A stretch of DNA of 64,000 bases from Helicobacteraceae bacterium (GTDB taxonomy: Bacteria > Campylobacterota > Campylobacteria > Campylobacterales > Sulfurimonadaceae), in the NCBI GenBank assembly GCA_013138865.1, contig WTBY01000018.1, positions 1 to 64,000 on the forward strand, in the 5' to 3' direction. Of the stretch, positions 1 to 64,000 are shown piece after piece (the first letter of the stretch is position 1; every line of letters begins with the position of its first letter). A program made the position numbers and the translations under genes. The notes below the pieces were generated by a model. The model did not search any database. It had not been told where the DNA came from and saw only the letters and a program-made list of their open reading frames with translations.

Positions 1-144
1 ACTCTAAAAAATGGTAAAAATATAAAAAATTAGAGAAAAATATACTTCAAAATTGAAAGTGAATTTTTAAAATGCTAGAATACCTAAATCGTGAAAAATA
101 ATTGGACTTGTTCAGAGGGTTCAATTGTAAAAGGAGATATTAAA

Positions 145-360
145 ATGCAGGTAGCAGTAAATTTTCAAAATGAAACAATAGCACAAAAAGTTTTATGGAT
201 GTTGGAACATTTTAAAAATGATGGTGTAGAAGTTATAAAACTAGATAATACAGATGATGAAGTTATAAATAACTTCCAAGATGGGTTAAATGAAATACAC
301 CTTATAGATCAAGGAGAATTAAATTCAAGACCAGTTCAAGAGTTTTTAAATGAACTATAA
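145..360 (+). CDS. antitoxin of a RelE/ParE-type toxin-antitoxin pair
   Basis: Acidic protein of 71 residues. The ATG at 145 is chosen because it follows a strong ribosome binding site (AAGGAGATAT at 131-140); an upstream in-frame ATG at 91 has none. It is rich in Asp and Glu and ends in VQEFLNEL, as expected for an antitoxin tail that wraps the toxin. Its last codons overlap the downstream toxin gene by 11 bases, so the two are translationally coupled. The N-terminal DNA-binding fold cannot be named from sequence alone; the antitoxin call rests mainly on its partner. Such antitoxins usually repress their own promoter. Confidence 0.7.
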   Translation: MQVAVNFQNETIAQKVLWMLEHFKNDGVEVIKLDNTDDEVINNFQDGLNEIHLIDQGELNSRPVQEFLNEL

Positions 361-682
361 AATTGACACTATACCTAGATTTGAAAAAGATGTTAAAAAA
401 CTAAAAAAACCATTTCCTAAAATCAAAAATGATTTAGTTAAATTGATAAATGAACTATCATCAAATCCAGAATTAGGAACAAATTTAGGTGAAAATATTT
501 TTAAGGTAAGAGTCCCAAATTCATCAATACCTACAGGTAAAAGTGGAGGATTTAGAATCATAACTTATTATAAAAAAGATGATATTTTATATTTGGTAAC
601 TATCTATTCAAAAACTGAACAAGATAATATTTTAACTGATAAATTAAGACAAATAGTGAAAAAAGAGATAGAAAAGAGCTAG
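350..682 (+). CDS. RelE/ParE-superfamily toxin
   Basis: Basic protein of 110 residues with the usual toxin pattern: RFEKDVKKLKK near the N-terminus, GENIFKVRVP in the middle, then GKSGGFRIITYY, where the Arg sits on the central beta strand, and LVTIYSKTEQDN near the end. The family cleaves ribosome-bound mRNA (RelE) or inhibits gyrase (ParE); which applies here is not clear, but the K-rich N-terminus and YSKTEQ motif look like the RelE/HigB side. The start ATG overlaps the antitoxin gene. Length fits the family (about 85-115 residues). Confidence 0.8.
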   Translation: MNYKIDTIPRFEKDVKKLKKPFPKIKNDLVKLINELSSNPELGTNLGENIFKVRVPNSSIPTGKSGGFRIITYYKKDDILYLVTIYSKTEQDNILTDKLRQIVKKEIEKS

Positions 683-872
683 CTTTTAGGTAGTGGCAAA
701 CCTAACAAATCCTTAGAAAAGAACAAGTCAAAACTGCGAAAATATCAAGCTTTTAAGTGTCGCATAAACTAAAATTAAACAGCAAATGATCAAGCCGTTA
801 GTTCACTTTCCTTTCAAGTCAGGCGTTAAGGTTTATACAAGTTGAAGAATGATGAGTAGAGAGTATAACTCT
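683..872. other. intergenic stretch with a weak attC-like layout
   Basis: This gap between the convergent toxin gene and serA holds no reading frame. It has ACCTAAC at 700-706 and a GCGTTAAGG about 120 bases further on, both resembling outer boxes of an integron attC site, plus an internal TGCGA...TCGCA pair. The right box deviates from the GTTRRRY consensus in its last base. No tRNA or clear terminator was seen. Confidence 0.2.
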
Positions 873-2462
873 CTATATTCTTGCGTAGTCAACGCTAATA
901 CAAGCTTCAAGAGCTTCTAACTCTTTTAGTGTCTCATCAGTTACTTCACTATCAACGATAATTACAGCTAATGCTTGAGATTTATCATCACGTCCAAGTC
1001 TAAAGTCAGAGATATTTACGTTATGTTTTGACAATAGTATTCCAACATTTCCTATAACGCCAGGAACATCTGTATTTTGAAAAAGTATCATGTTTCCATG
1101 AGGAACTACATCTAAATCAAAACCATTAATATCAACAATACGTTGAACAGTATCGTTAAATATTGTAGCACTAATTGAGATAACATCTTTTTCAGTTGTT
1201 ATTTTTACAGTAATTACATTTTTATATGTATGGTTATCTGGCTCAACTTCACTACTAATTTTAACACCACGCTCTTCAAGAACAAAAGCAGCATTAACAT
1301 AGTTAATATTGTCAGCAGCAGCACTACTCATAGCACCAACGCTTACAAAAGTCTCTAAAGAGTCTAGGTAGTTAGCAATTTCACCACTAGCACTCACTTT
1401 TATAGATCTAATATGTGCTCTGTTCATTTGAGAAGCTAAAAAACCTACCTTTTGTCCCATCTCTAAAAATGGTTTAACAAATGCAGGCATTGTAGACTCA
1501 TCAATAGGCAGGTTAAATGCATTAGGATAAGAGATACCTTTTGCAGCTTCTATTGCCTGTTGAGCAGCTTGCAGACCTATGTTTAGTTGAGACTCAAATG
1601 TGTTTGCTCCAAGGTGTGGAGATACACAGATGTTGTCAAGATCTAAAAGTCTATTATCAGTTGCAGGCTCTTTTATAAAAACATCAATTCCTGCAAATCT
1701 AACCTTACCACTTTTACAACCATCATAAAGAGCATCTTCATTATAAAGACCACCACGTGCACAGTTAATAAGTACAACGCCATCTTTCATTTTCTCAATC
1801 TCTTTAGTGTTGATCATATCAAGTGTTTCAGGGTTTTTAGGAGTGTGAATAGTGATTATGTCACAAGCCAAAATATCTTCAAAGTTAGTTGTATACTCTA
1901 CTCCAAGATCTGTACACTTAGCAGCAGTTATATATGGGTCATATGCTATAACGTCCATCTCAAAAGCTTTTGAGCGAATACCTACACGTGAACCGATATT
2001 ACCAAAACCAATAATCCCTAATTTTTTACCTTTAAGTTCATGTCCATACCACTTCTCACGTTTCCAAATACGTTGGTTTTTAAGATGATCATGAGAGTAT
2101 GGGAACATTCTCATACATGAAAGCATATGAGTCATAGTAAGTTCAACCGCTGCTATAGTGTTTGCAGTTGGAACATTCATAACTATAATTCCCTCTTTAG
2201 AACAACCAGGAATATCTACATTGTCAACACCAACACCTGCTCTTACAATTGCTTTAAGAGAATTTTTTGCTGCGTTTATAAACTTAGCATCAACATCAGT
2301 AGAACTACGAGTAATTGCAACATCAGCAGTTGCAACTACATCTAGTAGTGCAGTTTTATCCATATCTGCTGCAAATATCATCTCTATTTTATCATCAGCT
2401 TTTAAAAGCTCTAAACCAGCTTCATGTATATGATCACAAACTATGACTTTTTGTTTTTCCAT
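873..2462 (-). CDS. serA: D-3-phosphoglycerate dehydrogenase
   Basis: Catalyses the first committed step of serine synthesis, oxidising 3-phosphoglycerate to 3-phosphohydroxypyruvate with NAD+. The 529 residues match the long form: substrate domain split around a Rossmann domain with GFGNIG at about 152-157, catalytic Arg in NCARGG, Glu in the IKEP loop and His in SPHLGAN, then an intervening domain and a C-terminal ACT domain from about residue 457 (NTDVPGVIGNVGILL), the usual site of serine feedback inhibition. It is the last gene of the minus-strand run and overlaps the preceding membrane-protein gene by 22 bases. Confidence 0.96.
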   Translation of the reverse strand: MEKQKVIVCDHIHEAGLELLKADDKIEMIFAADMDKTALLDVVATADVAITRSSTDVDAKFINAAKNSLKAIVRAGVGVDNVDIPGCSKEGIIVMNVPTANTIAAVELTMTHMLSCMRMFPYSHDHLKNQRIWKREKWYGHELKGKKLGIIGFGNIGSRVGIRSKAFEMDVIAYDPYITAAKCTDLGVEYTTNFEDILACDIITIHTPKNPETLDMINTKEIEKMKDGVVLINCARGGLYNEDALYDGCKSGKVRFAGIDVFIKEPATDNRLLDLDNICVSPHLGANTFESQLNIGLQAAQQAIEAAKGISYPNAFNLPIDESTMPAFVKPFLEMGQKVGFLASQMNRAHIRSIKVSASGEIANYLDSLETFVSVGAMSSAAADNINYVNAAFVLEERGVKISSEVEPDNHTYKNVITVKITTEKDVISISATIFNDTVQRIVDINGFDLDVVPHGNMILFQNTDVPGVIGNVGILLSKHNVNISDFRLGRDDKSQALAVIIVDSEVTDETLKELEALEACISVDYARI

Positions 2463-2950
2463 TTTTTATCCTCTTTGTACAGTACAACTTTTGCTGTAAT
2501 ATGGTAATTTTTTAGTGATGCCACTAATGAATTTAACTTTGTTTTATCTTTAGAAAAAATTAAGAGCTCTGCGCCTTTTTGTTCTTTATTAAGGTAGTAG
2601 AGTAACTTATGTCTTTTCAACTCTTGTTCTAAACAAAACAGTTGGTAAGGGTCACGAAGAATTGCAGAGAGGCGAAAAATTTGTTTTTTTTCTATCTCTT
2701 TTGAAAGATCTAACTTAATATAAATCTCATTTACAGGATAAAAGAAACCATCTCTTTCACTCTGAGCAAAACGCTCTAACCAAGCACTCTGCTCAACTTG
2801 CGCATTTACTTCACTTTTTTTATTCTCTTCTAAAGATATATTATCTACGCTTATTCTTACATTTTCATTTATATTAAATAAAAACATACCTATAAAGATA
2901 GCGAACCCTGCAGTTATAGCAGGGATAAGCCATTTTTGTAGGAGTTTCAT
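2441..2950 (-). CDS. membrane-anchored protein of unknown function
   Basis: Protein of 169 residues with one N-terminal membrane segment (about residues 9-26, WLIPAITAGFAIFIGMFLF) followed by a soluble charged domain. No family is recognised. It starts 7 bases after rpsA and overlaps the start of serA, so it is co-transcribed with both. In campylobacterial genomes small proteins between rpsA and serA are common, so it is probably conserved in the group. The topology suggests a periplasmic domain anchored in the inner membrane. Confidence 0.75.
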   Translation of the reverse strand: MKLLQKWLIPAITAGFAIFIGMFLFNINENVRISVDNISLEENKKSEVNAQVEQSAWLERFAQSERDGFFYPVNEIYIKLDLSKEIEKKQIFRLSAILRDPYQLFCLEQELKRHKLLYYLNKEQKGAELLIFSKDKTKLNSLVASLKNYHITAKVVLYKEDKKWKNKKS

Positions 2951-2957
2951 AGTGTGA

Positions 2958-4622
2958 TTACTTTAATTTATCTTTAATTAAGTCACCAAGACTATGTCCT
3001 GAATCATCATTAATCTCTGAAAGCATTGCACTCTCTTCAATACGACTTAACTGTTTTACAGAAAGACGGATTCTATCTCTTTGAGTATCAATAACTGCGA
3101 TAACAGCTCTAATTTCTTGTCCAACTTCTAACTCTTCAGCTACAAGTGGTGTTAAGTCTTCATTACGGATAAGTGCATCTAAATCACCATCAAGTGAAAC
3201 AAAAACACCAAAATCTTTAACGTCACGAACTTTTGCTGTAACTACTTCATTTCTTTTATGCTCTGCTGCAAATTTGTCAACAGGAGACTCTTGAAGTGTT
3301 TTAGAGTTTAAAGATATTTTTTGATCTTCATAGTTGATTTTAACAATTTTAACTTCAACTTCTTCACCAACTTTTAACTCAGTCTTACATTTGTAACCTT
3401 TGTCCCATGAAGCATCTTGGTTATGTAAAAGGCCATCAACAGTTCCAACTTTAACAAATGCGCCAAAGTCAGTTAATGAAGTAATAGTTCCTTTAACAAC
3501 ATCACCCTCTTTAAACTTTTCACTAAACTCATCAAATGGTTTAGGTTGAAGAAGTTTAAGTGAAACTCTTAGTTTACGTGTGTCTGGATTGATTTCGATA
3601 ACTTCAACATCAATCTCTTCGCCTACAGTTAAATAGTCGTTAGGATTTTTAATGTGTTTGTCCCAAGTGATTTCTGAAATATGTAAGAAACCTTCTATAT
3701 CATTACCAAGGTCAACAAAAGCACCATAAGGTTCTATGTTGCTAACAGTAACAGTGATAGAATCACCTTCATCTAATTCACTCTCAACTTCAACCCATGG
3801 ATCACTCATAACTGCTTTAATAGATAGTGAAAGGTGACGCTTATCTTTATCGTAAGAGATAGCTTTAACGTTTACTATATCACCCTCATTATAAAGTTTT
3901 GAAGGATTAACAGGTCCTTTGTAGCTTATTTCATTGTAGTGAACTAAACCATCTACGCCACCAACATCTACGAACATACCGTAGCTAGTGATTTTTTTAA
4001 CTGTACCTTCAACGATATTGTCATCAGCCATTAAAGCATCAACAATCTCTTTTTTCTTTTTACGATCTTCATTAAATAGTTTACGACGTGAAACTACCAT
4101 TGAATTATCATCAGCATCAATTTTAATAACTGCTGCTTTAATTTTACGACCAATTACATTGTCAGTCTCTTTGAAAGCTGCAAGTGATCTTGGCATAAAG
4201 AAATTAACTTCATCAACTTCAACAACATAACCACCACGATTTTTCTTAGTAATAATACCCTCTATTACTAGATCCTCGTAATCATCTTTATTAGCTTTAA
4301 TAAACTCAATAGTTTTCTCTTGCTCTAAAACTTTTTTATAAGAAATTTTTGGTCTTTCATTGTAATAACCAACAACCATAACATTGATTTTATCACCAAC
4401 ATTAAACTTATAAGTACCATCTTCTTGACGAATTTCGTCAAGTGATAACATACCTTCTAGTTTCTCACCAACACCAACTAGTGCTCTGTTCTCATCTTCT
4501 TGAAATTCAACGATTTCACCCTCTGTTATACGGTTTGATTTACTATCTTGTGCTTTACAAGACTCCTCAAACATTGCTGCAAAATCTTCTTCTTCACTAA
4601 ATGCTCCGTTATCTAACGCCAT
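2958..4622 (-). CDS. rpsA: 30S ribosomal protein S1
   Basis: Ribosomal protein S1, which helps the small subunit bind mRNA leaders. The 554-residue product shows a chain of S1 OB-fold repeats, recognisable by recurring cores such as EGTVKKITSYGMFVDVGGVDGLVH (quoted in part: YGMFVDVGG), YGAFVDLGN, FGAFVKVGT and FGVFVSLDG, each followed by a basic SLK or SxK element. About six repeats are present, the usual number for proteobacteria. It lies 117 bases downstream of ispH in the same orientation. Confidence 0.96.
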   Translation of the reverse strand: MALDNGAFSEEEDFAAMFEESCKAQDSKSNRITEGEIVEFQEDENRALVGVGEKLEGMLSLDEIRQEDGTYKFNVGDKINVMVVGYYNERPKISYKKVLEQEKTIEFIKANKDDYEDLVIEGIITKKNRGGYVVEVDEVNFFMPRSLAAFKETDNVIGRKIKAAVIKIDADDNSMVVSRRKLFNEDRKKKKEIVDALMADDNIVEGTVKKITSYGMFVDVGGVDGLVHYNEISYKGPVNPSKLYNEGDIVNVKAISYDKDKRHLSLSIKAVMSDPWVEVESELDEGDSITVTVSNIEPYGAFVDLGNDIEGFLHISEITWDKHIKNPNDYLTVGEEIDVEVIEINPDTRKLRVSLKLLQPKPFDEFSEKFKEGDVVKGTITSLTDFGAFVKVGTVDGLLHNQDASWDKGYKCKTELKVGEEVEVKIVKINYEDQKISLNSKTLQESPVDKFAAEHKRNEVVTAKVRDVKDFGVFVSLDGDLDALIRNEDLTPLVAEELEVGQEIRAVIAVIDTQRDRIRLSVKQLSRIEESAMLSEINDDSGHSLGDLIKDKLK

Positions 4623-4739
4623 ACGTATGTCCCTTGTTTTAGTGTTTATCTACTAAACACTATAATATAAAATTGTGCGATGATACCCTAATGTAGCTTG
4701 TTTTTAGATGAAAGGAAGTGAAACAGTGAAAGTTTTACG

Positions 4740-5567
4740 CTATTTTTGTTTTTCTATAACTTCTATAACCTCTTGAATTACCCAATCAGGTGTTGAAGCT
4801 CCTGCACCAATACCACATAAAGTAGCATTTTTAAACCACTCTTTTTTAATCTCTTCAGTATCTTCTATATGATAAGATTTTTCACATAAATTTTCAGCAA
4901 TAGAGTGAAGTTGTTTTGTATTTGATGAGTTTTTACCACCAATTATAATCATTACATCAGCGCGCGATGCTAAGTTTCTTACTGCATTTTGATTCTCAAA
5001 TGTAGCATTACAGATAGTGTTAAAAACTCTCACTTCTTTATAGTTTTCTATTAAATAAGAGGTTAATTTTTGGTACTCTTCTACTTTTCTAGTTGTTTGT
5101 GCAACGATAGCTATTTTATCTTGCAATGCTATACGCTCAAGCTCTTCAACTTTTAAAACAACAAAAGCACGATCACCTACATAACTCTTAACACCTCTAA
5201 TTTCTGGGTGTTCTTCATCTCCAAAAATAACAACATCATAGCCCTCTTCACTCATGGACTCAGATATTTTTTGAAGTTTTGTTACATATGGACATGTTGC
5301 ATCTATTACATCTACTTCTTGCCTGTAAAGAGATGCTAGATCCTCTTTTACTATACCATGGGTTCTAACAACTGCTTTATCACCCTTTTTAAAATCACTT
5401 AAATCTTCACTCAGTGTTACATTAAAGTCATTTTTAAGACGAGAGATCTCTTTTGAATTATGAATAAGCGCACCAAAAGTAGATGAGTTTTGGTTATCTT
5501 CTGCTATTTTAATAGCACGTTTAACACCAAAACAGAAACCATAACTCTCAGCTAACTCAATTTTCAT
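4740..5567 (-). CDS. ispH: 4-hydroxy-3-methylbut-2-enyl diphosphate reductase
   Basis: Last step of the MEP isoprenoid pathway: reduces HMBPP to IPP and DMAPP with a [4Fe-4S] cluster. The 275 residues contain the three cluster cysteines in their usual settings: GFCFGVKRAI near residue 12, DATCPYV in the middle, and CNATFENQNAV in the second half, plus the substrate-binding SSNTKQL. It starts 2 bases after the end of aroA, so the two are one transcript. The aroA-ispH-rpsA order is familiar from Campylobacterota. Confidence 0.96.
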   Translation of the reverse strand: MKIELAESYGFCFGVKRAIKIAEDNQNSSTFGALIHNSKEISRLKNDFNVTLSEDLSDFKKGDKAVVRTHGIVKEDLASLYRQEVDVIDATCPYVTKLQKISESMSEEGYDVVIFGDEEHPEIRGVKSYVGDRAFVVLKVEELERIALQDKIAIVAQTTRKVEEYQKLTSYLIENYKEVRVFNTICNATFENQNAVRNLASRADVMIIIGGKNSSNTKQLHSIAENLCEKSYHIEDTEEIKKEWFKNATLCGIGAGASTPDWVIQEVIEVIEKQK

Positions 5568-5569
5568 AA

Positions 5570-6847
5570 TTATCTTTTTATAGTTGTTATTTGCGAAAGT
5601 AGTTCAAAAAAGTTAGGAAATGATGTATTAATACAATCTAAATCGCTAACTTCCATTCCACATTTTAGTCCAGCTATAATAAAGCTCATAGCAATTCTAT
5701 GATCACCAAAACTATCAACGCAAGCTTTCTTAAGTGTTCCACCAGTTACACTATAACCATCTTTCACTTCACTAACTTCTATACCACATTTAGCTAAGTT
5801 ATCTACAACACTGCTTATACGATCGCTCTCTTTAACACGTAACTCTTCAGCATTTTTAACAACACTAACACCATTAGCACAAGCAAAAGCAATAGAGAGT
5901 GCTGGAAGTTCATCTATAAGCCAAGAGATATTATCTTCGACTACTATAGCTTTTAGTGGTGCATACTTAACAGTTATATTTCCAATAGGCTCGTAAACAT
6001 CTTCTTTAAGATCATAAGTTATATCTGCTCCCATTCGCTCTAAAGCTTTAAAAGCTTCTATACGAGTTGGGTTAAACGTAACTCCCTCTAAAACTACTTC
6101 TGCATTTGGTGTGATCGCGCACGCGACTGCAAAGAAGAATGCACTTGATGGATCTGCTGGAACTCTTATTTTAAGAGGTTTAAGAAGATTTTTCATAGGC
6201 TTTATAGTTGTGACTAAACCCTTAACTGAAATATCAGCACCCATACCTTTTAACATTCGCTCAGTATGGTCACGACTTAGTTCTGGTTCTTTGTATCTAC
6301 ACTCACCATCTGAGCTAAGAGCTGCTAAAATCATTGCACTTTTTACTTGTGCAGAAGCTATTTTACTCTCATAATTATAAGCTTTTAAAGAAGATCCACG
6401 AATACTTAAAGGAGCAAACTCACCATCTTCACGACCATCAAGTTTCGCACCAATAGATCTAAGTGGATGTGTAACTCTTTTCATAGGACGTTCACAAAGG
6501 TATTTATCACCAGTTAAAATAAAATGCCCATTTGCAGAACTTAAAAGTCCACAAAATAGTCTCATACCTGTTCCAGAGTTTCCGCAGTCTAAAATAGCTT
6601 CACACTCTTTTATACCTTTAGAGCTAATTTTAATAATTGTACCATCATCTACTACAGTTGCACCAAGATTTTTTACAATCTCTAAAGAGTTCATAGTATC
6701 TTCAGCTCGTAAAAAATTCTCTATAACAGACTCTCCATCTGCAAGCATTGAGAACATTGCACATCTATGTGAGATCGACTTATCTGGTGCTATTGAGTCT
6801 ATTTTAACACGAAAGCTAGAACATGGTTCAACTACTACTTTACTCAT
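5570..6847 (-). CDS. aroA: 3-phosphoshikimate 1-carboxyvinyltransferase (EPSP synthase)
   Basis: Sixth step of the shikimate pathway: transfers the enolpyruvyl group of PEP to shikimate 3-phosphate. The 425 residues show the PEP-binding DKSISHR near residue 23, [15 protein letters not shown], and RVKESDRI with the catalytic Glu/Asp region. Its start overlaps the pheT stop by 4 bases and ispH follows after 2 bases. Confidence 0.96.
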
Positions 6848-9171
6848 CTTAAGTTAAGTCCTAATTCATTTTTAAGTGCATCTAAAACACCACTCATAGA
6901 TGATGTAATATCATCTTCTTCAAGTGTTTTTTCACGTGATTGTAGTACAAAACGAAGTGTTAAACTAGAGCTATCACCTAATGTTTCATCTTCATACTTA
7001 TCAACTGGGTAAAAACGTACTAACTCTTTAGAACGACTACTCTCAATTACATCAGCAACACTTTTATAATTAATAGTACTAGGAAGAACTATACTTAAGT
7101 CTCTAAAAGATGTCTGAAATTTAGAGTACTCTTCAGCTTCAACACTCTCATATTTTAACTCAGAAAACTCCAACTCACAAAGGTAAGTAATATCTAGTCC
7201 AAGTTCGTCACAAACAGTTGGATGAACACGAAACATTTCACCTATAACTTTGCCATCTTGTATAACTTTTGCATTTTGAAAAGGGTGTGCCAACTTGTGT
7301 GAAGAGCTGTTTTCTAAAAACTCTACATCACCTATAACTGTTGCTATAGCTTGTGAGAAAGAGGCAAAGTCAATACTTTTAGGTTTACCTGCATTAGTAG
7401 TATTGTCAAGTTCAGACTCACCACTAAAAATAAAACTTGCTTTTGTAGACTCTTCTCTATTTTCATTAAAAACAGAACCTATCTCAAAAAGTTTGATCTG
7501 TTTTTTACCAGACTTAGCATTAAGTGAAGCACTGTCTAATAGGTTTAAAAGAATAGTAGGACGAAGAGTATCCATAGTGTTTACGATCGGATTAAGAATC
7601 TCTTTTTCTTTGTCTATACATTCAAAACCATACTTTTCAAGTTTTGCTCTCTCATTAAAAACAAAGTGAATAGATTCATCAAAACCGCTAAAAGCTGCAC
7701 GATGTCTGTATTCACGTCTTTTTTTATAAGTTGTATAATCATCATTAAAACGATTCTCTTCTGCAAATATAAATGGTTTTGACGTAATGTTATCAATACC
7801 AACCATACGAACAATCTCTTCAACTATATCTTGTCTATTTACTATGTCATGGCGGTAACGTGGGATCGAAATTACAAAACGATCAGCAGAAGACTTACCT
7901 ATATTAAAACCTAAATTTTGAAGAATTTGGTTAATTGTAGTTTTTTCTATATTCATACCAATAATAGAGTTAACATCTTCTAAAGAGATAGAAACAATAG
8001 GCTCAACATAAGAGTCACGGTGTTCTATATTTCCACTATACATCTTAACATCACAATATTTTTCAAGTAATTTTATACAGTAAGCGACACCTAACTCTAA
8101 ATATGGCTCACTACCACGTGAAGTTCTATAGTAAAGTGGTCCACTCTCTATTTTGTTTTCAAACATCTGCTTAGAGATAAGATCAGGTGCAATATAACTA
8201 GCCTCTAAGAAACATAATGAAGCAGTGTCTTTTATACGAGAATCATCTTCTTGTTTAATTCCAATAGTTGAAGCTTTAGAGTCTCCACTACATACACATG
8301 CGTAACCATTTTCATCTTTTTTAAGATCTATTTCCACTTTTGATTTATTACCAAAAAATGTACTATTATAGCCTCGTAAAACTACACCTGTTGCAACTGT
8401 TGCATAGTGTAAAATAGAGTCTATAGCACAACTTCTCTCATCTTCTATCTGTTTTAGACGTAGTTGCATAACTAGAGGTAATTGAACTTCATTTAACTCA
8501 AAAGCACGGTACTGTAAGTTAATATCCGCGTCATCAATAGTATTTAGTTGTAGAACACGACCTATACCAAGGCTTCTATCTTCTTCACCTAAGTCAACTT
8601 CATTTAGAGTTCTATTAAAAGCTGCTGAAATGTCACGACAAACACCTCTAATGCTTAAACAGTCACCTCTATTTGCTGTTAGTTCAATCTCTATTAAGTC
8701 ATCATTTAAGATCTTACATTTACTAAGCTCATAGCCTAGTTCTAAAGAGGTAACAGTCTCATCAAGAATCATAATTCCATCATTTAACTTAACTTGTCCG
8801 ATCTCAGTAGAAGAGCAGATCATACCTTCACTATCAATACCACGAAGTTTTACAGGCTTAATAGTTAAACTTTCACTCATTACAGCACCGATAGTAGCAA
8901 CAGGTACTTTAATACCTACTCTTACATTTGATGCACCACATACGATCTGTCTAATACCAGTTCCCACGTCAACTTTACATATATTTAGTTTGTCTGCATC
9001 AGGATGTTTTTCACACTCTATAACTTCACCAACTACTACACGTCCAGGAACTTTAAAACTCTCAACTCTATCAACTTCTAAACCTATAGCATTAAAAGTT
9101 TTACACAGTTCATCTGTTGTAATACCATCAAGGTTGATCCACTCGTTTAACCAGCTTCTAGTAACTATCAT
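6844..9171 (-). CDS. pheT: phenylalanyl-tRNA synthetase beta subunit
   Basis: Beta subunit of the alpha2-beta2 Phe-tRNA synthetase, providing tRNA binding and editing. The 775 residues begin with the EMAP/tRNA-binding OB domain ([20 protein letters not shown] region, residues about 45-150), followed by B3/B4 editing, B5, and a C-terminal ferredoxin-fold anticodon-binding domain ([13 protein letters not shown] onward). The domain order is complete. It overlaps pheS by 4 bases, coupling equal production of the two subunits. Confidence 0.96.
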
Positions 9172-10160
9172 CTAAATTGCTCCAATAATCTTACATCACC
9201 TTCAAATAGCGATCGTAAATCTCCAATATGATGTATAAGCATTGCAAATCTCTCAACACCTAAACCAAAAGCGTAACCGCTTACATCCTCATAACCTACA
9301 GCTTTAAAAACGTTAGGATCAACTATTCCACATCCTAAAACTTCTAACCATCCAGTTTTTGAACATACACGACAACCTTTTCCTTTACAGAAAATACAGC
9401 TAATATCTACTTCAGCAGATGGTTCTGTAAATGGGAAGAAAGATGGACGAAAACGCACCTCTACTTCACCAAACATATACTTTAAAAAGTCCTCTAAAAT
9501 ATACTTTAAATTAGCAAAAGAGACTTTTCCATCAACATCTACTAAAAGACCTTCAACTTGATGGAACATAGGTGTATGTGTTAGATCATAATCACGTCTA
9601 AAAACAGCACCCGGTGCAATCATACGAATAGGTGGTTTTGTATCTAACATAGTTCTAATTTGTACAGGTGAAGTATGAGTACGAAGTAGCATCTCATCTT
9701 TAAAGTAAAAAGTATCTTGCATATCACGCGCTGGGTGATATTTCGGTAAGTTTAGTGCTTCAAAATTATGAAAGTCATCTTCGATCATAGGACCTGTATG
9801 AACAGCAAAGTTCATAGAGTTAAAGTACTCTACAATTTTGTCCATTGTCTCCATAACAGGGTGAAGTGCTCCACAAGTGCCTTTAGTTGAAAAGAGAGAT
9901 ACATCGATCCCCTCAGCTTTCATAGCAACTTCTAACTCTTTTGTTGCAAGAACTTCTTTAGTCTCATTAAGCAGTTGTGCTAACTTAGCTTTATGAATAT
10001 TAAGCTCTTTTGCGATCGCACCCTTCTCTTCATTAGAAGCACTCTTCATCTTAGCAAACTGTTCTGCTAAGACCCCTTTTTTACCAAAAACACTAATTCT
10101 TAACTCTTCGAGTTCTTTAACATTTTGTGCTGACTCTATAGCTTCATACCATTTAATCAA
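9168..10160 (-). CDS. pheS: phenylalanyl-tRNA synthetase alpha subunit
   Basis: Catalytic subunit that activates phenylalanine. The 330 residues have the N-terminal coiled coil and the class II motifs: motif 1 area [13 protein letters not shown], motif 2 with [18 protein letters not shown], the PSAEVDI segment, and motif 3 [10 protein letters not shown] near the C-terminus. First gene of the minus-strand housekeeping run; the promoter should lie in the 96-base gap shared with the divergent flagellin gene. Confidence 0.96.
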
Positions 10161-10256
10161 ATGTAAGCTCCAATATTTATATAATTAATGCGATTATAGT
10201 TAAAAATACTTTATAAAGACTTTTACACTAAGTAACTTTTAGTCGATGTTATAGTT

Positions 10257-11765
10257 ATGGGATTTAGAATAGCTACAAATGTTGGTGCCCTTAACGCCCA
10301 ATATAATCTTAATCAGACACAAAATGAGATGAATAAATCTCTACAAAGACTTAGTTCTGGTTTGCGGATCAACTCCGTAAGCGATGATATAAGTGGTCTT
10401 ACCATTGCAAACTCTTTGCGATCGCAGGCTAACACACTAGGTCAAGCGATCAAAAATGCAAATGATGGCATAGGTATTTTACAAATTGCTGACAAAGCTA
10501 TGGACGAGCAAGTAAAAATTCTTGATACGATCAAGATCAAAGCAACACAAGCCGCACAAGATGGTCAAACAGCTACTTCAAGAGAAGCACTACAAAATGA
10601 TATAACAAGACTAATGGAAGAGCTAGACAACATAGCTGGTACTACCTCTTACAATGGTCAAAGTTTACTTTCAGGCTCATTTACAAATAAAAAATTTCAA
10701 ATTGGAGCTAGTGCTAACCAGACCATAGGGATTAGTATAAACTCAACTTTAAGCTCTCAAATAGGTAATATGAGGTTTGAAACAAGCTCAACAATCACCG
10801 CAATGGGTACAACACTACTTAACTTTACTAACATTCGTGGTGGACTTAGCGTTACTTTAGAGTCAGTTAAACTCTCTAGCAGTGCAGGTACAGGCTTAGG
10901 AGTCTTAAGTGAAGTTATAAATAAAAATTCAGACTTACTAGGTGGAGTAAAAGCTTCATATAGTGTTTTAAGTACTGGTGCTTCTGTAATAACTACGGGT
11001 ACAATCACCGGTCTAACACTTAATGGTATTAGTTTAGGTGACATTGTTATAGATAAAACAAATGATAGTAACGGAGCTTTAGCCTCTACAATAAATACCT
11101 ACTCAACTGATACTGGAGTTACAGCTAGTGTTGATTCAAGAGGTCACTTAGAGTTAAATAGTTTCGATGGACGTGCGATCGTAATGTCTGGGGCTAACCT
11201 CTTCTCACTTTTAGGATTAGGATCAAGCAGTAGCGATAAAGAGGTAAATGTAGGACGACTCTCTTTAACTAAAATTGGTTCAGGTGATATATCGCTAACT
11301 TCTACTCTAAATGGCTCAAATGGTGATGATATTTTTGAGAAATCAAATATGGCAGAAGCATCTACAAACCTACGTTCAATGGCAGGAGCTATTACTGCAG
11401 ATACTGCTAGTGCTATGGGCTTTAATGCTAATACAAATATAGTTAATATAGACTCATCAAAAGGCTCAGGAGTGACAACACTTCATGGCGCTATGGCGAT
11501 GATGAGTATTGCAGACTCTGCACGTGAACAGCTAGACTCTATAAGAGCAAGAGTAGGATCAACACAGAGCCAATTTGAACACACTGTTAGTAATATTTCT
11601 GTAACTGCTGTAAACCTAAAAGCGGCCGAGTCACAAATACGTGATATTGATTTTGCACAAGAGAGTGCAAACTTCTCAAAATTAAACATCCTAGCACAAT
11701 CAGGAACATACGCCCTCTCACAATCATTAAGAATGCAAGAGTTAGTTCTTAGACTACTTCAATAA
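10257..11765 (+). CDS. flagellin
   Basis: Filament subunit of the flagellum. The 502 residues have conserved N- and C-terminal D0/D1 coiled coils (start GFRIATNVGALNAQYNLNQ; end NLNILAQ-like SGTYALSQSLRMQELVLRLLQ, in part) flanking a Ser/Thr/Gly-rich variable centre of about residues 170-390. The D1 segment ILDTIKIKATQAAQDG has the campylobacterial sequence known to evade TLR5. The start is fixed by the family's N-terminus, yet no Shine-Dalgarno site is visible before the ATG (the 14 bases upstream read GTCGATGTTATAGTT). Single gene here, with no fla neighbour. Subtype (flaA or flaB) not assignable. Confidence 0.95.
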   Translation: MGFRIATNVGALNAQYNLNQTQNEMNKSLQRLSSGLRINSVSDDISGLTIANSLRSQANTLGQAIKNANDGIGILQIADKAMDEQVKILDTIKIKATQAAQDGQTATSREALQNDITRLMEELDNIAGTTSYNGQSLLSGSFTNKKFQIGASANQTIGISINSTLSSQIGNMRFETSSTITAMGTTLLNFTNIRGGLSVTLESVKLSSSAGTGLGVLSEVINKNSDLLGGVKASYSVLSTGASVITTGTITGLTLNGISLGDIVIDKTNDSNGALASTINTYSTDTGVTASVDSRGHLELNSFDGRAIVMSGANLFSLLGLGSSSSDKEVNVGRLSLTKIGSGDISLTSTLNGSNGDDIFEKSNMAEASTNLRSMAGAITADTASAMGFNANTNIVNIDSSKGSGVTTLHGAMAMMSIADSAREQLDSIRARVGSTQSQFEHTVSNISVTAVNLKAAESQIRDIDFAQESANFSKLNILAQSGTYALSQSLRMQELVLRLLQ

Positions 11766-11769
11766 ACTT

Positions 11770-11976
11770 TTATAGCAACTCTTCTTGTGGTTTTGAGAAA
11801 AAATACCCTTGAGTATAATCAACCCCTAACTCTTTAAGTATTTCGAATACTGCTTCATTCTCTACAAACTCTGCGATTGTTTTAATATTCATCTTTTTTG
11901 CATAATAAACAATAGTTTCAACTGATCGCGTGACATCTAGTTCTACATGTTTTGTCATAAATCCCATTAATACCAT
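11770..11976 (-). pseudogene. C-terminal remnant of an EAL-domain phosphodiesterase
   Basis: The 68 residues match only the last third of an EAL domain: VETIVYYAKKMNIKTIAEFVEN, where the catalytic-site Glu of AEFVE is present, then GVDYTQGYFFSKP. The N-terminal EAL signature, the DDFG-type metal motif and the KID motif are missing, so it cannot hydrolyse c-di-GMP. The break point at about 11976 adjoins the restriction-modification genes, which suggests the gene was cut when that island arrived or rearranged. The upstream 100 bases show only a hairpin (CGATAATTT...AAATTATTCG) and no gene. Confidence 0.8.
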
Positions 11977-12084
11977 TTTATTGTTTGTAACCTAACGTTT
12001 TTCGTGAGCGATAATTTTCCTTTAGGTAAATTATTCGTTCCTCGTACTTGTTGTGTGTCTTTTAGCTAAGTTACTTTTTAATAA

Positions 12085-13152
12085 TTATGTAGCCACTTTT
12101 CCATAAGTATACAAAATGACATCTTTTATTATTTGTTTTTTTATAGCAGAGATAAGGGTGTTCATTATCTTATAATTAGGTTTATTATTTTCGATAGGCA
12201 GTTGAATGTATTTATCTTTTACAACATTCCATCCTCCTAATTTATTTTTGTATGAATATATAGATAAATCTGTTACTTTGTTGATACATGGAACTGTAAA
12301 TAAATACTGGTTGGGAGATAGTTGCACATCATTATAAATCCAATTAATTGCATAAGCATCAGATAAAACTGTAAACTCATTTGATTGAAAGTATGCCCGA
12401 TAAATATCACTATTTGAAGGAATTGAAATTACATTCTTTAAAATTGTTGCCCCATCTTTAGGTGCATAATAATTTAACCCTTGGTTTTGAAAACTTGATG
12501 TAAGACATGGTAATGTATAGTTGCCTTTTATCTGTTTTGATAGTTCATCCGCCTTAAAAGGTAACTTTTTTGTTTTGATTCTTTCAAATAGAGTTCCAAG
12601 TCTAAACTCACTCCAATCAATGCTTACAAAATCATCCAAAGCCTTTTGCTCTTCACTCGTTAAAGTATAATCTTCTAATCCACTAACTTTTAAATAGTCT
12701 TCTAGTTTAGCTATTCGTTCTGATTCTAGTTCTGTTATAAAGTTTTCCATAAATTCAAAATATATTTCACCATTTTTTGTTGGAAGCTGAATTTTTGTAT
12801 TTATAAATATATTATCTACATCTCTTACAAGCCCTGTAAGTAATTTCTTTTTTTGTGTGTTTAAAATTACAGTAAAAAACGGTATTGATTTTTTTGTAAT
12901 TTTGATTTTTGGAATTATTTTTCTAACAAATTGTCCTGCATACCAAGATTTTTGGCGATAAAAAAAGTCCATTTGTAAGAGTCCTAGACTCCAAATACCT
13001 TTTGAATTTATATTTGCCTGATTAACAAATCCTGTTCCTTGTAAAATACCTTGATTTTGAGAAGTTCTTGTAACATAGTCATACTCTGAACCGATTACAA
13101 GTTTATCTTTGTTAAAACTCAAAGTATTTTTTATATCAAATAAATCAGCCAA
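12085..13152 (-). CDS. specificity (S) subunit of a BcgI-like restriction-modification enzyme
   Basis: DNA recognition subunit with two target-recognition halves; the second half starts at about residue 176 with SEFRLGTLFERIKTKK and contains LPCLTSSFQNQG, while the first half has LFDIKNTLSF and VTRTSQNQG. The listed start is a TTG at 13152 with a GGGGAG site about 9 bases upstream. The same frame is open further upstream and encodes the usual beginning of the first half (KWGEYKLADLF), with no ATG, GTG or TTG there. This and the slippery site at 13206-13212 suggest that a fusion with the preceding subunit is also made by frameshifting. Length fits BcgIB-type subunits. Confidence 0.8.
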   Translation of the reverse strand: MADLFDIKNTLSFNKDKLVIGSEYDYVTRTSQNQGILQGTGFVNQANINSKGIWSLGLLQMDFFYRQKSWYAGQFVRKIIPKIKITKKSIPFFTVILNTQKKKLLTGLVRDVDNIFINTKIQLPTKNGEIYFEFMENFITELESERIAKLEDYLKVSGLEDYTLTSEEQKALDDFVSIDWSEFRLGTLFERIKTKKLPFKADELSKQIKGNYTLPCLTSSFQNQGLNYYAPKDGATILKNVISIPSNSDIYRAYFQSNEFTVLSDAYAINWIYNDVQLSPNQYLFTVPCINKVTDLSIYSYKNKLGGWNVVKDKYIQLPIENNKPNYKIMNTLISAIKKQIIKDVILYTYGKVAT

Positions 13153-13162
13153 TTTATACTCT

Positions 13163-13212
13163 CCCCACTTAACTTTTTCAAGTTTTTCGCTAAGCGGGGT
13201 ATCTACTTTCCC
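13163..13212 (-). promoter_or_regulatory. candidate -1 programmed frameshift signal joining the R-M and S subunits
   Basis: On the minus strand the methylase frame reads GAG GGA AAG TAG. The bases G GGA AAG (13206-13212) form a canonical X XXY YYZ slippery heptamer, the one used by phage lambda G/GT, directly before the stop. Six bases later a 9-bp stem (CCCCGCTTA at 13191-13199 with TAAGTGGGG at 13163-13171, one G-U pair) can form, the usual place for a stimulator. The -1 frame continues without a stop into the S subunit. Confidence 0.65.
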
Positions 13213-15245
13213 TCATCACCTCTTTGTTTTATAAGAGTAGAGATTTCCCAAGCTAAATAATCACTTACAGTTTTTTTTAAATCTTCTAAAGTTGGCTTAG
13301 TATCTATGGGCGCTGATTGATTCCAGTCTGCTCCATTTGTTGGGTCTATGTTACCCTCGTAATACTCTTTATCACTAAAAATATTGAGTTTACTCTTCCC
13401 AAAACGTACTAAGTCTATTAGCTCTTTGTATCGCTCTTTTGCATTGCCCGTGTCTTTTAGGTTATTACTTGCTTTTTTACGGTTGCTTCTTGCATAGCCA
13501 TCGTTGGAGAAGTCTATAAACTTTACCATTTCATCTTTATGGTGCTTTTCACCTACTTTAAAAACATAAATATTGGTTTGTACACTTGCTTTTCCTATAA
13601 AAATATCTATGGGCATTTTTATACTTGCTACTAGGGTATGCTTTTCTAATATACTTGTCGTGTACTCTCTAGCTTTTCCAGAACCAGCAGAGTTTTGAAT
13701 AATAATTGCAGCATATCCTTTATTCATCATATTAAGTGCTGTTTGAACAAAAACCATACCGTTACCATCTGCCGAATAGGGAGGATTTAGTACAAAGGCA
13801 TCTGCTGGAAACTTTTCATCAGTTTTTCCAAAACCATAGTTTCCATCAAAATCTACCAATGAATCTTTATTTAAAATATTTGAGCTTCCATCACCCATCA
13901 AAATCATGTTTAAGATTGCTAGCATATAGACACTAGAGAGTAACTCTAATCCTAGCAGTTGTTCTGCCTTTATTTTCATCTCTTTTTGTGTAAGTTCATC
14001 AGGTGAAGTAATACTATTTTTAGCATCTATTAGCATCTCATTCATAGCTGCAACCAAAAGTCCAGCTGAACCTGTGGCAAAATCCCACACATAAGAGTCT
14101 TTGTGTACTCTTGCAAGCTTCACTAAAGTAGAGGCAATATAAGAGGGTGTTAAAACTACATCATTGAGTTTGTCTTGTGAAAATCCAAGCCATCCATACA
14201 TCTCATTAAATAGTTTACCTGTAAAATCCGTTGTTAAACCAATTTTATAATATATCCCTATGTCGTCCATAATTTTAGAAAACACTCTTTTAAGTTGACT
14301 CTCTCCATCTTGTACTTTATTGATATTTTCAGTTAAAAGTGTGTTCGAGAGTGTTCTAATAATTAACTCTTTCTTCTCTTGAGGAATGCCCTTTTCATTT
14401 AAAAAAGCGGTAATTCTACGAATGATAATATCGCCATCTGTTCCACCAGCGTATGTTTGTGATTTTAAATCATCTTTTTCAAGAACAGGAACTTTATTTG
14501 CTATTCCAATAGTAGCTATAATGGAAGCTGCCACGAGATAAACACGATCATTTTCTCCCAAGCCTTTTTCGTTTTCGTAGATGTGATTATTTAGTTTTAC
14601 TAAACTAGCATCAATCTCTTTCTCTTTTTGTGCTTTGAGTTCGTCTAGCTCTTCTGATGAGAGATGTAAGTTTTTTACTTTTTCAATAAAAGCATCAAAA
14701 TTTTCATCTGCTAAAAAAGAAAAGTCTGAATAATCTCCAACTTTTTGTCCAACTCCGAGGTTGCTTTTTGAAACAAAGTAGACACCGATTTGATGTTGAA
14801 TGTCACCCTTAGCATCTTTATAACCTGTCATTCCAATAGCAATAATATCAGTGTAACTGGTATGATGTAAAAGTGCATTTGCATAATGGACTGCACCATT
14901 TACAGCAAACTCTTTTATATTTTTGTAATTTGGTTCACTTTTGGCTGTTTTATTTTCAACTTGTGCATCAGAATTAAGTTTTTCTAACTTGCCTTTAATC
15001 CCTTTGTATTCAATAAGTATTGGAAAGTAATTTAAGTTCTTATCTGATCTTAGTAGTTTTGCATCAGGCCTATTACCCCCTTTTCCTCCACCTTTAGATT
15101 CATATTCTTTAAGAGCTTTATCTATTTGATGCTCATTTGTAAGGTCTGAATTAAAAGATTCTTGTTCAAGTTTATAATCTAACTCATAAGATTTTAGCCA
15201 GCCACTTGCTAACTCTGTAATATTTGGTTCTATTGATTGTGCCAT
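13203..15245 (-). CDS. BcgI-like fused endonuclease/N6-adenine methyltransferase
   Basis: One chain of 680 residues that both cuts and methylates DNA. The N-terminus has a PD-ExK nuclease arrangement: RPD with Asp61, then IEYK with Glu79 and Lys81. The gamma-type N6 methylase follows: motif I DFATGSAGLL at about 388-397 and catalytic motif IV NPPY at about 487-490. No helicase subunit (HsdR) is nearby, so this is not a classical type I system but a type IIB/IIG enzyme working with the adjacent S subunit. Starts at 15245; its promoter lies in the motif-rich gap upstream. Confidence 0.85.
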   Translation of the reverse strand: MAQSIEPNITELASGWLKSYELDYKLEQESFNSDLTNEHQIDKALKEYESKGGGKGGNRPDAKLLRSDKNLNYFPILIEYKGIKGKLEKLNSDAQVENKTAKSEPNYKNIKEFAVNGAVHYANALLHHTSYTDIIAIGMTGYKDAKGDIQHQIGVYFVSKSNLGVGQKVGDYSDFSFLADENFDAFIEKVKNLHLSSEELDELKAQKEKEIDASLVKLNNHIYENEKGLGENDRVYLVAASIIATIGIANKVPVLEKDDLKSQTYAGGTDGDIIIRRITAFLNEKGIPQEKKELIIRTLSNTLLTENINKVQDGESQLKRVFSKIMDDIGIYYKIGLTTDFTGKLFNEMYGWLGFSQDKLNDVVLTPSYIASTLVKLARVHKDSYVWDFATGSAGLLVAAMNEMLIDAKNSITSPDELTQKEMKIKAEQLLGLELLSSVYMLAILNMILMGDGSSNILNKDSLVDFDGNYGFGKTDEKFPADAFVLNPPYSADGNGMVFVQTALNMMNKGYAAIIIQNSAGSGKAREYTTSILEKHTLVASIKMPIDIFIGKASVQTNIYVFKVGEKHHKDEMVKFIDFSNDGYARSNRKKASNNLKDTGNAKERYKELIDLVRFGKSKLNIFSDKEYYEGNIDPTNGADWNQSAPIDTKPTLEDLKKTVSDYLAWEISTLIKQRGDEGK

Positions 15246-15735
15246 CTGTTTTCCAATGTGTTTTTATTATATTTTTAAAATTTATATTTGCTATTTTAGC
15301 TGAAGATTGATTTAAAGTTTATTTAGTCGCACAACTATTTATTAAAGGAACATTATAACGTGAATAAACTATATTTTAACAAATAAAGGAACACCAAAAA
15401 TGTCCCTTTAGTATCGCTTAAAGTAAGCAAAATACTAAATAATATGACGAAATGCAATATATTTACGGATTTCATTATTTTTAGTTTATTGTTCTTAAAC
15501 AAAAAGTGTCCTTTTAGTACGGGAATATCTATTATTCAGACAAAAGTGTTCCTTGATTTGTTGAAAAAAGTATTAAAAGGACATTGTGTCCCTTAAGCGA
15601 AAGATTTTAATTAAGTCATTAGTGTTATATCAACATAAAAAATAGTTATTTATTAATTTTATTACCAAAAAAACAACAATTAATTTTAAGCTTTTTTATA
15701 TACAATTCCCTTTAAATACTATTAAAAGGTAGAAA
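15246..15735. repeat. intergenic cluster of AAAGGRACA-type short repeats
   Basis: No gene in these 490 bases. A short motif close to TAAAGGRACA recurs in both orientations: forward at about 15342 (TTAAAGGAACA), 15385 (TAAAGGAACAC) and 15573 (TAAAAGGACA); reverse at about 15401 (TGTCCCTTTA), 15507 (TGTCCTTTTAG), 15546 (GTGTTCCTTG) and 15586 (GTGTCCCTTAAG). The last two forward/reverse copies form an inverted pair. The function is unknown: operators for the divergent R-M gene or a remnant of a mobile sequence are possible. The promoter of the gene at 15736 lies at the right end. Confidence 0.55.
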
Positions 15736-16092
15736 ATGAGTACATTACCACAAGATGCACAAAAAGTCGAAGTTAACGGAGCCACTGTTGAGTTCTTTAA
15801 ATATGAAGTAGATGGTGTAACATTTTACCAGTTTGACAGCTCAATGTCAGGACACCCTGAACCTATGATCAACGCCATGAGTGGTCTTCAAGTACTTAGT
15901 GGAAATGACAAATTAGTTATGATCAACTCTAAAGCACCTATGGGACTTTTTCCTAAAATAGAAGCAGAGTTTAGCAACAATGTAGAACAGCTAGAAGATG
16001 GAAAGTTCAAAATTACTTTTGCTAGAAAAGATAGTGAAGACTCATCTACAAACTTTACAGATACAGCTTGTTCTGGTGGTGGTTGTCATTAA
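15736..16092 (+). CDS. conserved-looking protein with CSGGGCH tail, unknown function
   Basis: Protein of 118 residues, soluble, no signal peptide. No family recognised. The extreme C-terminus CSGGGCH, with two Cys and a His separated by glycines, looks like a flexible metal- or sulfur-binding tail. It begins a tight operon with a haem-copper-oxidase-like membrane protein, a MIP18-type Fe-S assembly protein and an FmdE-like protein; its stop codon overlaps the next start (TAATG at 16090-16094). A role in metal or sulfur handling for that membrane protein is inference. AAAAGGTAG before the ATG is the ribosome binding site. Confidence 0.75.
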   Translation: MSTLPQDAQKVEVNGATVEFFKYEVDGVTFYQFDSSMSGHPEPMINAMSGLQVLSGNDKLVMINSKAPMGLFPKIEAEFSNNVEQLEDGKFKITFARKDSEDSSTNFTDTACSGGGCH

Positions 16093-17333
16093 TGGCAATC
16101 TCACAAGAGTTTGCACCGCCATTTAAACTAATAGCACCCTATTTTATAATAGGCGTTACTTTTTTTGTTATCAGTTCAGCTCTACTTTTGGGGCTTGATA
16201 TCTCAACACTTCAAGCACAAGATCACACTACTCTCTCTTGGGTGCATATTTTTCTACTCGGTTTTGTTATGATGGTTATATTTGGTGCTATGGCACAACT
16301 TGTTCCAGTAGTTCTTGAAGTTGGACACTTTGCAGTTGAGCTTTACTATGTTATATACCCCCTACTACTAATTGGTACACTTCTTATGGGCTATGGGTTT
16401 TTAAGCGCTCCTGCTCTACTTCCTTATGGAGGGATTGTTGTACTAATATCTCTTTTAATTTTTGTACTAGAGACATTTTTAACAATTAAAAAAGTAAAAA
16501 AGTTTAACCTAGTTATGAGTAGTGTTTTAATAGCAAATACATTTCTATTTTTAGGGCTTATCTTTGGAATTTTAATGGCTTTAGGTTACGCGGGAACTAT
16601 TGAAATTGATATTGCTTCACTTCTTAGAGCTCATATTTACTTAGTTCTAACAGGTTATGTTGGTGTTACAATTATGGGTATGAGCTTAATCCTTCTACCT
16701 ATGTTTTGGCTCTCACATAGCTTTAGTTGGAAGAGCGTAACATATGCTTTAGGCGTTATTAGTGCTGGTGTGATCGCGGTTATGTTTTCATCTATTTTTA
16801 ACAGTTTTACATTAGAGTATATAGGTTACATTTTAAGTATTACAGCTCTTGTTCTATATTTTTACCAAATTTACCTAATCTACAAAACAAGAGTAAGACT
16901 CGATAATGACATATATCTACACTCACTACTCTTCTCATATGGAAGTTTAGCACTATCGTTAATTATGGGAATAGTCTATATTTTCTACCCAAGTAATGCT
17001 CTTCTACTTAGTTTAGGGTGGGTTCTATTTTTAGGATATATAACTTTTATGATCCTTGGGCATTTATATAAAATAGTTCCATTTTTAGTATGGTATGAGC
17101 GTTATTCTCCACTTATAGGTAAACAAAAAGTTCCTCTTTTAGCTGACATGGTTCCAACTAAAAGTGCATCTTTTCAATTTGTGTTCACTTCAAGTGGTGT
17201 TTTTGTTGGTACGATCGCACTACTTTTAAGCTCTAACACTCTATTTAAAGCGGGAGTTAGTCTACTAATTGTTGGATCTATTTTTGTTTTAAAAGATCTA
17301 CTATATATGATAAATTATAAAAAAGGTTTGTAA
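16092..17333 (+). CDS. polytopic membrane protein, possibly haem-copper-oxidase subunit I/NnrS-like
   Basis: Protein of 413 residues with about 11-12 membrane helices. The start at 16092 overlaps the upstream stop; an earlier in-frame ATG at 16068 lies inside the previous gene and would add WWWLSL. Histidines fall in helices or at their ends (WVHIFLLGF, LRAHIYLVLTGY, LGHLYKIVPFLVWYERYSP), a layout seen in distant relatives of oxidase subunit I and NnrS. They could bind haem or copper, but I cannot show this. The metal-cluster genes downstream fit a redox role. Confidence 0.7.
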   Translation: MAISQEFAPPFKLIAPYFIIGVTFFVISSALLLGLDISTLQAQDHTTLSWVHIFLLGFVMMVIFGAMAQLVPVVLEVGHFAVELYYVIYPLLLIGTLLMGYGFLSAPALLPYGGIVVLISLLIFVLETFLTIKKVKKFNLVMSSVLIANTFLFLGLIFGILMALGYAGTIEIDIASLLRAHIYLVLTGYVGVTIMGMSLILLPMFWLSHSFSWKSVTYALGVISAGVIAVMFSSIFNSFTLEYIGYILSITALVLYFYQIYLIYKTRVRLDNDIYLHSLLFSYGSLALSLIMGIVYIFYPSNALLLSLGWVLFLGYITFMILGHLYKIVPFLVWYERYSPLIGKQKVPLLADMVPTKSASFQFVFTSSGVFVGTIALLLSSNTLFKAGVSLLIVGSIFVLKDLLYMINYKKGL

Positions 17334-17334
17334 A

Positions 17335-17643
17335 ATGGTTACTAAAGAGGAAATCTTTAAAGCGGTATCAACAGTTATAGATCCAGAAGTTGGGTTTAAC
17401 CTTGTTGAGATGGGTCTAATATATGACGCAACTTGCGATGAGAACTATAATGCTAAAGTTATTATGACACTCTCAACAAAAGCTTGTCCTATGCATCAAC
17501 TTATAGTAAAGTGGGTTGAAGAGGCTGTTATGCGTGAGATCGAGACGGTTGAACTTGTAGAAGTTGAAGTTGTTTGGGAGCCAGAGTGGAACATAAGCAT
17601 GGCTACAGATGAAGTAAAAGCTAAACTTTCAGGTGCTATGTAG
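17335..17643 (+). CDS. MIP18/DUF59-family Fe-S cluster assembly protein
   Basis: The 102 residues carry the family pattern: IDPEVGFNLVEMGLIYD near the N-terminus, then MTLSTKACPMHQLI with the single conserved Cys, and VVWEPEWN. Relatives (SufT, PaaD, eukaryotic MIP18) help deliver Fe-S clusters to target proteins. It starts 1 base after the membrane-protein gene, so its client may be a product of this operon. Confidence 0.88.
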   Translation: MVTKEEIFKAVSTVIDPEVGFNLVEMGLIYDATCDENYNAKVIMTLSTKACPMHQLIVKWVEEAVMREIETVELVEVEVVWEPEWNISMATDEVKAKLSGAM

Positions 17644-17646
17644 AGA

Positions 17647-17853
17647 GTGAAAGAACTATATGGCACACTTATAATTTTTTTCTACTTTATAAAGTACCCA
17701 TTAGTTATTTTTTTACCAGTTGGGTATATCTACTTAGGCTATGAAAATAATACAATAATGAATGTTTTATGGCTTACTTCACTTATACTTATTTTAAAAG
17801 ATTGGTTTTTTCCTTATAAAAAACCAGATAACTGTTTAGGAGTTAAAAAATGA
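17647..17853 (+). CDS. small two-helix membrane protein
   Basis: Protein of 68 residues beginning at a GTG with two hydrophobic stretches (LIIFFYFIKYPLVIFLPVGY and VLWLTSLILIL). Unknown family. It begins 3 bases after the MIP18-type gene and overlaps the following FmdE-like gene by 4 bases, so it is a real operon member. It might be an assembly or accessory subunit of the large membrane protein of the operon. Confidence 0.65.
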   Translation: MKELYGTLIIFFYFIKYPLVIFLPVGYIYLGYENNTIMNVLWLTSLILILKDWFFPYKKPDNCLGVKK

Positions 17854-18446
17854 ATTATCCAAAATTTTTCGATCAAATAGAGACTATAAAACTTAAAGAC
17901 GATCTATCAGCACTTCTAGGTTCATTAGAAGGTGGTGAAGTAGAGTTTAGTTACTTAGACGTTGTAAAATCAGCAGGACATAGCTGTCCAACAGTTGCAG
18001 GTGCTTACATTTTGTGTTTAGAGGGCTTAAAAGCGCTCTATAAAGATGAGACACCAAAACGTGGGGAAATATTTGTAACTTTTAAAGAGGATGCAAACGA
18101 TGGTGTTGCAGGCGTGATCGCGAATGTAGTAACACAGATTACGGGTGCAACTGAGAGTTATGGCTTTAAAGGTCTTAATGGCAACTTTGCACGTCACTCT
18201 TTAATGGAGTTTAACGCACCTATAAACTCAAGTGTAAAACTAACAAGAAAAGATACTTCTAAAAGTATTGAGCTTATTTACGATCCTAGCTCAATTCACC
18301 CAAACCCTCAAATGCAACAACTTATGCAAAAGGTTATGCAAGGAGTAGCAACGCAAGAGGAGAAAATAGCTTTTGGCAAACTTTGGCAAGAGAGAGTTAA
18401 AGCTATATTTGAAAATATATCATCAGTTATTAGCATAGTCAAATAA
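17850..18446 (+). CDS. FmdE-like protein
   Basis: Protein of 198 residues. The N-terminal part has SAGHSCPTVAGAYILCLEGL, which resembles the GHxCP signature of the FmdE family (first described with formylmethanofuran dehydrogenase, where the Cys and His bind metal). No methanofuran genes are present, so the name is only structural. Soluble, with a helical C-terminus. It overlaps the small membrane-protein gene by 4 bases. Confidence 0.6.
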   Translation: MNYPKFFDQIETIKLKDDLSALLGSLEGGEVEFSYLDVVKSAGHSCPTVAGAYILCLEGLKALYKDETPKRGEIFVTFKEDANDGVAGVIANVVTQITGATESYGFKGLNGNFARHSLMEFNAPINSSVKLTRKDTSKSIELIYDPSSIHPNPQMQQLMQKVMQGVATQEEKIAFGKLWQERVKAIFENISSVISIVK

Positions 18447-18500
18447 CTTTTAAGTATATTTCATATACAATTTTATTCATAAAAATAAAAAGGTTTAAAA

Positions 18501-18611
18501 ATGGAAAAAGATCCGTACGCTAACGGTATGCAGATGATTGTTTTTGGACTTGTTTTTCTACTATTTTATTTTGTATTAAAAAGTAAAAAAAATGAACCAA
18601 AAGGAAAATAA
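18501..18611 (+). CDS. 36-residue single-helix membrane protein
   Basis: ATG at 18501, ending TAA at 18609-18611. The peptide has a polar start (MEKDPYANGMQM), one hydrophobic helix (IVFGLVFLLFYFVL) and a basic tail (KSKKNEPKGK). AAAAAGG precedes the start and the next gene begins 1 base after the stop. It resembles CcoQ-type small oxidase subunits in size and layout, which would fit an oxidase-like operon, but this is inference. Confidence 0.6.
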   Translation: MEKDPYANGMQMIVFGLVFLLFYFVLKSKKNEPKGK

Positions 18612-18612
18612 T

Positions 18613-18825
18613 ATGACACTACAAGAGAAAGAGCATGACTATAAAGTAAAACTTAACTGTTTCGTACTTTTTAGCGTAACAATGGCTTTTGCTATAGTTT
18701 GGTCAATTTTAGGTGAAAGTGCTATGAAAATAGCTTTTAGTGCTGTAGCATTTGCACTATTTTTAAAGTCAGCTGTAGAACTTGAGATGAGTTCTCGTAC
18801 TCTTAATGGAGTTGATGCTCACTAA
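18613..18825 (+). CDS. small two-helix membrane protein
   Basis: Protein of 70 residues; the ATG at 18613 follows AAGGAAAATA and is preferred over one at 18592 inside the previous gene. Two hydrophobic segments (LNCFVLFSVTMAFAIVWSIL and MKIAFSAVAFALFL). No recognised family. It closes the operon begun at 15736 and faces the convergent exporter gene. Confidence 0.65.
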   Translation: MTLQEKEHDYKVKLNCFVLFSVTMAFAIVWSILGESAMKIAFSAVAFALFLKSAVELEMSSRTLNGVDAH

Positions 18826-18828
18826 TTT

Positions 18829-18850
18829 TTGTGTGCACTAACGCACACAA
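18829..18850. terminator. hairpin between convergent genes
   Basis: TTGTGTGC (18829-18836) and GCACACAA (18843-18850) form a perfect 8-bp stem with a 6-base loop between two convergent genes. There is no T-tract on either strand directly after the stem, so it may act as a weak bidirectional terminator or 3' end stabiliser. Confidence 0.5.
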
Positions 18851-18857
18851 CTCTACA

Positions 18858-20951
18858 CTAAGAAGCTCCATAACCTTTTATAGAACTATTCCCTTTTATT
18901 CTACTAAGAAACAGAACCGGTAAAACAAATAACTCCATAATTAACGAGATCGAAACTAACAGAGAACTATATATACCTATATTTGAGATCGTAGTGTCTG
19001 GTACAAATATAAGTGCAATAAAAACTAAAATAAGAATTATATTCCCCATTCCAAGAGGTGTACCAATATAAAGAAATGAGCTCTCTAGTGATTGAACAGC
19101 ATTTCTAGGCTTAAAACGGTTGTTATAGTAATAGAAAATAAAGTGCATAGTCGCATCACTAGATAATGCAACCGTTATGATCATAGCAACTAACATTTCA
19201 GTAGAGATCGCTATATCTAACAACATGGTAACAGCAAAAAACCAAGATAGTGGCAGAGCATTAACCAAAAGTGCTATCCAAACAAATTCAAGCGTTCTTG
19301 TCATATAATATATAATACTCATTATAAGAACTAAAACAAAGAACACTACTAAAAATAGAGTATTTATACTATCCATTTTAGCAACTTGAAGTAGACTTGA
19401 AAGATCTTGTATTAAAATATTTTTATCTCTAATAAAGCTTAATATTTGAGCTTTTTCAGTGGTGTCATGTAGATAAATATTTAAAATTAAATGATCGTTT
19501 ATCATTATTTTATCGGTTATGTCATAAAGATCAAACATAAAAGAGTAAGAGTCTACATCAACATTAGCAAGTACAAAAGGTTCACCCTTATGCTCTTGTT
19601 TATATAACTTTTTAATTTCTGTATACGCTGACTCAATAGAGTCAATTTCTTTAAATTTTACTTTTAATGTATTTTGTATATTTTTAAGTTCATCTAATGT
19701 CTCTATACTCATACCCTCGTGAGTAAGTCCTAGTTGAATCTGTGTAGCAGATGTGTCTGTAACCACATTTATAGGTTTATATATATACATAAAAGAACCA
19801 TATACTAAAACTAATGCACTAAAAAGTAAAAATATATTTAGATCTGTTGTTTTGTACTTTGCTTCTTTAGCAGCAAAAAACTTAGCACTATCTTGAGTTA
19901 TGATCTCAGGTTTATTTGGTTCAAAAAAAGTGAGCATAACAGGTAAAAGCGTAAAACTAAATACAAAACCAACAGAAGAAGAGAGCGCAACATTAAGACC
20001 CATAGAGTGTAAAATATGAGAATCAACAAATATAAGAGATCCTATACCTAAGGCTGTTACCGTTGTTGTCCAAAATATTGGAACAAAGGTTTTAGTTAAA
20101 ACTCTATATAAAACTACATCATGAGATTTATTTCTATGAAGAACATGCCATTTATAGTAAATATAAACAAAGTCCATAACTGAGACCGTTACAGCTAAAA
20201 GAACTATAGAAATATGAGTCTCTTTAACAGGCGATATTAACTGAAACAGTGCAACTGTTAGAATTGTTGTAGCAACTATAAACACGGCTCCAAGCATAGT
20301 TGGTAAAAAGCTTTTAAATGCAATAGAAAATGAGATAGCAAGAACAATAAGTAAAATTGAGAAAAGTAAAATATCTTTTACTTCTGCACTACTTTGTATT
20401 TTAGATCTCTCATATGGGTAGCTACACTTAAACTCACTCAGCGAGACTATACCATCTGAAACAATATAAAAAGTAACTCTATCGCCGTTAACAAAACTTC
20501 TAAACTTAGCCGGGTTGTCTTCAACTTCTTGAAAAATAAAGTTATTATCTACATCAAAGAGAGTAATAATCTCTGTCATAGACTGCTCATCACTAAGAGA
20601 GTTGTTAAAAATACTCGTCTGTTTAAACAGAGTATTTAACGCTATAACATGCTCTTTTTCCATAAGTTGAAGCTGTAAAAACTTAAGTTTTTCGATCGCT
20701 TTAACTCCCCAACCATCACTTGAGACATCTACAACGACTTTTTCTATATTTAGTGAGGGATGGTTAAGTGCAAGAAGTTTAGAGTACTCATCAGATCCAT
20801 TTATCCAAAGTGACTTATCATCATAAACAAAACCTTTTTTTATATATAGAACTGAAGCTATAAGCAGTGCAGCCACTACAAAAAGCAAGAAAACTCTAAA
20901 ACGTTTTAAAAAGCTTAAATATCCATAATATGGTAATTTTTCAATAAGCAT
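18858..20951 (-). CDS. MMPL/RND-superfamily exporter
   Basis: Membrane protein of 697 residues with the RND half-duplicated layout: helix at residues about 16-35, a periplasmic loop (about 40-190), a group of five helices, a helix near 370-390, a second periplasmic loop, and a final group of helices. The size fits the MMPL family, which moves lipids or other hydrophobic molecules across or within the inner membrane. The substrate is unknown. A thioredoxin-fold protein is encoded immediately upstream with no gap. Confidence 0.85.
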   Translation of the reverse strand: MLIEKLPYYGYLSFLKRFRVFLLFVVAALLIASVLYIKKGFVYDDKSLWINGSDEYSKLLALNHPSLNIEKVVVDVSSDGWGVKAIEKLKFLQLQLMEKEHVIALNTLFKQTSIFNNSLSDEQSMTEIITLFDVDNNFIFQEVEDNPAKFRSFVNGDRVTFYIVSDGIVSLSEFKCSYPYERSKIQSSAEVKDILLFSILLIVLAISFSIAFKSFLPTMLGAVFIVATTILTVALFQLISPVKETHISIVLLAVTVSVMDFVYIYYKWHVLHRNKSHDVVLYRVLTKTFVPIFWTTTVTALGIGSLIFVDSHILHSMGLNVALSSSVGFVFSFTLLPVMLTFFEPNKPEIITQDSAKFFAAKEAKYKTTDLNIFLLFSALVLVYGSFMYIYKPINVVTDTSATQIQLGLTHEGMSIETLDELKNIQNTLKVKFKEIDSIESAYTEIKKLYKQEHKGEPFVLANVDVDSYSFMFDLYDITDKIMINDHLILNIYLHDTTEKAQILSFIRDKNILIQDLSSLLQVAKMDSINTLFLVVFFVLVLIMSIIYYMTRTLEFVWIALLVNALPLSWFFAVTMLLDIAISTEMLVAMIITVALSSDATMHFIFYYYNNRFKPRNAVQSLESSFLYIGTPLGMGNIILILVFIALIFVPDTTISNIGIYSSLLVSISLIMELFVLPVLFLSRIKGNSSIKGYGAS

Positions 20952-21443
20952 CTACTTAACCTTTCCGTTAATAATTATGTAAGGGCGTTTATAAACACCT
21001 ATTTTCTCAGCAGCTTCTGAAATTAAATCAATCGCATCTTCTGCATCTCCATCATCTTCTATTTCTAGGTCTTCGTAATTTATCATAACTGTTTTAAGAG
21101 CTATATCTTTCAAGTCTGAAGAGAGAATAGAAGCTATAACTTCTGATGATTTTTTACCTTTAAGTTCGTATAAATAGAACTTAAGAGTATATTTTTTAAA
21201 CATTCTTTTCTTCTTTTTAAATACAAAAGCTAAGTAACGTTGTGAAAGTTCACAATAAGGATCTATAAATGTATGTATAACTTTTTTACCTGTACCAAAA
21301 GTTATAGCACTACCGTTGAGACCTTGTAAAACTTCAAGAGTTTTTGCAGGAGTAAGTAGTTGTTTCTGCTTAGGCTCTGATGAGTACAAGCTAAAAGGGA
21401 GTAATAATAAGAATAATATATATACCACTAATGAATTTTTCAT
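20952..21443 (-). CDS. exported thioredoxin-fold protein with incomplete active site
   Basis: Protein of about 163 residues; I choose the ATG at 21443 (MKNSLVVYILFLLLLPFSLYSS, in part), which begins a normal signal peptide, over one at 21458. The mature part resembles DsbC/DsbG-type proteins: HTFIDPYCELSQRY occupies the active-site position, where CxxC is reduced to a single Cys, and RPYIIINGK provides the cis-Pro strand. It cannot act as a dithiol oxidase; a binding or single-Cys role is possible. Directly coupled to the MMPL exporter. Confidence 0.6.
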   Translation of the reverse strand: MKNSLVVYILFLLLLPFSLYSSEPKQKQLLTPAKTLEVLQGLNGSAITFGTGKKVIHTFIDPYCELSQRYLAFVFKKKKRMFKKYTLKFYLYELKGKKSSEVIASILSSDLKDIALKTVMINYEDLEIEDDGDAEDAIDLISEAAEKIGVYKRPYIIINGKVK

Positions 21444-21621
21444 AAGAGTATTATACATATCTATTCTAAAAAATAATACTAATAAATAAAAGAGTATAAT
21501 AAAATATGAGTTAATGAAAAAAATGAAATTAAACTGTCTTGGTAATTTGACATATAAAACTTAAGTAATATTAACTTAAGTTTTGCTACAATAATATATT
21601 ATTTAATTATAGGAGTTCATT

Positions 21622-21867
21622 ATGCAAACAATTGCAGTACAAGTTCAAGATAGTTATGTACAAAAATTTATGAGTTATGTTAATAATCATAGTGAAAGTA
21701 TCACTATATCTAAAGATAAAAACTTAGAAATTGACCCTTATTTTTATGAACGCCAAAAAGAATTGCATCAAATTAAAAATGATATTGATAATGGTAAAAT
21801 TCAAATGATAGAGAATGATGACTTTTGGAGTGATATAGATGATTTTGTAGAAACTCTACAAAAATGA
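21622..21867 (+). CDS. antitoxin of a second RelE/ParE-type pair
   Basis: Acidic 81-residue protein beginning QTIAVQVQDSYVQKFMSYVNN, typical of small antitoxins with an N-terminal dimerisation and DNA-binding part, and ending DDFWSDIDDFVETLQ. It overlaps the toxin gene by 4 bases. The WSDIDDFV tail is nearly repeated by the orphan antitoxin-like protein at 53834 (FWDDVDI), suggesting related toxin-binding tails. GAGTT before the ATG serves as ribosome binding site. Confidence 0.75.
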   Translation: MQTIAVQVQDSYVQKFMSYVNNHSESITISKDKNLEIDPYFYERQKELHQIKNDIDNGKIQMIENDDFWSDIDDFVETLQK

Positions 21868-22148
21868 GAATCATAAATAATCCAGATTTTTCAAAAGAGT
21901 TAAAAGAGATATTAAAGTATATTGCAAATGATAAGCCAACTGCTAGTAGAAAGTTTAGTAAAGAACTAAAAGAAAATATCAAAAATATTCCAATTAACCC
22001 ATATATGTATCCACCATCACAATATTTTAATGATAAAGATGTAAGAGATATGACATATAAAAAATATACTATAGTTTATCAAGTAATGTTAGAAAAAAAC
22101 ACTATTGAAATAATGAAAATATTTAATAAAAATAAACCATCATCGTAA
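21864..22148 (+). CDS. RelE/ParE-superfamily toxin
   Basis: Protein of 94 residues: IINNPDFSKELKEILKYIAND at the N-terminus, KFSKELKENIKNI, VRDMTYKKYTIVYQV and ENTIEIMKIFNK-like end. The pattern is that of ParE (IYxYIA near the start, YxIVYxV strand, final hydrophobic strand). ParE toxins inhibit DNA gyrase; others of this fold cleave mRNA. Overlaps the antitoxin start-to-stop by 4 bases. Confidence 0.8.
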   Translation: MRIINNPDFSKELKEILKYIANDKPTASRKFSKELKENIKNIPINPYMYPPSQYFNDKDVRDMTYKKYTIVYQVMLEKNTIEIMKIFNKNKPSS

Positions 22149-22567
22149 ATCAGATACAATAAATCAGAGGAAATAACAAGATTACACTTGCGTCAATTTG
22201 AACTTTAACTTACAAATGAAGTTTCAAAATGAACCAAATCTTTTGAAATAATACCATCTTGTAGTTCACTTCAAGCGTTGTGCTACAGTTTTAAATGTAC
22301 ACCCCTGTGATTGTATATCCACTTTTAAAACTTTTTATAACCATAGATATAGCTGATTTAGACAGCCATGAGAGTCTATTTGAAACTTGTGACATAAACT
22401 AAAAAAAAGAACTAAAAACTAGAAGATTTTAAAATACAAAATAGAAAATAGAAAGCATGAACTGAAAATAGAGTTTTGTACTCAAATTAGCAAACTTAGT
22501 GTAAAATAAACAAATATTGAATTTACAAGTGGTTCTATAATAAAAATTTAAAGTTAAGGATAGTAAA
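22149..22567. other. 419-base gap without a recognisable gene
   Basis: Only very short frames occur on both strands. It is AT-rich, with a purine run near 22380-22450 (repeats of AAAATAGAAA) and nothing resembling a tRNA or a strong terminator. It separates the toxin-antitoxin pair from core genes and is probably decayed accessory DNA plus the promoter of the following peroxidase gene. Confidence 0.5.
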
Positions 22568-23107
22568 TTGAGAATTTTTGTAATACTTTTTTTACTATTA
22601 ACAGCTCTGATCGCTAAGGATAACAGTATGAATATTTATGATTTTAACGTAACTACAATTGAGTCAAAAGAGATCTCAATGTCAAAGTATAAAGACAAGG
22701 TACTACTTATAGTAAATGTAGCTAGTGAGTGTGCTTTCACCCCACAATATGAAGGGTTAGAAAAACTTTATCAAACATATAAAGATCAAGGTTTTATGGT
22801 TTTAGCTTTTCCATGTAACCAGTTTAGCAATCAAGAGAGTGCTCCTAATGAGAAAATAAAATTTTTCTGCGTAGAAAACTATGATGTTCACTTTGATATG
22901 TTTAGTAAAGTAGATGTTAATGGAAAGAGTGCAATAGCACTCTATAAACACTTAAAAGAGCAAAAAGGTGGTTTTGTAACAGATGCTATAAAGTGGAACT
23001 TTACAAAGTTTTTAGTTGATAGAGATGGAAACATTGTAGATAGGTTTTCACCTACAACCAAGCCTAAAGACATAGCAAAATATATAGAGAAACTACTTAA
23101 AAAGTGA
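22568..23107 (+). CDS. glutathione peroxidase-family protein, exported
   Basis: Thiol peroxidase of 179 residues that reduces hydroperoxides. TTG start at 22568, preceded by TTAAGGA. An N-terminal signal peptide (RIFVILFLLLTALIA) places it in the periplasm. The active-site set is present: Cys in ASECAFTPQYEGLE (Cys in place of selenocysteine), Gln in FPCNQF and Trp/Asn in WNFTKFLV. Non-selenium bacterial members usually work with thioredoxin rather than glutathione. It overlaps the next gene by 4 bases. Confidence 0.92.
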   Translation: MRIFVILFLLLTALIAKDNSMNIYDFNVTTIESKEISMSKYKDKVLLIVNVASECAFTPQYEGLEKLYQTYKDQGFMVLAFPCNQFSNQESAPNEKIKFFCVENYDVHFDMFSKVDVNGKSAIALYKHLKEQKGGFVTDAIKWNFTKFLVDRDGNIVDRFSPTTKPKDIAKYIEKLLKK

Positions 23108-23619
23108 AAGAGTTAAAATATATAAAACATTACTCACAAGAGACGCAAAATAGTGTCTATACACTTATAGAAAAAGAACAGTTAGGAATTTACCTTTCCA
23201 ATAAATACACAACTCAACACTCATACAAAACAGATAAAACTCTTTTTTTCTATGTTAATGAACTTAAAAATTTATATTTAAAAAAATCTGCCCCTCTCTC
23301 AAAAGTACTTTATGATAGTAAAATAAATGTTGTACATAATGCACTAGGTACACACCATTTTATTTCACGCGTTCAAGGTTCAAAACTAAAAGCAAAAAAT
23401 GAGATCCGTATAGCTTCAATGTTTAAAAATTTACCGCAAGAGTTTTTAGAGATGATTGTGGTTCATGAAATAGCTCACTTCAAAGTAAAAGAGCACAACA
23501 AAGCATTTTATAAACTTTGTTCTCATATGCAAAGTAAATATCATCAAGTTGAATTTGACTTGAGAGTTTACTTAACACATTTAGATTTTTATGGAAAAAT
23601 TGAGAGTTGGAACTCGTAA
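23104..23619 (+). CDS. YgjP/WLM-type zinc metallopeptidase-like protein
   Basis: Protein of 171 residues, starting at a GTG that overlaps the preceding stop. It carries HEIAHFKVKEHNKAFY, where HExxH plus the downstream His forms a gluzincin-like zinc site as in the YgjP (DUF45) family. Cytoplasmic. Substrate unknown. It is translationally coupled to the peroxidase gene, although no functional link is known. Confidence 0.8.
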   Translation: MKELKYIKHYSQETQNSVYTLIEKEQLGIYLSNKYTTQHSYKTDKTLFFYVNELKNLYLKKSAPLSKVLYDSKINVVHNALGTHHFISRVQGSKLKAKNEIRIASMFKNLPQEFLEMIVVHEIAHFKVKEHNKAFYKLCSHMQSKYHQVEFDLRVYLTHLDFYGKIESWNS

Positions 23620-23641
23620 TAACTGACAAAAATTTCTTTTT

Positions 23642-24226
23642 TTAATCTATCTCAATATTCTTTAAAAGACCATCTTTAATGTCATATACAAGACCATGAA
23701 CATTTAGATCTTTACCATTTTTTATTGCATTTTTAACAAACGAAATATTTAAAACATTTTTGACTTGTTCTTTTACATTTAACTCACAAAGAAGATCAAA
23801 CTTTTTCTCTTCATCTTCTACGGCATCTAACTCATCTTTATGAAATCTTTGAACATCTTTGATATGTCTTAACCAGTTGTCAATTAACCCATATTCAACA
23901 TCTCCCATTGAGGCTTTTACGCCACCACAACCATAATGACCTGTAATTATGATGTGCTTTACTTCAAGCACTTCAACAGCATACTGAATAACAGAAAGCG
24001 CATTTAAGTCTGTATGTACAACCATATTTGCAATATTTCTATGAACGAATACTTCTCCTGGAGGAAGATCAATTATCTGGTTTGCAGGAACACGACTATC
24101 TGCACACCCTATCCATAAATACTCTGGTTTTTGTTGCTTTGCAAGCTTATGGAAAAAACTAGGATCACTCTGTTTTATATTATCAGCCCAAATCTTATTG
24201 TTCTCAAATATTTTTTCTAACTTCAT
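23642..24226 (-). CDS. beta-class carbonic anhydrase
   Basis: Interconverts CO2 and bicarbonate; cytoplasmic, 194 residues. Zinc ligands are seen in WIGCADSRVPANQI (Cys, and the Asp-Arg dyad) and GHYGCGG (His and Cys). Length fits the family. Campylobacterota that fix CO2 or live at varying CO2 often carry one. It follows a bestrophin-type channel gene by 16 bases in the same direction; bestrophins conduct anions including bicarbonate, so the two may act together in inorganic carbon supply (inference). Confidence 0.93.
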   Translation of the reverse strand: MKLEKIFENNKIWADNIKQSDPSFFHKLAKQQKPEYLWIGCADSRVPANQIIDLPPGEVFVHRNIANMVVHTDLNALSVIQYAVEVLEVKHIIITGHYGCGGVKASMGDVEYGLIDNWLRHIKDVQRFHKDELDAVEDEEKKFDLLCELNVKEQVKNVLNISFVKNAIKNGKDLNVHGLVYDIKDGLLKNIEID

Positions 24227-24242
24227 TACTTATTCTCCTTGG

Positions 24243-25259
24243 TTAATTTAAAATATCGTTTATCGGTTGAACTGGCAATGGAATATCTTTTTCACCTAAA
24301 GATTCCTTTAGATCAATCTCTACTGTTCTAACCATAGCATTTAAAGGCAGATCATTTACTCCACCTTCAAATGGATCTTCCATACTATCACTAACTCTTT
24401 CCATAATAAAAAAGACCCATGAAATGATCATTGTAAATGGAACTAAAGCAAACATATATTCTCTTTGAAGTAGTGCATCATGTAAGTATTTGAGACCTTG
24501 ATCTTCAAATATTTCAATAAAGCCAAGTGGTAAAAGTAACATAAATATCCATGTAAATATTTGACCGATATGTGCAAATGCTCTAGGAAATGGAGTTTTT
24601 TTAATTCTCTCACATTTACCTTGTGCGTCATAAAGGTGCTCAATACTTTCAGTAAATGAAACTTGTTTTCTTGAGTCTAAATATCCATCAATAGTCATTT
24701 TTTGTACAAGTTGCCCTTGTTTTATTAAAATTTGTGTTGCAACATTTGAGTAGTTTGAGAGTTGATCTAATTTTTTTGTATCTAAAAAGTTTGACAGTTC
24801 ATCAAACTCGTCATCAGGTATAAACTTATGATTAAACATCCTAAGTGAATTTCCCTTAGGTAACCTAGAAGTTTCTCTTAATTGATACTTTAATGCTGTG
24901 ATCCATGCTAAATGATTATAAATGAGCTCTTTTTTAACAGTGTCAGATATGGGTGTTCCATTATCTAGAAAAGGAAGTGTGTGAACTTTATTGGACCATG
25001 ACCTACTTTTATTAATGATATCACCCCAAATTTTTCTTGCTTCCCACCATCTATCATATGTCTCTTTACTCTTAAATCCTAAATATATTGAGACCGCAAT
25101 ACCAATTGTTGTTATAGGTGCGATAGGAATAGAAATAAGCCCAAGACCCACAAAATCATGTAGATATACAGCAAATGCTGCCCACGAAGCAGTTAGTAAT
25201 AGAAATATCCATGAATCTAAAAATAGTATTTTAAACCTAATTTTTCTTCTTATATACAT
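24243..25259 (-). CDS. bestrophin-family anion channel (UPF0187)
   Basis: Membrane protein of 338 residues. The N-terminus has a hydrophobic hairpin (about residues 15-55), then the family segment GFKSKETYDRWWEARKIWGDIINKSRSW at 60-87 (in part), and two more helices in the second half (about 230-250 and 270-285), followed by the conserved SDSMEDPFEGGVNDLPL. Bacterial bestrophins form pentameric ion channels. The neighbouring carbonic anhydrase gene suggests bicarbonate or chloride transport. Confidence 0.9.
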   Translation of the reverse strand: MYIRRKIRFKILFLDSWIFLLLTASWAAFAVYLHDFVGLGLISIPIAPITTIGIAVSIYLGFKSKETYDRWWEARKIWGDIINKSRSWSNKVHTLPFLDNGTPISDTVKKELIYNHLAWITALKYQLRETSRLPKGNSLRMFNHKFIPDDEFDELSNFLDTKKLDQLSNYSNVATQILIKQGQLVQKMTIDGYLDSRKQVSFTESIEHLYDAQGKCERIKKTPFPRAFAHIGQIFTWIFMLLLPLGFIEIFEDQGLKYLHDALLQREYMFALVPFTMIISWVFFIMERVSDSMEDPFEGGVNDLPLNAMVRTVEIDLKESLGEKDIPLPVQPINDILN

Positions 25260-25313
25260 TTTTATCCAATTTTAATTTAAGTAATAACAATTTATTAAAT
25301 ATGATTATGATAT

Positions 25314-25598
25314 CTAAACTTTTTTAAACTTTTTTGAATGAAACTTATACCATTTACAGCGTTTTTTATTTTTAATAGAGTAAATATTTGAAGTAAACTT
25401 TCGCCCACACTCTTGGCACTCAAAAGTTGCTCTATTTTTATATTTATTATAGTGAACAAATAAGAAGTTACCAACTTGTTGACCCTCTACATAGATAATT
25501 TTTTTATTTTCACAAAAAGCTTTTTCAGTTAAAAGAGCATTTTCACGCTCTTTTAGCAACCAACTAGGTTCTATGTCTTCTTCAAAATCATCATCCAT
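25314..25598 (-). CDS. small protein with a CxxC motif, unknown function
   Basis: Protein of 94 residues. Acidic N-terminus and basic C-terminus, with FECQECGRKFTS in the second half as half of a zinc ribbon; other Cys residues lie at FCENKK and KRCKW. Possibly a zinc-binding nucleic-acid or assembly protein. No family recognised. Same direction as the gene at 25610, 11 bases away. Confidence 0.55.
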   Translation of the reverse strand: MDDDFEEDIEPSWLLKERENALLTEKAFCENKKIIYVEGQQVGNFLFVHYNKYKNRATFECQECGRKFTSNIYSIKNKKRCKWYKFHSKKFKKV

Positions 25599-25609
25599 AT
25601 TTTAGAACT

Positions 25610-26104
25610 TTATTTTTGTAATAGCGTAGTTAAAGGTGTTGAATTTAACTGTTCATCCTCTTGAAGTTGTTGTAAACTAAAATGAGTGCTTGTGCTCATT
25701 TTCTCTTTATCTTCAGCTTTAGCGTCTACACTATGCTTTAGTCTCTCCATTAACTCTTTTCTAAAAGCTTCAAGTGCGTCAGCAATACGTGCCATAGATT
25801 CAGGTGATCCGTCAGAGCTTTTCATAAGCTCGTCTTTGTATTTTTCTACTATTTCATCTATTTTGTCTTGATTTAGATCTTTTAAATATAGATCAGCACC
25901 TTTTTCACTAAGTGCAGTTCTAAACTCTTCAACTTGTGCATCACTCACCATCTCGTTAGCTTTACGATCGGTAAAGATCTCTTCTCTTGAAAAGTCAAAC
26001 TCTTCAAGAAGATCTTGAAATTTAGAACTATTTTCTTCTTCATCTTTAAGTGTTTTTGTAGCACTAAGTCCAGCTAAAGGAGCTACATTTGTATCAATAT
26101 TCAT
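25610..26104 (-). CDS. acidic helical protein of unknown function
   Basis: Protein of 164 residues, rich in Glu, Asp and Lys and predicted helical; no signal peptide or membrane segment. It starts MNIDTNVAPLAGLSATK, a disordered beginning, and ends in a Gln/Ser/Thr-rich tail. Layout resembles flagellar or secretion-associated chaperone-like proteins, but there is no motif to support that. Divergent from pyrD across 121 bases. Confidence 0.6.
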   Translation of the reverse strand: MNIDTNVAPLAGLSATKTLKDEEENSSKFQDLLEEFDFSREEIFTDRKANEMVSDAQVEEFRTALSEKGADLYLKDLNQDKIDEIVEKYKDELMKSSDGSPESMARIADALEAFRKELMERLKHSVDAKAEDKEKMSTSTHFSLQQLQEDEQLNSTPLTTLLQK

Positions 26105-26225
26105 CTTTATTCACCTCTCTCATTTAGAACTAACAAGCAATAAATATTCCTATGTATAAAAAATTATTTATCTCAAAATAAACTCTTTTAGCTATAATTA
26201 CTTTTAAAAAATATATAGGTATATT

Positions 26226-27281
26226 ATGATCCCTTATGAAACAGTAAAACCATTATTATTCAAACTACAACCAGAAAGTGCTCATCATGTGATCGAGACT
26301 CTACTTAGAACGGCTAATATATGCCCTACTCTTTTTAATAGATGGATAGAGAAGCATTTTATAAATGATCCTATTTTAAACCAGGAGCTATTTGGAAAAA
26401 CTTTTTTAAATCCTGTTGGTTTAGGTGCAGGTTTTGACAAAAATGCAACTATGGTTCGTGGTATTCAAGCTTTAGGTTTTGGTAGTACTGAAATAGGTAC
26501 GATCACACCTAAACCACAAGAAGGAAACCCTAAACCTAGAATGTTTCGTCATGTAGAAGAAGAGTCTATTCAAAATGCAATGGGTTTTAATAACGATGGT
26601 CTGTTAAAAATTCAAAGACGCTTACAAAATATTTATCCATTCTCAACTCCGATCGGAGTAAACATAGGTAAAAATAAACTTACAAGTGATAAAGATGCGA
26701 TCGAAGACTATAAAATTCTTTTGAAAGCTTTACACTCACTTGGTGACTATATGGTAATTAACATCAGTTCACCAAACACACCGGGTTTAAGAGACTTACA
26801 AAATGAAGAGTTTATAACTGAACTTTTTACAGAAGCTAAAGAGATAACTGATAAGCCTATTTTACTAAAAATAGCACCTGACATGAGTGAACAACAAGCA
26901 GTTGATCTTACTTCACTTGCAGTTGACAAAGGTGCTGATGGAATCATAGCTACTAACACTACGATCGACTACTCTTTAGTTAAAGAGCCTAAAGATATAG
27001 GTGGTATTAGCGGAGCAGTTCTTAAAGAGCAAAGTTTTAAGATCTTTGACGCAGTAGCCAAAGAGCTTTATGGAAAGACCACTCTTATAAGTGTTGGCGG
27101 TATAGACTCGGCAGAAGAAGCATACAAACGTATAAAAGCTGGTGCTTCTTTAGTTCAAGTCTTAAGTGCGATCGTGTTTCATGGTCCAACACTTATACGC
27201 GACATCAATTTAGGTCTAATTGATCTACTTAAAGCTGATGGCTACTCAAACATAACAGAAGCAATTGGTGCTAACAGATAG
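26226..27281 (+). CDS. pyrD: dihydroorotate dehydrogenase, class 2 (quinone-dependent)
   Basis: Fourth step of pyrimidine synthesis, oxidising dihydroorotate to orotate at the membrane with quinone as acceptor. The 351 residues have the class 2 N-terminal amphipathic helix (residues 1-40), then FMN barrel motifs NPVGLGAGFDKNA, AMGFNNDG, NISSPNTPGLRDLQ with the catalytic Ser, LLKIAPD, ATNTT and SVGGI. Its stop overlaps the GTG start of the next gene (TAGTG). Confidence 0.95.
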   Translation: MIPYETVKPLLFKLQPESAHHVIETLLRTANICPTLFNRWIEKHFINDPILNQELFGKTFLNPVGLGAGFDKNATMVRGIQALGFGSTEIGTITPKPQEGNPKPRMFRHVEEESIQNAMGFNNDGLLKIQRRLQNIYPFSTPIGVNIGKNKLTSDKDAIEDYKILLKALHSLGDYMVINISSPNTPGLRDLQNEEFITELFTEAKEITDKPILLKIAPDMSEQQAVDLTSLAVDKGADGIIATNTTIDYSLVKEPKDIGGISGAVLKEQSFKIFDAVAKELYGKTTLISVGGIDSAEEAYKRIKAGASLVQVLSAIVFHGPTLIRDINLGLIDLLKADGYSNITEAIGANR

Positions 27282-28609
27282 TGAAACTTTTATTTACAAT
27301 ATTTTTAACTTTAGGAACAATGATGGCAAACTCACTACCTGAGTACAAAACTTTAACACTAGACAACGGTCTTGAGATCTATGTGATCGAGATGGAAAAC
27401 AACTCAAATGTAATTTCAACAGATATTTTTTACAAAGTTGGAAGTAGAAATGAAGTTATGGGGAAAAGTGGTATAGCACATATGCTAGAGCACATGAACT
27501 TCAAGTCAACTAAAAACCTAAAAGCTGGTGAGTTTGATGAGAGAGTAAAGAGTATCGGTGGTAGTAACAACGCTTCTACTGGTTTTGACATAACTCACTA
27601 CTATATAAAATCAAGTACACCAAATTTAGGTAACTCTTTAGAACTTTTTGCTGAACTTATGCAGAACCTAAAGCTTACAGATAGTGAGTTTCAAAGTGAG
27701 CGTGACGTAGTAGCTGAAGAGAGACGTTGGAGAACTGACAACAACCCAAGTGGTTACTTGTACTTTAGAACTTTCAACAACACTTACATATACCACCCAT
27801 ACCACTGGATGCCGATCGGTTTTATGGGTGACATTTTGACATGGACACTTGAAGATATTAAGAGTTTTCATAAAAAGTACTATCAGCCACAAAATGCTAT
27901 TTTAATAGTTAGTGGTGATGTTAAAGCTGAAGATGTTTTTAAACAAGCTAAAGAGCAGTTTGGTAAAATTAAAAATAGTGGAGAAATTCCTAAAGTACTT
28001 TTTGTAGAGCCTGAACAAGATGGTGCAAAAGAGATCACAGTTTATAAAGATAGCGAGGTTGAGATGTTAAGTATGACTTTTCATATACCTAACTTTGAAG
28101 ATGAAGATCAACCAGCACTTTCAGCGATCAGTGAAATTTTAAGTAGTGGAAAAAGTAGTAGACTCTATAAAGTTTTAGTGGATGAAAAGCAGATGGTAAA
28201 CCAAGTATATGGTTACAACATGGAGAATAAAGATCCAGGTGTATTTATATTCTTTGCAACTTGTAACCCAGGTGTAAAAGCCAAAGATGTAAAAAAAGTA
28301 ATAATCAAAGAGATAGAGAAGTTAAAGAGTGAAAAAGTAACTAATAAAGAGCTAAACCGTGTTAAAATCAACACTAAAGCTGATTTTATCTATTCTTTGG
28401 AAAACTCAACATCTGTAGCAAATTTGTTTGGTTCTTACCTAGCTCGTGGAAGTCTAAAACCACTTTTAGAGTATGAGGACAAAATAAATACTATAACGCC
28501 AAAAGAGATCTTAAAAGTTGCAAAAAAACATTTTAACTTTAAACACTCAACAACAGTAATACTTAAAAAAGAAAAATCTAAAAAAGAAACTAATAAGGAA
28601 GAGAAATAA
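27281..28609 (+). CDS. M16-family zinc protease, exported
   Basis: Protein of 442 residues starting with GTG, with an N-terminal signal peptide (KLLFTIFLTLGTMMANS). The inverted zinc motif HMLEH (HxxEH) occurs in GIAHMLEHMNFKST, and the distal Glu in ERDVVAEERRWR. Related to PqqL/insulinase-type peptidases that degrade small peptides or process periplasmic proteins. Fully coupled to pyrD and to dapA by one-base overlaps; the gene order pyrD-peptidase-dapA is typical for the group. Confidence 0.9.
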   Translation: MKLLFTIFLTLGTMMANSLPEYKTLTLDNGLEIYVIEMENNSNVISTDIFYKVGSRNEVMGKSGIAHMLEHMNFKSTKNLKAGEFDERVKSIGGSNNASTGFDITHYYIKSSTPNLGNSLELFAELMQNLKLTDSEFQSERDVVAEERRWRTDNNPSGYLYFRTFNNTYIYHPYHWMPIGFMGDILTWTLEDIKSFHKKYYQPQNAILIVSGDVKAEDVFKQAKEQFGKIKNSGEIPKVLFVEPEQDGAKEITVYKDSEVEMLSMTFHIPNFEDEDQPALSAISEILSSGKSSRLYKVLVDEKQMVNQVYGYNMENKDPGVFIFFATCNPGVKAKDVKKVIIKEIEKLKSEKVTNKELNRVKINTKADFIYSLENSTSVANLFGSYLARGSLKPLLEYEDKINTITPKEILKVAKKHFNFKHSTTVILKKEKSKKETNKEEK

Positions 28610-29502
28610 TGAACTTAGTAACAGGAGCTACAACAGCACTTATAACGCCTTTTAAAAATGGAAAACTAGACGAGCAAAGTTATGCAGCACTTATAAAAAG
28701 ACAAATAGATAACGGTATAGATGCTATTTGTCCAGTTGGAACAACAGGAGAGAGTGCAACACTTAGCCATGATGAGCACAAAAGATGTATCGAGATCTCT
28801 GTTGAAGTTGCAAAAGGAACAACAGCTAAAGTTTTAGCAGGTGCTGGAAGTAATGCTACTCATGAAGCGATCGACATTGCAAAACATGCACAAAGCTGTG
28901 GAGTTGACGCTATTTTTTCTGTTTCACCTTATTATAATAAACCTTCTCAAGAGGGACTTTACCAACACTACAAAGCGATCGCAGAAGCTGTAAGTGAGCT
29001 CCCATTTATGCTTTACAATGTTCCTGGTCGTACAGGTGTTGACATTCAAGCTGACACTGTGATCAGACTTTTTAATGACGTAAAAAATATTTACGGAATT
29101 AAAGAAGCAACTGGTTCACTAGAGAGAACAGTTGAGTTGCTTTCACGCTGTCCTGAACTTAAAGTTTTTAGTGGTGATGACGCAATTGATTACCCTATTT
29201 TAGCTAATGGTGGAGCTGGTATAACTTCTGTAACAGCTAACCTTTTACCAGATCTTAAAAGTGCTCTAGTTCATAAAGCATTAGATGGTGACTTTGAAGG
29301 TGCAAAGGAGTTAAACAACAAGCTTTACCCTATTAATACTGTTATGTTTTGTGAAGCTAACCCTATACCAGTTAAAGCAGCTATGTATATAGCTGGACTT
29401 ATTGACACTTTAGAGTACCGCCTTCCTCTTTTAGCTCCAAATAGTGCCAACATGAAAGAGATTGAACGTGTTATGAAAAGTTATGAGATCGTAGGACTGT
29501 AA
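28609..29502 (+). CDS. dapA: 4-hydroxy-tetrahydrodipicolinate synthase
   Basis: Condenses pyruvate with aspartate semialdehyde on the way to lysine and diaminopimelate. The 297 residues form a TIM barrel with GTTGESATL, the tyrosine segment SPYYNKPSQEGLY, and the Schiff-base Lys in GIKEATGSLERT. Start overlaps the peptidase stop. Confidence 0.96.
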   Translation: MNLVTGATTALITPFKNGKLDEQSYAALIKRQIDNGIDAICPVGTTGESATLSHDEHKRCIEISVEVAKGTTAKVLAGAGSNATHEAIDIAKHAQSCGVDAIFSVSPYYNKPSQEGLYQHYKAIAEAVSELPFMLYNVPGRTGVDIQADTVIRLFNDVKNIYGIKEATGSLERTVELLSRCPELKVFSGDDAIDYPILANGGAGITSVTANLLPDLKSALVHKALDGDFEGAKELNNKLYPINTVMFCEANPIPVKAAMYIAGLIDTLEYRLPLLAPNSANMKEIERVMKSYEIVGL

Positions 29503-29503
29503 T

Positions 29504-29917
29504 ATTTTTACTCTTATTTTAACTATACACCTTCTTTCAGCCTTTACTTATGGTGGGTTTTTATTTGTTGATGTTCTCTTTCTTTCTAAAATGAAAGAGT
29601 CTTTAGGAAGTGAAAAAGCAGCTGAAGCAAAAGAAGCTATCATGATCCATGTTCGTAAAGTTGTACCAAATGCACTACTTTTAACAGTAGCAACTGGTAT
29701 TTACCTCTTTACTAAATCATTTGGAGAGATCGCACCTGAAGGTCTTAGTTACTTTCAAAAAGTTCTTCTTCTAAAAGCTTTTTTAGGCTTATGGTTGGGT
29801 ATAAGAGGCTTCAACCAAAAGTTTTTTAAAATAAACCCTTTTGTATTTAAATCACATTTATTTCCTTTTAGCTTAGTTGTGGTTATAATAATACTTTCAC
29901 AATTTATGTACCTTTAG
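29504..29917 (+). CDS. CopD/DUF2269-like small integral membrane protein with probable ATT start
   Basis: The frame open from 29495 encodes a full N-terminal helix (FTLILTIHLLSAFTYGGFLF) before its first ATG at 29591, which would leave a protein lacking that helix. No ATG, GTG or TTG occurs upstream; an ATT at 29504, 7 bases after AGGA and 1 base after the dapA stop, is the likely start. This gives about 137 residues with four helices, as in CopD/DUF2269-type proteins that have conserved His near helix 1. Function unknown. Confidence 0.65.
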   Translation: MFTLILTIHLLSAFTYGGFLFVDVLFLSKMKESLGSEKAAEAKEAIMIHVRKVVPNALLLTVATGIYLFTKSFGEIAPEGLSYFQKVLLLKAFLGLWLGIRGFNQKFFKINPFVFKSHLFPFSLVVVIIILSQFMYL

Positions 29918-29925
29918 GAATTAAA

Positions 29926-30312
29926 ATGACAATATTAGTTTTAGATGCAAGTTTAACGGTTAGAAGTATGATAGATGAGCTTCTTTGTGAAATGCAATTT
30001 GATAACTTAAATATAGAACTTTTTGAAAATGGGAATGAAGCATTGGAGTTTGTTCAAACAAATAGTGTTGACTTAGTTTTTTCTGCGATAGAGACAGAAG
30101 GAATGGATGGCATAACTTTTGTTGATCTTATTTTAAGAGATAACCCTAAACTTGTATCTAAACTATTCATAGTTACTTCACAAAATAATACAGAACACTT
30201 TGAAGATATGAAAGATGTTGGTGCAAAACGCTTTATTAAAAAACCTATCAACTCTGAATACTTTAGACACTTTGTTATTCCAGAAATTAACAAAGTATTA
30301 AACAGAAACTAA
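29926..30312 (+). CDS. pseudo-receiver (CheY-like) protein lacking the phospho-acceptor Asp
   Basis: Stand-alone receiver fold of 128 residues. Compared with the usual DxxLLDIxMPxMDG, the line here is VDLVFSAIETEGMDG: the acceptor Asp is replaced by Ala. The acidic pair at the N-terminus is reduced to a single Asp (VLDASL). The conserved Thr (IVTSQ) and Lys (IKKPIN) remain. It probably acts as a fixed-state binding partner rather than a phosphorylated switch. Downstream genes are fabL-like and pgsA. Confidence 0.8.
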   Translation: MTILVLDASLTVRSMIDELLCEMQFDNLNIELFENGNEALEFVQTNSVDLVFSAIETEGMDGITFVDLILRDNPKLVSKLFIVTSQNNTEHFEDMKDVGAKRFIKKPINSEYFRHFVIPEINKVLNRN

Positions 30313-30329
30313 AAAATTAAGGACTAAAT

Positions 30330-31109
30330 TTGCAAGACTTTAAAAATAAAACACTTTTCATAAGTGGTGGAACTCGTGGTATTGGTAAAGAGATCGTTTT
30401 AGACTTTGCTTCTAAGGGAGCTAATGTAGCTTTTACTTATAACTCAAACTCAGATATTGCAGATGAAATTTGTAAAGAAGTTGAGACTAAATATGGCGTT
30501 AAAGCAAAAGCTTATGCACTAAATATTTTAGAGCCTAACGAATACAAAGATATTTTTAAACTATTTGATGAAGACTTTAGTAATGGACTTGATTTCTTTA
30601 TCTCTAACGCTATCATATCTGGTCGCGCAGTTGTTGGTGGATTTGGTCCATTTATGAGACTAAAACCAAAAGGTCTTAACAACATCTATACAGCTACTGT
30701 TGACGCATTTGTTGTTGGTGCTCAAGAAGCAGCAAAAAGAATGGAAGTTAATGGTGGTGGTTCTATCATAACTATGAGCTCAACTGGTAACTTAGTCTAC
30801 ACTCCAAACTATGCAGGACATGGAACTAATAAAGCAGCAGTTGAAGCTATGATGCGTTACGCAGCAGCTGAACTTGGTGAAAAAGGTATTCGTGTAAATG
30901 CAGTTAGTGGAGGTCCGATTGATACTGACGCACTAAAAGCATTCCCTAACTATGAAGAGGTAAAAGGTGAAGTTGTAAGACGCTCTCCACTATCTCGTAT
31001 GGGAGTTCCATCAGACATAACTGGTGCTTGTGCTTTTCTTTGTAGCGATAGTGCTTCATGGTTAACTGGTCAAACTATTGTAATAGATGGTGGAACAACA
31101 TTTCAGTAA
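30330..31109 (+). CDS. fabL: enoyl-ACP reductase, FabL/SDR type
   Basis: Last reduction in fatty acid elongation, NAD(P)H-dependent. The 259 residues are a short-chain dehydrogenase with SGGTRGIGKE near the N-terminus and a Tyr-x6-Lys active site (YAGHGTNK), the spacing of enoyl-ACP reductases rather than Tyr-x3-Lys of ordinary SDRs. VNAVSGGPIDTDALKAFPN closely matches FabL. Start is TTG at 30330. A 10-bp hairpin follows the stop. Confidence 0.82.
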   Translation: MQDFKNKTLFISGGTRGIGKEIVLDFASKGANVAFTYNSNSDIADEICKEVETKYGVKAKAYALNILEPNEYKDIFKLFDEDFSNGLDFFISNAIISGRAVVGGFGPFMRLKPKGLNNIYTATVDAFVVGAQEAAKRMEVNGGGSIITMSSTGNLVYTPNYAGHGTNKAAVEAMMRYAAAELGEKGIRVNAVSGGPIDTDALKAFPNYEEVKGEVVRRSPLSRMGVPSDITGACAFLCSDSASWLTGQTIVIDGGTTFQ

Positions 31110-31126
31110 CTACTTTAGTAGTTACT
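31105..31126 (+). terminator. hairpin after the fabL-like gene
   Basis: AGTAACTACT (31105-31114) pairs perfectly with AGTAGTTACT (31117-31126), starting in the stop codon region. A T-run follows about 10 bases later (ATTTTTTA near 31136). It is a plausible partial terminator before pgsA. Confidence 0.5.
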
Positions 31127-31163
31127 TCTACACTGATTTTTTAATAATACTTATGGACTTTTA

Positions 31164-31715
31164 ATGCTAAATTTACCAAACTCTCTTGCCTTTTCAAGAA
31201 TGTTACTTGCCCCTATTATGTTTTGGGTTATTCTAAACCCTCAATACTTTACAGATAATGGTTTTCATATAACTTGGAACTACTACTTTGCTTCACTTCT
31301 TTTTGTACTTGCTAGTATTACAGACTTTTTTGATGGTTTTATTGCACGTGAACTAAACCAAAAAACACTTCTTGGTGCGATCATTGATCCACTAGCTGAT
31401 AAAATGCTTATTATCGCTGCATTTATGGGTCTTATGATGATAGGTGAAGCTTCAGCTTGGGCTATTTACATAATTATAATTCGTGAGCTTTTTATAACTG
31501 GACTTCGTACTGTTGCAGTTAGTGAGGGGATCGATGTTGCAGCTTCATGGAGTGGCAAAATAAAAACTGTTGCACAAATGTTTGCGATCGGGTTTTTACT
31601 TATGCACTGGGAGTGGGGAACTGAACTTTTATGGCTTAGTGTTGCTCTTACACTCTACTCTGGCTTTGAATATATTTTTGGTTTTGCAAAAGAGTTAAAA
31701 GGTAAAAAAGCATGA
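31164..31715 (+). CDS. pgsA: CDP-diacylglycerol--glycerol-3-phosphate 3-phosphatidyltransferase
   Basis: Makes phosphatidylglycerol phosphate in the inner membrane. The 183 residues have four to five helices and the CDP-alcohol phosphotransferase signature DFFDGFIAR...GAIIDPLADK with its catalytic Asp set. The stop overlaps the rseP start by 4 bases. Confidence 0.95.
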   Translation: MLNLPNSLAFSRMLLAPIMFWVILNPQYFTDNGFHITWNYYFASLLFVLASITDFFDGFIARELNQKTLLGAIIDPLADKMLIIAAFMGLMMIGEASAWAIYIIIIRELFITGLRTVAVSEGIDVAASWSGKIKTVAQMFAIGFLLMHWEWGTELLWLSVALTLYSGFEYIFGFAKELKGKKA

Positions 31716-32764
31716 GTATTTTTATAGCTCTTTTAGTTCTATCTATTTTAGTTTTCTTTCATGAACTAGGTCACTATAGTGCAGCTAAAGCTGTCGGAGT
31801 TCATGTTCAAGTATTTAGTATAGGTTTTGGTAAAAAAATATTCTCTTTCAAATGGCTAAATACAGAGTGGAAGTTTGCGATGATCCCACTAGGTGGCTAT
31901 GTAAAAATGAAAGGTCAAGAAGATCTTGATCCTGCAGCTCGTGACAACTCACAAGATAGCTACAATACTAAAACACCTATACAGAGAATTTTCATACTTT
32001 TAGCTGGTCCAGCCGCTAACTTTGTGCTAGCATTTTTTCTATACCTAGCAATCGGCATTGGTTCTCCTCAAGTTCTCTCTTCTGTGATCGGAGATGTTAA
32101 AGCAGACTCTCCCGCATATATTGCTGGACTTAAAGCAGACGACAGAATCGTTAAAATAGATGACCAACTTATAACTACTTGGAAAGGGATGGCTGAAGTT
32201 ATAAAAAATGCTAAAGGCTCACTAAATGTTATGGTTGAGAGAGGTAATCACTTAGAAGCTTTAGTTTTAACACCACAACTAACTGAGACTGAAAATATAT
32301 ACAAAGAAAAAGTTCAAAGAAAAATGATCGGTATTATGGCTAAAGGCGACTCACATAAATTAGAACTAAGCTTTTTTGATAGTATAGGCTACGCAAGTGA
32401 ACAAACCATAAATGCTTCTAAACTCATCTTTACAGGTTTACAGAAGCTCTTAAGTGGCGCTGTTCCAGCTAAGGAGTTAGGTGGTGTTGTAAGTATAGTA
32501 AAAGTTAGTGCCGATGCAAGTGAAGCTGGTTGGATGAGCCTCTTCTTTTTTGCTGCTCTAATATCTGTAAACTTAGGTGTGCTAAACCTGCTACCTATTC
32601 CTGCACTTGATGGTGGACATATAATGTTCAACCTATATGAACTTATAACAAAACGAATACCAAGTGAAGCCACGATCATAAGACTAACCATTATGGGTTG
32701 GGTCTTACTACTAGGACTTATGTTTTTAGGACTTTATAATGACATTAATAGGTTAATGGGTTAA
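31712..32764 (+). CDS. rseP: site-2 intramembrane zinc protease
   Basis: Cleaves membrane-bound anti-sigma factors or signal peptides within the bilayer. The 350 residues show HELGH in the first helix, a periplasmic PDZ domain (about residues 120-200) and the second active-site motif NLLPIPALDGG in the third helix. Its last codons (INRLMG stop) lie inside the left attachment repeat of the integrated element, and the same seven codons are repeated 20.2 kb away, so the gene was kept intact by the insertion. Confidence 0.95.
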   Translation: MSIFIALLVLSILVFFHELGHYSAAKAVGVHVQVFSIGFGKKIFSFKWLNTEWKFAMIPLGGYVKMKGQEDLDPAARDNSQDSYNTKTPIQRIFILLAGPAANFVLAFFLYLAIGIGSPQVLSSVIGDVKADSPAYIAGLKADDRIVKIDDQLITTWKGMAEVIKNAKGSLNVMVERGNHLEALVLTPQLTETENIYKEKVQRKMIGIMAKGDSHKLELSFFDSIGYASEQTINASKLIFTGLQKLLSGAVPAKELGGVVSIVKVSADASEAGWMSLFFFAALISVNLGVLNLLPIPALDGGHIMFNLYELITKRIPSEATIIRLTIMGWVLLLGLMFLGLYNDINRLMG

Positions 32765-32768
32765 TATA
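32744..32768 (+). repeat. left attachment repeat (attL)
   Basis: Overlaps the rseP stop codon. Matches 52979-53003 in 23 of 25 positions. Confidence 0.8.
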
Positions 32769-32770
32769 AT

Positions 32771-32870
32771 TACAACTAGCTACAACTACTTACAAACACC
32801 CATATATACAGGGGTTTATAAGCTTACTCTTAAATACAACTAGATACAATAAATTACAAATAACTACAAA
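32771..32870 (+). repeat. two helically phased TACAA arrays next to attL
   Basis: TACAA occurs at 32771, 32781 and 32791, then at 32835, 32845, 32855 and 32865: exactly 10 bases apart within each array. The first two copies of the left array share TACAACTA. Such phasing puts all copies on one face of the helix, as expected for cooperative binding of an integrase, excisionase or architectural protein. No gene lies here. Confidence 0.7.
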
Positions 32871-32915
32871 AATCCCTACTTTCTTAACCTTTTTTAGCAA
32901 AAAGTAGGGATTTTT
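32868..32915. terminator. long inverted repeat before the integrase gene
   Basis: AAAAATCCCTACT (32868-32880) and AGTAGGGATTTTT (32903-32915) form a perfect 13-bp stem with 22 bases between and a final T-run; it can end rseP transcription. A related pair (AAATCCCTAC / GTAGGGATTT) is found near the right end at 52882-52925. Confidence 0.65.
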
Positions 32916-32931
32916 AAAAGAGGTTCTATTT

Positions 32932-34200
32932 ATGGGTGTTTCAGAGTATAAACCAGTAAAAATCAAACTCAACAATAGTTTAGCAGGTGGGATGTATATT
33001 CTTTTAACAGAAGATGAAATTAGATATACAAAAGACAACGAAACTAAACCACCTAATAGAATATATAAAATTCAGATAGCTGTAGAAGCTGTATATAAAA
33101 ACAAAAGATGTAGAGGTAAACAGTCATTTCAAATTCCAAAAGGAACCTCTATAGCAAAAGCGGTAAGTTCACTTCTAGGAAAAAGAGAAGAGATGAAAGA
33201 GACCCTTAAAGATAAAGGGACACTAAAAGATGAAAAGAAGGTTTTCAAAAAGATAGATTCTAAAGATAGAAAACTATCATCTATCTATGAAGCTTGGATT
33301 AGCGGAAAAAAAATAAACCAAAGTAAAAATACAATCCGTATATATGAAAGTTGCTATCACACACATCTGATTAAACTTCAAAATAAAATCATCGATGAAA
33401 TAAACGAAGATGATATTCAGAATCTCATAAACTCGATGATTAGTAAAGGAAGGTCTGCTTCAACTATTAATGTAGTAAAAATGGTTATGAAGCCTCTTTT
33501 AGAGATAAATGATGTACATCTAAACTGGAAGAAAATCATTTTACCTAAGAATGATAAGAAAAGAACTTTTAAAGGTAGTGATAAGGAAGCTAAACAAATC
33601 AGTAAAGCTCTTTTGGAATACAAACACCCTATTGCCAGAGGGATATTTGCATTTTTACTTAGTGGAAGAAGAATTGGTGAGACACTACAACTAGAATATA
33701 AACACATCAACTTTAAGAATGGTACTTTTACACTACCAAAAGAGATTACAAAAACTAAGACATCTCCTACTTATGTTCTAACTCCCCTACTCTTAAATGC
33801 TATCAAATCTCAAAAGACTACCAAAGGTAGAGTCTTTGATCTGAAGAGGGATGCTGCAAACTATCATTTTCATAAAGCAATGACTAGTATTAGTGTACAC
33901 AACATGGTTATGCATGACATTCGTTCAATGGTAGCGGTAGTATCCCTTAGAAATGGTGCAGACATTTATTCAGTAAGTAAAATGCTATCTCACAAGCTAT
34001 TAGCTACTACAGAAAAAGCATATCTTGGAGATGGTACGGAGAGAGCTATTGAAGCTCAGAATACATTTAATACTTTACTTGAAAAGCCTGATGAGATTAT
34101 TGATGTAGAGCTTGAAGATGATGAGTTTACTGCTCTTAAAAAGATATATCCTAATGCTAAAGATGAAAAGATATTTGAAATAATTGATATTATGAAATAA
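32932..34200 (+). CDS. int: tyrosine-type site-specific integrase
   Basis: Protein of 422 residues that should integrate and excise the element at rseP. N-terminal arm-binding part (about 1-110), SAM-like core-binding domain (about 125-200, with SKNTIRIYESCYHTHL), and the catalytic domain with Arg in SGRRIGET, HDIR as the HxxR box, His in LSHKLL and the nucleophile Tyr in TEKAYLG. All five active-site positions are present. A second integrase remnant lies directly downstream. Confidence 0.92.
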   Translation: MGVSEYKPVKIKLNNSLAGGMYILLTEDEIRYTKDNETKPPNRIYKIQIAVEAVYKNKRCRGKQSFQIPKGTSIAKAVSSLLGKREEMKETLKDKGTLKDEKKVFKKIDSKDRKLSSIYEAWISGKKINQSKNTIRIYESCYHTHLIKLQNKIIDEINEDDIQNLINSMISKGRSASTINVVKMVMKPLLEINDVHLNWKKIILPKNDKKRTFKGSDKEAKQISKALLEYKHPIARGIFAFLLSGRRIGETLQLEYKHINFKNGTFTLPKEITKTKTSPTYVLTPLLLNAIKSQKTTKGRVFDLKRDAANYHFHKAMTSISVHNMVMHDIRSMVAVVSLRNGADIYSVSKMLSHKLLATTEKAYLGDGTERAIEAQNTFNTLLEKPDEIIDVELEDDEFTALKKIYPNAKDEKIFEIIDIMK

Positions 34201-34262
34201 AATCATCTGAGGTAGTGTTCAAGTCTTATCTTCGGTACCATATTCTTCATAAATTTTTATAG

Positions 34263-34571
34263 TTTATTAAAGAAATTAGGTTGTCCAAAATCAGAATATA
34301 CGATATACGACATATAACTGCTTCTACCTTGCTCCAAAATGCTACTCCAATAGCAGACATATCTGTTATGCTTGGACATCAATCTGTGCAGACTACAGAG
34401 TGAGTATATTCAACGATATCAAAAAAACAAGCTACTAGGGCAGTACAAGCATTAGATGCACTTGTTAAGCCTAAAAATGATGCTGAAACTAACAATAAGT
34501 TGGAAAAACTGCGAATATTATTACCTGAAAAAAATGATGAGCAACTTATGGCATTGCTGGAAGTTTTTTAG
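34263..34571 (+). pseudogene. C-terminal fragment of another tyrosine integrase
   Basis: The frame reads IRIYDIRHITAST, LQNATPIADISVMLGHQSVQTTE, then a TGA stop where the catalytic Tyr segment should continue (VYSTISKKQATRAVQAL, in part) and ends at TAG 34569-34571. The HxxR box has decayed to YDIR. It lacks the N-terminal two thirds. It belongs to a different integrase subgroup than the intact neighbour, so it marks an older insertion at this place. Confidence 0.75.
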
Positions 34572-34613
34572 CTAAATATATTTTGGTTTATTTATTTATT
34601 TTTATTGGGTGTA

Positions 34614-35300
34614 CTACCCAATAGTTGTCATAAGGTTCATACCTTGACCAAAATAAGCTTCACCTTGTTTCTTTTGTATCTTAGCTAGCTTCTCTTTTTC
34701 AGTTAATTCTTCTTTGATTCTTTTTATATATTTGCTTAAAGCTTGAGCATTGCCAATCCCAATATTCTCAATAATCTTCTTCTTGGTTACTCCTAAAGTT
34801 TCATACTTCATTATTTTACTTTTATGTTTATCGAATATTGATTTTACTCGTTTAGCTTTTTTTCTACCACGTGTGGTCTTGTTCTTTATCAGTGTAGCTC
34901 TTGCAGCTTTATTTTTATCTGTTTTATGTATTGCTTCTATATGTAACAAACTATTTAGTATTTTAAATATGTCATCATCTGGTTTAAGAATAAAGTCTTG
35001 TTTATCTAAGTAAAGAGTGGCACGCCTATTTTTAATGTTATCTAGCCTTTTTAATATATGAATACTTGAACTACCTAATGATTTTAAACTATCAACTATA
35101 AATGTGTCTCCTTGAGATAGTTTTTTTATAGTTTTATCAAGCAATGTATTTTGTTTAAATTGACTAAATCTGATCGGACATAAAGTTATGTCATCTTCTA
35201 GTACTTTAATATCCTGAGTACTAGCATGATTAATTAATCTTTTTTTTTCTTCCTCTAAATTCATAGTATCTGGAATTCTTCTATAAATATAATTTTTCAT
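34614..35300 (-). CDS. serine-recombinase-like protein without catalytic residues
   Basis: Protein of about 228 residues; the ATG at 35300 is preferred (GGAGA upstream), a GTG at 35309 is possible. The N-terminal half keeps the resolvase fold pattern: YIYRRIPDTMN in place of YxRVSTxxQ, GDTFIVDSLKSLGSSS in place of GDxLxVxxLDRLGRS, then ILKRL. The nucleophile Ser is replaced by Pro-Asp and both helix-D arginines are gone. GRKKAKRV and a final helix-turn-helix (KKIIENIGIGNAQALSKYIKR) follow. It probably binds DNA without cutting it. Faces a palindrome-rich gap. Confidence 0.65.
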   Translation of the reverse strand: MKNYIYRRIPDTMNLEEEKKRLINHASTQDIKVLEDDITLCPIRFSQFKQNTLLDKTIKKLSQGDTFIVDSLKSLGSSSIHILKRLDNIKNRRATLYLDKQDFILKPDDDIFKILNSLLHIEAIHKTDKNKAARATLIKNKTTRGRKKAKRVKSIFDKHKSKIMKYETLGVTKKKIIENIGIGNAQALSKYIKRIKEELTEKEKLAKIQKKQGEAYFGQGMNLMTTIG

Positions 35301-35322
35301 TATTGGCACTATTCTCCATAAT

Positions 35323-35372
35323 TTAATATATATATTAATATTGTATTATATATATCTTAATATATATATTAA
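35323..35372. promoter_or_regulatory. two identical 16-bp palindromes (TTAA-TATATATA-TTAA)
   Basis: The 16-base palindrome TTAATATATATATTAA occurs at 35323-35338 and 35357-35372, 34 bases apart, directly upstream of the serine-recombinase-like gene. The distance is about three helical turns. Likely operators for a dimeric regulator, possibly that protein itself. Confidence 0.6.
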
Positions 35373-35410
35373 TAATGAATTTAGTATATAATAAATAAAT
35401 AAATAAGTTT

Positions 35411-35440
35411 TATATAAACTAGTTATAACTAGTTTATATA
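35411..35440. repeat. perfect 30-bp palindrome
   Basis: TATATAAACTAGT (35411-35423), TATA, ACTAGTTTATATA (35428-35440): perfectly symmetric over 30 bases with no spacer outside the central TATA. It lies 69 bases before the ATG at 35509, between divergent genes. Candidate operator, resolution site or replication element. Confidence 0.7.
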
Positions 35441-35508
35441 GTGTGATTATGCATTATAAAAGGTAGATTTTGATAGTCTATTGTAATCGAATTATCTATA
35501 GGAATTAT

Positions 35509-36471
35509 ATGGAAGAAAACATTAATGAAACTAGAGACTTATTAATAAAAGAGTGGTTCAATAATCCTTCATCAGAGTTGAATAGAGGAAACACTATTTT
35601 ACTTTTAGAGGATATTTTTGGAACTCTTGAAATCAGTCTAAGAAATTTTCTACCAAAGACAAGTGTTGTTAAACAAGAAGAATACAAAATTTTTGACATG
35701 CGAACAACGATGCGTTATGAAAGCATACAAAATTATCAAAAAGCAATAGTTATTATACCTGCGGACAAAAATAGCGAACAATTTCTTAATATAGATTTCA
35801 ATAAGTTATTGAGATCTAGCATATTACATGTACCAGCTGATCACACAGATTTTTATTCTAATATGGCGCACTATATCAATTCTCATACACCAAACTTAAA
35901 CCCTATAACAATTCCAAATAACGAGAGATACTTACACTTTATAGAAAAAGTTAATTTGCATGCTCTACTAATACAGAACAGAAACTTATTGTGGTTAAAT
36001 GAATATTTGAATTTTATGCACGATAGATTCTACAGACTTTGCAATCAAACAAATTGCATTTCTTTGCTAGTAAAAGGAACAACTTTTAAAGAAACTACAT
36101 ATACAACTGATGTGAAGAATGATATTAATTTGTTTATTACTGCTAATATACTAACTTCTAGGCTTGTTGTTCTTATATACAGAGTAGCTTCTTTAGATCC
36201 TAATGCGAACACAACCAAAATAGGAAGATATTTTCAAAGTAACTCAGGAAGTAAAAGTAAGGTCTTTAGTGCTAAGACCCATAAAGCGTTAGCTTATATC
36301 CCTGATTTGAAAGGCAAAAGTTTTAAAGCTTATGATTTAAATGTCAATGAAGCAGAAATAGCGATTAGACAAGAGATAGCAATGAATCTTCTATCTCTTG
36401 ATATAAACGAACTTGACGCTAAAGTGATTGCCAAAGTTACAGGCTATCCTAAAGGTGGATTAAAAACTTAA
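35509..36471 (+). CDS. unknown protein of the integrative element
   Basis: Protein of 320 residues; ATG at 35509 with AGGAATT upstream is preferred over a TTG at 35470. No membrane segment or known motif is seen. It begins with acidic helices, has a mixed alpha/beta middle and ends with VIAKVTGYPKGGLKT. A helical stretch of the second half (LFITANILTSRLVVLIYRVASLD) is hydrophobic but probably buried. No family recognised. Confidence 0.55.
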   Translation: MEENINETRDLLIKEWFNNPSSELNRGNTILLLEDIFGTLEISLRNFLPKTSVVKQEEYKIFDMRTTMRYESIQNYQKAIVIIPADKNSEQFLNIDFNKLLRSSILHVPADHTDFYSNMAHYINSHTPNLNPITIPNNERYLHFIEKVNLHALLIQNRNLLWLNEYLNFMHDRFYRLCNQTNCISLLVKGTTFKETTYTTDVKNDINLFITANILTSRLVVLIYRVASLDPNANTTKIGRYFQSNSGSKSKVFSAKTHKALAYIPDLKGKSFKAYDLNVNEAEIAIRQEIAMNLLSLDINELDAKVIAKVTGYPKGGLKT

Positions 36472-36745
36472 GCCCACACTAGTAATTCATCAACTCTCCT
36501 CATAATTTATTTTCTAAATTTTTTAACGCTCCATATAAAATGAAATAGAAATAAATTTAGAAAAATTCAACAAACTCAAAACTCCCACTATTCCGGTAAA
36601 AGTTCAACAGTTGATAATAAGGTACTTATAATTATATAAACAATATATATTAAGAGTAATATCTGCAGGTAAGATACATACCCTATATACCCCTGTGTGT
36701 ACCACTAACTTTATTCCTATTATTTAAAGATAAAGGGGGTGTCAA

Positions 36746-37636
36746 GTGAGAGTAGTAACAAATATAGATAACGTAACATTACAAATTACATGCGATGATA
36801 AAGAAGAGCAAAAAGAGAAGCTAGAAGGGTTAATAGCTTTTGTGAAAGAGAGGGGTTTATTTAAAGTAATACGTCCCCAGTATGAAAAGAAAGAACGAGA
36901 TATAAAGATACGTAACAAAAGGAATACAATAGCTAAAATCAGAACTAGTGCATTTTATGCAGGTAGAGATATAAAGGGAAAAAAGATAGTGAAGTATTAT
37001 ATATCTATTAAGTTCGCAGGCTTGTCTAAATATGTTAAAAGGTTAGATATGTTGTCTAATAATCTTTTGTTCGCTATAGCGGCTTATATGAACTCTCATG
37101 AGAGTATTGAGTATACTTTAACAGCTATAGATATATGCATAGATTTAGAATGTAAATTTGATAAGATGGCGGTAATTTGTACGAAACATGCATCTAGGTC
37201 TGAATATTACGAGTTAACCGAGAAGCAGGCGTATATTACGACTAATAATATTGAAAGAATATCTATACCTAAGCTAAAGAGAGCTGCGCTAAGGTCGTAC
37301 TTCTACTATAAAACGCAAAAAGATAAACTTGATTACCCACTAACTAGGTTTGAATTGAAATTAAACTCAAAGTTCCTCAAGACGCATGGTGTTAAGATGG
37401 ATGCTATAGAGAACGCACTTAATCGTTATCATGTAATGTATTTTAAAGATATAGCTGTAAAGAACTCTATAGTTGAAGAGTACTCTAGGTCTACGTTAGA
37501 CAGACAAAAGAAAATCGATACACTTAATCTTGAAAAATATAGAGTATATGCGGATATAACATATGTGGAGCACTTCTTAATCACTTTGTTTAATCTTGAT
37601 GAGTCCTTGTTGCATGTAGATAAATATGACATTTGA
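36746..37636 (+). CDS. possible replication initiator-like protein
   Basis: Basic protein of 296 residues starting at GTG with AGGGGG upstream. Segments ALAAYMNSHES-like FAIAAYMNSHESIEYTLTAI, AIDICIDLEC and PLTRFELKLNSKFLK resemble plasmid and phage replication initiators of the Rep_trans/phage-CRI type, which have a DxxxDL strand and a TRxExKL strand. I see no HUH motif, so the assignment is tentative. It is followed by an excisionase-like gene and a helicase gene, a sensible setting for a Rep protein of an integrative element. Confidence 0.4.
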   Translation: MRVVTNIDNVTLQITCDDKEEQKEKLEGLIAFVKERGLFKVIRPQYEKKERDIKIRNKRNTIAKIRTSAFYAGRDIKGKKIVKYYISIKFAGLSKYVKRLDMLSNNLLFAIAAYMNSHESIEYTLTAIDICIDLECKFDKMAVICTKHASRSEYYELTEKQAYITTNNIERISIPKLKRAALRSYFYYKTQKDKLDYPLTRFELKLNSKFLKTHGVKMDAIENALNRYHVMYFKDIAVKNSIVEEYSRSTLDRQKKIDTLNLEKYRVYADITYVEHFLITLFNLDESLLHVDKYDI

Positions 37637-37765
37637 CTTTCTTTATATCGCATAGTTACCCACGTTAGCATTGACTTAAGTGAAATTCCCAATAAAAGTT
37701 TTAAACCATACCTTGATATGAGATAGAAATATCGCACAAGAAAAATATATAATAAGGAATAAAAG

Positions 37766-37984
37766 ATGACTACTGATTTTGAAGAACTGATTAAACATTT
37801 TGTACTTATGTCGATAAAAGACATAGATGAAATGAAGATAATCAAGAGTGATATGCTCAAAAAACTTATATATAAGAGGGAGATAGAGGTCGTTAAGATT
37901 GGTTCTAAGAATTTTATATCAAGAACAGCTTTAATCGCTTACTTACAAGCTAATACTGTACCTGCTGAAGTAAATATACATTAA
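37766..37984 (+). CDS. excisionase/AlpA-like helix-turn-helix protein
   Basis: Protein of 72 residues. SDMLKKLIYKREIEVVKIGSKNFISRTALIAYLQ fits the winged helix of excisionase-type DNA-binding proteins (start of the HTH, the short wing VVKIGSKNFIS, and final helix). It may direct the integrase towards excision or regulate the element. AAGGAATAAAAG precedes the ATG. Confidence 0.65.
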   Translation: MTTDFEELIKHFVLMSIKDIDEMKIIKSDMLKKLIYKREIEVVKIGSKNFISRTALIAYLQANTVPAEVNIH

Positions 37985-38130
37985 TTAAAAAGTACAACCA
38001 TAAATTAACAAATAGAAAAACATTCACAATAAAGCTACTATACAAGACACATTCTGAACTATTTAATCAAACTTTCCAGATAAACAAAACTTAACCATCA
38101 TTTTCTGAAAAATAACTAACAGAAGAAGTA

Positions 38131-38165
38131 CTCTAAGCATGTAGCAAATAGCTACATGCTTAGAG
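38131..38165. repeat. hairpin A flanking the helicase gene
   Basis: CTCTAAGCATGTAGC (38131-38145) and GCTACATGCTTAGAG (38151-38165) form a perfect 15-bp stem with a 5-base loop. A closely similar hairpin in the same orientation lies after the helicase gene (39756-39786). The rest of the 365-base gap (37985-38349) shows no gene. Confidence 0.75.
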
Positions 38166-38349
38166 AGTGTTATATGCTCTCTTAATCTATCAAAATATAC
38201 TTAACAGCTCTATTGACAGAACTAATATAAAAAGGCTCACATCGACTTAATTAGCTTCTTCTATATCACTTTTCAAATAGATAATTTTTTTAAATGAAAT
38301 AGTTTAATGCAGAGAAAGATGTACATAAATTAACATAGGAAATTACAAA

Positions 38350-39735
38350 ATGAAAATAACATTAACACAACATCAACGCGGGGTATTTGAAGAAATTGTA
38401 ACTATTATAGAAGGAAGTTTATTCACATTTTACAAAAGTAAAGATATAAAAGATCGGATATTGTCTCTAACTGGTCAAGCTGGTACTGGAAAATCAGTTT
38501 TGACAACGCATATCGCAAAATATATCATAGCTAAACTAAAAGAAAACAACTGCTACAGCAACGACAGTATAGTGCTAAGTGCTCCGACTCATAAGGCAAC
38601 TAAAGTGTTACGGGATATGATTTTAACGGAAGATGTGGAAGCTGAATGTAAAACAATTCATTCCTTCCTCGGCATAGAACCAATTTATAATTTTATGACA
38701 GGTGAGGAAAAATATACTGTAGTTAGAGGTAAGCAAGCTCCAGCAACTGCATCTTTACTTATTGTTGATGAATCTTCTATGATTTCACATGAAATATATA
38801 AGTTTATTCTTGAAACTGTAACAACAGGTAGAGTAAATACTGTACTATTTATTGGTGACCCTTTTCAGCTTTTACCCGTCGGTAGCAATAATAAAGAGAA
38901 TGATGTATTTAAGTTAGAGAAACAGTTCCAACTTACTCAGATTGTTAGACAGGCTGAAAACAGTCCAATTATAAAGCTCGCTACAAAAATTCGTAATATG
39001 ATTGAAAGTCAAGAATTTACAAGTTTAAATGATTTGTTAGAAGAGAGTAAATCGGAAGATATTGAACTGTTTGATAATAGGGAAGAGTTTTTAGAAGATT
39101 TCTATAAAAAAGACCAGTGGTATAAAGATGACAAAATAATCAGCTCTTTTGCTAACAAGCAAGTTGATACATTTAATACAGATATAAGAGTGGAGTTTTG
39201 GAAGGAAAGAGGTATCGTTAACCCTACTCATTTTTTACCTAGTGATATGGTGCGATTCAAAAGTGCTTTAATCGAGAATGGCTTGTTTAAAGACAATAAT
39301 CGTACAATTTATAATAACAATGATGAAGTGATGCTCAATAGTGTAGAGTTAATAGACCATAAAGATACTGGATTGAAATTTTGGAAGTGTACCGTTGTCG
39401 GGAGAAAGCACTCGGATTTTATAAGGATAATTGATCCAGATAGCATACTGCTATACAATGAAAAACTTGAAGGAATGGCAAATATTGCAAAAAGTGCTAA
39501 TCATCATTATCGTGCTCAATTCTGGAAAGATTATTACCAGTTTAAAAATGCTTTTGCGAATGTTCAGTATGTATTCGCATCCACGATACACAAACTTCAA
39601 GGAAGTACGTTTGATGTAGCATATACAGATTTCTCATCGCTAGTTAATAATGATATGCTTACTAATGATCAAAAATATCGACTAGCATATGTGGCAGTAA
39701 CAAGAGCTAGGAATAAAGTTAAAATATTATATTAA
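38350..39735 (+). CDS. RecD/Dda-like superfamily 1 DNA helicase
   Basis: ATP-driven 5'-3' DNA helicase of 461 residues. Walker A GQAGTGKSV near residue 45, motif II VDESSM, motif III FIGDPFQLLPVG, motif IV/QIVRQ, motif V STIHKLQGSTFD and motif VI YVAVTRARNK near the C-terminus. Size and layout match phage T4 Dda, which loads on forks and removes bound proteins. A stand-alone copy in a mobile element with Rad52-like and Rep-like genes suggests a role in its replication or recombination. Two similar hairpins flank the gene. Confidence 0.88.
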   Translation: MKITLTQHQRGVFEEIVTIIEGSLFTFYKSKDIKDRILSLTGQAGTGKSVLTTHIAKYIIAKLKENNCYSNDSIVLSAPTHKATKVLRDMILTEDVEAECKTIHSFLGIEPIYNFMTGEEKYTVVRGKQAPATASLLIVDESSMISHEIYKFILETVTTGRVNTVLFIGDPFQLLPVGSNNKENDVFKLEKQFQLTQIVRQAENSPIIKLATKIRNMIESQEFTSLNDLLEESKSEDIELFDNREEFLEDFYKKDQWYKDDKIISSFANKQVDTFNTDIRVEFWKERGIVNPTHFLPSDMVRFKSALIENGLFKDNNRTIYNNNDEVMLNSVELIDHKDTGLKFWKCTVVGRKHSDFIRIIDPDSILLYNEKLEGMANIAKSANHHYRAQFWKDYYQFKNAFANVQYVFASTIHKLQGSTFDVAYTDFSSLVNNDMLTNDQKYRLAYVAVTRARNKVKILY

Positions 39736-39755
39736 AAAGCTTCTGATGAAAAGTA

Positions 39756-39786
39756 CTCTAAGCATAGTAGATAGCTATGCTTAGAG
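39756..39786. repeat. hairpin B flanking the helicase gene
   Basis: CTCTAAGCATAG (39756-39767) pairs with CTATGCTTAGAG (39775-39786), 12 bp. It shares AGTACTCTAAGCAT and ATGCTTAGAGAGTGTTAT with hairpin A; only the loop region differs. There is no T-tract. Confidence 0.75.
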
Positions 39787-39916
39787 AGTGTTATGGCTTT
39801 TGTTAAATTACAGAGATCTCTAAAGGATTATAATCACATATTATGAAGATAGGTAGAACAGTCATTAATAATAACTGCTCTAGTGAAAATAAATAAGTCT
39901 AACAAAAGGAGACTAT

Positions 39917-40021
39917 GTGATAGCCATATCAAAATGTCTAAGCATCGTAATTACAGTTGCTACTATTGTAGTTAATAATCTAAATTCTAAGAATAAAAAT
40001 CCATTTGATTTAAACTCTTAA
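39917..40021 (+). CDS. 34-residue single-helix peptide
   Basis: GTG at 39917 with AAAAGGAG just upstream; the stop is at 40019-40021. The peptide MIAISKCLSIVITVATIVVN is one hydrophobic helix, followed by a polar Asn/Lys-rich tail. Possible small membrane peptide in the operon that starts with DUF932; it could also be a chance frame. Confidence 0.4.
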   Translation: MIAISKCLSIVITVATIVVNNLNSKNKNPFDLNS

Positions 40022-40040
40022 CACTATTAAAGGAAAAAAT

Positions 40041-40850
40041 ATGTCAAAAATACCATTAACAAATGAGCAATTAAAACAACAAGCTCCAGCACTCTTTACA
40101 GAGGAACCTCACAGCGATGTAAGTGAAAAATATCACTTCATACCAACTATAAATGTAGTAGATGAAATCAAAGCCAATAATTGGTACCCAGTAAGTGTAT
40201 CTGAAGCTTCAGTAAGAGATGAAGATAAAAATGGTTACCAACAGCATTTAGTTCGTTTTCGTCACTTTGACGATTTACTGCACCCACAAGACAATGCAGT
40301 AGAACTATTACTATTTAACTCTCATGATAGAACTAAGAGCTTTAGTATAAGTGCAGGTATATATCGTTTTGTTTGTAGCAATGGCTTAGTTGTAGCAGAT
40401 AGTGTATTTGAGTCTTACAAGATAAAACATCTTGGCGAGAGAGACAATGATGTAGCTAATGCAGTAGCAAATATCACAGCTATCAAACCTAAGCTTATGC
40501 AAAAAATCCATACGTTAGAGACAATTGAACTATCACACCTTGAACAAGAGTCATTTGCACGTAGTAGCTTGCCATTAAGATTTGATAAGCATTTAAAGGT
40601 GAACTACAAAGATGTACTTACACCACATCGTGATGAAGACAACAAAAATGATCTATATACAGTACTCAATGTTATCCAAGAGAACTTACTTCGTGGAAAC
40701 ATATCTGGTGTAAATAATATCACTGGGCGTAGATTTACAAGTAAAGAGATTAAATCTATAAGTAAAGATGTAGAAGTGAATCAAGGGCTATGGGATATAG
40801 CAGAGCGTATAGCTTCAATCAAAGAGCCTGAGATGGCATTAGCAGCATAG
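40041..40850 (+). CDS. DUF932-family phage/plasmid protein
   Basis: Protein of 269 residues with the family pattern: FIPTINVVDEIKANNWYPVSVSE, QQHLVRFRH, and FVCSNGLVVADSVFESYKIKH (quoted in parts). DUF932 proteins are common on plasmids and phages next to single-strand annealing proteins. Their role is not established; they are suspected to act in DNA recombination or anti-restriction. Followed by a Gp157-like and a Rad52-like gene, both with strong GGAGG sites. Confidence 0.85.
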   Translation: MSKIPLTNEQLKQQAPALFTEEPHSDVSEKYHFIPTINVVDEIKANNWYPVSVSEASVRDEDKNGYQQHLVRFRHFDDLLHPQDNAVELLLFNSHDRTKSFSISAGIYRFVCSNGLVVADSVFESYKIKHLGERDNDVANAVANITAIKPKLMQKIHTLETIELSHLEQESFARSSLPLRFDKHLKVNYKDVLTPHRDEDNKNDLYTVLNVIQENLLRGNISGVNNITGRRFTSKEIKSISKDVEVNQGLWDIAERIASIKEPEMALAA

Positions 40851-40863
40851 GAGGAGTACAACT

Positions 40864-41451
40864 ATGAAAATGACAAATTATCGCTTACAGACAGAGATAG
40901 AGAACATAAAAGAGAACAAACAAGAGTGGTTTAAAGATTATGTACGACAAGTACTTGAATCTAACAAACCTTATCATGCTAAAGCTGACTATTTGGGCTT
41001 AAGTATTCAAGAGATACAAAATAAAATAGATTATCTATCTGATGATATTAAAGAGATGACAGTACTTAAAAAGAGTCTAACTAGTGCAAAAGCTACAGCA
41101 CTAGAAGCTACAGCATCAGTTCTAGCAGAGTATGGAATTGATCGTTTAGATGGTACTTCAATATCTTCTATAACAATTACACCTCAAAAGACAAAACATC
41201 AAGATACTTTCAAAGTGATAAATGCAGATGCACTTATAAAATTAGGTTTTTATAGAGTAGTTGTAGATGAGCAAAGTGTAAAAGATGCAATGCTTACAGT
41301 AGAGGGTATGAATAAGATAGATAAGTTTGTAGAAGTAGGGATTGTAAATGAAGAAGTACCTGCTCGTATTAAAGTTAATGCTAGACGCTCTAGTACAAAT
41401 AATCAAGCTACAGAACTACTAAAGTTAGTAAATTCTCAAGAAGCTGCATAA
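40864..41451 (+). CDS. helical protein, possibly Gp157-like
   Basis: Protein of 195 residues. The first half is helical with LSIQEIQNKIDYLSDDIKEM and many Ala/Lys; the second contains SSITITPQKTKHQDTFKV, as in the Siphovirus Gp157 family, which is found next to recombination genes. The match is weak. Position between DUF932 and a Rad52-like annealing protein supports a role in DNA recombination. Confidence 0.45.
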   Translation: MKMTNYRLQTEIENIKENKQEWFKDYVRQVLESNKPYHAKADYLGLSIQEIQNKIDYLSDDIKEMTVLKKSLTSAKATALEATASVLAEYGIDRLDGTSISSITITPQKTKHQDTFKVINADALIKLGFYRVVVDEQSVKDAMLTVEGMNKIDKFVEVGIVNEEVPARIKVNARRSSTNNQATELLKLVNSQEAA

Positions 41452-41467
41452 ATAATGGAGGAATAAT

Positions 41468-42169
41468 ATGTTTTCAGAAAATCAGTTAAAAGCCCTATCA
41501 CACAACTTAGACGACAGTAGGGTAAAAACTATAGAAAAAGCTAATATGAGTTTTAAATACCTAGAAACTTATGATGTAATAAATGTAGCAAACACTATAT
41601 TTAACTATATGTGGGACTACACTATAACAAGACTTGATGAAGTGGCACGTGAGACTAACCAAAATGGAAATCATGTAATTACTTTTAGTGCAATAGTCAA
41701 AGTGAAAATTTATGATAACCAACGAAATTTTATCACAAGAGAAGATACAGGAGTAGGAACTGGTACTGCAAAAATGATAGGTGATGCAATTGATAACGCT
41801 AGTAAAAGTGCAGTAAGTGATTCGTTAAAGCGATCTTTAAGATCATGTGGTGGGCAGTTTGGCAATAATCTATACTCAAAAGCACCCAATACAAATCAAC
41901 ATCAACAACATAACTATCAACATTCTGCACAACTACAACAGCCACAACAATATAACCAGACATCGAATAACCAAGTACAAAATAGTACACCACAAGATTA
42001 TTCTAGTCTATACAATATTGGACTAACAGTAATGGAACAAGGTAAAAACCTTGTAGTCATTGGTGATGATATCTTTAGTAAGAAAGATAGTGTTAAAGCT
42101 TTTGGTTTTAAGTGGGATGGTGTTAGTAAGATGTGGTACAAGCCAATTCAACAGCAACAAGCAGCATAA
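41468..42169 (+). CDS. Rad52/Rad22-like single-strand annealing protein
   Basis: Pairs complementary DNA strands for recombination. The 233 residues begin with the Rad52 fold: FKYLETYDVINVANTIFNY, WDYTI, then REDTGVGTG, AIDNASKSAVSDSLKRSLRS and GGQFGNNLYSK, closely following the Rad52 core. A Gln/Asn/Pro-rich linker (about 140-180) leads to a small C-terminal domain (IFSKKDSVKAFGFKWDGVS, MWYKP) of the DUF5710 type. This domain combination is known from plasmid proteins. Confidence 0.88.
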   Translation: MFSENQLKALSHNLDDSRVKTIEKANMSFKYLETYDVINVANTIFNYMWDYTITRLDEVARETNQNGNHVITFSAIVKVKIYDNQRNFITREDTGVGTGTAKMIGDAIDNASKSAVSDSLKRSLRSCGGQFGNNLYSKAPNTNQHQQHNYQHSAQLQQPQQYNQTSNNQVQNSTPQDYSSLYNIGLTVMEQGKNLVVIGDDIFSKKDSVKAFGFKWDGVSKMWYKPIQQQQAA

Positions 42170-42170
42170 G

Positions 42171-42275
42171 ATGTATAAACAACCTTTAAATAAAGATAGT
42201 TTATCTCTTTGCTTAATTATGTGCTTCGCTATAGGTGCATTAATATGTAGCAACAAGGGTGAAAACTATGAGTAA
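42171..42275 (+). CDS. 34-residue single-helix peptide
   Basis: Begins 1 base after the Rad52-like stop (ATG 42171). The peptide has a polar start (MYKQPLNKDSL) and a hydrophobic stretch SLCLIMCFAIGALIC with two Cys. Coupled to the gene before. Possibly real; no homologue can be named. Confidence 0.4.
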   Translation: MYKQPLNKDSLSLCLIMCFAIGALICSNKGENYE

Positions 42276-42309
42276 ACAAAACTTACACCTATCCCATAAA
42301 TCAGAGATA

Positions 42310-42342
42310 ATCACACTAGTAGATATTTTCTACTAGTGTGAT
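42310..42342. terminator. hairpin ending the recombination operon
   Basis: ATCACACTAGTAG (42310-42322) and CTACTAGTGTGAT (42330-42342) form a perfect 13-bp stem with the 7-base loop ATATTTT. No T-run directly follows. It lies between the recombination genes and the WYL-controlled cluster and could end or process the transcript. Confidence 0.6.
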
Positions 42343-42405
42343 AGCGTTATCACTTTAAACTATTTTTGATGTAATTTACAACAGAGCTTATTTAAAACAA
42401 GATAA

Positions 42406-42422
42406 ACGAAATAATATTTCGT
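42406..42422. promoter_or_regulatory. predicted WYL operator 1 (ACGAAAT-AAT-ATTTCGT)
   Basis: A 17-bp palindrome located 10 bases before a -10-like TATAGT (42433-42438), so it covers the -35 region of the promoter of the operon at 42464. The same palindrome, differing only in the central bases, sits at the same distance from the -10 of the operon at 44844. Probable target of the WYL regulator encoded in between. Confidence 0.65.
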
Positions 42423-42463
42423 AATATTATTGTATAGTTTCTTTAAAATAAAAGGAATTGCTG

Positions 42464-43486
42464 ATGTCAATAAAAAATATAGAAAAGAAAGAATTTGTAT
42501 ATATAGGGTTACTTTCAATTGTAACGCTCTTAATTCCAGAAAATATAGTAAATTTGCTAGTGCTAATTTTTATAGCTTTATTATTAATAATAACTTTAAT
42601 AGTAGCTATAAATTCAAATATGAAAAATAAGCATCTTGAAATCATTTTGGAGATCCTTTTAATATTTACTCTTTTTAAAACCATGCTCAATCTTGCTGTG
42701 ACAAAGATTTTACTAATAAATTTATTTGAAAGTGCAAAAACTGGTAATACTATTATAGGTTTTGGAGATTTTATTATAGGAGACAAACTTCCCATCGCTT
42801 TAATAGTATTTGCAACTTTTATTCTTCTAAGCCATAGAATTATTACACAAGGTTCTACACTTTTTTCTTGGAAAAAGACTAGATTTCTAGTAAATATATC
42901 ACCTGATGAACATATGGCTATTGATTCTGAACTAAATGCAGGGGTGTTAAATAATGTAGAATCTCAAGAGCGTCGTAAAAAAATAAATAAAGATACAGAA
43001 CTTTATGAGACAATTGATGGGTTATCCAATTTTTTAAAATATGATACATTTTTTAATATTGCTTTTATATTAATATATATTATAGTAGGAACTTTTATAG
43101 GAATATTTCAATATGAGCATAGTCTTAACAAAAGTATAGAGATAATCTTAGATGTAGCAGTTGGTTATGGTTTTATTTTTCAATGCTTATCTTTTATTAA
43201 TTTCATAATTGCATTTTTAATTATAATTCATATATCGAAAAAATATAGAAACTCTCTTGAAAATCTTTTGGATAAAAAAATTATGAAAGAATTGATGATT
43301 TATTTTAAGTTGATGATATTGGTTAGTTTCATAATTATTTTTATTGCATATATTTACAACCTTGAAGCTATGTCAATATCTCTTATAGGTATTTGTTTAA
43401 TATGTAGTGGATATTATTTATACATATTAAGTTTAAAGCTTCTTACAATTGAGGGCTATAAGCATATAAACTCTATGCTATCATGA
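42464..43486 (+). CDS. polytopic membrane protein, first gene of the WYL-controlled cluster
   Basis: Protein of 340 residues with about seven to eight hydrophobic helices: two in the first 60 residues, two around 85-135, two around 195-260 and two in the last 60. Between lies a polar stretch (about 140-190) with RRKKINKDTELYETI. No family recognised. ATG at 42464 follows AAAAGGAATTG. Start of an operon with the YkvA and WYL genes and a predicted operator in its promoter. Confidence 0.65.
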   Translation: MSIKNIEKKEFVYIGLLSIVTLLIPENIVNLLVLIFIALLLIITLIVAINSNMKNKHLEIILEILLIFTLFKTMLNLAVTKILLINLFESAKTGNTIIGFGDFIIGDKLPIALIVFATFILLSHRIITQGSTLFSWKKTRFLVNISPDEHMAIDSELNAGVLNNVESQERRKKINKDTELYETIDGLSNFLKYDTFFNIAFILIYIIVGTFIGIFQYEHSLNKSIEIILDVAVGYGFIFQCLSFINFIIAFLIIIHISKKYRNSLENLLDKKIMKELMIYFKLMILVSFIIIFIAYIYNLEAMSISLIGICLICSGYYLYILSLKLLTIEGYKHINSMLS

Positions 43487-43526
43487 TACAATACATCTAA
43501 CAAATGAACTGTGTGGATAAAAACTA

Positions 43527-43877
43527 ATGAGTGAAATAAATAATGAGCAACAAGATAAGTCAAAAGCATTACGAGACTCATTAGCAAAAGATTTTAATGA
43601 AAAAGAAGCTGAAGAGTTTGCTTCAATACATCAAAGTAAACGATGGTATGATGATTTTATGCTTTTATACGAGATGATTACATCAAAAGATTATGAAATA
43701 ACAACTAAAACAAAACTCATTATTGCAGGAACGCTCACTTATGTAGTTCTTCCAATGGATGTAATTCCTGACTTCATACCTATTGTTGGATGGCTAGATG
43801 ATATATTTATTTTAGGCTTGGCAACAAGTACGCTACATAATGAAATTGAAAATTTTAAGATATTTAGAGATGCTTAA
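43527..43877 (+). CDS. YkvA-family (DUF1232) membrane protein
   Basis: Protein of 116 residues. The DUF1232 core is clear: TKLIIAGTLTYVVLPMDVIPDFIPIVGWLDDIFILGL (in parts), with the amphipathic PMDVIPDFIP hinge and WLDD. Preceded by a charged helical domain. DUF1232 proteins are membrane-associated and occur in stress and resistance settings. Stop overlaps the WYL start by one base (TAATG). Confidence 0.85.
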   Translation: MSEINNEQQDKSKALRDSLAKDFNEKEAEEFASIHQSKRWYDDFMLLYEMITSKDYEITTKTKLIIAGTLTYVVLPMDVIPDFIPIVGWLDDIFILGLATSTLHNEIENFKIFRDA

Positions 43878-44776
43878 TGTATGATGATACAACAATAGAA
43901 AAAGTAACTAAGTTATTTTTTAAAGGTGGTAAATATACAACAAAAGCTCTAGCTATAAGGTTTAACAAGACTACAAGAAATATACAATATATTATAAAAG
44001 AGTTACAAGCAAAAGCTGGTTTAGAAAAAGAGGGTACAAGTTACTACATACCTGATAAATTTCGTAATTTAGAAATATATGAAAGAGTACACATGAGTAC
44101 TTCATTAATGCTCTCTTTATATAAACATGCCATACCAAACCCACAAATTAGTGTGCAAGAAAATTTTAAAGAACTACCCAAAGAGACAGATATTTTTATA
44201 TTTGATATAAACTTTGAAGAGATTAAAAATGAGACTTTTTTTAACCAAATAGCAAATGCAATTATAAATAATGTAGCAATTAAATTTGAGTACAAAAATA
44301 AAAGAGATATAGTTTCAATAAAAAATGTATACCCAATTAAAATTACTAACCTACTAGGCTATTGGTATCTTATGAGCTATGACTTAGAAGATGAAAAGGT
44401 AAAAACATTTTATTTAAATACCATTACTAACTTATCAACACTAGATGAAAGTTATCTTGATGAAAAAAAGATGAAAAAGTTACAACTAGAGTCTTCTCAA
44501 ATGAAATCCCCATGGTACTGTGATAATATAAAAAATGTAGAGTTAAAAGTAACAGGAGATGCTATACTTTATATCCAACGACAAAATAGTGATGTGTTTG
44601 AAATTATTAATGATGAAGACTCTTTTGCAATATTTATTAATATGAAGTACTATAATGATGTTGAAGTTTTAAGCTTTGTTAAAAAATGGCTCCCTTTTAT
44701 ATATATAGTTAATAATGAACCTTTACAGCAAAAACTAGAAGAAACTTTTCTAACTTACTCTAAAAACAACAATTAA
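43877..44776 (+). CDS. WYL-domain transcriptional regulator
   Basis: Protein of 299 residues: N-terminal HTH (about 1-65, KYTTKALAIRFNKTTRNIQYII), a WYL domain (about 130-200 with FEYKNKRDIVSIKNVYPIKITNLLGYWYLMSYD in parts), and a C-terminal WCX-like part (KNVELKVTGDAILYIQRQ, VLSFVKKWLPFIYIVNN). WYL domains sense nucleic-acid-like ligands. WYL regulators (BrxR/CapW group) commonly silence phage defence loci. Two matching palindromes flank its operon. Confidence 0.9.
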   Translation: MYDDTTIEKVTKLFFKGGKYTTKALAIRFNKTTRNIQYIIKELQAKAGLEKEGTSYYIPDKFRNLEIYERVHMSTSLMLSLYKHAIPNPQISVQENFKELPKETDIFIFDINFEEIKNETFFNQIANAIINNVAIKFEYKNKRDIVSIKNVYPIKITNLLGYWYLMSYDLEDEKVKTFYLNTITNLSTLDESYLDEKKMKKLQLESSQMKSPWYCDNIKNVELKVTGDAILYIQRQNSDVFEIINDEDSFAIFINMKYYNDVEVLSFVKKWLPFIYIVNNEPLQQKLEETFLTYSKNNN

Positions 44777-44807
44777 CTTAAAAACGAAATATTATTTCGT
44801 TTTTAAG
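44777..44807. promoter_or_regulatory. predicted WYL operator 2 within a 14-bp hairpin
   Basis: The palindrome ACGAAAT-ATT-ATTTCGT (44784-44800) sits inside a longer perfect stem: CTTAAAAACGAAAT (44777-44790) and ATTTCGTTTTTAAG (44794-44807). It follows the WYL stop and ends 10 bases before TACAAT (44811-44816), a -10 box for the operon at 44844. It may serve as both operator and terminator. Confidence 0.65.
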
Positions 44808-44843
44808 TGCTACAATACTCTTATAACTTAATAGGAGTAACTA

Positions 44844-45632
44844 ATGAGTAAACTTACACAAGAACAACATAGTGAAATAAGTGCTTATATAGAGACTATA
44901 AATACAAAAATCACACAAACCAAATCTAAAAGTATGCATCAGCTTTGTACATCAGGATTAGAGTTTTTACAAAACTTTGAAGTGAAGTATAAAAGCAATG
45001 CTAACAGGCTTGATAATGCTAAGAATAGGCTAGACGATGAAAATAGTAGTATTGCGTGTATGCTAATAGCAAGTGTTAAAGATATGGGATCAATAATATC
45101 TTCTGGTGTTAAAGATATGGGATCAATAATATCTTCTGGTGTTAAAGATATAGGCTCTATTATTAAAGAAGATGGATTAGGTATTAAGCAATATATAGAG
45201 ATTGAAGAGCAAGCATTTTCAGAAATGGATCAATTTATAAAAAGGTTTAGTGCGAGGTATCCTTTATCAGAGACAATTGATGTTACAAAAGATATATCTA
45301 TATCACTTAAAAAAATAGAAGATGAAAAAAAATATGAATGTTACTATACAACTCTTTCTAATTTAAAGAATGAGATAGAACATATAGAAAATGTATTAAA
45401 AAAGAGTGAGCCTATCTATTTTAGTTTAACAAAAATAAATTCTAAATTAGCTCTTATTAACACAAATGTATCACTATTAAGTGTATATGATACTGTAACA
45501 TATAGCCATGTTCAAGAGTTAGAAGATGAAGTTGTATTAAGTACAAAAAACTTGATAAGCAATACTAAGCAATTTGATAATTCTGTAGCACAATTAGTAC
45601 CTATAAGCATCAACGATGTTTATAGTAATTAA
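44844..45632 (+). CDS. coiled-coil protein with VKDMGSIISSG repeats
   Basis: Protein of 262 residues, mostly helical coiled coil. A central segment at residues about 78-110 consists of a repeated 11-residue unit, VKDMGSIISSG twice and a variant VKDIGSIIKED, reflecting two perfect 33-bp DNA copies (45075-45107, 45108-45140) and a diverged third. The units may form an amphipathic membrane-binding helix. No family recognised. First gene of the second operon of the cluster. Confidence 0.65.
   Translation: MSKLTQEQHSEISAYIETINTKITQTKSKSMHQLCTSGLEFLQNFEVKYKSNANRLDNAKNRLDDENSSIACMLIASVKDMGSIISSGVKDMGSIISSGVKDIGSIIKEDGLGIKQYIEIEEQAFSEMDQFIKRFSARYPLSETIDVTKDISISLKKIEDEKKYECYYTTLSNLKNEIEHIENVLKKSEPIYFSLTKINSKLALINTNVSLLSVYDTVTYSHVQELEDEVVLSTKNLISNTKQFDNSVAQLVPISINDVYSN
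45075..45140 (+). repeat. 33-bp tandem repeat in coding sequence, two perfect copies
   Basis: The copies are identical, with a diverged third from 45141. Being in frame, they can change in number without frameshift, altering the length of the repeat in the protein. Confidence 0.85.
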
Positions 45633-45643
45633 GGAGAAGTAAA

Positions 45644-46474
45644 ATGATACCATTAATAGTAGGTGGAGTTGCATTAACTGCAATTGGCTATAGCATGAGT
45701 AAATCATGTCAAAAGCATAAAGAGAAGGTTAAGTTAAAAGATGAGTTAAGAGATATAAATATCAAAGAGTATTTTCACACAACTGCTAAAAGTGAAGCAG
45801 AAGAAAATAGTAATATTTTTGATACTCTTCATAAGAGAAAAAAAGAACTCTTTTCAAATGGTGTTAAAAAGCTTGATGGAGTAATTTCTGATATAAAAAA
45901 CTCAGGACTTGACTCAATACCAACGAAGCAAATGGCAGTAGATGCCAAGCAATCTAATGGAGTTATTAGTAAAGAAGAAGCGAAAGCTCTTCGTATAGAG
46001 ATATTTCATGAAGCGGTTTTTTATCAGACACTAGAAAATATAGATAGTGGTGTAGTAACATTTAAAAATGAAGCTAAAATTAACAATATAGTTACAAAAA
46101 AGTTAGCAACTGAAATAGCAAAAAGCGTAGATGAAATGTTAGCAAAAGCAGAAATTATGTTGAATATCTACATAACAGAGGTAAGGAACATAGTTGTTGA
46201 AAATAGAGACTTTAACAGCTATGACGAGAAAAATAAAAGAGCTGTTATAAAAGCTTATGAGCTTGCAAACAACATTATGACACTTAGTTCAACACAAATA
46301 CTCAATTTAGATGGTGCTATAAATTCAAACATTATAAAAGAGATACATAACATGAATCTTATTTATGAAAATTTTGGTTCAGAAGATAATGTTGATGAAA
46401 AAAAATACAAAGAGCCTATTAATATAGATAGGACAAGTACTTATGAGCTTAACGATATTATTTTAACAAACTGA
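45644..46474 (+). CDS. N-terminally membrane-anchored helical protein
   Basis: Protein of 276 residues with one short N-terminal hydrophobic helix (IPLIVGGVALTAIGYSM), then a basic segment (KSCQKHKEKVKLKDE) and a long helical domain. Fold and size resemble proteins encoded next to TerB-like or dynamin-like genes, without a definite match. Shares an operon with the coiled-coil protein, 11 bases apart with AAGGAGAAG. Confidence 0.6.
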   Translation: MIPLIVGGVALTAIGYSMSKSCQKHKEKVKLKDELRDINIKEYFHTTAKSEAEENSNIFDTLHKRKKELFSNGVKKLDGVISDIKNSGLDSIPTKQMAVDAKQSNGVISKEEAKALRIEIFHEAVFYQTLENIDSGVVTFKNEAKINNIVTKKLATEIAKSVDEMLAKAEIMLNIYITEVRNIVVENRDFNSYDEKNKRAVIKAYELANNIMTLSSTQILNLDGAINSNIIKEIHNMNLIYENFGSEDNVDEKKYKEPINIDRTSTYELNDIILTN

Positions 46475-46482
46475 TATAAAGT

Positions 46483-46716
46483 TTACTCTTTTAAAAATTC
46501 ACAAAGTTCTATTTCAAGGATTTGTGATATTTTTAATAGATGTTCAAGGTTGAAATGCGTGCCGTTATAGTAAATTTCGGCACCAGAGATAACAGAAACA
46601 GATTTATAGCCCATTTGCAGAGATAGGTCGAGTTGAGACAAGTTTTTTTCTTTTCTAAACTTAGCTACATTCTTCCCAATGAGTACATAAAAATGTTCTG
46701 GTGAAATTTTGTTCAT
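46483..46716 (-). CDS. XRE/Cro-type helix-turn-helix regulator
   Basis: Protein of 77 residues. LIGKNVAKFRKEKNLSQLDLSLQMGYKSVSVIS (in parts) is the HTH_XRE fold; the C-terminal helices LEHLLKISQILEIELCEFLKE are typical. Transcribed against the cluster, diverging from the TerB-like gene at 46862, whose promoter it probably controls. The cluster thus has a second regulator in addition to the WYL protein. Confidence 0.88.
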   Translation of the reverse strand: MNKISPEHFYVLIGKNVAKFRKEKNLSQLDLSLQMGYKSVSVISGAEIYYNGTHFNLEHLLKISQILEIELCEFLKE

Positions 46717-46861
46717 AAGATAAACGCCCTATTGTTATAGATTATAGTTGGCTAAGTTTATCTGCTGTACAATGCTTTATCAATCTGTATAAATACAATG
46801 TACTATAATAGAGTATAAGAATTAATAGATTGATTAAATTAATAATAAAAGGAAATAAAAA

Positions 46862-47503
46862 ATGATAAGTCCATGGAAAATGTTAGGTGGAGTAGCGGTA
46901 GGTGTAGGTGCTGTTGCAGCAGCACCATTTACAGGAGGTGGTTCACTTCTAGCAGGATCTACAGTATTAGCTTCTTTAGCAGGTGCTGGTACTGTTGCTG
47001 CGGCTGTTGGTGTAGGTGCAGTAGGAGCAGGTATAGGAGCAAAACTTTCTCATGATGAAGAACAAGAAAAGCAAAAACTAGAAGATGCTATAGCAAAACA
47101 AGCAGCACAAACTAAACAGGCAGAACAAGCTTTAAATGATATGATTCCTAAGTTCACATCTCAAGAGGATTATTTTAACTTAGTAAAAGCTATGACGGCA
47201 GTAGGAATAGCTTGTGCAAATTGTGATGGTGAAATAGTTGAAGCAGAAAGAGCAGACATAGATGAATTTATTAGTGGTCTTTCTGGTGCTAATTTACCAG
47301 ATTATGTTAAAAAAGATATTGAGTACATGTACGCAAATCCTCCAAGATTAAGATTAGCATTTGATATGGTTAAAAAAGTACCATCAGAATCATTTGATTT
47401 TTTTGATCAAATAGTTGATATTACTATTAGTTCAGATAATGTAGAGCATGAAAAAGAAAAAGAATTTAAACAAGACTGGGAACAGCTTAAAAGAATGTCA
47501 TAA
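46862..47503 (+). CDS. glycine-zipper/TerB-like fusion protein
   Basis: Protein of 213 residues. The N-terminal 55 residues are a Gly/Ala/Val-rich zipper (GGVAVGVGAVAAAPFTGGGS, GAGTVAAAVGVGAVGAGIGA), typical of membrane-inserting helices. A Gln/Lys/Ala coiled coil follows (about 60-95), then a TerB-like domain (about 100-210: FNLVKAMTAVGIACANCDGE, EAERADIDEFISGLSG). TerB-like domains are linked to tellurite resistance and phage-related stress responses. RBS AAAAGGAAAT. Its gene diverges from the XRE regulator. Confidence 0.75.
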   Translation: MISPWKMLGGVAVGVGAVAAAPFTGGGSLLAGSTVLASLAGAGTVAAAVGVGAVGAGIGAKLSHDEEQEKQKLEDAIAKQAAQTKQAEQALNDMIPKFTSQEDYFNLVKAMTAVGIACANCDGEIVEAERADIDEFISGLSGANLPDYVKKDIEYMYANPPRLRLAFDMVKKVPSESFDFFDQIVDITISSDNVEHEKEKEFKQDWEQLKRMS

Positions 47504-47590
47504 ATTATTTTGTAGCCTTTGTGCTACGAATAATTTAATACTAAAAATATGGTTTTGAGTATTAAGTTATTATGTTTACTGGAGAGAGAT

Positions 47591-49234
47591 ATGAACGATA
47601 AAATAGCAAAATATAAGAATAGGAAAAAAATTGTGGCTGATAATATTTACATATCAAGAAAAATACCAAACAATGATGAAGACACTGAATATATCAACAA
47701 AATGATACAAAATGATACATATGATTATGACTTTACAGTAACTCCTGAAGAGGCAAAAGACTTCCTAATACAATTTAAAAAAGAGTTCAACGATGAAAGA
47801 TTTAATAAGCTTGTAAATGATTGTAAAAAAGAAGTTATAAGTTCTATTGTAACTCCATTTGGACTAGGTCAAGTTGTCGCAGCTTATGATAAAACAGGTG
47901 GGAATGTTGATACTATTCATAATGTTAGAAATGTAGACAAAACTGGAATTGGTATGAGCGAAGAGGAATCCTTGCAAAATGGGATGGGCATATATGCTAC
48001 AGAAGAAGCTAAACAAAACCATGAGAATAAAGAAGAGTATAGTTCTAAAGATTATCATGACAATAATCCAGAATACTCAAAAACAAGAGAAGCTAATACA
48101 AAGCTTAAAGAAGATAGTGTACTTATCGATGGCTATACAGGTCAAACTTTTGATGAAGGCACCAAAGATCAAGTAGAACATATAATAGCAGCAAAAGAAG
48201 TTGATGATGATACAGGTAGAGTACTTGCTAATGTAGATGGTAGTGAGTTAGCTAATAGAGGTAGTAATCTTACGGCAACATCACAAAGTGTCAATGGCTC
48301 AAAGCAAGAGGATTCTGCTCCTAATTTTTTAAAAAGAGTTGCAAAAAATAAAGAAAAAATACAAAACCTTGAAGCCAAACAAAACTTAACTCCTGAAGAA
48401 GAAAAAGGACTAGCCAGATTAAAAAGAGTAACACAAGTTGATGAAGATGAAGTAAAAAAGTTAGATAAAAAAGCTAGAAATGAATACAATAAAGAAATAA
48501 ATAAGGCATATTATACCAGCAAAAAATTTGTAAAAAATACTATAGCAACAGGTGGAAAAGAAGGTGCTAAAATGGGTATGCAACAAGCACTAGGACTTAT
48601 TATAACTGAGTTTTTCACTGCTATATTTGATGAAATTTTAGATATATACAAAAATGGTTTTACACATGGTTTTGATGATGATAGATTTTTTAGTGTCTTA
48701 AAAGATAGGTTAAATAAAATCTCAAAAAGGGTAAGTGCTAAGTGGAAAGATGCCGCTATAGCTTTTAAAGATGGCTTTATATCAGGATTTATATCAAATT
48801 TAGCAACTACTGTTATTAATATGTTTATAACAACTGGAAAAAGAGTTGTTAGGATTATAAGAGAAGGAGTGTTCTCATTATTTAAAGCGGTGAAATTACT
48901 TACATTTCCACCTGAAGGTATGAGCTATGAAGATGCTATGCATGAGGCTAAAAAATTAATTGCTAGTGGATTAATTGTTACCTTAGGTGTAATCGCCGAA
49001 GAGTATATAGATAAGCTAATAAGAAGCACTGTTATTTTAGAACCTTTTGCTGATGTTATTACAGCTGTATTTGTTGGTGCTATCACTGGTCTATCAATTA
49101 CAATGGTAGTTTATTATATTGAAAAAAATAAAAATGATAAAGATGCTATACAATTATTAATGACTCAAACTGATGAAAAAGTTGAGAATATTGAACAGAT
49201 GTTGATTCCACTGAGACAACCAATAAGCTCATAG
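47591..49234 (+). CDS. putative HNH nuclease fused to a hydrophobic C-terminal domain
   Basis: Protein of 547 residues from the ATG at 47591 (GGAGAGAG upstream); an ATG at 47549 has none. The centre has an HNH-type signature: DGYTGQTFDEG, QVEHIIAAKEVDDDTGRVLA with His at about 197, SNLTATSQSVNGSK with Asn at about 226 and 235. The C-terminal half has Gly-rich and hydrophobic helices (IATGGKEGAKMGMQQALGLI, IVTLGVIAEEYID, VITAVFVGAITGLSITMVVYY) able to insert in membranes. Nuclease activity is inferred from the motif only. Confidence 0.6.
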   Translation: MNDKIAKYKNRKKIVADNIYISRKIPNNDEDTEYINKMIQNDTYDYDFTVTPEEAKDFLIQFKKEFNDERFNKLVNDCKKEVISSIVTPFGLGQVVAAYDKTGGNVDTIHNVRNVDKTGIGMSEEESLQNGMGIYATEEAKQNHENKEEYSSKDYHDNNPEYSKTREANTKLKEDSVLIDGYTGQTFDEGTKDQVEHIIAAKEVDDDTGRVLANVDGSELANRGSNLTATSQSVNGSKQEDSAPNFLKRVAKNKEKIQNLEAKQNLTPEEEKGLARLKRVTQVDEDEVKKLDKKARNEYNKEINKAYYTSKKFVKNTIATGGKEGAKMGMQQALGLIITEFFTAIFDEILDIYKNGFTHGFDDDRFFSVLKDRLNKISKRVSAKWKDAAIAFKDGFISGFISNLATTVINMFITTGKRVVRIIREGVFSLFKAVKLLTFPPEGMSYEDAMHEAKKLIASGLIVTLGVIAEEYIDKLIRSTVILEPFADVITAVFVGAITGLSITMVVYYIEKNKNDKDAIQLLMTQTDEKVENIEQMLIPLRQPISS

Positions 49235-49250
49235 TTTATTAAGACAATTT

Positions 49251-51374
49251 ATGACCTACGAACTATATAAGATACTAGAGAGACCAGAAGCATCAAAGTT
49301 TGGTGCTTTAGTTCAAAAAATTATCCTAATAAATATCCTAATAAATATTTTTGTTGTACTTATTACAGAATCTTTTACACTAACGAACAATATATTAAAT
49401 ATTTTTATTTTAGTCGAAAATTTTACAGTACTTATCTTTATGGTAGAGTTATTTACTAGGTATATAGTTATTGGCTACAATGAACAGTATAAAGGTTTAA
49501 AAGGCAGAATAAAATTTACTTTTACATTTTATACAATTATTGATATTTTATCCATTATTCCATATTTTATAGTAGGTACTTCTTCAGGTACTTTACTATT
49601 AAGAATTGTTAGATTTCTTCGGTTTTTAAGAATTTTAAAGCTTGTGAGAATGAAAAAAGTACTCGAAAAGTTTTTTAATTTAGGGTCATTTGCTACATCA
49701 AATATTTTTACTCAAATAATGATTTTATTTGTTCTTGGTATAGTATTTATCTTTATTTTTGGATTTGCTTACAAATCGCAAGATACTAGTATAATGATCT
49801 TTTTAGAACCATCTGCAATAGCAGAATCTGATAACTCATCAGAGCTTCTTTTTGGTATTTTGGAATTATTAATTGGCTTGTTGATAGGTGGTGCTTTTAT
49901 CTCAATTATAACTGAAGCACTAGTTAATATTACGCAAACTGTTAAAAATGGGTATTACCCTTTTAAGGGAACTGGGCATATACTTATTATAAACCAAAAT
50001 ATTAAGTTAAAATATATTTTAGAAGAAATTAATAGCTATTACCTTAGTGCAGAACAGATGCAAGATGTTGTTATATTTTTGCCGTTTGTTAAAGATATAG
50101 ATAGTATTAAACAAAATATTAAAAGTTATTCTAATCTTGATATTAAACTAATTTCTGGAGATATTTTAAATTTTAATTCTTATACGAGAGTAAATATTAA
50201 TGGAGCTAAAAAAGTTCTTATTCTTAAGAATAATGATACTGACACACAAAATTTAAATGCAAAAACATCAAGGTACATATTAACAAATAATAATTTTAAT
50301 AATCCAGACTTGGAGTTTATTATAGAAGCTCAAGAAGGAAAAAATATTAAATACATCTATGAGCAAATATTTAGTGATGTTGATAATAAATATACTTTAG
50401 TAGAACATAACATTATTATACAAAAATTTTTAAATCGATCAATTATAGAACCAAATTATTTTAAAATATATTCTAGTATCTTATCGTTCAATGGGTATGG
50501 ATTGTACAAAATTCAAGCTAATAAAATATACAAAGATAGTTTAAGTTTTAAAGAAGCCTATATGCAACTTAATAATGGAATATTAATAGGAATAAGAAAA
50601 AAGAAAAAATTACTTTTAAACCCTGATGATAATACTATAATATATCCGGAAGATACACTTGTAGTAATTCTTAAAAATGAAGTGACATATACAATTGACA
50701 ACAATCAGATAGATTTGAATATATCTGTCGATATTGAGAAGCTATATTTACAAACTTCAAGAAATGTATGTATAGTGGGTAACTATGATACTATTAATAA
50801 AAAAAGTATTACTCACTTTTTGGATAAAAAAAGTTCTCAAAACTTAGATACTATAGTTTTAAAAAATAATGAGTATATGGATATAGCAATTTGGGATAAG
50901 ATAATCGAAAAAAACTATGATACTATTATTTTAAACCTTGAAGATAATGATGAGTTTTTATTAACAATGTATCTAAGAAATATTTACAAAGATAATCAAT
51001 CTTTTTTAAATTCAATTGTCAATATCATACATGACCCTACTATTTACAAACTATTAGAAAATAAAAATAATTATGACAATATTATACTATCAGAAAAACT
51101 AGTTAGTGTTTATATGTCAGTAGTTATGTTTAATAAAGATGTTGTAGATATTTTTGATGAGCTTTCAGAGTCTAAAGGAAATGAGTTTTACCTACTAGAA
51201 TCTAATAAATATAAAACACTAATAGGTTTAGAGAAACAAAAAATTAAATATGCATTAAAACAAAATAATATGATTTTCATAGGTACAATTGAAGATAAAA
51301 AATTTATAATAAATAGCAAAACAGTAAAAGAAAATTCAAAAATAGTTGTGCTTGCACTTGGAGTGACAGAATAA
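49251..51374 (+). CDS. voltage-sensor ion channel with two RCK domains
   Basis: Membrane protein of 707 residues. S1-S3 helices fill residues 20-110; S4 has a basic residue at every third position (Arg118, 121, 124, 127, Lys130, Arg133, in LRIVRFLRFLRILKLVRMKK). A pore hairpin follows (about 155-225), but the selectivity filter lacks TVGYG, as in CASTOR/POLLUX channels. The C-terminus holds two TrkA-N/RCK domains (GTGHILIINQN at about 240; second from about 485, NVCIVGNYDT). No clear ribosome binding site. Likely gated by ligand and voltage. Confidence 0.75.
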   Translation: MTYELYKILERPEASKFGALVQKIILINILINIFVVLITESFTLTNNILNIFILVENFTVLIFMVELFTRYIVIGYNEQYKGLKGRIKFTFTFYTIIDILSIIPYFIVGTSSGTLLLRIVRFLRFLRILKLVRMKKVLEKFFNLGSFATSNIFTQIMILFVLGIVFIFIFGFAYKSQDTSIMIFLEPSAIAESDNSSELLFGILELLIGLLIGGAFISIITEALVNITQTVKNGYYPFKGTGHILIINQNIKLKYILEEINSYYLSAEQMQDVVIFLPFVKDIDSIKQNIKSYSNLDIKLISGDILNFNSYTRVNINGAKKVLILKNNDTDTQNLNAKTSRYILTNNNFNNPDLEFIIEAQEGKNIKYIYEQIFSDVDNKYTLVEHNIIIQKFLNRSIIEPNYFKIYSSILSFNGYGLYKIQANKIYKDSLSFKEAYMQLNNGILIGIRKKKKLLLNPDDNTIIYPEDTLVVILKNEVTYTIDNNQIDLNISVDIEKLYLQTSRNVCIVGNYDTINKKSITHFLDKKSSQNLDTIVLKNNEYMDIAIWDKIIEKNYDTIILNLEDNDEFLLTMYLRNIYKDNQSFLNSIVNIIHDPTIYKLLENKNNYDNIILSEKLVSVYMSVVMFNKDVVDIFDELSESKGNEFYLLESNKYKTLIGLEKQKIKYALKQNNMIFIGTIEDKKFIINSKTVKENSKIVVLALGVTE

Positions 51375-51416
51375 TAAGTACTTAGAGGTGAAAATAAATT
51401 AAGCTGTTAAGCTGTC

Positions 51417-51439
51417 TTGATTTTTAGGTGCATTATAAA
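51417..51439 (+). repeat. 23-bp direct repeat, copy 1
   Basis: TTGATTTTTAGGTGCATTATAAA; the second copy at 53034-53056 differs in one base. The two flank the AbiEi-like/GGCT and BrnTA genes and the right attachment site. Confidence 0.7.
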
Positions 51440-51545
51440 GTGTGATTCTGGAACCTTATTATGTACTTTTGGATTTAAAAAAGATGAGTTTATTATGCAT
51501 TTGGAGATGTGGAAGATGTTATGGAATTATTTGGGTATAAATAAA

Positions 51546-51584
51546 CGTGACAGTTTTATAGAAATATGCTATAATATAGTCACG
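51546..51584 (+). promoter_or_regulatory. promoter with inverted repeat CGTGAC...GTCACG
   Basis: CGTGAC (51546-51551) and GTCACG (51579-51584) enclose a TATAAT box at about 51570. It lies just before the gene at 51606 (AAAAAGGAG), so the gene's own N-terminal HTH may repress it. Confidence 0.6.
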
Positions 51585-51605
51585 ATATAAAAAGGAGAAA
51601 CTATT

Positions 51606-52208
51606 ATGCAAACAATTGATAAGATAGGACGTAAGATTAATGCTTTACCTATCGGCAGAATAGTCCCTTTTTCATATATTGATTTAAAAGATGTTTCAAA
51701 AGACACTGTAAGAAAATATTTACACAGATTACATGAACGTGGGATAATTTCTATAGTCGAAAGAGGCTATTTTGAGAAAATAGAACCTTTTCATGAACTT
51801 TTATTTGTATATGGTTCACTTAAAAAAGGTTTTGATAATCATAAACTCTTAGAAAAATCAACAAAAAGACTTGGAAAGGCTAAAACAGTTAGTAAGTTTG
51901 CTATGTTTGAAGATACATTTGGAAACTATCCTTATTTAATACTAAAACCAATTACTAAAGTTGAAGGTGAACTCTATCAAATCAATAGAAAAGAACTCTT
52001 AGAAAGAATAGATGAGTTTGAAGGTACCCCTGAATACTACCAGCGAAAAAAAATAAAAGTTAAAACTCATCATGGTATCAAATATGCCTATACATATGTT
52101 AGAGAAACTTCTGAAATGCCTGCAAATCAAAAACCACTAGAAGTGTGGCAGAATAACACTGATTATAAAGTTGACAAACTTAATAGTTTCCTAGAAAAGT
52201 TACAATAA
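51606..52208 (+). CDS. AbiEi-like HTH fused to a gamma-glutamylcyclotransferase-like domain
   Basis: Protein of 200 residues. The N-terminal 55 residues (PIGRIVPFSYIDLKDVSKDTVRKYLHRLHERGII in parts) form a winged HTH like DUF6088/AbiEi antitoxins. Residues about 60-180 are a GGCT fold: FVYGSLKKGFDNHKLL, the YPYLILKP strand, VEGELYQI and the Glu-containing IDEFEGTPEYYQR. GGCT domains cyclise gamma-glutamyl amines or serve as fold relatives; combined with AbiEi-like HTH it may be a self-contained regulator or antitoxin. Not described to my knowledge as a pair. Confidence 0.7.
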   Translation: MQTIDKIGRKINALPIGRIVPFSYIDLKDVSKDTVRKYLHRLHERGIISIVERGYFEKIEPFHELLFVYGSLKKGFDNHKLLEKSTKRLGKAKTVSKFAMFEDTFGNYPYLILKPITKVEGELYQINRKELLERIDEFEGTPEYYQRKKIKVKTHHGIKYAYTYVRETSEMPANQKPLEVWQNNTDYKVDKLNSFLEKLQ

Positions 52209-52282
52209 CCTATATTGGAAAATATACATTCAATTGACAATAAATAGCATATTGTATATAATATCAATATACAAGGAAATAA

Positions 52283-52588
52283 ATGAAATTTGATTGTTTA
52301 GATATAGAAACTATTGTTGGATTTGAATGGGATGAGGGAAATATCCATAAAAATGAAAACAAACATGGTCTAAAGTGGACGGCAATTGAAGAAGTTTTTT
52401 TTAATGAACCATTACTAATTGTAGAGGACTTTAAGCACTCTGTGAATGAGTGCAGATGTGTAGCTTTAGGTAAAAATGATTTTGATGATTTAGTCACTGT
52501 AGTTTTTACAATAAGAGATAAACACATTAGAGTTATATCAGCAAGAGCTATGAGTAAAAAGGAAAGGATGATTTATGAAAGATCTTAA
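52283..52588 (+). CDS. brnT: BrnT-family toxin
   Basis: RNase toxin of 101 residues: VGFEWDEGNIHKNENKHGL, IEEVFFNEPLLIVED, VVFTIRDKHIRVISARAMSKKER are the BrnT hallmarks. It halts translation by RNA cleavage. The antitoxin gene brnA follows, overlapping by 14 bases; toxin-first order is usual for this system. Confidence 0.9.
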   Translation: MKFDCLDIETIVGFEWDEGNIHKNENKHGLKWTAIEEVFFNEPLLIVEDFKHSVNECRCVALGKNDFDDLVTVVFTIRDKHIRVISARAMSKKERMIYERS

Positions 52589-52838
52589 ACAACTGCCTGA
52601 ATTTAAAAATGAATCAGAAGAAGCTACATTTTGGGATGAGCATGATGTAACAGATTATTTTGATATGCAAAAAGCCAAACCAGTTAGATTCTCTAATCTA
52701 AAGAAAACAACAAAAAGTATATCGTTACGTTTACCTGTTGATATGATAGAAGAGTTAAAAGTAAAAGCAAATGCTATGGATGTACCTTATCAATCATTAA
52801 TTAAAATATTTTTAACTAATGCTCTGAAAACAGCCTAA
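52575..52838 (+). CDS. brnA: BrnA-family (CopG-like) antitoxin
   Basis: Antitoxin of 87 residues. EATFWDEHDVTDYFD in the N-terminal half binds BrnT in known pairs, and SISLRLPVDMIEELKVKANAMDVPYQSLI (in parts) is a ribbon-helix-helix that represses the operon. Last gene of the element before its right end. Confidence 0.9.
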   Translation: MKDLKQLPEFKNESEEATFWDEHDVTDYFDMQKAKPVRFSNLKKTTKSISLRLPVDMIEELKVKANAMDVPYQSLIKIFLTNALKTA

Positions 52839-52978
52839 GTTTATTTTGCTAATATTTTATAAAGATTATGTAAAATTAAAAAAATCCCTACCAACTACTA
52901 AAAAATACCAAAAAAGTAGGGATTTATAAATCTATAAAAAGCCCTTATACAAGTAAATATAGAGATTTTATAGCAAAT

Positions 52979-53003
52979 ATTAATAGGTTGATGGGCTAAT
53001 ATA
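52979..53003 (+). repeat. right attachment repeat (attR)
   Basis: Matches the left repeat at 23 of 25 positions and carries the rseP end codons INRLMG plus stop again, with no rseP sequence upstream. Confidence 0.8.
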
Positions 53004-53033
53004 TTTATAAATTAGATTTCTGAAAAAATTGTT

Positions 53034-53056
53034 TTGATTTTTAGGGGCATTATAAA
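53034..53056 (+). repeat. 23-bp direct repeat, copy 2
   Basis: One mismatch to 51417-51439. Confidence 0.7.
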
Positions 53057-53168
53057 ATAAACCTTGTTTTCAACTCAACCGTTATAATAAAAATTTAATT
53101 TTCACTTTAATACCAAATTAAATCTAAATTTGATACTATATATTGTTTTAATTAAAAAGGTGAATTAC

Positions 53169-53441
53169 ATGTATTTAAGTCAAGATATAAAACCAATTAG
53201 TTACTTAAAAGCAAAAACAGCTGATGTAATAAACAATGTAAATCAAAATCAAAGAGCAATAATCATAACACAAAATGGTGAAGCAAAAGCAGTTGTGCAA
53301 GATATTAAAAGTTATGAGAATTTACAAAATTCCTTAAATTTATTAAAATTAATTGTTCAAAGTGAAAATGATATTGAAAATAATAATATCACAGAACAAG
53401 AAGAAATGTTTAAAACTCTCGAACAAAAATTATTTAGATAA
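53169..53441 (+). CDS. Phd/YefM-type antitoxin
   Basis: Antitoxin of 90 residues; ATG at 53169 with AAAAGGTG upstream is preferred to one at 53130. YLSQDIKPISYLKAKTADVINNVNQ, AIIITQNGEAKAVVQDI is the Phd/YefM fold (in parts), with a C-terminal toxin-binding helix (EEMFKTLEQKLF). Toxin gene follows 6 bases later. Confidence 0.85.
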   Translation: MYLSQDIKPISYLKAKTADVINNVNQNQRAIIITQNGEAKAVVQDIKSYENLQNSLNLLKLIVQSENDIENNNITEQEEMFKTLEQKLFR

Positions 53442-53447
53442 AATCAA

Positions 53448-53780
53448 ATGAAACAATTTGAAGTTATATGGACTAAAAATGCTGAGTTTGACTTAGAGTT
53501 AATTATTGAATATATTAAAACAAATAGTTTTGATACAGCAAAAAAAATATTTTTTGCTTTAAAAGAAGAATGTAAGAGTTTATATTGTTTCCCCCAAAGA
53601 AAAAAAATTGTACCTGAATTACAACAAATTGGTATTTTAAAATACCGAGAAATTATCCATAAGAGATGGAGAATAATATACAAAATTGACAATACAAAAG
53701 TTTATATTTTATTGGTAATAGACTCAAGTAGAAATTTAGAGGATATATTATTTCAAAGATTAATTAATAAAAAAGTATAA
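53448..53780 (+). CDS. RelE/ParE-superfamily toxin
   Basis: Basic protein of 110 residues. VIWTKNAEFDLELIIEYIKTN, then LKYREIIHKRWRIIYKI and VYILLVIDSSRN give the ParE-like pattern (IIEYI, YREIxxxRxRIIYxI). Toxin of the third type II pair with a RelE/ParE fold in the window. Confidence 0.85.
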   Translation: MKQFEVIWTKNAEFDLELIIEYIKTNSFDTAKKIFFALKEECKSLYCFPQRKKIVPELQQIGILKYREIIHKRWRIIYKIDNTKVYILLVIDSSRNLEDILFQRLINKKV

Positions 53781-53833
53781 AAACCATTAAAAAGTAAAAG
53801 AGTTAATCAGATTGATTTAGGTACAATTTTACT

Positions 53834-54049
53834 ATGAAAAAACGAAACTTTATACTTAATAGTGATAACATAGAAAATTTAGAAAACTTTAGTGAAATAC
53901 TGAAAAAAGACTTTAGTACTATAATAAATGAAGCTTTAGAAGAGTACTTTGAAAAAAAGCAAAAAAACCTACTTGAAAAAAATATTTCTGATGAAAATGC
54001 TATGACTAGCCTTGATTTTGATGAATTTTGGGATGATGTAGACATTTAA
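53834..54049 (+). CDS. orphan antitoxin-like protein upstream of cobQ
   Basis: Acidic protein of 71 residues. NFILNSDNIENLENFSEILKKDFSTIINEALEEYF resembles a ribbon-helix-helix followed by helices; the tail SLDFDEFWDDVDI resembles toxin-binding tails. No toxin gene follows; instead cobQ begins on its stop codon (TAATG). It is probably a degraded toxin-antitoxin remnant or a regulator captured before cobQ. Confidence 0.6.
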   Translation: MKKRNFILNSDNIENLENFSEILKKDFSTIINEALEEYFEKKQKNLLEKNISDENAMTSLDFDEFWDDVDI

Positions 54050-55431
54050 TGAACTCACTTAGCATATTCGGTACAAGCTCTGACGCTGGAAAGTCTACTC
54101 TATCTTTTGCTATAACTTACTTGCTACACCATCGTGGTGTAAAAGTTGCACCATTTAAAGCTCAAAATGTTTCTAACAACTCTCAAGTAACTGACGAAGG
54201 TGGTGAGATTGCAATTGCTCAACATTTTGCAGCAGAAGCTATAGGACTCAAAACTAGCACTGATATGAATCCTGTTCTTTTAAAATCTGGCGGAAGGTCT
54301 ACTGCTCACATGATTTTAAATGGTAAAAGTGTCGGTAATAAAGATGTTCGAGAGTACTATAGAGATATAAATATGCTAAAACCTCATGTAAAAAAAGCCT
54401 TCAAAAAACTTTGCAAAGAGTATGATTGTATTGTTGCAGAAGGTGCTGGTAGTCCTGTTGAGTTAAACTTAATGAGTAAGGACTTGTCAAATATCTATAT
54501 AGCCAATGAGTTCAAAACTAAAATAGTTCTTGTAGCAGATATACAAAGAGGTGGGGTTTTTGCTTCTATTTATGGTGTTTATAAGCTACTACCTAAAAAA
54601 CTTAGAGAAAATGTTATAGGTGTTATTGTCAATAAATTTCAAGGTGACATAACACTTTTTGATGAAGGTGTAGAGATTATAGAGAAGAAGTTCGGTTTAA
54701 AAGTTCTAGGTGTTGTACCATTTAGACCTTTTAACCTTGGCTTTGAAGATAGTGCTTCCATTATGAACTATGTTCAAGACACATCAAAAGCTAGTATAAA
54801 AGTCGGTGTTATTAAACTTCCTCACATTAGTAACTTTACAGATTTTGAACCTCTTATTGTCGATAAAGAAGTTGATCTTAGTTTTATCTCTAATGCAAGT
54901 GATACCGCTACTTGTGATTTAATAATAGTACCAGGTAGCAAAATGGTGTTAGAAGATTTAAAGTGGTTAAAAAAGAGAAATTTCGAGAAAATTTTAAGCT
55001 CAAAAAAACAAAAAGTAGTAGCTATTTGTGGTGGTTATGAAATGATGCATGAAACTATTTTAGACCCTCAAGCCGTAGAGTCAGACTTAAAAAAATTCTC
55101 TGGTTTTGGGCGCATAAAAGGTGAAGTCTTATTTGCTAAGCAGAAAATTGTAAAAAAGGGAAGTTACAATATTTTTGGGTTTATGGTTGATGGTTATGAG
55201 ATACATAACGGTACTACTAAAAATAGAAATCAAAAGAGCAAAAACTTATATGGAACATTTGTTCATGGTCTATTTGATAGCGATGAAATACGTAAGTACC
55301 TATTTTCAAAAATAGACCCAAACTACAAAGGTTATAACTTTAAAAAGTACAAAGCTAAAGCTATTAAAAAGTTTGCAAAACACATAAATAAACATGTAGA
55401 TATTGACTTTATAGAAAATGCGTTATATTAG
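54049..55431 (+). CDS. cobQ: cobyric acid synthase (CobQ/CbiP)
   Basis: ATP-dependent amidation of corrin side chains in vitamin B12 synthesis. The 460 residues have an N-terminal DTB-synthetase-like ATPase (FGTSSDAGKSTL near residue 6; VAEGAGSP; ADIQRGGVFAS) and a C-terminal glutamine amidotransferase with nucleophile Cys in VAICGGYEM and His in YGTFVHGLFD. Slightly shorter than the usual 480-500 residues. No other cob gene is near. Confidence 0.93.
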   Translation: MNSLSIFGTSSDAGKSTLSFAITYLLHHRGVKVAPFKAQNVSNNSQVTDEGGEIAIAQHFAAEAIGLKTSTDMNPVLLKSGGRSTAHMILNGKSVGNKDVREYYRDINMLKPHVKKAFKKLCKEYDCIVAEGAGSPVELNLMSKDLSNIYIANEFKTKIVLVADIQRGGVFASIYGVYKLLPKKLRENVIGVIVNKFQGDITLFDEGVEIIEKKFGLKVLGVVPFRPFNLGFEDSASIMNYVQDTSKASIKVGVIKLPHISNFTDFEPLIVDKEVDLSFISNASDTATCDLIIVPGSKMVLEDLKWLKKRNFEKILSSKKQKVVAICGGYEMMHETILDPQAVESDLKKFSGFGRIKGEVLFAKQKIVKKGSYNIFGFMVDGYEIHNGTTKNRNQKSKNLYGTFVHGLFDSDEIRKYLFSKIDPNYKGYNFKKYKAKAIKKFAKHINKHVDIDFIENALY

Positions 55432-55443
55432 CACTATTTTAGT

Positions 55444-57627
55444 TTAATTACCTTCGTAAATAATTACACGATTTCGACCTTCTTCTTTTGCTCTATAAAG
55501 TGCCTTATCTGCTGCTATATAAATAGCATGTGTGTCAAAAGTAGAACTTTGCGTATCAATACTTAGAAGACCAAAAGATGCTGTAACATAATCACTTACA
55601 GAATTTTTCGAGTGAGGAATATGTAGTTTCTCCACTTCCATACAAATCTCATTTGTATATCTAATAGATTCTTCAAGAGACTCTCCTGCAAAGAAAAATC
55701 CAAACTCTTCACCACCCAACCTAAAACAGAAGTCACCACTTCTACTTAACTTACTCTTTAATAGTTTAGCTACTGCTTTTAGGGTATTGTCCCCTTCTTG
55801 ATGACCATAAGTATCATTATATGGTTTAAAAAAGTCTATATCCAACATAACGAATGTAAATTGTAACTTATCTCTTTTAGCACGATTTAACTCTTTTTCA
55901 ACTATTTCATCATAATAACGGCGATTGAAAAGATCTGTTAGTCCATCATGTATAACTTCTTTTTCTAATTTTATATTTACTCTTTTTTCATAATTCAATT
56001 TAACATTTTCTTGACTCTTAAATAACTGATTAATAATATCACCTTTAAGAAGATTTTGACGTGTTACTTCATAAGAACAATAAATTTTATGTATTACATC
56101 TTGGTTGACATTACACTCTAGCCTTAAAGATCTACCACCATTAGCCAAATCCTCAATAGCTTCAGTTATCTTATCTATCTGTTTCTTTGTAGCTTTCACA
56201 AATATAAAAATTATCAATGTAGTAGCAAATAAAATAATAAATATATATGCAATCCACAACCTGATATTTTCTTTAGTATTATTTAAATTATTTTCAACAA
56301 GAGTGTATATATCGTATATATAATAGTTTATAAATTTATTTATATTATTAATATGCTCTGTTGTTAGTTCAAACCAAACTTTTGAATCTAAGTTTTCATA
56401 TTTTTTATCAATTATTTTGAGTTTATAATCCAAAATTTGATTAACTAAGGGTGTAGTTAATAGGTTATTTATTGTTTTTTTATACTTTAGTGTAGCAGTT
56501 TGTTCAAGTATACTTCGATAAGTTCTTTTAGCACCAGAGAGTTCAACGAATGCTGTATGCTCATCATTAGTAGAAGCTTTTTGCTCAATAATTATTATGC
56601 CTTGTGCTCTTTGTAGACCCATTATCTCTTTCATATTAAGAATAGAAGATAGTGTTGATAGAGAGTTAGATATCTCCTTATCTGTATTCATTAACATAAT
56701 TTTTGATGTAATAAAAATTATATTTTTAATCATTTTTTTATAAAAATTGATCTCTTCAATTTTTGCTACTGTTTTATTATCTACTTTTTTTCGAATATTC
56801 TTAAGCGTTGCTACATCTATTTCAAGTGTATTTAAAGATTTAATTATAGAATTGTTTTTCTCTAAATTAAGTGCTTCAATATTATTGATAAGCATTTCTA
56901 TATTTTTATTAGAAATTTTACGCTGTTTGTTTAACTTAGCTATAAATTTATTATTTTTAGAAGAGATATGCCCACTTGATAGGCCTCTCTCAATTTGAAG
57001 TGAATGAGAGAGTTCATTTAGTCCAAAAATAGTATATGTAATATTTGACATTTTTTCTATTCTTGTATATTTATTATACTCATCTATAATAATAAAAGAA
57101 GCAAAAATGATCATCCCAATTAGTGGAATTACTGCAGAAAAAACCAATCTACGTGTAAAGGTAATTCTAGAGTTTATTTTTTTTATCAATCTAATGAACC
57201 ATGATTCCTTCTGTTTTTTATTCTCACAAATACCACACTTTTTAAAAGACTCTACAAGTGGCATATCTTCAGTAATTATGTGATTGATTAACCAATCCGT
57301 TAAAAAGGTAGTTATCTCTTTTGCATTAATATAACTCTTTGTTGCAAAAAACTTCTCTTTTAAATCTGGAATTTTATTAGCAAATGATTGATGCTGTTTA
57401 CAATGTTCATCATAGCTTTCATAGCTACATTGTTTAATAAAAGATTCTTCTCTTTGAAAATGTTTTATTGTGTAATCTTCTAAATCTGCAAAAATAATTT
57501 CAAATTCATCAGATTTGGCATCATTATCTATTGCTTCTGATAAATGATTTATAATTTTTAAAAGTTTTTTATGATCATCATCTAGTACTTTTACTCCTAA
57601 ACTTAAGCCATCATTCCATTGAATCAC
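55444..57627 (-). CDS. hemerythrin-NIT-GGDEF diguanylate cyclase
   Basis: Sensor enzyme of 727 residues making c-di-GMP. Residues 1-135 are a bacteriohemerythrin domain with the diiron ligands DDDHKKLL, IKHFQREE, YDEHCKQHQSF and NHIITEDMP, which binds O2. A membrane helix (about 154-178), a nitrate/nitrite-sensing-type helical domain (about 190-450, ERGLSSGHISS), a second helix (about 467-490) and a C-terminal GGDEF domain (RLGGEEFGFFF) with an RSGD inhibitory site five residues upstream, so product inhibition is likely intact. Cytoplasmic O2 and periplasmic signals probably set its activity. Confidence 0.88.
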   Translation of the reverse strand: MIQWNDGLSLGVKVLDDDHKKLLKIINHLSEAIDNDAKSDEFEIIFADLEDYTIKHFQREESFIKQCSYESYDEHCKQHQSFANKIPDLKEKFFATKSYINAKEITTFLTDWLINHIITEDMPLVESFKKCGICENKKQKESWFIRLIKKINSRITFTRRLVFSAVIPLIGMIIFASFIIIDEYNKYTRIEKMSNITYTIFGLNELSHSLQIERGLSSGHISSKNNKFIAKLNKQRKISNKNIEMLINNIEALNLEKNNSIIKSLNTLEIDVATLKNIRKKVDNKTVAKIEEINFYKKMIKNIIFITSKIMLMNTDKEISNSLSTLSSILNMKEIMGLQRAQGIIIIEQKASTNDEHTAFVELSGAKRTYRSILEQTATLKYKKTINNLLTTPLVNQILDYKLKIIDKKYENLDSKVWFELTTEHINNINKFINYYIYDIYTLVENNLNNTKENIRLWIAYIFIILFATTLIIFIFVKATKKQIDKITEAIEDLANGGRSLRLECNVNQDVIHKIYCSYEVTRQNLLKGDIINQLFKSQENVKLNYEKRVNIKLEKEVIHDGLTDLFNRRYYDEIVEKELNRAKRDKLQFTFVMLDIDFFKPYNDTYGHQEGDNTLKAVAKLLKSKLSRSGDFCFRLGGEEFGFFFAGESLEESIRYTNEICMEVEKLHIPHSKNSVSDYVTASFGLLSIDTQSSTFDTHAIYIAADKALYRAKEEGRNRVIIYEGN

Positions 57628-57769
57628 ATATTTCCCTTACTTAATGCACGTATTAACATCTCTAATTATACCTAAAAGAGCATTATATAATAGTGCAAGT
57701 TAGTAAAATAATTATTTTAACTTAATTAGATATAATCATCTAAATTATATTATTTAAGGACTATTATTT

Positions 57770-57991
57770 ATGAAAGATATTAAGAAAGTATTTGAGTGGG
57801 CTAAAGTAAATGGAGATGCTAAAATTATTGATAGAATTTTAGTTGGTTTACTTCCAGAACTTTTAAAAAACAATATGAAATCAACAAGTAAAGATATAGA
57901 AAATTCTAAAACTATTGATGTATCAGATGAATTATATAACATTATAAAAACTAAAAGTGAAGAGCTTGTTGGCAGCTCTTTTGACAATTAG
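57770..57991 (+). CDS. small protein heading the sensory operon
   Basis: Protein of 73 residues, helical and charged (MKDIKKVFEWAKVNGDAKII). Unknown family. It begins the plus-strand group with a V4R-like protein (9 bases later) and a hybrid kinase, so it is likely a signalling partner or adaptor. Divergent from the hemerythrin-GGDEF gene across 142 bases. Confidence 0.6.
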   Translation: MKDIKKVFEWAKVNGDAKIIDRILVGLLPELLKNNMKSTSKDIENSKTIDVSDELYNIIKTKSEELVGSSFDN

Positions 57992-58000
57992 GAGTTTATT

Positions 58001-59230
58001 ATGTTTAATATAAATGATTACGAATATGATACAAAACATAATTACCTAGAGATAGCTGGTGAAGCAATGATATTTCATTGTCATCATTACCTTACAAACC
58101 TTCAAAGAACAATTTTAGACGCTGAATACATAGATAGTCGACCTTTTATTATAGGTAGTGCTGCTGATGCTATCTATAACCAGCTCTCAAACTTGTGTAC
58201 TGGACTTGATGTTGATGAGTCAAAAGAGATGGCACAAGATATTTATAAAGTCTTTGGTTATGGGCTTATAAACTTATCGAGTATGGATGAAAATGGTATA
58301 ACTTTAACATCAACAAAGTCTATTTTTTCTAAAACATGGCAGCTGAAATTTGGTAAAAGTGAAAAACCTGTTGATTACTACACAACAGGTTTTTTAGCTG
58401 CTGCTTACGCAGTAATTTATAAAAAAGAACTCAAAGATGTAAATGCAGTGCAAACTACTTGTATGGCGTGTGACGATGATATAAATACACATGTTATAAC
58501 TTTTGAAAATGGAAATTTTTCCACATATCCAAAAAAACAACCAACAGTTTTTAATGAGGTAGAAAAGGTATCTTTAAATTGGGAACATGAAGAGGCAGTG
58601 ACAAATGCATTTTTAGGTGCTCACGCGACTATGGTTGGAAACGAAGAGGGATTTATTAATGCTTTTGGTGTTTACCTTGTTAGAAACCAAAGTGATTTTG
58701 TAAATAGACTACAGTTTGAATTTATTAAGGCTATGACTGAAGTTGCAGGTGAATATGGTGTAACTTTAGGTGGAGAACTTCTTCTTGAAGCTGGTCATGC
58801 TTGTGGATTTTTCACTTATGGTGGAATCATGACATCTGCAGAGTGGGAAGGTGCTGTTAAACCTTACCTTAAAACTAAAGAGGACTGGATCAAAGGTCTT
58901 GCTGCATTAGTCAATACGATGGGTTGGGGTTATCATACAGCAGTTGAACTTTCAGAGCAAAAAGCAGTTTTTAGAAACTATAATGACTTTGAAGATTTAA
59001 GTTATGTAAGAATGTATGGAAAATCAGAATACCCTATACATTGGGCTAACAGCGGTGGTTTTACTGGTCTAATGCAATTGGTTTATAATACAGATATTGT
59101 AAATGGTGAGAGAATAGAGACAGAAGAAGGCTTTAGAGAGATGAGAAGAGCTAAGGTTGGATACAAGACAGATATGACGAAGAGTATCTCTTGTGGAGAT
59201 GACTACTTAGAAGTAATAGTTTATTTATAA
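58001..59230 (+). CDS. V4R-like sensory protein
   Basis: Protein of 409 residues, soluble. The middle (about 75-165: FGYGLINLSSM, PVDYYTTGFLAAAYAVIYKKELKDVNAVQTTCMACDDD, in parts) resembles a 4-vinyl-reductase (V4R) domain with its Cys pair TTCMACD. A second similar half follows (about 300-400, GWGYHTAVELSEQKAVF, GGFTGLMQLVYN). V4R domains bind small ligands. It precedes a hybrid kinase by 10 bases, so it may supply it with signal. Assignment of the fold is moderate. Confidence 0.5.
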   Translation: MFNINDYEYDTKHNYLEIAGEAMIFHCHHYLTNLQRTILDAEYIDSRPFIIGSAADAIYNQLSNLCTGLDVDESKEMAQDIYKVFGYGLINLSSMDENGITLTSTKSIFSKTWQLKFGKSEKPVDYYTTGFLAAAYAVIYKKELKDVNAVQTTCMACDDDINTHVITFENGNFSTYPKKQPTVFNEVEKVSLNWEHEEAVTNAFLGAHATMVGNEEGFINAFGVYLVRNQSDFVNRLQFEFIKAMTEVAGEYGVTLGGELLLEAGHACGFFTYGGIMTSAEWEGAVKPYLKTKEDWIKGLAALVNTMGWGYHTAVELSEQKAVFRNYNDFEDLSYVRMYGKSEYPIHWANSGGFTGLMQLVYNTDIVNGERIETEEGFREMRRAKVGYKTDMTKSISCGDDYLEVIVYL

Positions 59231-59240
59231 TTAGGTTAAA

Positions 59241-62200
59241 ATGAATAATAACAGTACAAGTTTGCTTTCATTAAATGAGCTTCAAGCTCAAAATGATAGA
59301 CAAACAAAAATTTATAACAGACTATATGAAATTGGAAAAAGTTTTAATGAAACTCTTGGTATAGATGAGCTTTATGAAACAGCTACACAATTTGCTCAAA
59401 ATGAGTTAAATTTTCAAAAATGTTTAATCTTTGAACATGACGATGAAAATGGATGGTTTAAAGTAGTTAAATCAGTTGGTTATGATAATCCAATTGAGAA
59501 AAAAGTATTAGGGATTATAAACCTACTATTATCTGGTGAAGTGATTGACTACTTACGTATTAATGCGAAGCCTATTTTACATACTCAAAATAATCCAAAT
59601 AAAATTGTTGAAAAGCTTGTTAAATCACTATTTTTAAATGAAGCATATTTTGAACTATTTGGTGGAGATATTGAAATTCCATTTGGTCTTATTGTAGTTG
59701 GAAATGGTACTAAAGATATAGAAAAGTATTCTAGTATTCAGATTGATAAGATGGTTACTCTTGCACTTGGTACTTTTATAACACAATTTTCAAATACAAT
59801 AAAAAGCGTAATTTTTTATGAAGCATGGCACAATGAAAAACAAAGCTTAGAAGAAAATATTATTCAAAGAACTAAAAAGATAAACGAACAAAAAAAGACT
59901 TTTGAAGCAATATTTAAAATATCAAATGATGGTATTTCAATTTTAGATAGTGAAACAAGTGCATTTTTAGATGTTAATCAAGCGTTTGCAGATATTACAG
60001 GTTTTACAAAAGAGGAACTCTTAAGAACAAGCTGCATAAAGCTAACCTCTCAAGAAGATAAAATCAGAAGTCAAGAGATTATTCAAGAGGTTATAAAAAA
60101 AGGTTTTGTAAAAGATTTTATAAAAACTTGTATCATAAAAGATGGTGTAAGAATTTTAACAAATATGTCTCTAACACTTATGAGTGATAAAAAAACTATA
60201 CTTGCAAGTGTAAAAGATATAACTAAACAAAAAGAGTTAGAGCAAAAGTTAATAGAATCTAAAATTAAAGCTGAAGATGCAACAAAAGCAAAAAGTGAAT
60301 TTTTAGCGAATATGTCTCATGAGATAAGAACTCCTATGAATGGAATAATAGGAATGAGTCATTTAGCACTTGGGACTGAGCTAAATAATAAACAAAGAAA
60401 CTATATACAAAAAATAGATAGCTCTGCTAAATCTCTTCTTGGTATTATTAATGATATTTTAGATTTTTCAAAAATAGAAGCTGGTAAGTTAAATATTGAA
60501 AAGCTTGACTTTAATCTATTTAAAGTTATGGACAGTGTTATAAACTTAGTAGAAATTAAGGCACATGAAAAAAATCTAGAACTTATAATAAGCTATGCAA
60601 CTAATTTGGGAAAATATTTTTATGGGGATAGTTTAAGAATTAGTCAAATTTTAACTAACTTGCTTGGTAATGCGATTAAATTTACATCTAGCGGTGAAAT
60701 CGGAATCTATATAAGTAAAATTGAAAAAAATAAAATTAGGTTCGAAGTAAAAGATACCGGTATAGGGTTAACACAAGAACAACAAACAAAACTATTCAAA
60801 TCCTTTTCTCAAGCTGATGGGAGTACAACAAGAAAGTATGGCGGAACAGGTTTAGGACTTACTATTTCTAAACAGTTAGTTGAGCTTATGGATGGAAAGA
60901 TATGGGTAGAAAGCGAAGTAAATAAAGGTAGTAATTTTATTTTCGAGATTGAACTACCTCAAAATGAGACAAAGAAAAAAGAGTTAACATCATTTAAAGG
61001 TAAAAAAGTACTTATAGTTGATGATCATGAAACTTGGCATGAAATATTAAAAAATATTTTAAAAATGTTTGATATTACTGTAGAAACTGCATTTAGTGGT
61101 CAAGAAGCAATTGATAAGATCAAAGAGTGTAATAATGTATACGATTTGGTGTTAATGGATTGGAATATGCCAGGGCTTGATGGTATAGAGACTTCAAGAA
61201 TAATAAAAAATGAGTGTATGACTTGTAGTAAACAAAATAGTTGTGATACAAAACTACCACCTACCGTTGTAATGGTTAGTAGTTTCAGACAAGAGAGTAT
61301 AGTAAAGTTAGCAGAAGAGATCGGTATAGAAGCCTTTTTACAAAAACCTATAAATCCATCCATGCTAAATGATGTTTTAAGTGGAGTCTTTTTAGATTAT
61401 ATAAAAGATGTAAACTATACTCATCAAAGTAAAGAGCTAGAATTGAAAGAAAATCTTAAAACTCTAAATGGTAGTAAGATTCTTTTAGCTGAAGATAATA
61501 GTATAAACCAAGAGATAATTATAGGACTACTAGAAGATACTGGAATAGACGTAGATATAGCTAATAATGGAAAAGAGGTAGTAGATAAATTTACTACAGA
61601 CAATGAATATGAACTACTACTTATGGACTTACAAATGCCTATAATGGATGGTTTTGAAGCTACTAAAATAATAAGATCTATTAACAAAGAGATACCAATA
61701 GTAGCATTAACTGCGAATGCCATGTTAGAAGATGTAGAAAAAACAAGAAAAGCAGGTATGAATGAACATCTAAACAAACCTATAGATGTTCAAAAACTAT
61801 ATAAAACACTTTTAAAATATATTAGTAAAAAAAGTGACATAAGTGATACCAAGCACAGTAGCACAAGTAATAATTTAATTCCAGATTTTGATACTATTGA
61901 CAAAAAGTTAGGTTTATCACATATGGGTGGCTCTAACAAGCTATATTCAAAAATATTAAATAACTTTGTGGAAGACTATAAAGATTTCAATATAGATAAT
62001 GTGACAGAAGACGAGTTTAAAAGAGCTACTCATACATTAAAAGGGCTAAGTGCAAATATAGGTGCTATGGCTCTAAATATTTTGGTAAGTAAAATTGATG
62101 AAACTGGAGATAAATCTATACTTTCAAAACTGTATGAAAGTTTAAATATAGTGATAAAAGATATAGAAGATAAACTTGTAACAACTGCTAAAGAACATAT

Positions 62201-62426
62201 AGAAATTGAAAAGAATGTGATAGATATAGATCAAACAGCTAAATTATTTTTAAAATTACAAGCTGCTGTTGAGAAAAAAGCACCTAAAGACACTAAGGTA
62301 ATTATTGAGGAGCTTGAAACTTATGCACTCTCATATAAATACTGCGAGTTGTTAAAACAGGTAAAAGAGTATGTAAAAAAATATAAATTTAAAGAGATTT
62401 TAGAACTATTAGAGGATAGATTATGA
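59241..62426 (+). CDS. hybrid histidine kinase (GAF-PAS-HisKA-HATPase-REC-REC-HPt)
   Basis: Soluble kinase of 1061 residues. GAF-like domain (about 20-200), PAS (about 220-335), HisKA with the phospho-His in [11 protein letters not shown] (about 355), HATPase with N box [15 protein letters not shown] and GGTGLGL (about 470-570), two receivers with acceptor Asp in [13 protein letters not shown] and [13 protein letters not shown], and an HPt domain ([10 protein letters not shown]). The first receiver has an unusual [10 protein letters not shown] insertion that could bind metal or sense redox. No membrane segment. A complete phosphorelay in one chain. Confidence 0.9.
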
Positions 62427-63304
62427 GTGAACAAAAAACTATATTAATAGTTGATGATACGGAAACAAATATTGACATCCTAGTTGACTTGTTGGATGAT
62501 TACGATATTCGTGTAGCACTTGATGGTATGAGTGCTATTGAAATTGTAAATGATGAAAATATAGATCTAATTTTACTTGATATTATGATGCCTGAGATAG
62601 ATGGATTTGAAGTTTGTAGAAGACTTAAGCAAAATCCAGCAAACAGTAATATACCTATAATCTTTTTAACCGCAAAAACAGATGAAGATTCTATAGAAAA
62701 AGCATATGAAACAGGTGGATCAGATTTTGTAACAAAACCTTTTAGACCTAGGGAGCTGTTGGCGAGGGTAAACAAAGAGCTTAAACTACAATCTATGATT
62801 AAACATTTAGAATATATCTCATCAAGAGATGTAATGACCGGAATTTATAATAGAAGAAAATTCTTTGAGCTATCTACATATATATTTGAAACTCAAAAAA
62901 ACAACTTATATACCGTTATGATAGATATAGACAAATTTAAATCTATTAATGATCAATATGGACATCCAACAGGTGACAAAGTTATAAAGATGGTTGCAAA
63001 AACAATAAGTGAGTACATTACTACAGGTACAGTATTTGGTAGATTGGGTGGAGAGGAGTTTGCTATTGTTTGTACCAATAAAACAGATGATGAAGTTATG
63101 CAAGATATAGAAAGTATACGAGTACTCATTCAAGATTTAGAAGTTTTATCAGATGATGGCGAGGTTATAAAATTTACTATTAGTAATGGTATCTCAAAGA
63201 TTAATGAAAATACTGAAAGTTTAGATGAACTTTTAAAACATGCAGATGATGCACTGTATGAAGCGAAAGGTACAGGTAGAAACAAGGTTATCTTTGGAAG
63301 CTAA
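62423..63304 (+). CDS. response regulator with REC and GGDEF domains
   Basis: Diguanylate cyclase of 293 residues. Receiver with DDTETN, acceptor Asp in LILLDIMMPEIDG and Lys in VTKPFRP; GGDEF domain with MIDIDKFKSINDQYGH and RLGGEEFAIV. No RxxD inhibitory site upstream of GGEEF. Overlaps the hybrid kinase by 4 bases, so the kinase is its likely phosphodonor, linking the upstream sensors to c-di-GMP. Confidence 0.92.
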   Translation: MSEQKTILIVDDTETNIDILVDLLDDYDIRVALDGMSAIEIVNDENIDLILLDIMMPEIDGFEVCRRLKQNPANSNIPIIFLTAKTDEDSIEKAYETGGSDFVTKPFRPRELLARVNKELKLQSMIKHLEYISSRDVMTGIYNRRKFFELSTYIFETQKNNLYTVMIDIDKFKSINDQYGHPTGDKVIKMVAKTISEYITTGTVFGRLGGEEFAIVCTNKTDDEVMQDIESIRVLIQDLEVLSDDGEVIKFTISNGISKINENTESLDELLKHADDALYEAKGTGRNKVIFGS

Positions 63305-63368
63305 ATTTTTGATACAATTACATACTTAAAAAGATTTTGTGTACACATAAACAAGTTAATGGATAAAA

Positions 63369-64000
63369 ATGGACTTAATAGATAGAAAACTACATTTAGA
63401 CAAAGTTATAGAGCGAATAGAGTTTGCTAGAGTTTGCGTGAATCAACACCATATAGTTAAAACTGTTGCGATCAGTAAATATAGTAAAAGTGAAGATATA
63501 AAAGATCTTTATGAGATCGGTGTCCGTGCATTTGGCGAAAATAAGGTACAAGACCTAGAGACTAAAAGCAAAGAGTTAGAAGAGTTACCACTTGAGTGGC
63601 ACTTTGTAGGCTCACTACAGAAAAATAAAATAAATAAGCTAATAGCACTAGACCCTTATCTATGTCACTCACTAGACTCATTAGAGTTGGCACTAGCACT
63701 TGACCAAAGACTAGAAGCTTCTTCGACTACTATGAATGCACTACTTCAAATAAACAGTGCAAATGAAACTACAAAGTCGGGTGTAAGTAAAGAAGAGGCG
63801 AAAGATATTTATCAGCAAATAAGTGAAAGTTGTAAAAATATAAACCTAAAAGGTGTTATGAGCATAGGTGCTCATAGTGAAGACGAGAAACTAATACGTA
63901 AAAGTTTTCAAGATACTTATAAAATATATGATAGTTTAGATCAAGCTACTATATGTTCGATGGGTATGAGTGGTGACTTTGAAGAAGCTATAAGATGTGG
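63369..64000 (+). CDS. YggS-family PLP-binding protein (3' end outside the window)
   Basis: Partial gene of 211 codons, frame open to the window edge. VAISKYSKSEDIKDLYE holds the PLP-binding Lys; FGENKVQDLETK, WHFVGSLQKNKINKL and SMGMSGDFEEAI are family motifs. YggS (YBL036C) proteins buffer pyridoxal phosphate and affect amino-acid metabolism. ATG at 63369. Confidence 0.92.
   Translation, partial: MDLIDRKLHLDKVIERIEFARVCVNQHHIVKTVAISKYSKSEDIKDLYEIGVRAFGENKVQDLETKSKELEELPLEWHFVGSLQKNKINKLIALDPYLCHSLDSLELALALDQRLEASSTTMNALLQINSANETTKSGVSKEEAKDIYQQISESCKNINLKGVMSIGAHSEDEKLIRKSFQDTYKIYDSLDQATICSMGMSGDFEEAIRC

What the first reader, a model, noticed from the sequence alone, without database searches (positions are those of the whole stretch)
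13163..13212. Lambda-type -1 frameshift signal that would fuse the methylase/nuclease to its specificity subunit
The R-M gene ends GAG GGA AAG TAG. G GGA AAG is a canonical slippery heptamer (as in lambda G-GT). Six bases later comes a 9-bp stem. The -1 frame is open through VDTPLSEKLEKVKWGEYK into the S subunit, whose natural N-terminal half is only complete if read this way, and there is no standard start codon in that stretch. A TTG at 13152 with GGGGAG could make a separate, slightly shortened S protein; that GGGG is inside the stem, so the two modes may compete. A restriction enzyme using frameshifting to set its RMS to RM ratio would be new to me.
Basis: partly seen in the sequence, partly recalled or inferred. 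Interest (0 to 1): 0.78.

Follow-up and report, generated by a model that had tools for sequence, protein, structure and literature searches.

The report
Frameshift-made restriction enzyme fusion
A bacterial restriction enzyme gene seems to make its DNA-recognising part only when ribosomes slip back one base at a built-in signal, and this signal is kept in relatives from about ten phyla, which would explain how the cell makes both the bare and the fused enzyme chain.

Summary
On the minus strand a Type IIG/IIB (BcgI-like) RM gene ends GAG GGA AAG TAG; the S gene lies in the -1 frame with no start codon before its domain. All 98 unique junctions scored, from about ten phyla, have G_GGA_AA(G/A); the codon before GGA encodes nine amino acids yet always ends in G. 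All of the first 81 junctions have the hairpin, 75 in one register, with compensatory changes. The S frame is open through the junction in 79 of 81. Enterobacterial relatives use A_AAA_AAG and another hairpin; a distant BcgI-like group uses A_AAA_AAA. Five lineages changed to in-frame RM-S fusions, all with a single recognition domain (TRD), whereas 64 of 65 intact frameshift loci have two. This fits a 1 RM: 1 TRD rule: frameshifting would supply free RM plus RM-S for an (RM)2S enzyme. In 397 genomes, every strong covariance-model match that was read lies at this junction. No prior report was found in the held papers. There are no in vivo data.

The parts
13203..15245 (-). RM gene: Type IIG/IIB restriction nuclease (PD...ExK) fused to gamma-class N6-adenine methyltransferase, 680 aa; the termination product
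   Evidence: PADLOC PDLC03616 3.9e-229; Pfam N6_Mtase 3.4e-21; PD/ExK and NPPY positions invariant or nearly so in A1
13206..13212 (-). slippery heptamer G_GGA_AAG
   Evidence: sequence; in phase in 98/98 unique junctions; codon before GGA ends in G whatever the amino acid
13200..13205 (-). 6-nt spacer TAGATA with the zero-frame stop TAG (13205-13203)
   Evidence: heptamer-to-stem spacing constant in 75/81 loci, also where the stop is moved (L030, L039)
13189..13199 (-). 5' arm of the 11-bp hairpin (CCCCGCTTAGC), putative frameshift stimulator
13174..13188 (-). 15-nt hairpin loop; reads E-K-L-E-K in the S frame, with a near-invariant Leu among relatives
   Evidence: second codon position least variable, S frame open in all intact loci
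13163..13173 (-). 3' arm of the hairpin (GTTAAGTGGGG)
13215..13222 (-). SD-like GAGGTGAT just upstream of the heptamer, possible extra stimulator (candidate only)
   Evidence: 5+ nt SD-like motif upstream in 33% of loci vs 1.1% in control windows of the same genes
12085..13212 (-). S (specificity) reading frame, -1 relative to RM, two target recognition domains; C-terminal part of the predicted RM-S fusion
   Evidence: Pfam Methylase_S, 2 stretches, 2.7e-24; PADLOC PDLC03593 8.3e-65
13150..13152 (-). TTG, the only candidate ordinary start near the S N-terminus; would drop the conserved W

Best explanation
The junction is a programmed -1 ribosomal frameshift site of the lambda G-GT / dnaX kind. 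Ribosomes that finish the RM frame normally stop at TAG and release free RM (nuclease-methyltransferase). A fraction pause at the 11-bp hairpin, slip from GGA AAG to GGG AAA, continue at GTA GAT ..., and make one RM-S chain that carries both target recognition domains. One mRNA thus yields RM and RM-S. The most likely use is stoichiometric: one RM-S chain plus one free RM gives the (RM)2S core of BcgI-like enzymes (1 RM per TRD). Shown here: the signal, its conservation and the reading frames. Strongly inferred: the shift itself. Inferred only: the (RM)2S purpose, from the single-TRD in-frame fusions and known stoichiometry (about 0.65 on its own).
For: (1) In-phase heptamer G_GGA_AAG (76) or G_GGA_AAA (22) in 98/98 unique junctions. 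The preceding codon is one of ten codons for nine amino acids and always ends in G (background 13%, log10 p = -67.6 if loci were independent); AAG is used 78% of the time against 19% background. (2) Hairpin in all of the first 81 loci, above the 99th percentile of shuffles. 75/81 in identical register, 812/825 stem cells paired against at most 802 in 5000 arm swaps. In 57 distinct sequences 98.6% paired against 96.2 +/- 0.3, covariation 0.275 against 0.215 +/- 0.008, each 0/500. The Leu codon in the stem is CTC only opposite G (22/22; Fisher p = 1.3e-4). (3) S frame open from the heptamer in 79/81 junctions not selected for it, the other two frames closed in every intact locus. 47/98 have no S-frame start before the conserved W; only 4/98 have one with an SD. 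(4) Where the zero-frame stop moves (L030, L039), heptamer-hairpin spacing does not. (5) Different signals at the same place: A_AAA_AAG + CTCCCG hairpin in enterobacterial prophages (L117, L129, L130, L133); A_AAA_AAA + another hairpin in a 27% relative nested among ordinary-start genes (L172). (6) Five separate switches to in-frame RM-S fusion, each with one TRD, against 64/65 intact frameshift loci with two (Fisher p = 5e-7, no tree correction). (7) An engineered EcoKI M-S fusion needs extra free HsdM for cleavage in vitro (PMC3510504); BcgI and BsaXI are 2RM:1S (PMC3874165, PMC11997821). (8) G_GGA_AAG is highly shift-prone in E. coli (PMC5009743).
Against: No protein or ribosome-profiling data. 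The window has a possible TTG start at 13152 with an SD-like GGGGAG, so some separate S cannot be excluded. L059 keeps the signal with a single-TRD S, and L026 and L072 appear to translate the second half of S separately, so the TRD rule is not absolute. Most junctions belong to one clade and are not independent. The efficiency, and so the RM:RM-S ratio, is unknown.
Confidence: 0.92

Rival explanations
1. S is translated separately: ribosomes terminate at TAG and reinitiate (translational coupling) at a TTG/GTG/ATG or non-standard codon just downstream; the hairpin regulates that reinitiation.
For: TTG at 13152 with SD-like GGGGAG; 51/98 loci have some S-frame ATG/GTG/TTG before the conserved W; L121, L123 and BcgI-like outgroups do start S this way; EcoKI hsdM/hsdS are coupled by overlap (PMC3510504).
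Against: 47/98 have no such codon, 17/98 none for 90 nt, only 4/98 have one with an SD. It does not explain the fixed G before GGA AAR or the AAG bias, the S-frame coding signature upstream of any start, or the constant heptamer-hairpin spacing where the stop moves.
Confidence: 0.05
2. Programmed frameshifting is real but serves dosage control rather than stoichiometry: a low shift rate keeps RM-S (the only form able to find sites) scarce, for example when the system enters a new host. (Its confidence is conditional on the frameshift and overlaps the best explanation.)
For: The family is sporadic and mobile: phages, plasmids, prophages; tuned expression is a common R-M theme (PMC6456624).
Against: In BcgI-like enzymes both subunits are needed for methylation and for cleavage (PMC3874165), so scarce RM-S would delay both. 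In-frame fusions all with one TRD fit stoichiometry better.
Confidence: 0.25
3. Decay, sequencing error or phase variation: the frame break is a mutation or a switchable tract.
For: R-M genes often decay or phase-vary; L142 has a GACA repeat; L021 and L052 are broken.
Against: The break is at the same base in about 100 genomes, including complete ones, with heptamer and hairpin under selection; GGGAAAG is no long repeat.
Confidence: 0.02
4. Transcriptional slippage rather than ribosomal slippage makes the fusion.
For: The enterobacterial form has A6-A7 runs, where RNA polymerase can slip.
Against: GGGAAAG has runs of only three; a paired hairpin 6 nt downstream suits a ribosomal stimulator; the phase of the heptamer relative to the RM frame is invariant.
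Confidence: 0.02

Closest known systems
Lambda gpG-gpGT and E. coli dnaX -1 programmed frameshifting (features recalled from general knowledge)
   Same: Same heptamers (GGGAAAG in lambda; A_AAA_AAG in dnaX), a downstream stem as in dnaX, an SD-like motif upstream in a third of loci, two products with a shared N-terminus.
   Different: Gene, product and apparent purpose: a nuclease-methyltransferase with or without its DNA specificity domain.
BcgI / Type IIB (RM + S) restriction enzymes
   Same: RM chain with gamma-class N6-MTase plus S with two TRDs; gene order RM-S; known 2RM:1S stoichiometry in BcgI and BsaXI.
   Different: S has no own start and is predicted to be made as the tail of RM; the BcgI-like outgroup genes mostly have ordinary overlapping starts.
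Single-chain RM~TRD enzymes (HaeIV) and RM~2TRD enzymes (AloI, CjeI)
   Same: Covalent RM-S chain, as predicted for the frameshift product and seen in the five in-frame single-TRD lineages (HaeIV-like layout).
   Different: Here the two-TRD chain would be made by frameshift so that free RM is made too; the 1RM:2TRD puzzle stated for AloI/CjeI (PMC3874165) would not arise.
Engineered EcoKI HsdM-HsdS fusion (PMC3510504)
   Same: M-S fusion is functional and needs free HsdM for cleavage in vitro.
   Different: Man-made by removing the frame break; here free and fused chains would come from one natural gene.
CR.NsoJS138I controller-endonuclease fusion (PMC3850674)
   Same: The only earlier case found where -1 frameshifting was proposed for an R-M gene.
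   Different: There the free product was sought and not seen.

Membership tests
Bacterial -1 programmed ribosomal frameshift sites | X_XXY_YYZ heptamer in phase with the zero frame | tested here: met
   98/98 unique junctions G_GGA_AAR; A_AAA_AAG in L117/L129/L130/L133
Bacterial -1 programmed ribosomal frameshift sites | downstream RNA structure a few nt after the heptamer | tested here: met
   11-bp stem after 6 nt; covariation above all 500 shuffles
Bacterial -1 programmed ribosomal frameshift sites | long open -1 frame past the zero-frame stop, coding in that frame | tested here: met
   S frame 375 codons; open across the junction in 79/81
Bacterial -1 programmed ribosomal frameshift sites | frameshift product made in vivo at useful level | not testable with these tools
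   needs reporter or mass spectrometry
BcgI-like Type IIG/IIB R-M systems | RM chain with nuclease and gamma-class N6-adenine MTase | tested here: met
   PDLC03616 3.9e-229, N6_Mtase 3.4e-21; PD...ExK pattern in A1
BcgI-like Type IIG/IIB R-M systems | S with two TRDs | tested here: met
   two Methylase_S stretches
BcgI-like Type IIG/IIB R-M systems | S is a separate polypeptide | tested here: inconclusive
   no conserved start; predicted fused, separate S not excluded
BcgI-like Type IIG/IIB R-M systems | cleavage on both sides of a bipartite site; 2RM:1S complex | not testable with these tools
   needs biochemistry

The most novel reading that the evidence does not exclude
A family of restriction-modification enzymes spread over about ten phyla uses programmed -1 frameshifting to make free RM and RM-S from one gene in the ratio that an (RM)2S enzyme needs. 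The signal has been rebuilt with different heptamers and hairpins, and is dropped for a constitutive fusion when S shrinks to one recognition domain, so that recoding follows the 1 RM : 1 TRD rule.
Probability: 0.65. Interest if true: 0.86.

Novelty: new variant of a known kind. Interest (0 to 1): 0.82.

Why it matters
Programmed frameshifting in bacteria is known mainly from dnaX, prfB, insertion sequences and phage tail genes. A conserved case in a restriction enzyme would add a new protein class and a new use, setting the subunit ratio of a DNA-cutting complex. It offers a natural answer to the stated puzzle of how a single chain with two TRDs gets a second RM (PMC3874165). It also explains odd annotations: in E. 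coli E7-1N7 the S start is placed at a CTG inside RM, and in L118/L119 S is called pseudogene fragments, so defence and methylome catalogues may misread these systems. It can be tested at once in E. coli, whose own prophages carry the family.

Tried and rejected
Separate initiation, decay/phase variation and transcriptional slippage were considered and set aside (see rivals). AlphaFold on the natural in-frame fusion L077 from one sequence gave pLDDT 33 and was not used. PDB sequence search gave only weak EcoKI HsdM matches for RM and none for S. Samples of the phyla or class of G200, G205 and G204 added only one genome, showing that the family is sporadic. The viral scan with the L. salivarius outgroup found nothing. 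The SD-like motif upstream of the heptamer is enriched, but its spacing varies (2-17 nt), so it is listed as a candidate only. Literature: no paper in the held library joins the terms programmed ribosomal frameshifting, restriction-modification and specificity subunit. The GeneTack survey and the held part of the 2016 frameshifting review name no R-M gene as frameshifted. The 2011 pilot study of recoded bacterial genes was not held, so earlier notice there cannot be excluded.

Full report
What is in the window. The genes lie on the minus strand. RM (15245-13203, 680 aa) is a Type IIG nuclease-methyltransferase (PADLOC PDLC03616, E = 3.9e-229; Pfam N6_Mtase). Downstream, the S frame (to 12085) carries two Methylase_S stretches. 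RM ends GAT GAG GGA AAG TAG, and S is open in the -1 frame from directly after a TGA that touches the heptamer. GGGAAAG (13212-13206) occurs once in 64 kb. After 6 nt follows an 11-bp stem with a 15-nt loop, -18.7 kcal/mol, z = -3.8.

Conservation. A GTDB scan returned 80 relatives, 74-96% identical, in many phyla; genomes of the window's own family added more. In 81 non-redundant junctions the in-phase heptamer is GGGAAAG (64) or GGGAAAA (17); with later additions it is 98/98. Eight more loci (L120, L124, L125, L127, L128, L134, L219, L220) were not picked up by that script's filter; I read the heptamer in seven of them by eye, while L219 was matched by the covariance model but not read in detail. 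One relative, L078, has lost the heptamer (CTG GAA AAA TAA) and L066 has a frame error earlier in RM. The 71 junctions with a named phylum span ten phyla, many through metagenome-assembled genomes. The codon before GGA encodes L, E, S, Q, V, P, K, G or A but always ends in G; given the amino acids this has probability about 1e-67 if loci were independent. The Lys codon is AAG in 78% against 19% elsewhere in the genes. Relatedness inflates such figures, so I read them as strong constraint, not as literal probabilities.

Hairpin. All of the first 81 junctions carry a stem of 10-18 bp starting 3-8 nt after the heptamer, each scoring above the 99th percentile of shuffled downstream sequence. 75 share one ungapped register, and 812 of 825 core cells pair; swapping 3' arms among loci gives 786.7 +/- 2.7, at most 802 in 5000. 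The independent pair count gives 98.6% paired and covariation 0.275 against 0.215 +/- 0.008, 0/500. The stem shapes synonymous choice: Leu is CTT or CTC in nearly every locus, and CTC occurs only opposite G (Fisher p = 1.3e-4). Two loci with longer loops (L032, L063) keep a stem of different sequence.

Why frameshift and not a second start. The S frame is open through the junction in 79 of 81 loci that were not chosen for it; the exceptions (L021, L052) look broken. In the loop, upstream of any start codon in 46 loci, the second codon position of the S frame is least variable, and one Leu is nearly invariant. 47 of 98 loci have no ATG/GTG/TTG before the conserved W, 17 none for 90 nt, and only 4 have one with an SD. 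In L030 and L039 the zero-frame stop lies one codon further on while heptamer-hairpin spacing is unchanged; in L141 the stop is eight codons on.

Different signals, same place. Enterobacterial prophage relatives (66-67% identical RM: L117, L129, L130, L133) have A_AAA_AAG followed by a CTCCCG hairpin, S again in the -1 frame. L146/L148 and L147 (32-33%) have G_GGA_AAG with other hairpins. L172-L174 (27%) have A_AAA_AAA with another hairpin and sit, in the tree, inside the ordinary-start BcgI-like clade, which suggests a separate gain. These hairpins of distant relatives were read by eye. Long branches make the exact number of gains unsure.

The stoichiometry clue. Five lineages read RM and S in one frame (L041; L060; L077; L142; L144/L145), forced by starred branches of a FastTree and lying among frameshift relatives. 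Each fuses only one TRD (L145 by reading). Of frameshift loci with an intact closed S, 64 have full-length S and one (L059) a half S (p = 5e-7, without tree correction; full length taken as two TRDs, tested by Pfam for the window's S). BcgI-type enzymes keep 1 RM per TRD, and the review of Loenen et al. calls the 1RM:2TRD single chains a mystery (PMC3874165). An engineered EcoKI M-S fusion needed additional HsdM to cleave in vitro (PMC3510504). Frameshifting gives both chains from one message. This purpose is inferred, not shown.

Specificity. A covariance model of the signal found 18 strong matches in 397 genomes of the window's class, then a gap of six orders of magnitude to noise. The 17 read in detail are RM-S junctions of this family; L219 was not read in detail. 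The window's own genome has exactly one.

Prior knowledge. No paper found reports programmed frameshifting in a restriction enzyme. One proposal for a controller-endonuclease fusion was tested without seeing the product (PMC3850674). Most subscription papers are not held, so this is a limited negative.

Limits. Everything is comparative. No protein, reporter or profiling data were available, and the shift rate is unknown.

Noticed in passing
L142 (IMGVR_UViG_2558860905_000002) 3001-5694: RM-S is in-frame by one extra A in the heptamer (GGGAAAAATAG) with the hairpin kept; a GACA-type repeat (DRQT)n then precedes the second TRD, so the second half looks phase-variable. A -1 slip there would end at once and give free RM, a dnaX-like inversion.
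   Followed up: partly
L144 and L145, junction near the RM C-terminus: In-frame single-TRD fusions that contain A_AAA_AAG with a stop a few codons on in the -1 frame; a slip would release free RM. No clear hairpin seen.
   Followed up: partly
L026 and L072: First half of S follows the frameshift; the second half seems to begin separately, so S is split in two.
   Followed up: partly
window 11770-11991 (-): Fragment that looks like the C-terminus of an EAL-domain protein without its N-terminal part, next to the R-M genes and flagellin (10257-11765); possible insertion scar. Identified by eye only.
   Followed up: no
window 15340-15600: AT-rich leader upstream of RM with several AAGGRACA / TGTYCCTT boxes (15345, 15386, 15401, 15547, 15587), possible regulator sites.
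   Followed up: partly
L118, L119, L122 (E. coli prophages and phage PhiR12_3): Relatives sit after the antiterminator Q region of lambdoid prophages; 29 of 5426 complete E. coli genomes have a match. S is annotated as pseudogene fragments in some.
   Followed up: partly
L088-L090, L146, L148: RM only 32-39% identical overall, yet in L088-L090 nearly the same C-terminus and the same junction: suggests module exchange upstream of the signal.
   Followed up: no

Follow-up and report, generated by a model that had tools for sequence, protein, structure and literature searches.

A mobile PDC-M40B gene cluster with FlhA-derived parts in a member of the Campylobacterota, a candidate membrane-centred anti-phage module

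The window analysed here is a stretch of 64,000 nucleotides from a Campylobacterota genome of 3.03 Mb in 82 contigs. Within it, a 20.2-kb integrative element is inserted at the 3' end of rseP and houses the nine genes g1 to g9. A first-pass annotation had placed nine consecutive reading frames at 42406-51374 inside a mobile element. All nine are open at those positions, and the mobile setting is borne out by an integrase at 32932 and by 32-nt end repeats. The region starts at 42406, exactly where a perfect palindrome in the g1 promoter begins. Three transcription units can be distinguished, g1-g3, g4-g5 and g7-g9, with g6 running divergently. The assignments made earlier for g2 (YkvA/DUF1232), g3 (WYL regulator), g6 (XRE regulator) and g9 (voltage-sensor RCK channel) all agree with the domain matches given below.

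32744-32775, no strand: left end repeat (attL-like), overlapping the rseP 3' end
32932-34200, forward: tyrosine integrase of the element (Pfam Phage_integrase E 5e-10; PHROG integrase 4e-36)
42406-42422, no strand: palindrome ACGAAATAATATTTCGT in the promoter of g1-g2-g3, probable operator of the WYL regulator
42464-43486, forward: g1, stand-alone FlhA/SctV transmembrane domain (Pfam FHIPEP E 1e-41)
43527-43877, forward: g2, small YkvA/DUF1232 protein (Pfam E 2e-14; PHROG_14750 2e-16)
43877-44776, forward: g3, WYL-domain regulator (Pfam WYL 2e-9; PADLOC WYL 7e-15)
44784-44800, no strand: second palindrome ACGAAATATTATTTCGT in the g4-g5 promoter, inside an inverted repeat with 15-bp arms
44844-45632, forward: g4, helical/coiled-coil protein with three 11-aa repeats (33-nt repeats at 45073-45163)
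45644-46474, forward: g5, N-terminally membrane-anchored partner, PDC-M09A-like, with an FHIPEP insert at residues 88-133
46483-46716, reverse: g6, XRE regulator, divergent from g7-g9 (HTH_3 3e-6)
46862-47503, forward: g7, glycine-rich membrane segment and TerB-like domain, directly upstream of g8
47591-49234, forward: g8, PDC-M40B protein, HNH-like domain and hydrophobic helical C-terminus (PADLOC E 5.7e-74)
49251-51374, forward: g9, ion channel with a voltage sensor and RCK domains of CASTOR/POLLUX type, starting 17 bp after g8
52979-53010, no strand: right end repeat (attR-like), pairing with the left repeat

The two end repeats form an imperfect direct repeat (32 nt, 88%). Besides the integrase, Pfam and PHROG scans of the element gave a recombinase, a RecD/PIF1-like helicase, a DUF932 protein and Gam-like and Rad52-like proteins; a 333-aa protein at 35470-36471 had no match in either collection. 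Just inside both ends lies a 46-nt inverted repeat (78%; arms 32870-32915 and 52880-52925), each arm of which holds a GTAGGGATTT hairpin; these are possibly integrase arm sites or terminators. By eye, a BrnT/BrnA-like pair is seen within the right end of the element (52283-52838) and a RelB/ParE-like pair just beyond it (53130-53780). In several related genomes a yggS-like gene stands directly 3' of rseP. Since a relative of the present cluster fills the gap between rseP and yggS in a Sulfurimonas MAG (L087), the insertion site appears to be a hotspot.

The centre of the cluster is g8. Its frame opens at 47549, and homologues favour ATG 47591 as the start. The PADLOC profile PDC-M40B, a family predicted computationally as candidate defence, aligns with 449 residues; no further PDC-M40 component was matched by the other cluster genes. 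Pfam gave a GmrSD_C/HNH match only, below threshold. In an alignment of 54 sequences, H110, N111, R113, H197, D207, N226, N235 and R424 are invariant. The AlphaFold model shows a strand-strand-helix arrangement around H197 and N235 (pLDDT about 95 over residues 140-310), with H197 at a strand end and N235 in the helix after the following strand, as in HNH nucleases. These conserved H/N residues and the HNH-like geometry of the model make homology of g8 to HNH nucleases likely. A Foldseek search with the model returned no solved nuclease and no useful solved structure, and on the viral side its only good match was the relative in Aeromonas phage LAh10. The C-terminal half consists of long conserved helices with one clear hydrophobic stretch. 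In L196, L198, L199 and in plasmid and phage records, 'cobalamin adenosyltransferase' is a frequent label of g8 relatives and 'chemotaxis protein' of their PDC-M09A partners; neither label has domain support in the proteins scanned. A cobalamin adenosyltransferase identity for g8 was rejected, as neither Pfam nor NCBIfam supports it.

Relatives of g8 are present in 20 of the 298 genomes of the class, in 72 plasmid records, in 375 of 5,426 E. coli genomes and in Aeromonas jumbo phages. They span five phyla (Campylobacterota, Pseudomonadota, Bacillota, Spirochaetota and Bacteroidota), the nearest named ones belonging to Sulfurimonas, Sulfurovum and Helicobacteraceae MAGs. Within 2.5 kb of the g8 relative, 81 of 84 loci, drawn from these phyla, plasmids and jumbo phages, hold a recurring partner (glycine-zipper, TerB, JukA, CxxCxxCC, or WYL/XRE); the set derives from one pattern search and a few plasmid and phage records and is not phylogenetically independent, so the counts show linkage, not frequency. 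At that distance a PDC-M09A-like glycine-zipper gene, usually adjacent, is found in 61 of the 84 loci, a CxxCxxCC (YkgJ-type) protein in 49, a WYL regulator in 38, a TerB-type protein in up to 30, JukA in 12 and XRE in 6. Among the other 820 reading frames of these loci, such partner families are nearly missing.

JukA is the sensor of Juk, a system whose effectors vary (PMC13282480). At L083 and L098-L102, chiefly in enterobacteria, the gene directly upstream of M40B encodes a JukA-like protein, in most cases with a TerB-like match, and M40B may be an undescribed Juk effector. The cluster in the window differs from Juk in that it has no JukA match and g8 is not JukB by PADLOC profile; the two would share a membrane-directed action on early infection, which for the present module is a proposal. 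In the Aeromonas jumbo phages LAh10 and D3, an M09A-M40B pair is carried (L086 5962-7536 and L195 2971-4545; verified in LAh10, judged in D3 by identical layout). This phage-borne pair may exclude competing phages. Word matches to TerB, WYL and HNH in a jumbo-phage survey (PMC7824862) do not concern the pair. The phage-borne relatives, together with the location of the cluster on an element and the position of its regulators beside putatively toxic genes, could also speak for a system of toxin-antitoxin type that works for the element itself, by maintenance or exclusion. Such a role is unlikely, as g8 has no small antitoxin-like partner and its relatives also occur in chromosomal islands with other defence genes.

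The defence context proposed at first pass finds support in the neighbours of g8 relatives, which include type I restriction, MADS, Mza and SspE/HEC-06 genes (counted without a control set) and an AbpA gene. One E. coli relative adjoins terB, terC and terD. The latter, the TerB-like domain in g7 and its relatives, and the channel and membrane proteins of the cluster would fit a ter-like chemical or envelope stress response in place of phage defence. This alternative is rather improbable: TerC, TerD, TerF, TelA and TerY were unmatched by Pfam among the element proteins scanned, and JukA and defence-gene neighbours, an HNH-like core and presence on plasmids and jumbo phages argue against it.

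The arrangement in the window, or most of it, recurs in four other Campylobacterota. Three of them (L026, L087, L089) hold g5-like, g7-like, g8 and WYL genes together, and the fourth (L090) a WYL gene, a TerB fusion and g8. The latter, an Arcobacteraceae MAG, encodes directly upstream of M40B a 776-aa fusion (6582-8912) made of a long N-terminal part without Pfam match and a glycine-rich/TerB unit. Thus the parts of the first-pass cluster do occur together elsewhere, with g5, g7, g8 and a WYL gene recurring as a linked unit. Profile comparison aligns g5 with PDC-M09A (prob 94.6), a family also found near most g8 relatives; g5 differs in having no glycine-zipper core, at whose place the FHIPEP segment stands. 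The g7 product matches Pfam DUF533 at 4e-5, under the curated cut-off, and one of its homologues passes the TerB cut-off; Foldseek with the g7 model gave no useful solved structure. In Campylobacterota, Vibrio, Pseudomonas and Sideroxydans, a g7 homologue is the gene immediately before the g8 relative. With the zipper core lacking from g5, and a glycine-rich segment and TerB-like domain sitting separately in g7, the same ingredients appear to be split differently between proteins.

The conservation does not extend to all nine genes, which had been taken as one system. With the exception of one chromosomal flhA, the M40B loci examined showed no linked relatives of g1, g2, g4 or g9, and the part of these genes in the module therefore rests on one genome. 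For g4 no significant family was found in Pfam, and profile comparison showed no relationship to PDC-M09A or to a coiled-coil protein of another locus (L043). The g9 channel has Ion_trans (4e-8), Castor_Poll_mid (5e-9) and Slo-like RCK (2e-8) matches in Pfam and matches KCNQ and CASTOR in the PDB; among 59 related genomes it gave one weak match, and by eye there is no TVGYG-like motif between its last two helices. The statement that no named system has this content also needs revision, as g8 belongs to a PADLOC candidate family whose members elsewhere pair with JukA or PDC-M09A. The module resembles PDC-M40B in the g8 profile match and in linkage to helical membrane partners, and differs in g1, g2, g4 and g9, not known with PDC-M40B elsewhere. 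The cluster is a known kind of module with additions, rather than one new system. In the literature searched, which included few preprints and subscription papers, no phage-protection or toxicity data for any member and no other name for the module were found; such a name may exist.

Among the additions, g1 had been described as a polytopic membrane protein. It is a membrane protein, and its origin from FlhA (FHIPEP E 1e-41) had been overlooked. The frame opens at TTG 42458, with a better ribosome site at ATG 42464. The product comprises the whole FlhA membrane domain including the FHIPEP loop, with a hydropathy that fits eight helices, and a PDB search matched FlhA/SctV. It matches NCBIfam FlhA at 4e-43 (profile positions 11-309 of 678) and ends at profile position 294-309 of 657-678, without the cytoplasmic domain. 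Identity is 27% to the host FlhA, 27-31% to Campylobacterota FlhA and 22-24% to other FlhA/SctV, among which g1 forms a very long branch. Functional residues were compared with Salmonella FlhA as listed in PMC13308203 and PMC8179193. R154, D199, D208 and Q254 are kept and R85 and R94 are changed to K, whereas N137S, R147L, D158N, K203N and D249Y are substitutions; 6 of 11 pathway residues are thus kept or conservatively changed and 5 of 11 are lost. With D208 kept and both arginines replaced by lysine, a K-D pair could still provide the central salt bridge, while the inner ring of charges is largely gone. H+ and Na+ pass through the membrane domain of FlhA, which becomes leaky when D208 is changed to alanine (PMC8179193, PMC13308203). 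Assembly of the FlhA ring normally takes place on the export gate (PMC13308203); export-gate genes are absent near g1. It is very unlikely that g1 is a decaying flhA fragment. Its C-terminal part is missing and some essential residues are changed, but the frame is intact over about 340 codons at such low identity to the host FlhA, and all eight helices, the ribosome site and the promoter palindrome are kept.

A second FlhA-derived piece lies in g5. The earlier description as a membrane-anchored protein holds for the anchor and missed the FHIPEP segment, a 46-residue match to the FHIPEP loop at residues 88-133 (Pfam E 1.3e-8). The g5 homologues in L026, L087 and L089 lack this segment. PHROG matched it to phrog_12657, which is itself FlhA-fragment-like. 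The segment is identical to the host FlhA at 20 of 43 positions vs 11 of 43 to g1, which suggests a separate capture. This nearness to the host FlhA, the ring-forming domain in g1 and the presence of FlhA and a flagellin-like gene in the genome would also fit an action of g5 and g1 on the host FlhA, in which they join or block the export ring and stop motility or cause a proton leak during infection. That idea is quite unlikely: with no more than 27% identity between g1 and the host FlhA, it is doubtful that the two would form mixed rings. A peptide pattern for g1 found no relatives in 84,980 genomes or in IMG/VR; the class-wide matches listed are flagellar FlhA, with the one short frame (G066) explained by a frameshift in FlhA. 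No second FlhA-bearing M40B locus was found, and the arrangement is known from one genome. The full FlhA gene near the M40B locus of L089 was rejected as a source of the capture: flhA of G066 is followed by a similar neighbour, which marks the L089 gene as the chromosomal flhA, and the capture is unexplained by it. What is new here, and most unusual in the cluster, is the presence of a complete FlhA membrane domain as g1 and of an FHIPEP insert in the conserved partner g5.

Regulation ties these pieces to the module. The palindrome is perfect, 17 bp long, and ends about 41 bp before the g1 ATG and about 43 bp before the g4 ATG. These are its only two copies in the 3.03-Mb genome (up to one mismatch), against about 0.003 expected from base composition, and both lie in the element. 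Since the g1-g3 and g4-g5 promoters have this genome-unique sequence in common, the FlhA-derived genes seem to share their regulation with the module. WYL control, as proposed at first pass, is predicted from these operator-like palindromes on two promoters. BrxR, a WYL repressor, controls its island via two such boxes (PMC9122601). The g3 protein resembles BrxR/CapW-type regulators in its WYL domain and in the paired inverted-repeat boxes, one of them on its own operon; the target genes differ, and by Pfam and PADLOC the cluster has no BREX or CBASS core genes. The palindrome was not found upstream of g7-g9. XRE genes related to g6 are found at M40B loci upstream of the g8 relative in a Helicobacter and a Lachnospiraceae MAG. 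It is tentatively possible that the system consists of g5, g7, g8 and the regulators only, with g1-g2 and g9 as passengers and the FHIPEP segment of g5 as a neutral recombination scar. The lack of g1, g2, g4 and g9 relatives at other M40B loci and the empty peptide-pattern search for g1, with only flagellar FlhA among the class matches, favour such a minimal set, whereas the shared palindrome and the presence of two separate FlhA-derived pieces in one regulon count against it.

With moderate confidence, the cluster is probably a regulated, membrane-centred anti-phage module of the PDC-M40 kind, of abortive-infection type, carried by an element and locally extended with FlhA-derived parts. A defence function is suggested by the PADLOC family, the JukA pairing, the known-defence neighbours and the mobility. 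In the proposed mechanism, g3 would repress the g1-g3 and g4-g5 promoters via the common palindrome and g6 would control g7-g9, until infection or a nucleotide or DNA-damage signal relieves this control. The membrane-anchored partners g5 and g7, which occupy the place taken elsewhere by PDC-M09A or JukA, would sense early stages of infection at the membrane and bring g8 into action. The hydrophobic C-terminus of g8 would then insert in the membrane, where its HNH-like domain would cut DNA. The killing through membrane permeation and DNA cleavage suggested at first pass is hypothetical. In this lineage, g1, as a ring-forming FlhA ion-channel domain without export partners, would add loss of membrane potential, to which the channel g9 possibly contributes, and the FHIPEP segment of g5 may dock on or gate g1. 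Counted against this reading are the lost g1 residues and the normal assembly of the FlhA ring on the export gate, the g8 model without a solved-nuclease match, the lack of the palindrome before g7-g9, the status of PDC-M40B as a computational candidate only, and the single-genome basis of g1, g2, g4 and g9.

The M40B module is widespread in five bacterial phyla, on plasmids, in jumbo phages and in many E. coli genomes, and, given the misleading annotations of its members, it has easily escaped notice. That it pairs with JukA points to a general response to early infection at the level of the membrane. Reuse of a flagellar ion-conducting part in defence has a precedent in Zorya, whose ZorAB is MotAB-like; its protein family and gene set are unrelated to those of the window. 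If g1 and g5 work with the module, they would represent a second flagellar ion-conducting part turned immune effector, after the MotAB-like part of Zorya, and would allow ion conduction by FlhA to be studied separately from protein export.
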